A stretch of DNA of 26,819 nucleotides from a virus. The translations under genes and the position numbers were made by a program. Below, piece by piece: positions 1 to 26,819 of the stretch (position 1 is the stretch's first letter; each line of letters opens with the position of its first letter). The stretch is from positions 1 to 26,819 of IMG/VR virus record IMGVR_UViG_3300049215_000789. The stretch is one strand, 5' to 3'. The notes under the pieces were generated by a model. The model did not search any database. It was not told where the DNA came from and worked only from the letters and a program-made list of their open reading frames with translations.

Positions 1-2007
1 GTGGCGTTTAAGAGTTTCTTTGACAGCCAAGCGAACGAATTTACGTATACGAGTCCCACTTGGGAGCAGTTCTACAAACCTGTTCCAAAAAGCTACTACC
101 GAAGTCATAACTGCGGAGCTTTGCGCGAGTACGATATTGATTCAGAGGTTTGGCTGTCGGGCTGGTGCCATCGTATTCGCGACCACGGCGGTCTCCTATT
201 CATCGATTTGCGGGACCATTATGGGCTGACGCAGGTGGTCGCCGACCCGGACAGCGAGGCGTTCAAGCTCGCCGAAATGTTGCGTTCGGAATGGGTGGTG
301 CGTGTCTCCGGCAAGGTGCGCCGGCGGCCTTCCGGTACTGAGAATCCCGACCTGCCGACCGGCGCGGTCGAAGTCTATATCCACCAAGTCGAAGTCTTGG
401 GGCCGGCGGGCGAATTGCCGATGCCGGTGTTCGGCGATCAGGAATATCCCGAGGAAACCCGGCTCAAATACCGCTTTCTCGATCTGCGCCGCGAGCATCT
501 GCACCGCAACATCATGAAGCGCGGCGCGATCATCGATTCGATCCGCCGCCGCATGAAGGAGCAAGGCTTCTTCGAATTCCAGACGCCGATCCTGACGGCG
601 TCGTCGCCCGAGGGCGCGCGCGATTATCTGGTGCCGTCGCGCATCCATCCGGGAAAATTTTATGCGCTGCCGCAGGCGCCGCAGCAGTTCAAGCAATTGA
701 TCATGGTGTCGGGCTTCGATCGCTATTTCCAGATCGCGCCTTGCTTCCGCGACGAGGACGCGCGCGCCGACCGATCGCCCGGCGAGTTCTATCAACTCGA
801 TATCGAAATGAGTTTTGTCACCCAGGATGAGGTCTTTGCAGCGGTTGAGCCGGTCATACGCGGCGTATTTGAGGAGTTCGGCAACGGTAAACCGGTCACA
901 CAGAAGTTTCCGCAAATATCGTTCGCCGCAGCTAGGCGTGCTTTTGGGACGGACAAGCCCGATCTGCGTAACCCGCTAGTCATTCACGACGTTACGGAGA
1001 TATTCCGAAATTCGGACTTTGGCTTATTTGCTAAGACAATTGCCGCTGATCCGCTGGTCAGAGTGTGGGCGATCCCTGCTCCAAACGGAGGAAATCGCGC
1101 GTTCTGCGATCGCATGAATGAGTGGGCCAAAGGCGAAGGCCAGCCAGGTCTCGGCTATATATTCTGGCGGGATGGAGACGAAGGTGGAGCTGGACCAATT
1201 GCAAAAAATCTTGGAAGCGATCGCGTCTCGTTTTTGAAGAGGGAACTTAACGGTCGGCTTGGCCAATTTGTTCGAGTGCCCGTGCCACCTGAGGAGCAGC
1301 TCAACATAGCGCTGTTTCCGAGTGAGCAGTTTCCTTTAGAGGTGGCTGACAAGTATCGTCAGTTGAGACCAGAGGGCCTTCTGGACGGCGATGCCGTCTT
1401 TTTCGTAATGGGAAAGCCATTGGATATCTACAAGTTTGCAGGCTTGGCTCGCACGAGAGTGGGAGACGAACTAAAACTTGTACAAAAAGATCGCTTCGAA
1501 TTTTGCTGGATCGTTGATTTTCCAATGTACGAATGGAATGAGGAGGAGAAGAAAATCGACTTCTCCCATAATCCCTTCTCCATGCCGAAATATCCACTTG
1601 ATCTATTTCTTTCTTTAGATCCCAAGGACAAGGATGCTGCTCAGAGGATCATGGCCATTCAATACGACATCGTCTGCAACGGCGTGGAATTGTCGTCGGG
1701 CGCTATCCGTAATCATCGCCCCGATGTGATGAAAAAAGCCTTCGCCATCGCCGGCTATGACGAAAGCCTGCTGGAACAGAAATTCGGCGGCATGCTGCAT
1801 GCGCTCTCCCTCGGCGCGCCGCCGCATGGCGGCATCGCGCCCGGCATCGATCGCATCGTCATGCTGCTCTGCGGCGAGGAGAATTTGCGCGAGGTGGTGC
1901 TGTTCCCGATGAACCAGCGCGCCGAAGATCTGATGATGGGCGCGCCGGCCGAAGCGACGCCGAAGCAATTGCGCGAATTGCATATCCGGGTCGTCAAGCC
2001 GGAGTAA
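1..2007 (+). CDS. aspS: Aspartyl-tRNA synthetase
   Basis: Class II aminoacyl-tRNA synthetase that charges tRNA-Asp in the cytoplasm. The N-terminal OB-fold begins near residue 35 ([10 protein letters not shown], then [20 protein letters not shown]). Motif 2 is near residues 250-272 ([24 protein letters not shown]) and motif 3 near 610-630 ([19 protein letters not shown]), with the bacterial GAD insertion domain between them. At 668 residues it is longer than the usual 590-600. About 33 residues precede the normal start, and about 40 extra residues lie near 413-455, between the GAD region and DGDAVFF. The GTG at base 1 is the window edge, so the true start could lie upstream or be a non-obvious internal codon. 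Bases 1-150 and about 820-1650 are visibly more AT-rich than the rest. The stop abuts the stop of the converging gene at 2008. Confidence 0.93.
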
Positions 2008-2457
2008 TCACTCCGCCGCTATCGGCATCGGCTCGTCGTTCAACGCAGCCGTGATCGCCCCGAATTGGGCGTGCATGCGCTTGAAGCGCGCCAGCCGCAA
2101 AACGAGACGCAATTCGCGCAAGGTTTCGAGCGAGAGCCGGTTGCCGTAGCCGAGTACGCTCGCGATCTGGAAGGCCTTGCGCTCGTCGCGCCACCAGCGC
2201 TCCACGGTGATCACCGCGGCATCGAGACTACGGCCGTTCAACATGTTGGTTCGTGTGCCGAAGCGGGCGCGCACAGCTGAGTGTTGCGGCCCGCGCTGCA
2301 GCGTCTGTTCGACGCGCAGTTTGAATCCATTCACCGCCGCGGCTTGATCGAAGGCTGTGCCGACGTGCGCCAGCGCCCGGTCCATCGCCGAGCCCGTCGC
2401 CGCCCTTGCGGCACCCAATCGTTCACGCTCTCGCTCGGCGCGTGGCCGGTAAGGCAT
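2008..2457 (-). CDS. Hypothetical protein, prophage early region
   Basis: 149-residue soluble, Arg- and Ala-rich protein that I do not recognise. The C-terminal half is predicted to be helical and basic (SLETLRELRLVLRLARFKRMHAQFG). The N-terminal 24 residues are Arg-rich, and a second possible start is Met25. I prefer the first ATG because a GAGGG ribosome site sits about 7 bases upstream of it on the minus strand. The gene is co-oriented with the S24 repressor and separated from it by 157 bases that hold a canonical-looking promoter and GAGACA/TGTCTC operator-like sites, so it is probably under repressor control. It ends exactly against the aspS stop codon. Function unknown; a phage accessory or lysogeny gene is an inference from position. 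Confidence 0.6.
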   Translation of the reverse strand: MPYRPRAERERERLGAARAATGSAMDRALAHVGTAFDQAAAVNGFKLRVEQTLQRGPQHSAVRARFGTRTNMLNGRSLDAAVITVERWWRDERKAFQIASVLGYGNRLSLETLRELRLVLRLARFKRMHAQFGAITAALNDEPMPIAAE

Positions 2458-2487
2458 TGGCGACCCTCACATCCAATGGTCGCGTGT

Positions 2488-2515
2488 AATGTAACTGAAA
2501 TGGAGACAATGTCAA
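2488..2515 (-). promoter_or_regulatory. Putative sigma-70 promoter of the 2008-2457 gene
   Basis: On the minus strand, TTGACA (2510-2515) is followed after 16 bases by TACATT (2488-2493), 31 bases upstream of the ATG. The spacer begins with TTGTCTCC (2502-2509), the complement of the GAGACA half-site repeated just upstream, so a repressor could occlude RNA polymerase here. Confidence 0.55.
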
Positions 2516-2520
2516 GCGCG

Positions 2521-2539
2521 TGTCTCATAAAAAGAGACA
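2521..2539. promoter_or_regulatory. Putative phage repressor operator
   Basis: Perfect inverted repeat TGTCTC-N7-GAGACA just upstream of the -35 element of the 2008-2457 promoter. A further GAGACA is at 2503-2508, and TTGTCTCC recurs at 3443-3450 between the -35 and -10 of the divergent GcrA-like gene. Recurrence of the same half-site in both promoters that flank the repressor gene suggests its binding site. No binding evidence is available. Confidence 0.45.
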
Positions 2540-2614
2540 ACGCAGACAAGGCCCTGCGAGGCGGCAAATCGGCAGGAAGGGCGATTCGGAGGGTCTAAGG
2601 GCGGTCGCTCGGGC

Positions 2615-3358
2615 TCAGAACAGCTTCAGGCAGCACATCACCTTGCCGACGATTTCGATCTCGTTGATCGGCACTTCCTCGGCGGCGTGGTTCGGATTGT
2701 CGGAAATGATCTTCACGCTCGCCTTCTTGCCCGACCGCATGACCTGCAGCCGCTTGACGACGATGGATTCGAAGGTGTCGCGGATGGCGTAGAGGCCGTC
2801 CGGCGACGGCGTCTTGTGCCCGGTATCGACGATGACGCGGTCGCCCGACATCACCGTCGGCGCCATGCTGTCGCCGAAAGTGTCGATCACCAACAACCGC
2901 CCGGGCGCGCTGTGCAATTGCTCGCGCACGAAAGTGGGCGGGAACACCCAGCCCTCCGCTTTAAGCGGATCGGCGTGCTTGCCGTCCTTGCGCACTTCGC
3001 GGGCCGGCACGCCGCCGCCGCCCATGCCGGCGCGGGTGTCGAGCTCGGGTACTTGGCCGGCCTTCGGCCCGACCGGCTCGTGGCGGACGTCGTCGTGCAG
3101 GATGTCGCTTGATTCGATGTGGCCGCCGGTGCCTGGCAGCTTGCCCCACAGCAGCATCTGCTCCGGCGTATAGCCGAGCGCATTGGCGAACGGCTTCAAG
3201 TGGTCGAGCCGCAGGCGGATGTGGCCGTTCTCGAGCCGGGAGAGCTGCTGCTTGGAGATGCCGGACTTCCGGACCAGTTCGCCGCGGCTCATGCCGCGCG
3301 CCTCGCGCGCATAAAAGAGCCCGGTCATCTGCTTTGCCGCTTTCGCCCGCCGCGCCAT
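2615..3358 (-). CDS. CI/LexA-like prophage repressor (XRE HTH + S24 peptidase)
   Basis: 247-residue transcriptional repressor. An XRE-type helix-turn-helix spans about residues 20-63 (SRGELVRKSGISKQQLSRLENG). A linker carries a likely autocleavage bond Ala110-Gly111 (DTRAGMGGGG). The S24 serine-lysine peptidase domain spans about 135-245, with catalytic Ser164 in FGDSMAPT and Lys202 in SIVVKRL. Members of this family hold lysogeny and are inactivated by RecA-stimulated self-cleavage after DNA damage. Both catalytic residues and the cleavage bond are present, so the switch looks intact even though the element seems defective. It is divergent from the GcrA-like gene, with a 134-base shared control region. 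Start chosen at MARRAKAAKQ; no better start is visible. Confidence 0.88.
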   Translation of the reverse strand: MARRAKAAKQMTGLFYAREARGMSRGELVRKSGISKQQLSRLENGHIRLRLDHLKPFANALGYTPEQMLLWGKLPGTGGHIESSDILHDDVRHEPVGPKAGQVPELDTRAGMGGGGVPAREVRKDGKHADPLKAEGWVFPPTFVREQLHSAPGRLLVIDTFGDSMAPTVMSGDRVIVDTGHKTPSPDGLYAIRDTFESIVVKRLQVMRSGKKASVKIISDNPNHAAEEVPINEIEIVGKVMCCLKLF

Positions 3359-3430
3359 ATCCGATCTCCCTGTGGGAAGGGGGCATTGTCACGGATTCGG
3401 TGCAGCGCGCCTAGCATCCAAAACGGTGAC

Positions 3431-3459
3431 TTGACGCCACCGTTGTCTCCTATTATGTG
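3431..3459 (+). promoter_or_regulatory. Putative promoter of the GcrA-like gene, with operator half-site
   Basis: TTGACG (3431-3436) and TATGTG (3454-3459) are separated by 17 bases; the spacer includes TTGTCTCC (3443-3450), the half-site also found at 2502-2539. AACGGTG and CACCGTT flank the -35 as a short dyad, and GGTGAC recurs several times in the divergent region. A single GATTC (GANTC, CcrM-type) site lies at 3394-3398. Confidence 0.4.
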
Positions 3460-3492
3460 ACGCTATCGGTGACAAACGGGGAGCTCACGGCG

Positions 3493-3954
3493 ATGCGCGG
3501 CGCATGGACGGATGACGATATTGGCCTATTGAGGCGGCTGTGGGCCGCGGGCGAAACCGCGGAGACGATCGCCGTGCGCTTGGGTCTCACGCGCTCCGCC
3601 GTGCTCGGCAAGATCTTTCGCCTGCGGCTCGGTCCGGCGGCGAGTGCTGCCACGCCGACAGCCAAAGCCGCGAAGAAAACCGAAGCGGTCGCCCGGCGGC
3701 GCGGCGGGCCGGAGCCACAGCCGGTCCCGAAGCTCAAAACGCCGATATGCGGCAAGTCGTTGTTCGACTTGACCAATCACTGCTGCCGCTGGCCGTATCG
3801 GCGGCCCGGCACCGAAAAATATTTTTTCTGCGGCGTCGAGGAGGCCGACCTCGAAGAGGGCAAGCCCTACTGCGACCGGCACATGAAACGCGCCTATCTG
3901 GTGCTGCCGAATACGGGCGCACGGCCGGCGCGCAAAAAGTTCCGCGCCGCTTGA
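3493..3954 (+). CDS. GcrA-family cell-cycle regulator homologue
   Basis: About 153 residues. The N-terminal GcrA helix-turn-helix (WTDDDIGLLRRLWAAGETAETIAVRLG, then TRSAVLGKIFRLRL) matches the DNA-binding domain that reads GANTC-methylated promoters. A basic Ala/Pro-rich linker leads to the C-terminal sigma-70-interacting domain with CRWP, a Cys-rich patch and PYCDRHMKRAYL. Chromosomal GcrA is an alphaproteobacterial cell-cycle regulator, and phages of this class often carry a copy, here divergent from the repressor. I place the start at ATG 3493, with GGGGAG 9 bases upstream, because the twelve residues gained from the ATG at 3457 have no counterpart in the family. It is probably an early transcription factor tying phage expression to host sigma-70. 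Confidence 0.85.
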   Translation: MRGAWTDDDIGLLRRLWAAGETAETIAVRLGLTRSAVLGKIFRLRLGPAASAATPTAKAAKKTEAVARRRGGPEPQPVPKLKTPICGKSLFDLTNHCCRWPYRRPGTEKYFFCGVEEADLEEGKPYCDRHMKRAYLVLPNTGARPARKKFRAA

Positions 3955-3965
3955 CGGGGCAGGCC

Positions 3966-4574
3966 ATGAAGGCGAAAGCGTCTGCCGCAACAGAAACGGA
4001 ATCATCGCTAACCGAGCGGGCCGCCGCCGCGGCGCGCGCCGAATTGCGCGGCGAGCGCGCGGGGATCCTCGGCGCCATCGGGACGGCGTCGCTGGTGCCG
4101 CTGCGGCGGACGCGGACCGTGCCGGAGCGCTGGTCGTTTCTGCACGTCATGGACCGCATGGAGGAAGGCTTCCGCATCCTGTCGCGGCTGCCGCTGCCGA
4201 CGCGGCCGCGCGGTTATGTCAATTCGATGCCGGTCTATCTGTACGACCGCGGCGACCTCAATTCGCAAGCCGAGACCTACGAGCTCGAGAGGCTTGCGAA
4301 ACTGCGCAACCGCGTGCGGCTGCCGCCATCGCCGGCCGAGATCGCCAGGATGGAGGAGGCGCTGCGCTGGCCCTCGCTCTATCTTGGCGCCGCGGAGTTT
4401 CATCACGTTGCGAGAGCGGTCAATCTCGGCTCGCTCTGGGCGGCGTTCGATATCGACCCCGACCGGGCGCTCAAGCGCCTCAAGATCACGCGCCGAACTT
4501 TCAACGCGCGGCGGCTGCAGGGGCTGCGCATCATCGAAGCTGAACTGATCCGGCACCGCGTGCCTGTGCGCTGA
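3966..4574 (+). CDS. DUF6362-like phage protein
   Basis: 202 residues, starting 11 bases after the GcrA-like gene and probably in its operon. The first 45 residues are Ala/Arg-rich. The core (MDRMEEGFRILSRLP, RGYVNSMP, then PSPAEIARMEEALRW) resembles the DUF6362 family of alphaproteobacterial phages, and the C-terminus (ALKRLKITRRTFNARRLQGLRIIEAELI) has a helix-turn-helix-like look as in that family. The role of DUF6362 is not established; it usually lies between regulatory and packaging genes. Another frame stays open upstream through the GcrA gene, but the ATG at 3966 is the first plausible start. The assignment is from memory of the family pattern. Confidence 0.7.
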   Translation: MKAKASAATETESSLTERAAAAARAELRGERAGILGAIGTASLVPLRRTRTVPERWSFLHVMDRMEEGFRILSRLPLPTRPRGYVNSMPVYLYDRGDLNSQAETYELERLAKLRNRVRLPPSPAEIARMEEALRWPSLYLGAAEFHHVARAVNLGSLWAAFDIDPDRALKRLKITRRTFNARRLQGLRIIEAELIRHRVPVR

Positions 4575-4582
4575 GACCCGCG

Positions 4583-4888
4583 GTGCCGGACCGATTGTCG
4601 AAGGCGCAGCGCGGCTTCATCGACGCCTATCGCGAAGGCCTTGGGCCGCGCGCTGCCGCACAGGCCTCCGAAGCTCAGTTATGCAGTGACGCGCTCGCGG
4701 TCGCGGCCCGTGTGAGCGCGGAGATCGAACAGATGCAGCGCTCCGGCGGCCTGAAATCCGTCAATCAATCCTATCGCACTTATCGCCTGGAAACCTCGGC
4801 GCGCGGCGAGCGTGTGCTGCCTTATGCGGCGTGGCTCGATCGCTACAAAGCGGGTCTGGTGCGCGAGATCGCCACGAACCTGCGCTGA
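4583..4888 (+). CDS. Small hypothetical phage protein
   Basis: 101 residues from a GTG start 8 bases after the preceding stop. The N-terminus (LSKAQRGFIDAYREGLGPRAAAQASEA) recalls the helical start of small terminase subunits (LT..Q..F...Y......A...AG), but the protein is shorter and the rest (SYRTYRLETSARGERVLPYAAWLDRYKAGLVREIATNL) does not match what I know of them. It is the last gene before the point where packaging and head genes are missing. It could be a small DNA-binding protein; function unassigned. Confidence 0.6.
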   Translation: MPDRLSKAQRGFIDAYREGLGPRAAAQASEAQLCSDALAVAARVSAEIEQMQRSGGLKSVNQSYRTYRLETSARGERVLPYAAWLDRYKAGLVREIATNLR

Positions 4889-5220
4889 GTTTTGCGAATC
4901 AAGACCGAGTGCGGGACGGCGAAGACATAAATGGCGGCGATTTCCTCCATGTCGCGACAAAATTTATTCCGCCGATCTTTCAACAACATAGTCTCTTTTT
5001 TAGTGACGACTGGCGCCGGGCGCGCTTGACGGTCCTTGTTTTCCGGCGCATTTCATCGCGCGCATGCGGGCTTTGCAAAACTGCGCCCGCCGCAAACACC
5101 ACCAAACATAACCGCCTCCGCAGCGCCTCGCCGGCGCCGCGCAACGCTTGCCCGCAAATCTTGCGTGACAAGTCTTGCGTCGCCGGCGCGCGCCGCGTCG
5201 GCATCAGCGCAGGTGACACC
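4889..5220. other. Intergenic junction lacking head genes
   Basis: 332 bases with no convincing gene. An open frame crosses it into the tail-tube fragment, but its translation is low-complexity and unlike a protein. It contains a possible TTGACG element near 5026 and short TCTTGCG repeats near 5160-5180. This is where terminase, portal, protease, capsid and head-tail connector genes would be expected, so it probably marks a deletion scar. Confidence 0.5.
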
Positions 5221-5571
5221 GTGAGCGAGCCAGGCAAAGTCAAGTTTTTCAACGACACCAAGGGTTTTACCTTTAACTCCGCCGACAACGGCGCCGCGGT
5301 CTTGATCTATTACAGCTACACCATTTCGTCCGGCAACAAGATCAGCCTCGTCAACCAGCTCACCGGCCCGCTGCCGCTGTTCGAAATCGTGCTCAAGGAG
5401 ACGTTCAATTACTACGGCAGCGCCAAGGATCTGGTGGTCAAGCTCAATGCCTGCGTCTGCCCAAAACTCTCGCTGCCCTTCGCCAACCAGAAATTCACCG
5501 TCGCCGAATTCGACTTCCAGGCCATTGCCGATGCTTCGAACAATATCGGCACCATCAGCCTGAGCGAGTGA
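5221..5571 (+). pseudogene. C-terminal fragment of a phage tail tube-like protein, chimeric start
   Basis: 116 residues from GTG 5221. Residues about 15-116 (FTFNSADNGAAVLIYYSYT, ISLVNQLTGPLPLFEIVL, VKLNACVCPKLSLPF, FTVAEFDFQAIADASNNIGTI) follow the C-terminal pattern of a family of siphophage major tail proteins, where a TFSAADTG..V.LSY.Y stretch is followed by NQ.MG, LNA and DFEF..DA.GN. Those proteins are much longer; the N-terminal portion is absent. The first 14 residues (MSEPGKVKFFNDTKGF) instead resemble the N-terminus of a cold-shock protein (GTVKFFN.TKGFGF). The fragment is placed correctly, just before the tail chaperones, but is cut off from them by the antisense nucleotidyltransferase. 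Whether it is expressed is unknown. Confidence 0.6.
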
Positions 5572-5602
5572 GCGTGAGAGCCGGGCTGTGCAGCCGCTAT
5601 TG

Positions 5603-6622
5603 CTATTTGAACAGGGGCACGGCCTCGTCGAACACTGGCTTCGGCAGCATTTTCAGCTCCGCCGCCGCATAGGGCAGGTGCGGCAGCTGTGCCGCGACCA
5701 AATGGCCGATGGTTCGGGCTTGGAGCTCGTCGCGCCGGCGCTTGACCGGCTCGCGATCTTGCCGTTGTGAAAGCCAGAGCTTGTGCGCGGCCCAGACGCG
5801 CGGGTCCGTCGCCACCATGCGAAGCGGTTCACCTCTTTCGTCGATGGCGACCGCCTCGAAGGATGGCGCGCTTTCATGCCATGACAGGCCTTCTATTTCG
5901 ACCGCCAGAAGATCATCTTCGTCGCCGATCCGCTGGCGCTCCTTGGTCCATGGCGGATCGCGCAGCGGCTTGATCAAATCGACCAGATAACCATCGCGGT
6001 TCACGGCGCGGAACGTCTGGGCTGAGCGTTCGAAGCTGCGGTCTATTTTTCGCAATAGATGCAGCAATGACGGCGGCGATACTTCGTCGCTCGCTGCGAA
6101 GGTCAGCCCGGCACGCGCATCGAGCAATAAGTCGATGTCTTCGGTGGACGTCAGGCCCGAATCGATGTGAACGCCGGCGGCAGCTTCGTAGGCGTAGATG
6201 GCGTTCGTGCCCAGCACCCTGATGCCGGCGCCGAGGATGGCCGCCTCGTCGAGCGCCCGAATGATCTTTGCGCCAATCAACGGCACGCGGCCGAGCGCGA
6301 TGGCCCGGTTGATGGCCGATTGCCTGGCGATCACGGCTTTCAGGTTGGTGAGGCGGCTCTGCGCTTCCGAGCGGCCCTGCTCGAAATCGCGCTTGATTGC
6401 TTCGGTCTCATTCGATCGGGGACCAAGCGAGGTTTGCCGACGAAGGCCGGATTTGTCGTAATGGCTTCGGACCAGGTAGTCCTGCCCATTGACCTCGCTC
6501 CAGGTCATCGAGCCGCGATAGGCCTTAGCCCGGTCGGCAGCCTCCCGATAGGCTGCATAACGCTGTTGCGTGTTGACCGCCTCGCGCCGTTGATCACTAT
6601 TAAATTCTTTAATTTCAATCAT
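5603..6622 (-). CDS. Nucleotidyltransferase-fold protein (NTP_transf_8 / GSU2403 type)
   Basis: 339 residues. The first ~110 residues are a charged helical region. The nucleotidyltransferase core is near 130-170: GIRVLGTNAIYAYEAAAG (Gly138-Thr-Asn in place of the usual GG/GS) followed by the metal-binding EDIDLLLD (Asp162, Asp164). The C-terminal half contains a long helical region ending DPRVWAAHKLWLSQRQDREPVKRRRDELQA. The family is related to minimal nucleotidyltransferases, some of which act as toxins or modifiers; no substrate can be named. It is transcribed against the tail genes and separates the tail-tube fragment from the chaperones, which is typical of a moron. Start ATG at 6622 has GGAAG about 10 bases upstream and overlaps one arm of the inverted-repeat array at 6621-6729. 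Confidence 0.75.
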   Translation of the reverse strand: MIEIKEFNSDQRREAVNTQQRYAAYREAADRAKAYRGSMTWSEVNGQDYLVRSHYDKSGLRRQTSLGPRSNETEAIKRDFEQGRSEAQSRLTNLKAVIARQSAINRAIALGRVPLIGAKIIRALDEAAILGAGIRVLGTNAIYAYEAAAGVHIDSGLTSTEDIDLLLDARAGLTFAASDEVSPPSLLHLLRKIDRSFERSAQTFRAVNRDGYLVDLIKPLRDPPWTKERQRIGDEDDLLAVEIEGLSWHESAPSFEAVAIDERGEPLRMVATDPRVWAAHKLWLSQRQDREPVKRRRDELQARTIGHLVAAQLPHLPYAAAELKMLPKPVFDEAVPLFK

Positions 6623-6729
6623 TTAAACAGATTCTTCCGGTTTTACTCCGAACTGTTGAAATAACAGTTTATCTAATTATTTCAATGATTTCAACAGTAC
6701 AGGTAAAGATTCGTGTTCACTGTTTAAAA
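6621..6729. promoter_or_regulatory. AT-rich concentric inverted-repeat array, likely nucleotidyltransferase control region
   Basis: Four copies of a CTGTTkAAAw element lie at 6621-6630 (minus), 6653-6662 (plus), 6688-6697 (minus) and 6720-6729 (plus). The outer and inner pairs are both centred on base 6675. The inner pair extends to a perfect 11-base dyad (6652-6662 and 6688-6698). A separate dyad AACTGTT-N5-AACAGTT occupies 6651-6669. Bases 6612-6630 and 6679-6697 are also 17/19 identical direct repeats. The region is much more AT-rich than its surroundings, and the outer left arm overlaps the nucleotidyltransferase ATG. Autoregulation or a recombination/initiator site are both possible. Confidence 0.6.
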
Positions 6730-6808
6730 ACACCCTAACGGCCTTCCGTAGCAACCAAAGCTCTGAAGGCTTCGCAGCCGAAATCTCCGCATAGGAAGGA
6801 GCCATCCC

Positions 6809-7204
6809 GTGCCCCTAGACCCCGATGAAACCATCGATCTTGCGACGGCGCGCGTGGTGCCACTCGCCGGCCGTGACTTTTACGTCGCGCCGCTTAGCCT
6901 GCGGCAGATCCTTGCCATTGCCGACTATGTGCCGAAACTGTCCGCGCTCGCCCCGGAGAGCCTGTCCGGCGAGCGGCTCGCGCCGCTGGCCGAGGTGCTT
7001 TGGCATGGCCTGCGGCGCGCCCATCCAAAGCTCTTGCGCGAAGAGTTCTTCGACCTGCCGATCACCATCGCCGAGCTCGTCGCGGCGCTGCCGGTGGTGA
7101 TCGAGCAGGCCGGCGGCAGAAGGGTGGATGCCGCCGCGGGGGAAATGCTGGCGGCGAGCGCTTCGATAGCTTCGACTGGCGCGCGCTCGTCGCCGACCTC
7201 GTGA
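6809..7204 (+). CDS. Tail assembly chaperone, G-like frame
   Basis: 131 residues from GTG 6809, which has a strong AGGAAGGAG site 8 bases upstream. It reads as the first product of a G/GT-type chaperone pair that coats the tape measure during tail assembly: PLAGRDFYVAPLSLRQILAIADYVPKL, then LAEVLWHGLRRAHPKLLREEFFDLPITIAELVAALPVVIEQAG. The C-terminal ~20 residues after the GGGGGAAA run are low-complexity (SASIASTGARSSPTS), as expected for the unshifted product. It lies directly before the second chaperone frame and the tape measure, the canonical order. Assignment is by position and sequence pattern. Confidence 0.72.
   Translation: MPLDPDETIDLATARVVPLAGRDFYVAPLSLRQILAIADYVPKLSALAPESLSGERLAPLAEVLWHGLRRAHPKLLREEFFDLPITIAELVAALPVVIEQAGGRRVDAAAGEMLAASASIASTGARSSPTS
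7138..7146 (+). other. Candidate programmed -1 frameshift slippery site
   Basis: GGGGGAAAT in the overlap of the two tail chaperone frames. In the zero frame the codons are GGG (7139) and GAA (7142). A GGG P-site tRNA can re-pair perfectly one base back, while the A-site Glu tRNA would pair imperfectly with GGA. Phage lambda and most siphophages use a comparable G-run/A-run site at the same genetic position. Confidence 0.5.
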
Positions 7205-7401
7205 TCGAGCTGCACTGGACGCGCGAAGAGGTCCTCGACCAGGTCGATAGTCAGTTTCTCGAGGACCTTAATCGCGCCTGGGCGGACTATCCGCCGCTGC
7301 GCAAACTGGCCGCGGCCTATCTCGGCCACAAGCCGCCGGCGCGGCCGTCGAAGAACTATGCCGAGCTCTTGGCGATGTTTCCGGCCGGCAGCATCAGATG
7401 A
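7141..7401 (+). CDS. Tail assembly chaperone, T-like extension reached by -1 frameshift
   Basis: Reading frame -1 relative to the 6809 gene, overlapping its last 64 bases. From 7141 it encodes GNAGGERFDSFDWRALVADLVIELHWTREEVLDQV..., then a helical segment ending LRKLAAAYLGHKPPARPSKNYAELLAMFP, the usual pattern of the second tail-chaperone domain. No good independent start or ribosome site is visible near the beginning of the conserved part. The overlap contains GGGGGAAAT (7138-7146), a slippery run, so the larger product is probably a -1 frameshift fusion of about 197 residues (6809 to 7401). The coordinate 7141 marks the first shifted codon, not an initiation codon. Confidence 0.65.
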   Translation, partial: GNAGGERFDSFDWRALVADLVIELHWTREEVLDQVDSQFLEDLNRAWADYPPLRKLAAAYLGHKPPARPSKNYAELLAMFPAGSIR

Positions 7402-7425
7402 AATCGACAAAAGCGAGCGATCGCC

Positions 7426-8910
7426 ATGCCCGAAGAGACGAGCGTCCAGATCAATTTCGGCGCCTCGACCGATGAGGCGATCGCCGGCATCGCGCAAATC
7501 CGCGAGGCGCTGTCCGGGTTGACGGCGCCGGTCGCAGGCTTGAGCGGCACTCTCGAGCGGCTCGGCGACGCGTTCGGCGCGGCTTTGCCGGCGGACCAGA
7601 TCGCCGACGGTTGGAAAAAGGGCGAGGACGCTATTCTCTCCACTCAGAGCGAGACCGACGCCAAGATCGTCGCGATGGCGGCGAAGGCTCACGGCGAGCT
7701 GCAGAAAATTCTGGCCGAGCAAGAGCCCGACAACAAACCGCAGGCGCCGGCTCTCCCTGTTCCTAATACCGCAGCGCTGAAGGCCGCGGCAGAACAGTAC
7801 AGGGACCAGATGAAGCTCGCACAGGAGGATTACAACACCACCGTCAAGCTCGCCAATGACGCCTTCGGACAGACCAGGGAACATCTCGACGCCGAGGTAA
7901 AACTGCACGAGCTGACCTATGGCGCGGAAACCGCCGCCCTTCTGACGGCGCTCGATCAGCAGCGCGCGGCCAAGCAGCAGGCGATGACGGTCGAATTCGC
8001 CGAGGAGAACGCGGCGCTCGAAGCCAAGATCGCGAGCTATAAGACAGACACCGCCGAAAGGAAGAAGGCGGTCGACCAGCAGACCGAATTTCTGAAAAAG
8101 GCGATCGATCAGCGCAAGCAGGCCGCAGCCGCCTATTCCAGCGAGCGGGCGAAGATCGTCGATCGGGAAGTCGAGCGGGAAGCGCAAGCCTGGCGGGCCG
8201 CGGCCGACGCGGTGTCGGGCGCCATCAATTCGCAGCTTCTGAAACTCCTCCAAGGCCACGAGACCATGGCGCAGGCGATCAAGAAGATCAGCGCCGACCT
8301 GGCGCTCAAGCTGATCGAGGATCAGATCAAGGTCGTGCTCGAATGGCTCGCCAACGAAGCACGCATCGTCGCGACCCATGTCGCCGGCGAATTGGGGATG
8401 ACGGCGGCCACCGAGGCCGGCACCACCGAGCGTGAAATGGCCCAGGCAACGGCCTCGGCGGGCGGCATCGTCTCCATCATCGCCAACGCGCTGAAAGCGA
8501 TCTTCGCCGGCGCGGCGCAGACCGGAGCCGAAGTTTCGGCCGCGGTCGCGCCGGAAGCGGGTCCCGCAGCGCCGGCGATCGGGGCGGCCGCGATGGCGGC
8601 CGTCGTCGCCACCTCGACCGGCGCCATCTACGACGTCGGCACGAATTACGTGGTGCGCGGCGGGCTTGCTGTGATCCACCCGGGCGAAACCATCGTTCCG
8701 GCGGGCATGGGGTGGGCGGCCGGCTCCGGTCCTTATACCGGCGGCGCCGTCAGACCGGGCGGCGGGAGCGGCGACACCCATTTCCACATCGCGGCCCACG
8801 ATGCGCAAAGCGTGTCGCGCTTCTTCAACGACAATGCGGGGCACATGATGCGCGCCATCAACAAGGCGATCAAAAGCGGCACGCATCTCAACATGCGTTA
8901 TGCGCGGTAG
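7426..8910 (+). CDS. Tail tape measure protein
   Basis: 494 residues, ATG at 7426. The N-terminus (SVQINFGASTDEAIAGIAQIREALSGLTAPVAGLSGTLERLGDAF) is typical of tape measures. A long charged coiled-coil-rich centre (about 120-260) is followed by helical and hydrophobic stretches (about 310-400), then the frequent C-terminal signature IYDVGTNYVVRGGLAVIHPGETIVPAG (about 403-430). It sets tail length and is ejected with the DNA. Tail length scales with this protein, so a modest size suggests a tail shorter than lambda's. It follows the chaperone frames by 24 bases and precedes the DUF2460 gene by 6, in one operon. A 653-residue open frame on the opposite strand is an antisense shadow. Confidence 0.82.
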   Translation: MPEETSVQINFGASTDEAIAGIAQIREALSGLTAPVAGLSGTLERLGDAFGAALPADQIADGWKKGEDAILSTQSETDAKIVAMAAKAHGELQKILAEQEPDNKPQAPALPVPNTAALKAAAEQYRDQMKLAQEDYNTTVKLANDAFGQTREHLDAEVKLHELTYGAETAALLTALDQQRAAKQQAMTVEFAEENAALEAKIASYKTDTAERKKAVDQQTEFLKKAIDQRKQAAAAYSSERAKIVDREVEREAQAWRAAADAVSGAINSQLLKLLQGHETMAQAIKKISADLALKLIEDQIKVVLEWLANEARIVATHVAGELGMTAATEAGTTEREMAQATASAGGIVSIIANALKAIFAGAAQTGAEVSAAVAPEAGPAAPAIGAAAMAAVVATSTGAIYDVGTNYVVRGGLAVIHPGETIVPAGMGWAAGSGPYTGGAVRPGGGSGDTHFHIAAHDAQSVSRFFNDNAGHMMRAINKAIKSGTHLNMRYAR

Positions 8911-8916
8911 CCGCCC

Positions 8917-10533
8917 ATGACGACGCCTCCCTCACTGCCCACCTTGCCGGGGCTCGGCTGGTCGCGGCACAAAAAGCCCGGCTTCAATACCCGCATCGCC
9001 TCGCATGTCTCCGGCCGCGAAGTCCGCCTCGCGCTGCAGGTCAATCCGCTCTACGAATTCGAGGCGGTGTTCGAGGGCTTGAGCTCGGCGCCGGCGCCGG
9101 CCGAGGCGCTCGCCGGGCTCGGGGCCTCATCGCTGCAAAGCCTGATGGGCTTTTTCCTGAAGATGCAGGGCCAGTTCGGCACCTTCCTCTATGGCGACCC
9201 GGACGACAACACGGTGTCGGGAGGCGCCATTGCGACCGGCGACGGCGCGACGCAATCCTTCATCATCCCGCGCGTGTTGGGCGGCTTTTCGGAGCCCTGC
9301 TCCTGGGTGACGAATGTCGGGAACGTCTACCTCAACGGTGTCGCGCAAGCGCCGGCGACCTGGGTCTTCACGGCGCCGAACTCGATCGGCTTTTCCACCG
9401 CGCCGGGCACGGGTGTCGCCATCACGGCCGATTTCAGTTTCGCGTTCCAGTGTCGCTTCATCGACGATCAAATGGACTTCGACGAGTTCATGGCGGCGCT
9501 GTGGAAGCTCGACAGCCTGAAATTCCGCAGCATCAAGGCAAACACGGTGCCGGCCGCGCCGCCGCAAAGAACCGTCCTTTTCCTTATGTCTGGCACATCA
9601 TGGACAGTTCCGAGCAATCTCGGTGCGGTCTTGTCGGTTGAGGTAATCGGAGGCGGCGGCGGCGGCGGTTCTGGAGTGAGCGGCACAGGCTGCGGTGGTG
9701 GCGGCGGCGCCTATGCGAAACTCACAAATCCTTCTCTTTCTCCCGGCGCAACGGTCTTTTATAGCATTGGCGCGGGAGGAGCAGGCGGCGTCGGAGGTGG
9801 GACCAATGCTGGCGCTGCTGGCGGTGATACTTGGCTTAATATCTCAGGCACAAATTCTGCTCCAACAAGTACAGCACAAGGCGTTCTCGCAAAGGGTGGC
9901 CAGGGTGGCCCATTCGTAACCAGTGGAACTCAATCCGCCGCTGGTGGTGCCGCCGCTTCCTGTATCGCGACCACAGCATACTCTGGCGGCAGTTCGGGTG
10001 CATTCACTGTCACAAGCTACGCGTCGAGCGGCGGAGGTGGTGCCGCAGGCCCGGGTGGTGCAGGCGCGGTGGGCGGTGCTTCTGGTTCAACATCAACAGC
10101 AGGCGGCGGCGGTGGTGGTGGCGGCGCTGACTATGGTGGCCCAGGCTCCGCCGGTACGAATGCGTCCGGTGGTGCGGGCGGTAACAATGCCGGCGGCGCC
10201 GGCGGCGGTGCGGGTGGAGCGAACAGCGCCGGTTCTCCCGGCACTAACAGCCCCGGCTACGGCGGCGGCGGTGGTGGTGGTGGTCAGGGCGGATCCTACG
10301 CCGGTGGTGCCGGCGGCTCTGGCGTTGAATGGACGCAGTCGTCCCCGAGCGTAACGGCAGGTGCTGGCGGCGGCGGCGGTGGTGGTTCTGGTGGCGGGAG
10401 CGCGGATAGTGGCAGCGGCGGTGGCGGCGGCCTGTATGGCGGTGGCGGTGGTGGCATGGGATATTACAACTCGTCGAGCTTCGCCGGGGGGGCCGGAGCG
10501 CAGGGGTTGATCGTCATTACATTCACAACGTAA
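8917..10533 (+). CDS. DUF2460 distal tail protein fused to a glycine-rich adhesin domain
   Basis: 538 residues. Residues 1-~208 are a DUF2460/TIGR02217-type distal tail component, equivalent to GTA gp12 (PSLPTLPGLGWSRHKKPGFNTRIASHVSGREVRLAL, YEFEAVFEGL, FLKMQGQFGTFLYGDPDDN, DDQMDFDEFMAALWKL). From about residue 215 it becomes a glycine-rich domain beginning SGTSWTVPSNLGAVLSVEVIGGGGG, the opening of many phage receptor-binding Gly-rich fibres, with long Gly runs to the C-terminus and an ending (AGAQGLIVITFTT) typical of them. DUF2460 proteins normally stop where the Gly-rich part begins. The fused part uses GGT codons more and has a different texture from the first half. Probably a structural tail protein with an added host-binding domain. 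Confidence 0.78.
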   Translation: MTTPPSLPTLPGLGWSRHKKPGFNTRIASHVSGREVRLALQVNPLYEFEAVFEGLSSAPAPAEALAGLGASSLQSLMGFFLKMQGQFGTFLYGDPDDNTVSGGAIATGDGATQSFIIPRVLGGFSEPCSWVTNVGNVYLNGVAQAPATWVFTAPNSIGFSTAPGTGVAITADFSFAFQCRFIDDQMDFDEFMAALWKLDSLKFRSIKANTVPAAPPQRTVLFLMSGTSWTVPSNLGAVLSVEVIGGGGGGGSGVSGTGCGGGGGAYAKLTNPSLSPGATVFYSIGAGGAGGVGGGTNAGAAGGDTWLNISGTNSAPTSTAQGVLAKGGQGGPFVTSGTQSAAGGAAASCIATTAYSGGSSGAFTVTSYASSGGGGAAGPGGAGAVGGASGSTSTAGGGGGGGGADYGGPGSAGTNASGGAGGNNAGGAGGGAGGANSAGSPGTNSPGYGGGGGGGGQGGSYAGGAGGSGVEWTQSSPSVTAGAGGGGGGGSGGGSADSGSGGGGGLYGGGGGGMGYYNSSSFAGGAGAQGLIVITFTT

Positions 10534-10578
10534 GTGTAGCCACGACGACACCGGCACTCGCCTAGGGAACATCCGCCA

Positions 10579-11238
10579 ATGAACTTTGCTGTCAAGGTCA
10601 AAGGATTACGCCGTGCCATGACGCGCGGGTGGCGTCGAGATGACGGCTCACACCAAGCCACCGACATATATTTCGATCCCAAGTTTGCCGAAGTGCTTGA
10701 GACATGGGCGACTGACAACGCTTGGCGGGAGATCGCCTTCCTATTGAGTAACCGCAATGGCAAGGTGCTCGATGTTGCCTGCGGCACCGGACGCGCTTAC
10801 GACTTTCTAAAAACGTTTCCGCAGCTTGAATATTTTGGCTTTGACTTTTCTGCACCACCTATTGAGCGCGCCAGCGCTCGTGGCATTCGTGAAGATCACC
10901 TTCGCGTTCTCGACGCCACCAACCTCGACTACGGCACAGGTGAGTTCGACTACCTGTTTTCCATCGGTTCGCTCGAGCATTTCACCGTTGAGGGGCTTGA
11001 CCGGACAATCGCTCAGTGTCGGCGCGTCTGCCGTGGTGTCTCCTTCCATATGGTCCCCGTCTCGAAGAGTGGCTTCGACGAAGGTTGGCTGACGCCCTAC
11101 CAAAGCTATTGGAACAACAGTGAAGAATGGTGGCGACGGCGGTTTGAGCGGTCATTCGGCCGAAACGTTTGGGTAATGTCGTCGCGATGGGCAGACGACC
11201 AATCGCGCGGCGCCTGGTTTATCTGCACATCCGACTAG
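10579..11238 (+). CDS. Class I SAM-dependent methyltransferase
   Basis: 219 residues, same strand as the tail genes and 45 bases after the adhesin fusion. Motif I is KVLDVACGTGRAYDFL (about residues 55-70), with an acidic residue after the next strand (YFGFDFS) and a motif IV-like FDYLFSIGSLEHFT near 116-129. This is the Methyltransf_11/25 fold. The acceptor cannot be read from sequence; position between an adhesin and acyltransferases suggests surface glycan methylation, but a structural or protein target is possible. Base composition is lower in GC than the tail genes, consistent with recent acquisition as cargo. Confidence 0.75.
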   Translation: MNFAVKVKGLRRAMTRGWRRDDGSHQATDIYFDPKFAEVLETWATDNAWREIAFLLSNRNGKVLDVACGTGRAYDFLKTFPQLEYFGFDFSAPPIERASARGIREDHLRVLDATNLDYGTGEFDYLFSIGSLEHFTVEGLDRTIAQCRRVCRGVSFHMVPVSKSGFDEGWLTPYQSYWNNSEEWWRRRFERSFGRNVWVMSSRWADDQSRGAWFICTSD

Positions 11239-11268
11239 ATTCAGCTTTTACTCGACATTGGCCGGCGC

Positions 11269-12324
11269 CTAAACGGCAGCCGCAGTCTTTCGCCTCGGTA
11301 TGAGGTCGTTCAATAATCGGCGCGCTGCTATGTCGAACTCGTGCGCAAAGTGCGCCGTGAAGATTGAGCAGGCGATGAAGGCGACACCCCAGGGCCATCG
11401 GGACGAGCCGGGATCAAGAAATCGCTGCGCCAGAAAAATCGCGGCGAAGAACAGCGGATAATGCACGGCGTATAGCGCATAGGAAATTGCCCCCAGCCAC
11501 CGGCAAGCCGCTGCTATCATCCCGCGCGGCTTACTTCGCGCGCCAAACCACACCACGAGCGGAAAGCCCGCCGCGACGGAAAGAAATATAAACGGCCTGC
11601 CGAAATGCTCCGGCGCCTTGACGGCAAGCATTGCGAGAAGAGCGGCTCCGATGACTATGGCCGGCATTTCAATAGGCGGCTTCGATCTGAGCCAGAGCGC
11701 ATAGACCAGAATTCCGGCGGGGAACGAGTACGCCACCCGGATCAACCCTTCCCAGAAGGTCGGCCAAACGTCGCCTCCGATCATCGGCCCGGAGAAAACC
11801 GTCCCGGCGAGCATGCCAACTCCTGCCAAACCCGTCGTGGCGAACAGCGCGGGAGTGCCAAGCCGCTTGCCAAAAATGCCGAGCCACAGGTTGGCGACGA
11901 GCTCGAAAAAGAGCGACCATGCCGGCGGATTGAGTGGATAAAGCGCAAGCGCAATCGGCGAGGGAATATAGAGGATTCCGCAGATCAGGTTGATTGCCAG
12001 CGGGCCAACGGCGCTCGTCCCATCGAGAAGAGAAATAACGCCGATCGGCAGCCAGATCACAAGGGCCAACAGGTAAAGCGGATAAAGCCGCTTCAGCCTG
12101 ATTATCATGAACTCCAGTGCAGAAAGTCCCGCTCGGAGCTTTTCGCCATAAGCGTGCGCGAGTACGAATCCGCTCAACGTGAAGAAGAAGTCGACGGCGA
12201 GATTCGCATTCGGCGGCATGCCCGGAAAAAAATATGTCGATGTATGGAGCGCAACGATGGTGATCGCCGCTATCCCGCGCATCCCGTCGAGGGTGACAAA
12301 CTCTCTGTCGCCAGTGCGGCTCAT
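11269..12324 (-). CDS. Acyltransferase family 3 membrane protein (OafA/OatA-like)
   Basis: 351 residues, multi-pass inner-membrane protein with about ten hydrophobic segments. Family signatures are LDGMRGIAAITIVALHTS at the N-terminus (His in the first membrane segment), NLAVDFFFTLSGFVLAHAYG, and RLKRLYPLYLLAL (the R..R..P motif). Members transfer acetyl or other acyl groups to O-antigen, exopolysaccharide or peptidoglycan on the outer side of the membrane. It is on the minus strand, convergent with the methyltransferase at 10579 and co-oriented with a second acyltransferase and a second methyltransferase. Phage-encoded members commonly change O-antigen to block superinfection. The ribosome site is weak. 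Substrate unknown. Confidence 0.83.
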   Translation of the reverse strand: MSRTGDREFVTLDGMRGIAAITIVALHTSTYFFPGMPPNANLAVDFFFTLSGFVLAHAYGEKLRAGLSALEFMIIRLKRLYPLYLLALVIWLPIGVISLLDGTSAVGPLAINLICGILYIPSPIALALYPLNPPAWSLFFELVANLWLGIFGKRLGTPALFATTGLAGVGMLAGTVFSGPMIGGDVWPTFWEGLIRVAYSFPAGILVYALWLRSKPPIEMPAIVIGAALLAMLAVKAPEHFGRPFIFLSVAAGFPLVVWFGARSKPRGMIAAACRWLGAISYALYAVHYPLFFAAIFLAQRFLDPGSSRWPWGVAFIACSIFTAHFAHEFDIAARRLLNDLIPRRKTAAAV

Positions 12325-12393
12325 GCAGGAGATTCTATAGCATAGATTAGCGGGTGACCGGGATGCTGGCGCGCGAATTGTGCCTCAACCGGC

Positions 12394-13398
12394 TTACTGC
12401 CCTTCCGATGTCGAAGTCGAGTGCCGAGGCATTGGACGATCCCGCGCGACCAGTATTTTACGGGATGCCGCCATGGCGGGTCGCTCTACCCAGCGGTGCA
12501 AGAGCGCCGCGACCGCGACAGAGGCCGCAAGCGCACAGGCCACCGCACAGGCCTCGTACAGTCCGCCATGACCGAATCGTTTTGCGAGGTCTATCACGCG
12601 ACCTCCGATCGGCACATGCACCAAGTATAGCGAATATGACAGGCCGCCAAACAGCAACGCCCACCGGCCGAAATCGACCGAACGTAAAAAATAAATCCCG
12701 CCGGCGCCGATTGTCACGGCTGTTCCTGTAGCAATTCCGCCGAAGATAAACACGGCGGCGAACGATAACAGCAGCCACGCTTTAGCGTGAATATCTTCGA
12801 CGATCACCGCGCGCATAAGCATGGCGCCCACCAAAAATTCCATGATCCGAACATCAACGGTCTTAAAGATGAGATACGCGATGGCGACGGTGCAAAGCGC
12901 AAGCGCGACCGTCGCGGCCACATTTCGCCGGATAAGGTAACCAAATGAAAGCCCGACGATGATGTAAAAGACAAATTCGTAGGCAAGCGACCAGTAGACC
13001 GGGCTAAGCCAACTGTAACCCGTCAAAGGTACCAAATAGAATAGATGCGATGCAATCTGTGGGGCCGAGTAATTCGGCGCCGCGCCAGCGAAGCCTGGCG
13101 CCATGCTGGATGCGTGCCACAGCACTACTATCAACGCGATGCTTACGAGATAAGGCGGCTCGAGTCGAACAAGACGGCGAAAAAGGAAGAAAGGGAAATC
13201 CCTAATTTCATATCCGGTTCCGTATAGCGATAGCGGAATGACGAATCCGGAAATCACGAAAAACACATCGACGCCGAGCCAGCCGTAGGCCCCGATCAAG
13301 CGGGCGCCGATTGAATTGAGCTGATCGCAGAAATGAAACAGGGCGACGCTTATGGACGCCAGCCCGCGCAATGCCTCGACGACGGAAATCCGTTTCAT
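12394..13398 (-). CDS. Acyltransferase family 3 membrane protein (second, distinct)
   Basis: 334 residues, multi-pass. Signatures: VVEALRGLASISVALFHF at the N-terminus, GWLGVDVFFVISGFVIPLSLYG, and RRLVRLEPPYLVSIALIV. The C-terminal region includes GGLSYSLYLVHVPIG and a last segment ending RWVERPAMAASRK. It belongs to the same superfamily as the protein at 11269-12324 but is clearly a different subfamily, so the pair is not a recent duplication. The 69-base gap to its neighbour and shared orientation suggest co-transcription. Likely an O-antigen or exopolysaccharide acyltransferase acting as lysogenic-conversion cargo; substrate unknown. Confidence 0.83.
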   Translation of the reverse strand: MKRISVVEALRGLASISVALFHFCDQLNSIGARLIGAYGWLGVDVFFVISGFVIPLSLYGTGYEIRDFPFFLFRRLVRLEPPYLVSIALIVVLWHASSMAPGFAGAAPNYSAPQIASHLFYLVPLTGYSWLSPVYWSLAYEFVFYIIVGLSFGYLIRRNVAATVALALCTVAIAYLIFKTVDVRIMEFLVGAMLMRAVIVEDIHAKAWLLLSFAAVFIFGGIATGTAVTIGAGGIYFLRSVDFGRWALLFGGLSYSLYLVHVPIGGRVIDLAKRFGHGGLYEACAVACALAASVAVAALLHRWVERPAMAASRKILVARDRPMPRHSTSTSEGQ

Positions 13399-13529
13399 TC
13401 AGCTTGATATTCTCGTTGTCCTGTCCGGTGTTGCAGGGCTCGCGCCATATCCGACGTCTTTTAGGGTCTCCCGGATGCGAACACCCACATCATCGCTTTG
13501 GGGCGCTGCGATTCCGTATATCGTCTACT

Positions 13530-14207
13530 TTACTCGGTCGCTTCGACGTAAAGGGATTCGACCTCCCGGACCGCACTGTCGATCAGCAAAGTGGGGTCGG
13601 CGCCGGTGCGGAATGACGCGCGGGTGATGTCCGAGAAGCCGCAGCGCAACAGCCGGGTGCGCAAAAGGCGGAAGTCGTACATGCAGCGGTGGCCTGCCGG
13701 GCTGTCGCGGGCGATGTAGAAAATGCCGTTGATGGACGTCATCGGCTCGATCGTAGAATCCTGCTGGTAAGGGAAGAGCTCGTTCGTCACGCCGCGCACG
13801 CGATCGACGTAACGCGTCAGCCACAGTTCGGCGTCGGGGACGACAAGGCGAATCCGCTTTCCGGGCGCCAGAACCCGGTGGCATTCGATAAGGAAGCGCT
13901 CCGCATCGCCGGGGTCGAGATGTTCGATGACATGCTCGCAAAAGATGCCGTCCAGCGAGTGTGACGCAAGCGGAATGCCGCGACGAATGTCCCAGCACAG
14001 GTCGATGCCCGGGCGCCATCCGAAGTCGAGATTGATGAAATTGGGATGCGTATTGGCGCCGCAGCCGACGTCGAGATAGCGCAAGTCGCGGAGGCGGCGG
14101 CTGCGAAGCTGGACACGCCGGTTCCTGATGCAGGCCGCGGCAAACCTTTGGACTGCCGCATAGGACCCGATCGGGCGGCCGATTTGGAGATTGCGGAGGC
14201 TTCCCAT
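13530..14207 (-). CDS. SAM-dependent methyltransferase (Methyltransf_11 type)
   Basis: 225 residues. After a basic N-terminus, motif I is YLDVGCGANTHPNFINLDFG (about 44-63), then DGIFCEHVIEHLDPGDAERFLIECHRVLAPGKRIRLVVPD (motifs IV-V, about 86-125). The CGAN.HP.FINLD and EHVIEHL pattern is frequent among methyltransferases encoded in polysaccharide biosynthesis clusters. It is on the minus strand, upstream of the two acyltransferases in the same direction, and divergent from the DUF2163 tail gene. A role in glycan methylation is inferred from context. It reads as the first gene of a three-gene minus-strand cargo unit. Confidence 0.75.
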   Translation of the reverse strand: MGSLRNLQIGRPIGSYAAVQRFAAACIRNRRVQLRSRRLRDLRYLDVGCGANTHPNFINLDFGWRPGIDLCWDIRRGIPLASHSLDGIFCEHVIEHLDPGDAERFLIECHRVLAPGKRIRLVVPDAELWLTRYVDRVRGVTNELFPYQQDSTIEPMTSINGIFYIARDSPAGHRCMYDFRLLRTRLLRCGFSDITRASFRTGADPTLLIDSAVREVESLYVEATE

Positions 14208-14306
14208 TGCAGGCGCAGTTTAGCGACTAAGCCCGCGGCGGCAACCGCAGGGATTTGTGCGTCCCCATGAATTGCGGCGAGAGAGCGCCGCCGACAGAGC
14301 CGGTCC

Positions 14307-15182
14307 ATGAAATCCGCCCCCGCCAGCCTCATAAACTTCCTGAATCAGGTCATCGGCTACAATGACGGCCAGCTGGTGTTTGCCGAGGCGTTCAGCTTTA
14401 CGCTGCGGAACGGCACGGTGCTGGCTTACACCAATTCGGAGATCAGTTTCGTCTATGACGGCGTCACTTATCTGGGCAACAATGTCCTGATCGACGGGCT
14501 GAAATACAAGGCCTCGATCGGGCTCGAGGTCGACAAGCAGCAGATCAGCATCGCGGCGCGCCCCGACCAGACCATCGCGGCGAATGCGCCGTTTCTGCAA
14601 GCGCTGCGCGACGGCGGTTTCGACGGCTGCGAAGTCGCGCGCAGCCGGGTGTTCTGGTCGGACGTGATCGGCGGCACGCTCATTGGCGGCGTGATCCTGT
14701 TCAAGGGCCGGCTCGGCGCCATCGACGAGATCGGCCGCGTCGGTGCCAAGCTTACGGTCAATTCCGATCTGGTGCTGCTCGACATCGACATGCCGCGCAA
14801 CGTCTATCAGCCGACCTGCCTGCACACGCTCTACGATGCCGGCTGCACGCTTTCGAAGGCAGCGTTCTCGGCCGGCGGGACGGTCGGCGCCGGCTCGACC
14901 GCGTCTCTTGTCAATTGGTCCGGCGCGAGCTTGAGCTATCAGCAGGGCACCATCACGTTCACATCCGGCGTCAACTCCGGCGTCACCGGCACCATCGGCT
15001 CGGCGGTGGCGGGCGTTTCGCTTTCGCTGATCTATCCGCTGCAGAGCCCGCCGAGCACGGGGGATGCCTTCACGGTGGCGTTCGGCTGCGATCACACGCC
15101 GGCGACCTGCAAGGCCAGGTTCAACAATCTGACGAATTTTCGCGGCTTTCCCTATGTGCCGCCGCCGCAGATGGCGGTTTGA
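14307..15182 (+). CDS. DUF2163 tail protein (GTA gp13-like / phage BR0599 family)
   Basis: 291 residues. The N-terminal half (LINFLNQVIGYNDGQLVFAEAFSFTLRNGTVLAYTN, then VTYLGNNVLIDGLKYKASIGLEVDKQQISI) is DUF2163. The C-terminal portion with repeated Cys (YQPTCLHTLYDAGCTLSK; FGCDHTPATCKARFNNLTNFRGFPYVPPPQMAV) is the conserved BR0599 domain. In gene transfer agents the homologue is a baseplate hub component and follows the DUF2460 gene immediately. Here the two are separated by 3.8 kb of cargo, yet the frame is intact and complete. No strong ribosome site is visible before ATG 14307. The next gene is the NlpC/P60 peptidase, as in GTA and related siphophages. Confidence 0.85.
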   Translation: MKSAPASLINFLNQVIGYNDGQLVFAEAFSFTLRNGTVLAYTNSEISFVYDGVTYLGNNVLIDGLKYKASIGLEVDKQQISIAARPDQTIAANAPFLQALRDGGFDGCEVARSRVFWSDVIGGTLIGGVILFKGRLGAIDEIGRVGAKLTVNSDLVLLDIDMPRNVYQPTCLHTLYDAGCTLSKAAFSAGGTVGAGSTASLVNWSGASLSYQQGTITFTSGVNSGVTGTIGSAVAGVSLSLIYPLQSPPSTGDAFTVAFGCDHTPATCKARFNNLTNFRGFPYVPPPQMAV

Positions 15183-15186
15183 ATTC

Positions 15187-15269
15187 CGTCATTGCGAGCA
15201 GAGCGAAGCAATCCAGGCCGTTTGCTCGGCGCGGATAGTCTGGATTGCGTCGCTCCGCTCGCAATGACG
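15187..15269. repeat. Palindromic REP-like repeat of the GTCATTGCGAG type
   Basis: Two 30-base arms, 15187-15216 and 15240-15269, are inverted copies with two mismatches and a 23-base loop; each starts or ends with CGTCATTGCGAGC and GCAATCCAG. This dispersed palindrome is familiar from Bradyrhizobium/Rhodopseudomonas-type genomes. It is inserted between the DUF2163 and NlpC/P60 genes, just upstream of the latter's start, where it would form a strong hairpin in the tail mRNA. Confidence 0.8.
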
Positions 15270-15284
15270 CGACAGGCAGCCGAC

Positions 15285-15743
15285 ATGACAATGACCGAAG
15301 CCGAACAGCGCGCCGCGGTGGTCGCCGAGGCGCGCAGCTGGATTGGCACGCCCTATCATCATTGCGCGGCGATCAAAGGCGTCGGCGCCGATTGCGGCAT
15401 GATGATCATCGCGGTGTTCCGCGCCGCCGGCCTCATCGCCGATTTCGATCCGCGGCCTTATTCGCCGGACTGGCATCTGCATCACGACGAGGAACGCTAT
15501 CTCGACGTCGTTCTGCGGCACGCCCGCGAAGTCGACGCGCCGCGGCCGGGCGACCTCATGGTGTTTCGCTGGGGCCGCAGCTACGCGCATGGCGGCATCG
15601 TCACCGGTCTCGATCCGCTCGCCATCGTGCACGCCTATTTTCCGGCGCGCGGGGTCTTCGAGGATGAAGTGGCGCGCGACGCCAACCTGTCCGAGCCGCG
15701 GCGCGCGCCGCGGTTTTTCAGCCATTGGAAGGCATCTTCCTGA
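15285..15743 (+). CDS. NlpC/P60 family tail peptidase (GTA gp14-like)
   Basis: 152 residues. Cys-His peptidase of the NlpC/P60 fold: catalytic Cys37 in GVGADCGMM, His102 in YAHGGIVT, and His116 in IVHAYFP as a probable third residue. Typical start is TEAEQRAAVVAEARSWIGTPYHHCAAIKG. Such proteins sit at the tail tip and cut peptidoglycan cross-links during genome entry. I place the start at ATG 15285 because the longer version from 15192 translates the REP-like repeat. There is no strong ribosome site, perhaps because the repeat displaced it. The stop overlaps the next ATG by one base (TGATG). Confidence 0.85.
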   Translation: MTMTEAEQRAAVVAEARSWIGTPYHHCAAIKGVGADCGMMIIAVFRAAGLIADFDPRPYSPDWHLHHDEERYLDVVLRHAREVDAPRPGDLMVFRWGRSYAHGGIVTGLDPLAIVHAYFPARGVFEDEVARDANLSEPRRAPRFFSHWKASS

Positions 15744-15841
15744 TGACCGACTGCAAACTCATCGGCGCCATCATCGGCATGATGTGGTGGCTGTTCACCG
15801 GCGGGCCGCGCCGGCGCCCTAACGCGAGGCCGAAGAAATGA
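15743..15841 (+). CDS. 32-residue membrane microprotein between NlpC/P60 and tail-tip genes
   Basis: Short frame MTDCKLIGAIIGMMWWLFTGG followed by RRRPNARPKK. Its start overlaps the NlpC/P60 stop by one base, and its stop overlaps the next ATG as ATGA, which is the pattern of translational coupling. It has one hydrophobic segment with a strongly basic tail, so it is probably a single-span membrane peptide. No known family recognised. Support comes from the tight overlaps and the hydrophobic/basic layout; it may alternatively be just a coupling leader. Confidence 0.5.
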   Translation: MTDCKLIGAIIGMMWWLFTGGPRRRPNARPKK

Positions 15842-18222
15842 GCGGCGTCCGCAATTTCTTCGGCGGCGGCGGCTCGCATCCGGCCGTGGCGCCGGATTAC
15901 ACCGGCCTGCAGATCCAGACCGCCGTCAACGCGCTGCCGATCGCGATCGTGTGGGGTGAATCAAAGCTCGCGCCGAACCTGATCTGGTACGACAATTTCA
16001 GCGCCGTCGCGCAAACCTCCGGCTCCGGCGGCAAGGGCGGCGGCTCCGGCGGCGGCAATGTCACCGGCTACAGCTACTTCGCCGATATCATCATGGCGCT
16101 GTGCGAAGGGCCAATTATCGGCATCAATCAGGTGTGGCGCGGCCAGTCCGATTATACGCTGGCCCAGCTCGGCCTCGGGTTGTTTCTCGGCACCACGCCG
16201 CAGACCGATTGGAACTATCTCACCACCGCTTATCCGGCGCAGGCGCTCGCCTATCAGGGCACCGCCTATCTGGCGGCATCGAGCTACAGCCTCGGCTCGA
16301 GCGCGATTTTGGACAACCACAATTTCGAGGTCCAGAGCCTTTTTTTCGGCAGCGGCACCAACGGCATCGACGCCGATCCGGCGCAAGTGGTCAACGATTT
16401 TCTTACCAATGCGCAATACGGCATCGGTTTTCCGTCGGCCTCCATCAACAGCGCGACGCTGTTCGGATCGAGCGGCGATGCGTCGTTTCAGACCTATTGC
16501 GCGGCGATCGGGCTGTCGATCTCGCCGGCCTTGACCAATCAGGAAACCGCCTCGTCGATCCTCGACCGCTGGCTGAGAATCTGCAACACCGCCGCCGTCT
16601 GGTCGGGCGGCGAACTCAAATTTTTGCCCTATGGCGACACCGCGACCACCGCGGGCGCGGTCGAGAGCGCCACGCAGCAGCGGCAGATCCCGCCGGCCGG
16701 CGAGACCAATACCACCTACCCGACCGTCGTTGTCAGCGCGGCGGCGCGCTTTGTCGCCGATGGCGGCGTGACCTATGCGCTTTCCGGCGTTGCGCTGACC
16801 AATACCGGCTCGGCGCCGACGGTCGCCGGCACTTACGGCATTTCGCCCGCCGGCAGCTATCTGTTCTCCACTGCCGACGGCGGCAATCTGGTCAAGATCA
16901 CTTACCAATATTCGGTTGCGGCAAGCTTCGTGCCGAATGTCACGCCGGTCTACGATCTCGACGACGACGATTTCGTGCATGAGGCGAATGCCGACCCGGT
17001 CCAGGTGTCGCGTTCCGATCCCTACGAAGCCTACAATGTCTGGCGCATGGAGGTGGCCGACCGCGACAACGCCTATAACGTCACCACCGTCGAATCGCGC
17101 GATCAGAATGCGATCGAGCTCTACGGCATGCGCATCGCGCCCACCTTCACGGCGCACGAAGTGTGCGACCCGGACGTAGCGCTGCTGTCGGGCCAGCTGA
17201 TGCTGCAGCGCTCGGTCTATATCCGCAACACCTACAAGTTCCGGCTGTCCTGGGAATATTGCCTGCTCGATCCGATGGATCTGGTGACGCTGACCGACGC
17301 CAATCTGGGGCTGAACAAGACCGCCGTCCGCATCACCGATATCGAGGAAGACGACCAAGGACTGCTCGACATCACGGCCGAGGAATTTCCGCTCGGCCAT
17401 GCCACGGCGACGCTCTATGCGACGCAGCAGGTCAACAATTCGCCGATCAATCGCAATTACGCGCCAAATCCGGTCAATACGCCGATCATCTTCGAGCCGC
17501 CGTCCGCGCTCGCGAGCTCGCAGGTGTGGATCGCCGCATCGGGAGGTTTTGGCGGGGCTGCCGATCCGCTGTGGGGCGGTTGCTTTGTCTGGGTGTCGCT
17601 CGACCAGACGACGTATCTGAACGTCGGTAAGATCACGGCGCCGGCGCGCCAAGGCACGCTCACCGCGTCGCTTGCAGCCTTCAGCGGCACCAATCCCGAC
17701 ACATCCGATACGCTTTCCGTCAATCTCGGCGAAAGCGCAGGCACCCTCGCGACGGTATCCGATATCGCGGCGAGCCTCGGACAATCGCTGTGCATCGTCG
17801 ACAGTGAGGTATTGTCCTTCAGCGTTGCGACGCTCGCGTCACCGAACCATTACAGCCTGACCGGGCTCTATCGCGGCTTGTACGGCACGGCGGCGGTGTC
17901 GCATACCGCGGGCGCGCCGTTTGCGCGACTCGACACCGCGATTTTCGAATACGATCTGCCGGCTCAATTCGTCAATCAGACGCTTTACATCAAGCTGCAG
18001 AGCTTCAATGCCTTCGGCTCGGGCGTTCAGGATATTTCGACCTGCGCCGTCTACACGGTGTTGCCGGTGGGCGTGATCGAGCATCCGATCGCCGCCGCCG
18101 AGAACACCGGCACGGCGCAGGATTTCAAATCACTGACGCTCGCGGTCGGCACCAAAGACGATTTCGGCGGGACGCTCGGGTTATCGGTTTCCATCAGCGT
18201 CGATCTCGGCGCCTGCCACTGA
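15838..18222 (+). CDS. Tail-tip / host-specificity protein (Phage-tail_3, GTA gp15-like)
   Basis: 794 residues, the central tail-tip protein equivalent to lambda J in position. The N-terminus (MSGVRNFFGGGGSHPAVAPDYTGLQIQTAVNALPIAIVWGESKLAPNLIW), a Gly/Ser spacer (about 62-75) and SYFADIIMALCEGPIIGINQVW are characteristic. Residues about 185-270 (FLTNAQYGIGFP, FQTYCAAIGLSISPAL, ILDRWLRICNTAAVWSGGELKFLPYGD) match the Phage-tail_3 domain. A small beta-rich insertion lies near 300-365, and the C-terminal third is beta-rich with YSLTGLYRGLYGTAAVSH. It starts in a 4-base overlap with the microprotein gene. A 607-residue open frame on the other strand is a shadow. Confidence 0.87.
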   Translation: MSGVRNFFGGGGSHPAVAPDYTGLQIQTAVNALPIAIVWGESKLAPNLIWYDNFSAVAQTSGSGGKGGGSGGGNVTGYSYFADIIMALCEGPIIGINQVWRGQSDYTLAQLGLGLFLGTTPQTDWNYLTTAYPAQALAYQGTAYLAASSYSLGSSAILDNHNFEVQSLFFGSGTNGIDADPAQVVNDFLTNAQYGIGFPSASINSATLFGSSGDASFQTYCAAIGLSISPALTNQETASSILDRWLRICNTAAVWSGGELKFLPYGDTATTAGAVESATQQRQIPPAGETNTTYPTVVVSAAARFVADGGVTYALSGVALTNTGSAPTVAGTYGISPAGSYLFSTADGGNLVKITYQYSVAASFVPNVTPVYDLDDDDFVHEANADPVQVSRSDPYEAYNVWRMEVADRDNAYNVTTVESRDQNAIELYGMRIAPTFTAHEVCDPDVALLSGQLMLQRSVYIRNTYKFRLSWEYCLLDPMDLVTLTDANLGLNKTAVRITDIEEDDQGLLDITAEEFPLGHATATLYATQQVNNSPINRNYAPNPVNTPIIFEPPSALASSQVWIAASGGFGGAADPLWGGCFVWVSLDQTTYLNVGKITAPARQGTLTASLAAFSGTNPDTSDTLSVNLGESAGTLATVSDIAASLGQSLCIVDSEVLSFSVATLASPNHYSLTGLYRGLYGTAAVSHTAGAPFARLDTAIFEYDLPAQFVNQTLYIKLQSFNAFGSGVQDISTCAVYTVLPVGVIEHPIAAAENTGTAQDFKSLTLAVGTKDDFGGTLGLSVSISVDLGACH

Positions 18223-18321
18223 TTTTCAGCCGCGACACCATTTGCCGGCGATAGCGCGCTCACGCGCGTCAAACGCAATGCCTGCAACCCACATTGGGCG
18301 CGGCTTTATGGGGAGTGACGC

Positions 18322-19344
18322 ATGGTTACTGCCGTTCAAGTGCAATATCGGCGCGATACTGCCGCCAATGTCGCCGGTTTTACCGGCGCCGCCGGTGAGA
18401 TCGTCGTCGACACCACGCGCAATCGCGCCGTCGTCCAGGACGGCGCCACCGCGGGCGGCTTTGCTCTCGCCAAGATCGCCGACGCCCAGGGCTATGGCTT
18501 CGTCGCCAATTACGGGCTCGCGGCCTCGGTCGCGGCCAACAATCTCACGGTCGCGCTGGTCAATGCCGCGGGCAACAATCCCTCGGCCGCCAACTCCGTG
18601 TTCGTGCCGTTTCGCAACGTGACGCTCGGCACCGGGACGCCGGCCTTTGTCGAGATTACATCGGCGCTGTCGATTCAGATCGCGTCCGGCGACACCCTCG
18701 GCACCGCCAACACCGTGCCGTTCCGGTTCTGGATCGTCATTTTCAATTCCGGCGGCACGCCCGTTCTGGGTGCGATCAATTGCACCGTGGGGGCGGGGAC
18801 CGCGGCATTGTCGCCGACCGCGATCGCTCCGCTCGACGAAACGGCGCTGCAATCGCCGACATCGACGATCGGCAACACGGCCGGCGTGCTCTATGCCGGC
18901 GCCAGCGTCAGCGCCAATTCGCCGATGCGGGTTCTCGGCTATGTCGAATATGGCGGCGGCCTCGGCACGGCGGGAACCTACAACGCCGCGCCATCGAAAG
19001 TGCAATTGTGCGGGCCGTTCGTGCCGCGTCCCGGCCAGACCGTGCAGTCGAAATTCACCACGACCGCGAGCGTAAGCATTGCGCCGACGAGCGCCGTCAA
19101 TCTGGTGAGGGCCGTTTGCTACGCCTCGCTGACCGGCGCCAACAACTCCGCATCGATCGCTCTGAAACGCGGGTCGACCAGTCTCGCCAGTGCGGCAATT
19201 ATCGGCGCGACGATGAACGATTGGGCGGGCGCCTTATGCGTGATGGACAATCCGCAGACGACTTCGTCGACCACTTATTCGCTGTCGAACACGGGCCTGG
19301 GATTTTCAACGGAATTCATCATCCTCGACGAGATCATGGGCTGA
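18322..19344 (+). CDS. Tail fibre / appendage protein
   Basis: 340 residues. The N-terminal 48 residues (VQVQYRRDTAANVAGFTGAAGEIVVDTTRNRAVVQDGATAGG) are the short attachment module found at the start of many phage tail fibres, with the pattern RR.T......GE..VDT....V..DG.T. The rest is Ala/Ser/Thr/Gly-rich, beta-structured and low in charge, fitting a trimeric receptor-binding fibre; the C-terminus (STTYSLSNTGLGFSTEFIILDEIMG) is compact. It follows the tail-tip gene by 99 bases. It is the second candidate receptor-binding protein besides the glycine-rich fusion at 8917. A tandem repeat starts at its stop codon. Confidence 0.75.
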   Translation: MVTAVQVQYRRDTAANVAGFTGAAGEIVVDTTRNRAVVQDGATAGGFALAKIADAQGYGFVANYGLAASVAANNLTVALVNAAGNNPSAANSVFVPFRNVTLGTGTPAFVEITSALSIQIASGDTLGTANTVPFRFWIVIFNSGGTPVLGAINCTVGAGTAALSPTAIAPLDETALQSPTSTIGNTAGVLYAGASVSANSPMRVLGYVEYGGGLGTAGTYNAAPSKVQLCGPFVPRPGQTVQSKFTTTASVSIAPTSAVNLVRAVCYASLTGANNSASIALKRGSTSLASAAIIGATMNDWAGALCVMDNPQTTSSTTYSLSNTGLGFSTEFIILDEIMG

Positions 19345-19392
19345 TCTGCGGGCTGATCTCTGAGCTGACTTCGGGCTGAACCCGGGCTGGTC
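19338..19392 (+). repeat. Degenerate tandem repeat GGGCTGAyC, five copies
   Basis: Copies of 11-12 bases starting at 19338, 19350, 19362, 19373 and 19384, each based on GGGCTGA. The first overlaps the fibre stop codon. Each unit carries an in- or out-of-frame TGA, so extension of the fibre frame is blocked. Downstream to 19534 there are two small hairpins (GCAGCG/CGCTGC at 19397-19414; CGGCGTG/CACGCCG at 19472-19491) and no gene. Confidence 0.6.
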
Positions 19393-19534
19393 TTTTGCAG
19401 CGGTGCTTCGCTGCTCCCGCTCAAATTCGATCAGACAATCAAAGGGGTGATCGGGCGTCATCGCTTTCGCACGGCGTGTTTCGGCACGCCGCGACGGCCT
19501 TCCTCATCCGGCAATCAAATCTGGGAGAATTGGA

Positions 19535-20053
19535 ATGACCTCAACTGGCATGGCTTCAATGTCAGGGCCGAATATTTGGCCGTTGCAAAGGGACTGTCTC
19601 GCCTTCTACGGCGATCCGCGGCAGGCGGGCTGGCTGCACGCCAATACGGTCGATGTGCCGTGTCCGTGGCCGCTCCACGTCGGCAATGTCGCGGTGAAGA
19701 ATATCCTCATCCACAAGAAGTGCGCCGAAAGCCTCGTCCGGGTGCTCGGCGCCATCTGGGACGCGGTCGGGCGCGATGCCGGCAAGATCAGGCAATTGCG
19801 CTACGACGTCTATGACGGCAGCTATAATCTGCGGCTCATCCGCGGCAGTGCGTCCGCGATGTCGATGCACGCCTTCGCGGCGGCGATCGATTGGGACGCC
19901 GCCGACAATGCCCAGCACGATCGCAGGCATCTGTTCCAGGACGACAGCCTCCTGGTCGCGAAATTTCGCGAGGAGAATTGGGTCTGGGGCGGCGATTGGG
20001 CCGCGGGCTCGGTCGACGCCATGCATGTCCAGGCGGCGCGGGTCCACCCATGA
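19535..20053 (+). CDS. M15-family D-Ala-D-Ala carboxypeptidase-like endolysin
   Basis: 172 residues. Zinc peptidase of the M15 (VanY/Ply500-like) group: His112 and Asp119 in SMHAFAAAIDWD, and His164 in DAMHVQ are the metal ligands; a Glu at 146/147 just before NWVWGGDW is the likely catalytic base. It cleaves peptide cross-links in peptidoglycan for host lysis. No signal peptide is visible, so it probably depends on a holin. Start ATG 19535 has GGGAG 8 bases upstream; Met6 and Met9 are less likely. Its stop overlaps the next ATG as ATGA. First gene of the lysis cassette. Confidence 0.85.
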   Translation: MTSTGMASMSGPNIWPLQRDCLAFYGDPRQAGWLHANTVDVPCPWPLHVGNVAVKNILIHKKCAESLVRVLGAIWDAVGRDAGKIRQLRYDVYDGSYNLRLIRGSASAMSMHAFAAAIDWDAADNAQHDRRHLFQDDSLLVAKFREENWVWGGDWAAGSVDAMHVQAARVHP

Positions 20054-20589
20054 GCAAGACATTCTGTCTCGTCGACCTCTACGGGCTGGGCGGGCTTGCG
20101 ACCTCGCCCGGCATGCTGACGCTCGCCGGAAAGATCAAAAAGCTCGGCACCGGCTTTGTCGTGCTCGGGCCTTACGATCAATCACAGTGGCAAGAGGCGG
20201 CCGGCGATCTTGCAAACCGTCCGGCGGCCGATCTGATCGGCGCCGTAGGTTACAGCCTGGGCGCCAATAACGTTGTCCAGATCGCCGGCATGCTCGGCCG
20301 CAAGATCGATTATGTCGCCGGCATCCAGCCGTCGTTTTGGGGGCTCGGGGTCGACTGGTCGGCGGCCATCGCGTTGCCGCCAAGAGTCGGCGCGGCGCGC
20401 TGCATCTACAATCCGAATTTTCTCGCCACCGGCGGCCTCGGTTACGCGCGTTACGCCGCGCCGGAAGCTTTTGCCGGTCGACTTCGTCTCACCACCACAA
20501 ACGATCTGCATCCCGACGTCGATGCCGATACCGGCGTGCACGGACTGATCCTGAGCGACCTGCGCAATCTCATGCCGAGGGAGAACTGA
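20050..20589 (+). CDS. GxSxG alpha/beta-hydrolase-like protein in lysis cassette
   Basis: 179 residues, beginning in a 4-base overlap with the endolysin, so translation is coupled. It starts with a beta strand and Gly loop (CLVDLYGLGG) and has a nucleophile elbow GAVGYSLGANNVVQIAG (Ser69 in GYSLG), followed by DYVAGIQPSFWG. A likely catalytic His is in NDLHPD (His154), or possibly VHGLI (His164); the Asp is not certain. The size is small for this fold but the order of elements is right. An esterase acting on an envelope lipid or ester during lysis, comparable in logic to mycobacteriophage LysB, is an inference from position. I know no characterised close family. Confidence 0.6.
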   Translation: MSKTFCLVDLYGLGGLATSPGMLTLAGKIKKLGTGFVVLGPYDQSQWQEAAGDLANRPAADLIGAVGYSLGANNVVQIAGMLGRKIDYVAGIQPSFWGLGVDWSAAIALPPRVGAARCIYNPNFLATGGLGYARYAAPEAFAGRLRLTTTNDLHPDVDADTGVHGLILSDLRNLMPREN

Positions 20590-20591
20590 AA

Positions 20592-20771
20592 ATGGGAACC
20601 GATCAATTCACCGGAATTCTGCGCGCCGTGATCCCGGCCGGCGTCGCCTATGTGGCGGGCAAAGGCTGGCTGCCGGCCGACACGGCAAGCGACATCGGCG
20701 CCGGCATCGTCACCATCCTCGCCGCGATCTGGTCGTGGAAGACCAATACGCCCGGCAAGACCGTCAAATGA
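20592..20771 (+). CDS. Putative small holin (Pam3 gp28-like)
   Basis: 59 residues: TDQFTGILRAVIPAGVAYVAGKGWLPADTASDIGAGIVTILAAIWSWKTNTPGK. Two short hydrophobic stretches (about 8-23 and 33-48) flank a GKGW...D turn, and the short tail is basic. The pattern DQ..GILRAV...G..Y..GKG.......A...GA.VT...A.WSW matches small phage membrane proteins annotated as putative holins. It starts 3 bases after the hydrolase gene. Such a protein would permeabilise the inner membrane and release the endolysin. Its size fits; no functional data. Confidence 0.68.
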   Translation: MGTDQFTGILRAVIPAGVAYVAGKGWLPADTASDIGAGIVTILAAIWSWKTNTPGKTVK

Positions 20772-20782
20772 GGAGCAACACC

Positions 20783-21148
20783 ATGCGACACGCTCTCCTG
20801 CCGGTCATTGCGGCGCTTGCGCTTGCCGGCTGTACGGCGACCCAGCAGGCGCAATTCCAATCTGGCGTCGCCGCTTTCAACAACGACGTGGCGCTGATCG
20901 ATTCCTCGATCGCCACGGTGTCGTCGGCGCTCGCCAATAATTGCACGCAACTGGCAGCGACCGGGCAGGCGCTCGCCACGCTGATCGGCACCAGCACGGC
21001 CGCCGGCGCCGGCCTGACCGGCGTCGATGCGGCGATCGTCAGCTACTGCCAGGCGCATCCGACCAATATCACGACCGCCGTCAGCGCGACGGCGGCGGCG
21101 ATTTCAGCCGGCAAGGCCGCGCAATCGGCAGCCAAAGCGGGGAACTGA
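20783..21148 (+). CDS. Small lipoprotein, possible spanin-like component
   Basis: 121 residues. Type II signal peptide with lipobox: MRHALLPVIAALALAGC, lipidated Cys17. The mature part is Ala/Thr/Ser-rich with two further Cys residues (NNCTQL, SYCQAH), and the C-terminus is helical (AISAGKAAQSAAKAGN). Start at ATG 20783 is favoured by AGGAG 7 bases upstream; an ATG at 20768 overlapping the holin stop would put six residues ahead of the signal peptide. Lying between holin and coiled-coil membrane protein, it may serve as the outer-membrane spanin partner, but it is longer than typical Rz1, so this is tentative. Confidence 0.65.
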   Translation: MRHALLPVIAALALAGCTATQQAQFQSGVAAFNNDVALIDSSIATVSSALANNCTQLAATGQALATLIGTSTAAGAGLTGVDAAIVSYCQAHPTNITTAVSATAAAISAGKAAQSAAKAGN

Positions 21149-21149
21149 C

Positions 21150-21422
21150 ATGGAAGCGCTCCTGCCAGTTCTTGCGGCGATTTTTCCGTCCGTCGAATTC
21201 GAGGGATTGAGCATCGCCGAGTGGGAGGAAATCGTCGCCGCCTTGGCGGCCGCGAAGCCCGAGATCGAAGCGATGGCTGAGAAGCTCAAGCCGGTCGTCG
21301 CCAAATTCGTCGGCCGGCTGAAGCTCAAGGACAGCGGAACGCCGCTCATCAACTCCGTTCCGGGTTACGCCGCCGACGGCAGCGTCACGCCGATCCCAAG
21401 TGCGATGAGCGGCGTTCGGTGA
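21150..21422 (+). CDS. Small hypothetical protein in lysis cassette
   Basis: 90 residues starting 1 base after the lipoprotein stop. The first ~60 residues are helical and amphipathic (LPVLAAIFPSVEFEGLSIAEWEEIVAALAAAKPEIEAMAEKLKPVVAKFVGRLKLK); the tail is Pro/Gly/Ser-rich (PLINSVPGYAADGSVTPIPS). There is no clear membrane segment and no family that I recognise. Its stop (TGA 21420-21422) is within a few bases of the next gene's ribosome site, so the cassette is translated as a tight unit. Confidence 0.6.
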   Translation: MEALLPVLAAIFPSVEFEGLSIAEWEEIVAALAAAKPEIEAMAEKLKPVVAKFVGRLKLKDSGTPLINSVPGYAADGSVTPIPSAMSGVR

Positions 21423-21430
21423 GGACCAAG

Positions 21431-21760
21431 ATGCCGGGAAAACTTGACGAGATCAGCCGCGCCATCGGATCGCTGGAAACGAGTGTGCGAGAGCTCAAGC
21501 GCCGGATGGACGAGAACCGCACGCTGCAGGCGCGGCGTCACGCCGACAGTTCGGCGACCTTGCGGGAATTGTCCGACAAGCTCGACCAGCACGCCGCCGC
21601 GGTTGCGACCATCCAGCCGACCGTGGCGGCGTTGGAATTGTCACGTTCGAAGCTGGCAACGTGGGCGTCTATCGGGCTTGGGGCCGTCGCGCTGCTGGGC
21701 TGGGTCGTCGAAGCCGGAATCAAATGGGCCTTGAGTGTCGTGCTCTCGCATTTTCAGTGA
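21431..21760 (+). CDS. Coiled-coil, single-TM phage protein (DUF1515-like)
   Basis: 109 residues. Residues 1-~72 form a charged coiled coil (LDEISRAIGSLETSVRELKRRMDENRTL... LRELSDKLDQHAAAVATIQPTVAALELS). A C-terminal membrane segment (ATWASIGLGAVALLGWVVEAGIKWALSVVL) follows. The layout resembles DUF1515-type proteins in rhizobial prophages and some inner-membrane spanin or holin-accessory proteins, though topology (TM at the C-terminus) differs from a classical i-spanin. ATG 21431 has GAGG about 6 bases upstream; a GTG at 21419 overlapping the previous stop is an alternative. It is the last prophage gene, followed by a strong terminator. Confidence 0.68.
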   Translation: MPGKLDEISRAIGSLETSVRELKRRMDENRTLQARRHADSSATLRELSDKLDQHAAAVATIQPTVAALELSRSKLATWASIGLGAVALLGWVVEAGIKWALSVVLSHFQ

Positions 21761-21805
21761 ATGCGGGCTTAAGCCGGCGACGATAACAAAGCCGCTCGTC
21801 CCTCT

Positions 21806-21839
21806 CGCCCCGCTCGGCTTCGGCCGGCGGGGCGTTTTT
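21806..21839 (+). terminator. Rho-independent terminator of the prophage late operon
   Basis: Stem CGCCCCGC (21806-21813) with GCGGGGCG (21827-21834), inner GGCTTCGGCC loop, then TTTTT. A near-identical terminator follows the gstI-like gene at 23597. Confidence 0.85.
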
Positions 21840-21868
21840 GTTTTGTCGGAAGGAGCGGCGCCCGGCGC

Positions 21869-21901
21869 AAAAAAACGTGAGGGCCCGGCAGGACCCCCAC
21901 G
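21869..21901 (-). terminator. Rho-independent terminator of glnII
   Basis: On the minus strand a GC-rich hairpin with outer pair CGTG/CACG (21876-21901) is followed by seven T (complement of 21869-21875). It lies 37 bases beyond the glnII stop. Confidence 0.8.
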
Positions 21902-21937
21902 CTTATTCATCAAAGTCGGCAGTCGCTTCGGCTGTGC

Positions 21938-22975
21938 TTAGGCCGCGGCGCTGACGCTGCCGCTTGTCGGCACGGAGGCGATCGTCTTCAGAACCTGCGA
22001 AGTGATCTGGTACGGGTCGCCTTGGGAGTTCGGCCGGCGGTCTTCCAGATACCCCTTGTAGCCGTTATTGACGAAGCTGTGCGGCACGCGGATCGAAGCG
22101 CCGCGGTCGGCAATCCCATAGCTGAACTCGGTGATCGCCGCGGTCTCGTGCTTGCCGGTCAACCGCATATGGTTGTCCGGGCCGTAGACCGCGATGTGAT
22201 CGGCGCGAGCTCCCTCGAAGGCCTTCATCAGCGCTTCGAAATACTCCTTGCCGCCGACTTCGCGCATATAGGCGGTCGAGAAGTTGCAGTGCATGCCGGA
22301 GCCGTTCCAGTCGGTGTCGCCGAGCGGCTTGCAGTGGAACTCGATGTCGACGCCGTATTTTTCGGTGAGCCGCAGCATCAGATAGCGGGCCATCCACATC
22401 TGGTCGGCCGCAGTCCTCGAGCCCTTGCCGAATATCTGGAATTCCCACTGGCCCTTCGCCACCTCGGCGTTGATGCCTTCGTGGTTGATGCCGGCCGCAA
22501 GGCAGAGATCGAGATGCTCCTCGACCATCTTGCGGGCGATGTCGCCGACATATTTGTAGCCGACTCCGGTGTAGTAGGGGCCTTGCGGCGCCGGATAACC
22601 GCTCGCCGGGAAGCCGAGCGGGCGGCCGTCTTTGTAGAAGAAGTATTCCTGCTCGAAGCCGAACCAGGCGCCGGGGTCGTCCAGAATGGTGGCCCGCTTG
22701 TTCGACTCGTGCGGCTGGCCGTTGGGCAGCATCACTTCGCACATCACCAGCACGCCATTGATGCGCGCGGCGTCGGGATAGACGGCGACCGGTTTGAGAA
22801 CGCAATCCGAATTCGAACCGGTGGCTTGATTGGTCGAGGAGCCGTCGAAGCCCCATAGCGGAAGCTGTTCGAGCGTCGGAAACGCGTCGAAATCTTTCAG
22901 CTGCGTCTTGCCGCGCAAGTTCGGCACTGGCGTGTAACCGTCCAGCCAGACGTATTCGAGTTTATATTTTGTCAT
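21938..22975 (-). CDS. glnII: Glutamine synthetase type II (GSII)
   Basis: 345 residues, eukaryotic-type GSII that makes glutamine from glutamate, ammonia and ATP in the cytoplasm. Signatures: WGFDGSST (41-48), the ATP-binding stretch around GINHEGINAEVAKGQWEFQ (162-180), NGSGMHCNFS (224-233) and DRGASIRVP (290-298). Length is typical. Rhizobia and some actinobacteria carry it in addition to GSI. It has GGGAG 5 bases before ATG 22975, a sigma-54 promoter at 23070-23085, and a palindromic leader. Nitrogen control through NtrC is established for rhizobial glnII; I see no clean NtrC dyad here. It is divergent from a gstI-like gene. Unlike GSI it lacks the adenylylation loop. Confidence 0.96.
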   Translation of the reverse strand: MTKYKLEYVWLDGYTPVPNLRGKTQLKDFDAFPTLEQLPLWGFDGSSTNQATGSNSDCVLKPVAVYPDAARINGVLVMCEVMLPNGQPHESNKRATILDDPGAWFGFEQEYFFYKDGRPLGFPASGYPAPQGPYYTGVGYKYVGDIARKMVEEHLDLCLAAGINHEGINAEVAKGQWEFQIFGKGSRTAADQMWMARYLMLRLTEKYGVDIEFHCKPLGDTDWNGSGMHCNFSTAYMREVGGKEYFEALMKAFEGARADHIAVYGPDNHMRLTGKHETAAITEFSYGIADRGASIRVPHSFVNNGYKGYLEDRRPNSQGDPYQITSQVLKTIASVPTSGSVSAAA

Positions 22976-23035
22976 GACGACTCCCGTGAGCTGATGCGTA
23001 AAAACCGAGGGGATGCTGAAGCGTGCTCAGCGTCA

Positions 23036-23053
23036 TCGGCGCCGCGGCGCCGA
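23036..23053. repeat. 18-base perfect palindrome in the glnII leader
   Basis: TCGGCGCCGCGGCGCCGA lies a few bases downstream of the expected sigma-54 transcription start of glnII and 61 bases before its ATG. In RNA it would form a very stable hairpin close to the 5' end. A possible second stem, GCTGA/TCAGC, is nearby. Confidence 0.6.
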
Positions 23054-23069
23054 CTGCCGCCCATTTCAA

Positions 23070-23085
23070 GCATTTAATGTGCCAA
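23070..23085 (-). promoter_or_regulatory. Sigma-54 promoter of glnII
   Basis: On the minus strand TTGGCACATTAAATGC has the invariant GG-N10-GC (-24/-12) with TGGCAC intact. Predicted start is near 23059, giving a leader of about 83 bases before the glnII ATG. Confidence 0.8.
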
Positions 23086-23316
23086 TCCATGCACGAATGG
23101 CGCCTAAACGCCCGAATGCTGCAGTGCCGCAGCAATTCCGCAGCTTAGTTTTGCGAGTGAAATAAGCAAACACAGGAATGCACATAATGTAGTCAAACGA
23201 TGATTTGATCTAAGGCAACACGAACAATGTGCGAGCAAAGGGTTATATTAATCGAGAATCACGACACTCAGTAACAAAGGCGCCGTTGCTTGGGCGCCGA
23301 CCGAAGGAACCGAGCT

Positions 23317-23529
23317 ATGGCCGCACATTTATCAGGACCGTCGACCCCAACGGGATCGGCGACGATCTACACCTTTCCCCCGCGCGGGCGTTTTGCCATG
23401 CGCGATCACGGCGACGGCTTGACCGCGGCGGCGAATATGCAGCTGCCGCACGGCGCGCGTTTCGCGCCGTCGAGCAGCGGCTGGTATCACGACGAAGCCA
23501 TCCGCGCCGACGACGGCCGCGACCACTAG
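23317..23529 (+). CDS. gstI: GstI-like inhibitor of glnII translation (DUF2735 family)
   Basis: 70 residues: an N-terminal ATIYTFPPRGRFAM motif, a variable middle and a C-terminal GWYHDEAIRAD motif. That pair (IY.FP and WYH.EAI) is what I recall for DUF2735 / GstI. In Rhizobium leguminosarum gstI is a small gene divergent from glnII whose product inhibits glnII translation; here the arrangement is the same, with 341 bases between the two starts. ATG 23317 has AGGA 8 bases upstream; the upstream ATG at 23290 gives nine residues without family support. A terminator follows at 23597. The name rests on motif and synteny. Confidence 0.75.
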   Translation: MAAHLSGPSTPTGSATIYTFPPRGRFAMRDHGDGLTAAANMQLPHGARFAPSSSGWYHDEAIRADDGRDH

Positions 23530-23596
23530 TTTCCGCGGCGCCTCCTTGCCGCGGCGGATACGCGCGGCCGATACCGTTTGCTCGACCACTTGATCG

Positions 23597-23629
23597 CGCC
23601 CCGCTGGCTTCGGCCGGCGGGGCGTTTTT
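23597..23629 (+). terminator. Rho-independent terminator of the gstI-like gene
   Basis: Stem CGCCCCGC (23597-23604) with GCGGGGCG (23617-23624), then TTTTT. From the inner stem through the T run it is identical to the terminator at 21806-21839. Confidence 0.85.
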
Positions 23630-23689
23630 GCTAGGGTGCAGGGGCGCTGCCGTTACCGTCACGAGCTTCGATCAAAACAAGGTTCATCC

Positions 23690-24481
23690 ATGACAGCGGT
23701 CATCGCGAAATATGCGCTCGCGGCCGGCGCACTATTGTTATTCGGGGGTGCAGCCCCCGCCGCCGACATCACGGTGATGATTTCCGGCGGCTATGCGGAA
23801 GCCTACAAGGTTCTGGTGCCGCCATTCGAGCAAACTACCGGAAACAAAGTGACGACCGTCTACGGTCCGTCGATGGGCGAGACCCCGCAGGCCATTCCGA
23901 ACCGGATCGCACGCGGCGAGCCGGTCGATGTCGTCATCGGCGTCGGCTATGCGGTCGACAAATTGGCCGACGACGGCAAAGTCGTTCGCGGCAGCCGCAC
24001 CGATCTCGCGCAGGTGCTGATCTACATGGCGATGCGCGCCGGCGCGCCGAAGCCGGACATCGGCTCGCTCGACGCGTTTAGGCAGGCGTTGCTCGCCGCC
24101 AAGTCGATCGCCTATTCGGACAGCGCGAGCGGCGTCTATATCTCGACCGAAATGCTCGCCCGTCTCGGCATCGCAGACGCGGTCAAAGCCAAGAGCACCA
24201 TGGTGCCGGCCGAGCCGGTCGGCCGCGTCGTCGCGCGCGGCGAAGCCGAGATCGGCTTTCAGCCGCTGAGCGCGCTGCGGCCGGTGCCGGGGATCGAGAT
24301 CGTCGGGCCTATTCCGCGCGAGGTGCAAAGACCGACGGTTTATGCCGCGGGGATTGCGGCAGGCGCCATGGAGCCGGCGGCGGCGAAAGCGCTGATCGAA
24401 TATCTGGCGTCACCGGCGAGCGCTGAGGCGGTGAGGGAGTCTGGGATGGATCCGGTGGTGGCAGTTCGGGAAAGTAATTGA
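23690..24481 (+). CDS. Periplasmic substrate-binding protein (ModA-like, type 2)
   Basis: 263 residues with a Sec signal peptide (AAGALLLFGGAAPAADI, cleavage near residue 25). The mature protein has the type 2 periplasmic-binding fold: ITVMISGGYAEAYKVLVPPFEQTTGNKVTTVYGPSMG, GEPVDVVIGVGYAVDKLADDGKV, SIAYSDSASGVYISTEMLARLGIADAVKAK, and a C-terminal ALIEYLASPASAEAVRESGMDPV as in ModA. No ABC permease or ATPase is adjacent, so it is an orphan binding protein here; the ligand may be an oxyanion or something else. ATG 23690 is chosen because it places the signal peptide at the start; the 18 upstream codons in frame run into the preceding terminator. Confidence 0.8.
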   Translation: MTAVIAKYALAAGALLLFGGAAPAADITVMISGGYAEAYKVLVPPFEQTTGNKVTTVYGPSMGETPQAIPNRIARGEPVDVVIGVGYAVDKLADDGKVVRGSRTDLAQVLIYMAMRAGAPKPDIGSLDAFRQALLAAKSIAYSDSASGVYISTEMLARLGIADAVKAKSTMVPAEPVGRVVARGEAEIGFQPLSALRPVPGIEIVGPIPREVQRPTVYAAGIAAGAMEPAAAKALIEYLASPASAEAVRESGMDPVVAVRESN

Positions 24482-24554
24482 GTTCGCTGACTGAGCGACC
24501 GAAGGCGGTACGTGTGGCTGGGGCTCTTGGAAACGTTTAGAACTTTGTGCCTCG

Positions 24555-24737
24555 CGCCCAACGCGGAATTACGCGCAAAATTTGGGGCGACTCGAGAGAG
24601 TTCGGCAGGCCGGAGGTCGACCCCTCCGCTGGTACTTTTCACAAAAGGCCGTAGCGGATTATGCTAAAAAGATTTTCGGTGACGCAGGTCTGAACATCGA
24701 AGTCAAATTTGAGCCTTGGCCCGGGAGTCAAATTTGA
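24555..24737 (+). pseudogene. C-terminal remnant of a REase-fold polymorphic toxin
   Basis: In frame from at least 24555 to TGA 24735, this encodes about 60 residues including GGRPLRWYFSQKAVADYAKKIF then GDAGLNIEVKFEPWPG. It aligns without gaps larger than one residue to the C-terminus of the intact toxin at 25501 (AGQPVIWIFAEEEAALFARD... GLKQITVAYVPW). The frame has no start codon with a ribosome site and stops upstream at 24492, so the catalytic part is gone. A 25-base tandem duplication at 24701-24750 shifts the frame and replaces the last residues; without it the frame would end at a TGA overlapping the TTG start of the next gene. Confidence 0.7.
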
Positions 24738-24750
24738 GTCTTGGCCCGGG
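24701..24750 (+). repeat. 25-base tandem duplication, two copies
   Basis: 24701-24725 and 24726-24750 are identical except for C/T at the 13th base; each begins AGTCAAATTTGAG and ends GGCCCGGG. It duplicates the end of the toxin remnant just ahead of the immunity gene start. Confidence 0.9.
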
Positions 24751-24758
24751 AGAAAGGA

Positions 24759-25487
24759 TTGAACGCATTAGCCTTCAATTATTCGATTCGTTTGCCACTT
24801 GCGGATCGCCCCGCGGGCTCCGATTGGCTGGGCGCAAAATTTCTAGCAACGCTCGACGCGCTAACTGAACTCGATGCGAATATCTTTCCTGATTGGGAGG
24901 TCGGCGATCTACCCGCCATGAAGGGGTATCCGCTGGCCGTTGCCCGGTCGCGCATTGCCGAGATCATCGGCCATAACGTCCAACGTGATGAATACGGTCT
25001 CCCGCAGCCCAAGGACGGCTATATTGCCGCAGCCCATACGACGTTCGCCGCGAGATCGCGCCGGATGAGATTGTGGATTGGAATGGGAGATAACACTTTG
25101 TGGCTGAAGACGGGCGATTGGAAAGTGTTTCCCGATCCGGTGATTGTGACGTTTCCGCTGTTCAAGGCTGCTCTCCTTTTGATCCACTCGATATGGCCCT
25201 CGCCCTGGGCGTGCGCGCAGGCATTTCGATCCAATACGGTGGAGATACCCAGCCCAACAGGTAGAGGTTACAGCCTGGAAAGCGGCCCGATGATTCCGGC
25301 CGATCCCACCTTTCCGCGATCCATCTTTCACATCCCCTGGATCACCTATCTTTCAGCGTCGCTTGCCTCCGGTATCGAACCGCCGCCGGAAATCCAGACT
25401 GAGCGTACATCTGACGGTGGGCTTCTGATGATCGCGACCGAGGAACGGCTCGATCCCGATCTCCCGGAACACGCGCGGCGGCGATGA
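24759..25487 (+). CDS. Imm52-type immunity protein, copy 1
   Basis: 242 residues from TTG 24759. The pattern (DWLGAKFLATLDALTELDANIFPDW, SRIAEIIGHNV, VTFPLFKAALLLIHSIWPSPWACAQAF, DPTFPRSIFHIPWITYLS, TSDGGLLMIATEERLDPDLPEHARRR) resembles immunity 52 family proteins, which neutralise Tox-REase-5 toxins. It is a clear paralogue of the gene at 26025, and ends about 16 residues earlier. I choose TTG 24759 because it aligns with the paralogue's start and because the ancestral toxin stop would overlap it as TTGA; TTG 24741 lies inside the tandem repeat. Its stop overlaps an ATG (25484) that opens a frame of only five codons. Confidence 0.72.
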   Translation: MNALAFNYSIRLPLADRPAGSDWLGAKFLATLDALTELDANIFPDWEVGDLPAMKGYPLAVARSRIAEIIGHNVQRDEYGLPQPKDGYIAAAHTTFAARSRRMRLWIGMGDNTLWLKTGDWKVFPDPVIVTFPLFKAALLLIHSIWPSPWACAQAFRSNTVEIPSPTGRGYSLESGPMIPADPTFPRSIFHIPWITYLSASLASGIEPPPEIQTERTSDGGLLMIATEERLDPDLPEHARRR

Positions 25488-25500
25488 CGACGGGCAGGTA

Positions 25501-26028
25501 GTGGGACATGTCATTGGCGGAAATCGGGTCGCTATTGATACTCTTGCCGTGTTGCCCGATTTGGTGAAAACGAACGGGCCGAGGCTCTGTCCCGCCTCAG
25601 CGCCGGATGTGGCTGGCAGTGACCAAGGCAAGCCGTACGAGGAAAACAGGTCCCGACAGTACGAAGATTTCGTCAAGCTGCTGATCAATCCTCCCCCCGC
25701 TGGACCGACGCCAACCGGTTTTGTCTATTACATGCCGAACCCTCGGGGCGGCGAGCCGGTCAGCTACGACGATTGCAAGTGGACGAATGGCATATTGTTT
25801 GAAATCAAAGGCGAGGGTCTTGCGAAGCTTACAAATGACCTTCCCGATATTATGGTGTCGAAATTCGTCCGCCAAGCTACTCGGCAATTGGCGGCAAGCG
25901 CAGGACAGCCGGTGATTTGGATTTTCGCCGAAGAGGAAGCTGCGCTATTTGCTCGCGATCATTTTGACAAGAACGGGCTCAAGCAGATTACAGTCGCATA
26001 TGTTCCCTGGATCAGGAGCGGACGATGA
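25501..26028 (+). CDS. Tox-REase-5-type nuclease toxin domain, without trafficking domain
   Basis: 175 residues from GTG 25501, the first start in an open frame. The domain from about residue 28 (PRLCPASAPD, RQYEDFVKLLINPPPAGPTPTGFVYYMPNP, VSYDDCKWTNGILFEIKGEG, RQATRQLAASAGQPVIWIFAEEEAALFARDHF, ITVAYVPW) follows the restriction-endonuclease-fold toxin 5 pattern. Acidic Asp90/91 and Glu101-Ile-Lys103 supply the PD-(D/E)xK-like site. Full-length toxins of this type are C-terminal tips of larger T6SS, Rhs or other polymorphic proteins; no such N-terminus is present. It is either an orphan tip awaiting recombination or a small stand-alone effector. Its stop overlaps the next gene start as ATGA. 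Confidence 0.75.
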   Translation: MGHVIGGNRVAIDTLAVLPDLVKTNGPRLCPASAPDVAGSDQGKPYEENRSRQYEDFVKLLINPPPAGPTPTGFVYYMPNPRGGEPVSYDDCKWTNGILFEIKGEGLAKLTNDLPDIMVSKFVRQATRQLAASAGQPVIWIFAEEEAALFARDHFDKNGLKQITVAYVPWIRSGR

Positions 26029-26819
26029 CGACGTCGATAAACTATCAATATTCCGTGCGGGGCAGTTGGCTCGGGCCGGCAGATGAAAAACCTGCCGTCA
26101 TCGGGGCGAAGTTTTTGCAGACGCTCGACGCACTGAGCGGCATCGATCCGCTGTTTACCGGCTGGCAATTTACCGGAACTTGGCAGATCCCCGAAGAGCA
26201 CAGATCCGAATTTGTGCCGCTCACGGCCGGGCGTGAACGCATCGTGGAAATTGTTGAAAGCGGCGTCTACATTGACGACTTCAACGAGCCCTGTCCGGAA
26301 TATGGGCATAACGTATTCGCTGTGGCCGGGGCGAGAGGTTCTCGTCATGTGTCGTTTGTAGCATCGACCCGCGATCAGCGCTTTAAGCTTTCGTTTGGCG
26401 AAGACGACACCGATTTGTCGATTGTGATCTACCCGCTGTTCAAGGCCGCGCTGCTGGCGATCAATGCAGTGTGGCATGCGCAGTGGACATGCGCGCAGGC
26501 ATTCAGGACTGACTACGTTTCGGTTCCAATGGATTTTGGCTCTGGCGTTCCTGCGTTCAGAATAGACAGCCTTCCTAAAGTTCCGCTTGATCCGACATTT
26601 CCAGAATCGATCTTTCACGTTCCTTGGATTGTCTACCTTTCGGAGGAACTCGCCGCGGGCATCACGCTCGCACGCGATATCCTGACCGAGCGCGCGCCCG
26701 ACGGCGGCCTTCTGATGAGTGCCACGACGGAGCGGCTCGATCCCACAAATCCCGAGCACGTGCGTCGCGCCCGCATCTTGGCGGAGACGATGATCGCCTG
26801 CACCGGCGGTTCATCGTGA
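26025..26819 (+). CDS. Imm52-type immunity protein, copy 2
   Basis: 264 residues, complete and ending at the last base of the window. It shares with copy 1 GAKFLQTLDALSGIDPLFTGW, IYPLFKAALLAINAVWHAQWTCAQAF, DPTFPESIFHVPWIVYLSEELAAGI and ERAPDGGLLMSATTERLDP. It is coupled to the toxin by an ATGA overlap, the usual arrangement for a cognate toxin-immunity pair, so this copy is the likeliest partner of the intact toxin. The C-terminus extends about 16 residues beyond copy 1. It should act in the cytoplasm of the producing cell. More immunity or toxin cassettes may follow beyond the window. Confidence 0.76.
   Translation: MTTSINYQYSVRGSWLGPADEKPAVIGAKFLQTLDALSGIDPLFTGWQFTGTWQIPEEHRSEFVPLTAGRERIVEIVESGVYIDDFNEPCPEYGHNVFAVAGARGSRHVSFVASTRDQRFKLSFGEDDTDLSIVIYPLFKAALLAINAVWHAQWTCAQAFRTDYVSVPMDFGSGVPAFRIDSLPKVPLDPTFPESIFHVPWIVYLSEELAAGITLARDILTERAPDGGLLMSATTERLDPTNPEHVRRARILAETMIACTGGSS

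Follow-up and report, generated by a model that had tools for sequence, protein, structure and literature searches.

Lysis of Gram-negative hosts by bacteriophages is classically attributed to three components: a holin, an endolysin and a spanin. A role for an esterase encoded within the lysis cassette is known mainly from viruses of mycobacteria. In phage Ms6, the mycolyl-arabinogalactan esterase LysB is a serine hydrolase encoded beside the endolysin and proposed to free the outer membrane. According to the accessible part of PMC5707550, loss of LysB lowers the Ms6 burst from ~147 to 53 and leaves more phages in the pellet. A phage of the Gram-negative host Pseudomonas syringae carries a lipase-like gene beside those for its holin and endolysin (PMC12173070, accessible part), so the concept extends beyond mycobacteria.

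Among the matches listed in our literature search, no alpha/beta hydrolase was described in an alphaproteobacterial or gene transfer agent (GTA) lysis cassette. The accessible main text of PMC11409702, which deals with RcGTA-like prophages, contains neither "hydrolase" nor "esterase", and the accessible part of PMC8601537 names no esterase or lipase, the "hydrolase" mentioned there being a cell-wall peptidase.

Here we describe a predicted alpha/beta serine hydrolase encoded in the lysis cassette of a virus record of 26,819 bases (the window, i.e. the whole stretch of DNA that was analysed). A hydrolase recurring in such cassettes of alphaproteobacterial phages and GTAs would add an enzymatic outer-membrane route to the lysis pathway, or a helper cutting peptidoglycan. 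It would also provide a handle on how such GTAs are released, and its family would represent unnamed enzymes with an altered active site. A lysis-cassette esterase is a known kind of protein, while the family, the host group, the link to GTAs and the altered acid position appear to be new within the searches made.

Organization of the element

The window begins with an aspartyl-tRNA synthetase-like gene and holds a prophage remnant extending to a glutamine synthetase-like gene (Table 1). Genes were called with a codon-usage script, and start positions may be off. The recognised tail genes encode a tape measure protein, a DUF2460 protein, a hub protein, an NlpC/P60 protein (match just under the cut-off), a tail tip protein and an Mtd_N fibre protein. 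The lysis cassette comprises, in this order, genes for the endolysin, the hydrolase, the holin, a lipoprotein-like protein and two further small products. Searches with small window ORFs yielded no recognisable spanin (nearest match phrog_739, E 0.43); the lipoprotein-like ORF is possibly an unrecognised outer spanin.

Table 1. Features of the window and of the related contigs.
Feature	Contig	Position	Strand	Remarks
Aspartyl-tRNA synthetase-like gene	window	window start		by eye, from translation
CI-like repressor	window	2615-3358		
Tail tip protein (gp15/J-like)	window	15838..18222	+	anchor for finding related loci
Tail fibre-like protein, Mtd_N domain	window	18322..19344	+	upstream of lysis cassette
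M15-type endolysin	window	19535..20053	+	Peptidase_M15_4, Pfam E 1.5e-8, above cut-off
Predicted alpha/beta serine hydrolase, 179 aa	window	20050..20589	+	ATG start; Ser69 (GYSLG), His154 (LHPD), Gln93, Asn121
Holin, Phage_holin_10 (Pam3 gp28 family), 59 aa	window	20592..20771	+	PF23987 E 7.1e-11, above cut-off; no PHROG
Small lipoprotein-like ORF	window	20768..21148	+	LAGC lipobox by eye; relatives in L017, L055, L115
90-aa cassette ORF	window	21150..21422	+	no family
Coiled-coil ORF	window	21431..21760	+	C-terminal hydrophobic stretch (by eye); relatives in several related cassettes
Glutamine synthetase-like gene	window	21938-22975		by eye, from translation
M15 beside hydrolase	window, L017, L031, L055			window by Pfam; L017 and L031 by BLAST or PHROG; L055 by eye
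M15 near hydrolase	L128			Pfam; two small ORFs away from hydrolase
GH108 beside hydrolase	L123, L131, L132, L136, L137			by Pfam
GH108 beside hydrolase	L118, L124, L125, L126, L129			by family search
GH108-type beside hydrolase	L133, L135, L134			L133, L135 by sub-cut-off muramidase match; L134 by eye
Muramidase beside hydrolase	L138			PF11860
Unnamed 194-aa protein	L025	13449-14030		
Unnamed 194-aa protein	L001	4423-5007		
Unnamed 194-aa protein	L019	8231-8818		
Unnamed 194-aa protein	L115	3206-3790		

The element is a decayed prophage. No family match to a terminase, portal, capsid or integrase was obtained among the window ORFs searched (2008-21760), and the ORF at 5161-5571 corresponds only to positions 151-254 of phrog_8234, a family present at full length in contigs L017 and L055. 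Both features would suit a hydrolase gene that is now inert in the window's host, a possibility that we consider appreciable but still somewhat unlikely. Against it, the frames of the hydrolase, endolysin and gp15 genes are intact and dN/dS is low in pairs of family members, although this ratio reflects selection across the whole lineage.

Head-tail connector genes are present in L055. The same glutamine synthetase flank as in the window is found in L017 and L055 (in the latter via the overlapping L003). The label "tail tube" for ORF 5161-5571 was discarded: it stemmed from position only, and phrog_8234 carries no assigned function. Stretches matching this family also lie inside the tail tip protein (residues 263-361) and a head-tail adaptor (L055:189-1025), as might result from the copying of a small domain between structural genes.

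The stretch 10579-14207, flanked by the genes for DUF2460 and the hub protein, contains two Acyl_transf_3 and two methyltransferase genes, possibly involved in surface modification. A nucleotidyltransferase gene (NTP_transf_8, E 8.4e-58) occupies 5603-6622 on the minus strand, and a similar-looking ORF occurs at L055:4767-5789. Past the glutamine synthetase-like gene lie two similar-looking ORFs (24741-25487 and 26025-26819), the first of which has no Pfam family; ORFs resembling this pair are found at L025:18049 and L115:7954.

Coupling of the hydrolase and endolysin genes

The preliminary description reported a hydrolase ORF, a GYSLG motif and an ATGA overlap with the M15 endolysin gene, and all three were confirmed from the sequence. 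The overlap is formed by the ATG of the hydrolase gene and the TGA of the endolysin gene. The coupling is also recurrent in relatives, the ATGA junction being shared by five contigs (the window, L017, L055, L027 and L025); in L031 and L115 the corresponding junction consists of a 3-base and a 76-base gap, respectively.

GYSLG spans residues 67-71 of the window hydrolase, with Ser69 as the candidate nucleophile. By itself the motif carries little weight, since shuffling this protein 20,000 times produced a GxSxG pattern in 2,292 cases. Conservation in other contigs (34-85% identity), purifying selection and the predicted fold place it beyond chance. The identity to the window hydrolase amounts to 85% in L017, 74% in L055 (same contig as L003), 68% in L031, 75% over 126 residues in L027 (same contig as L001) and 34% in L025. 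The dN/dS values of six hydrolase family pairs (NG86) ranged from 0.15 to 0.29, which indicates purifying selection, and those for the window hydrolase and its L017 relative from 0.11 to 0.15.

Predicted fold and active site

AlphaFold2 modelling of the window hydrolase (14 alignment rows) gave a confident alpha/beta-hydrolase (pLDDT 86.5, pTM 0.86), and the L131 hydrolase, belonging to the other clade, was modelled with a pLDDT of 90.3. The serine hydrolase assignment made earlier from the sequence thus has the alpha/beta core that it called for. Aligned with VIA-align, 934 of 1000 chains reached Z >= 8 against the window model. The matches included Est30 (1tqh; Z 15.7, 157 aligned, rmsd 3.0), XCC1541 (Z 15.2) and the minimal lipase LipA of Bacillus subtilis (1i6w; Z 14.4, 154 aligned, rmsd 3.0). 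Est30 and LipA have the fold in common with the window hydrolase over most of the chain, but share 13-15% identity and no phage link with it. LipA has a canonical acid in its active site.

In the model, strand 62-68 leads into Ser69 and helix 70-81, forming a nucleophile elbow. A lack of conservation of Ser69 would have counted against the preliminary description; its position is invariant in 32 of 32 family rows, the window included. As for the catalytic His anticipated there, two candidates are present, and the conserved one is His154 (LHPD), placed after the last strand (144-149) and invariant in all 31 rows covering that site. The acid of the expected triad was not found at its usual places, where Gln93 follows strand 6 (86-92) and Asn121 follows strand 7 (113-120); His154 may be stabilised by either residue or by an acid near residues 156-158. 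The window hydrolase therefore departs from the canonical Ser-His-Asp/Glu arrangement, in which an acid directly follows strand 6 or 7, and its activity is not assured.

At the position of Gln93, Asp is found in 22 of the 32 rows and Gln in the other 10, i.e. in the window, L017, L055, L031, L027, L025, L115 and the chromosomal relatives L116, L117 and L120. L025 is the sole Gln row with an acid at either place (Asp after strand 7). The Gln rows thus retain the nucleophile and the base, and the acid is absent at both places except in L025.

The replacement of Asp by Gln in these 10 rows could signify a loss of catalysis, the protein serving as an endolysin chaperone or regulator. The close coupling to the endolysin gene would suit such a partner, and Gp1 of phage Ms6 offers a precedent (PMC5707550, accessible part). 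We regard this explanation as quite improbable, since Ser and His are invariant in the Gln rows, the endolysin partners are mutually unrelated, and the chromosomal Gln-type genes of L116, L117 and L120 have no adjoining endolysin gene in the stretches read (by eye; L116 ends soon after the gene).

Relationship to known families

The window hydrolase matched 0 Pfam families at E <= 10 and no NCBIfam family, and its only PHROGs match at E <= 1 was the unnamed phrog_25432 (E 0.25). The hydrolases of the window, L123, L138 and L025 gave no tblastn match in 50,697 phage records at the limits used. Membership in the cutinases or PETases was rejected, the matches being weak or due to the common fold. 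Judged by sequence, the family is unnamed and distinct from LysB.

The comparison with LysB made in the preliminary description stood as regards the place in the cassette beside the endolysin, but not as regards sequence, there being no match to a LysB profile in PHROGs or Pfam. Some likeness of fold was detected with Lysin B of Gordonia phage GMA6 (BFVD, E 8e-4, TM 0.40); the window hydrolase differs from LysB in having Gln at the acid place. Solved LysB structures did not figure among the VIA-align matches listed, which has no bearing either way. Unlike the hosts of LysB phages, the window's host is not known to have mycolates.

The best viral fold match was A0A6J5MSD8, a 166-aa alpha/beta hydrolase of an uncultured Caudovirales phage (E 4.6e-7, TM 0.59/0.63), which shares only 12% identity with the window hydrolase. 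The P. syringae phage enzyme, as given in the accessible part of PMC12173070, is a GDSL lipolytic protein with a carbohydrate-binding domain, whereas the window protein has an alpha/beta-hydrolase fold and GYSLG in place of the GDSL nucleophile motif of GDSL/SGNH phage lipases.

Relatives and their linkage to lysis genes

Searches of 397 and 296 genomes yielded distant full-length relatives, from which 16 stretches were taken. Eight have phage or GTA surroundings (L115, L118, L123, L124, L125, L126, L128 and L129) and seven have other surroundings (L116, L117, L120, L121, L122, L127 and L130); L119, a full-length match whose stretch was not resolved by gene calling, was left out. Scanning viral sequences with the GTA-type clade added L131-L138 as members (L139 and L140, a shorter match, were excluded). 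When genomes were scanned with the two-row alignment A1, 40 pattern matches and zero relatives were obtained. The hydrolase of L019 is only remotely related to the other members (29% identity to that of L129, E 2e-6). In a tree of 31 members the window-clade phage members cluster at 71/60 only, the bootstrap not being settled.

Linkage was assessed in two ways. The first test was anchored on the tail tip protein instead of the hydrolase and comprised 60 loci, of which 49 were examined (11 partial, end-cut or weak matches were left out). Seven loci had an endolysin recognised as M15 or GH108; the hydrolase gene was present in three of these (L017, L031 and L055) and absent from four (L005, L016, L029 and L040). 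Four further loci (L019, L022, L025 and L027) have an unnamed 194-aa protein at the endolysin position, and a hydrolase family member is found in the cassettes of L019, L025 and L027, while L022 stops inside the 194-aa protein.

In the second test, matches of the GTA-type hydrolase alignment in 296 genomes from the family of G507 were compared with GH108 positions (the first 102 hydrolase rows and 150 GH108 places, among the matches listed). Seven of the nine hydrolase matches of at least 150 bits, among those listed, had a GH108 gene no more than 3 kb away; the other two were in L128, where two small ORFs separate the hydrolase from an M15 gene, and in the remnant L145. Only 2 of 93 weaker rows were near GH108 (the second part of a gene with a broken frame in G439, and L125), and a hydrolase accompanied 8 of the 150 GH108 places among the matches listed. 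Strong members are thus linked to lysis genes, yet the cassette often lacks them. The hydrolase is a facultative component with a patchy presence in comparable cassettes, and some relatives are ordinary chromosomal genes.

Of 23 rows assigned to a phage or GTA context, 18 have a recognised kind of endolysin encoded by the adjacent gene (M15 in 4, GH108-type in 13, some by eye, and Muramidase in 1) and three have the 194-aa protein there, a count that is partly circular because context was used to define the set.

The 194-aa protein adjoins the hydrolase in L025, L027 and L115 and is one gene away in L019. It gave nothing beyond noise in Pfam, PHROGs, NCBIfam and PDB sequences, so that its reading as an endolysin rests on position; the label "lysozyme-like" in these four contigs found no support in any library searched and was dropped. 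A HERE motif is invariant in this protein.

In L136 a PG_binding_1 domain (E 2.2e-11) precedes the hydrolase within one protein. This fusion, together with the pairing of most GTA-clade members with glycan-cutting GH108 enzymes, would fit an esterase directed at peptidoglycan, for instance one removing O-acetyl groups and thereby enabling the endolysin, and not at an outer-membrane lipid. We consider this rather unlikely: the window and its nearest relatives are paired with M15 peptidases, which would be less hindered by O-acetylation.

Gene transfer agent clusters

Several relatives are located in GTA clusters, comparable to the RcGTA-type clusters whose particles are released by holin and endolysin. 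L125 encodes a GTA megatron (gp15; NF048004, 1214.7 bits against a cut-off of 800) and L118 a C-terminal piece of one (E 3.2e-84). GTA_TIM was found in L123, L129, L131 and L133; in L131 the gp15 with a GTA TIM barrel (PF13547, E 6.3e-138) is adjacent to gp14 (TIGR02219, E 1.1e-66). L124, L126, L132, L134 and L135 were identified as GTAs by eye. The window element itself does not form a complete RcGTA-type head-tail cluster; tail and lysis genes were recognised in it, and none of its searched ORFs proved to be a head gene.

The GTA of R. capsulatus differs in that its endolysin and holin genes (rcc00555/556) are located elsewhere (PMC8601537, accessible part), and C. crescentus differs in employing LypABC, as described in the accessible part of PMC13236601.

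L145:4129-7155 is a GTA remnant with terminase and portal-like pieces; directly after them come two small ORFs, which look holin-like by eye but match no family, and an intact hydrolase gene.

Proposed role in lysis

We propose, with confidence about evenly balanced, that the hydrolase assists lysis as an accessory enzyme that attacks the envelope, LysB-like in its working but belonging to a separate, unnamed family. The protein would be soluble and produced within the lysis operon through translational coupling to the endolysin. The holin would pass both proteins into the periplasm, where the endolysin would cut peptidoglycan and the hydrolase an ester (or thioester or amide) of the envelope; the outer membrane might then detach, permitting a fuller release of particles. 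The likely users would be alphaproteobacterial siphophages and GTA clusters. Action in the periplasm is suggested by the peptidoglycan-binding fusion, by the position in the cassette and by signal-like N-termini, seen by eye in the L137 and L138 hydrolases. As to the substrate, most weight is given to some envelope ester.

The same slot can be filled differently. In L040, whose M15 endolysin is 75% identical to that of the window, a PNP_UDP_1 phosphorylase-like gene (L040:15168-15896) takes the place of the hydrolase gene and overlaps the endolysin gene. Its product scored 115.6 bits with PRK07077 (cut-off 215) and 102 bits with HpnG, a phosphorylase associated with hopanoids (cut-off 187), and far lower, 29.8 bits, with methylthioadenosine nucleosidase. 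Another HpnG-like phosphorylase gene follows a holin-like ORF in L029 (L029:16207-16917). The notion that such cassette genes are widespread was abandoned, as two contigs only were found; with both scoring below the cut-offs, they provide a circumstantial lead only toward the target.

This exchange in L040, the patchy presence of the hydrolase and the acyltransferase and methyltransferase genes of the same prophage would all agree with an accessory enzyme (a "moron") occupying a permissive slot of the late operon. Such an enzyme might alter a small molecule or the surface lipid of the lysogen or hinder other phages, and would adjoin the endolysin only because late genes terminate there. We consider this unlikely, because the adjacency recurs with M15, GH108 and Muramidase endolysins, GTA clusters included, and because the ATGA junction across five contigs, the peptidoglycan-binding fusion and the signal-like N-termini speak against it.

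A more specific version of the proposed lysis role would make the hydrolase a Gram-negative counterpart of LysB, i.e. a third, outer-membrane lysis enzyme of alphaproteobacterial phages and GTAs. With a non-canonical Ser-His-Gln (or Ser-His-Asn) site in the window clade it would cleave the ester anchoring hopanoid-bearing lipid A or another lipid, and the HpnG-like phosphorylase sharing its slot would weaken the same layer in another way. Lipid A of Bradyrhizobium does carry a hopanoid in ester linkage (PMC5613085, accessible part). This version, which takes up a target suggested in the preliminary description, seems to us highly doubtful.

Paired chromosomal relatives

Two chromosomal stretches, L117:3898-6615 and L120:4017-6662, each carry two relatives, a Gln-type and an Asp-type protein, separated by one small ORF. 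Most of these paired proteins have signal-like N-termini (by eye).
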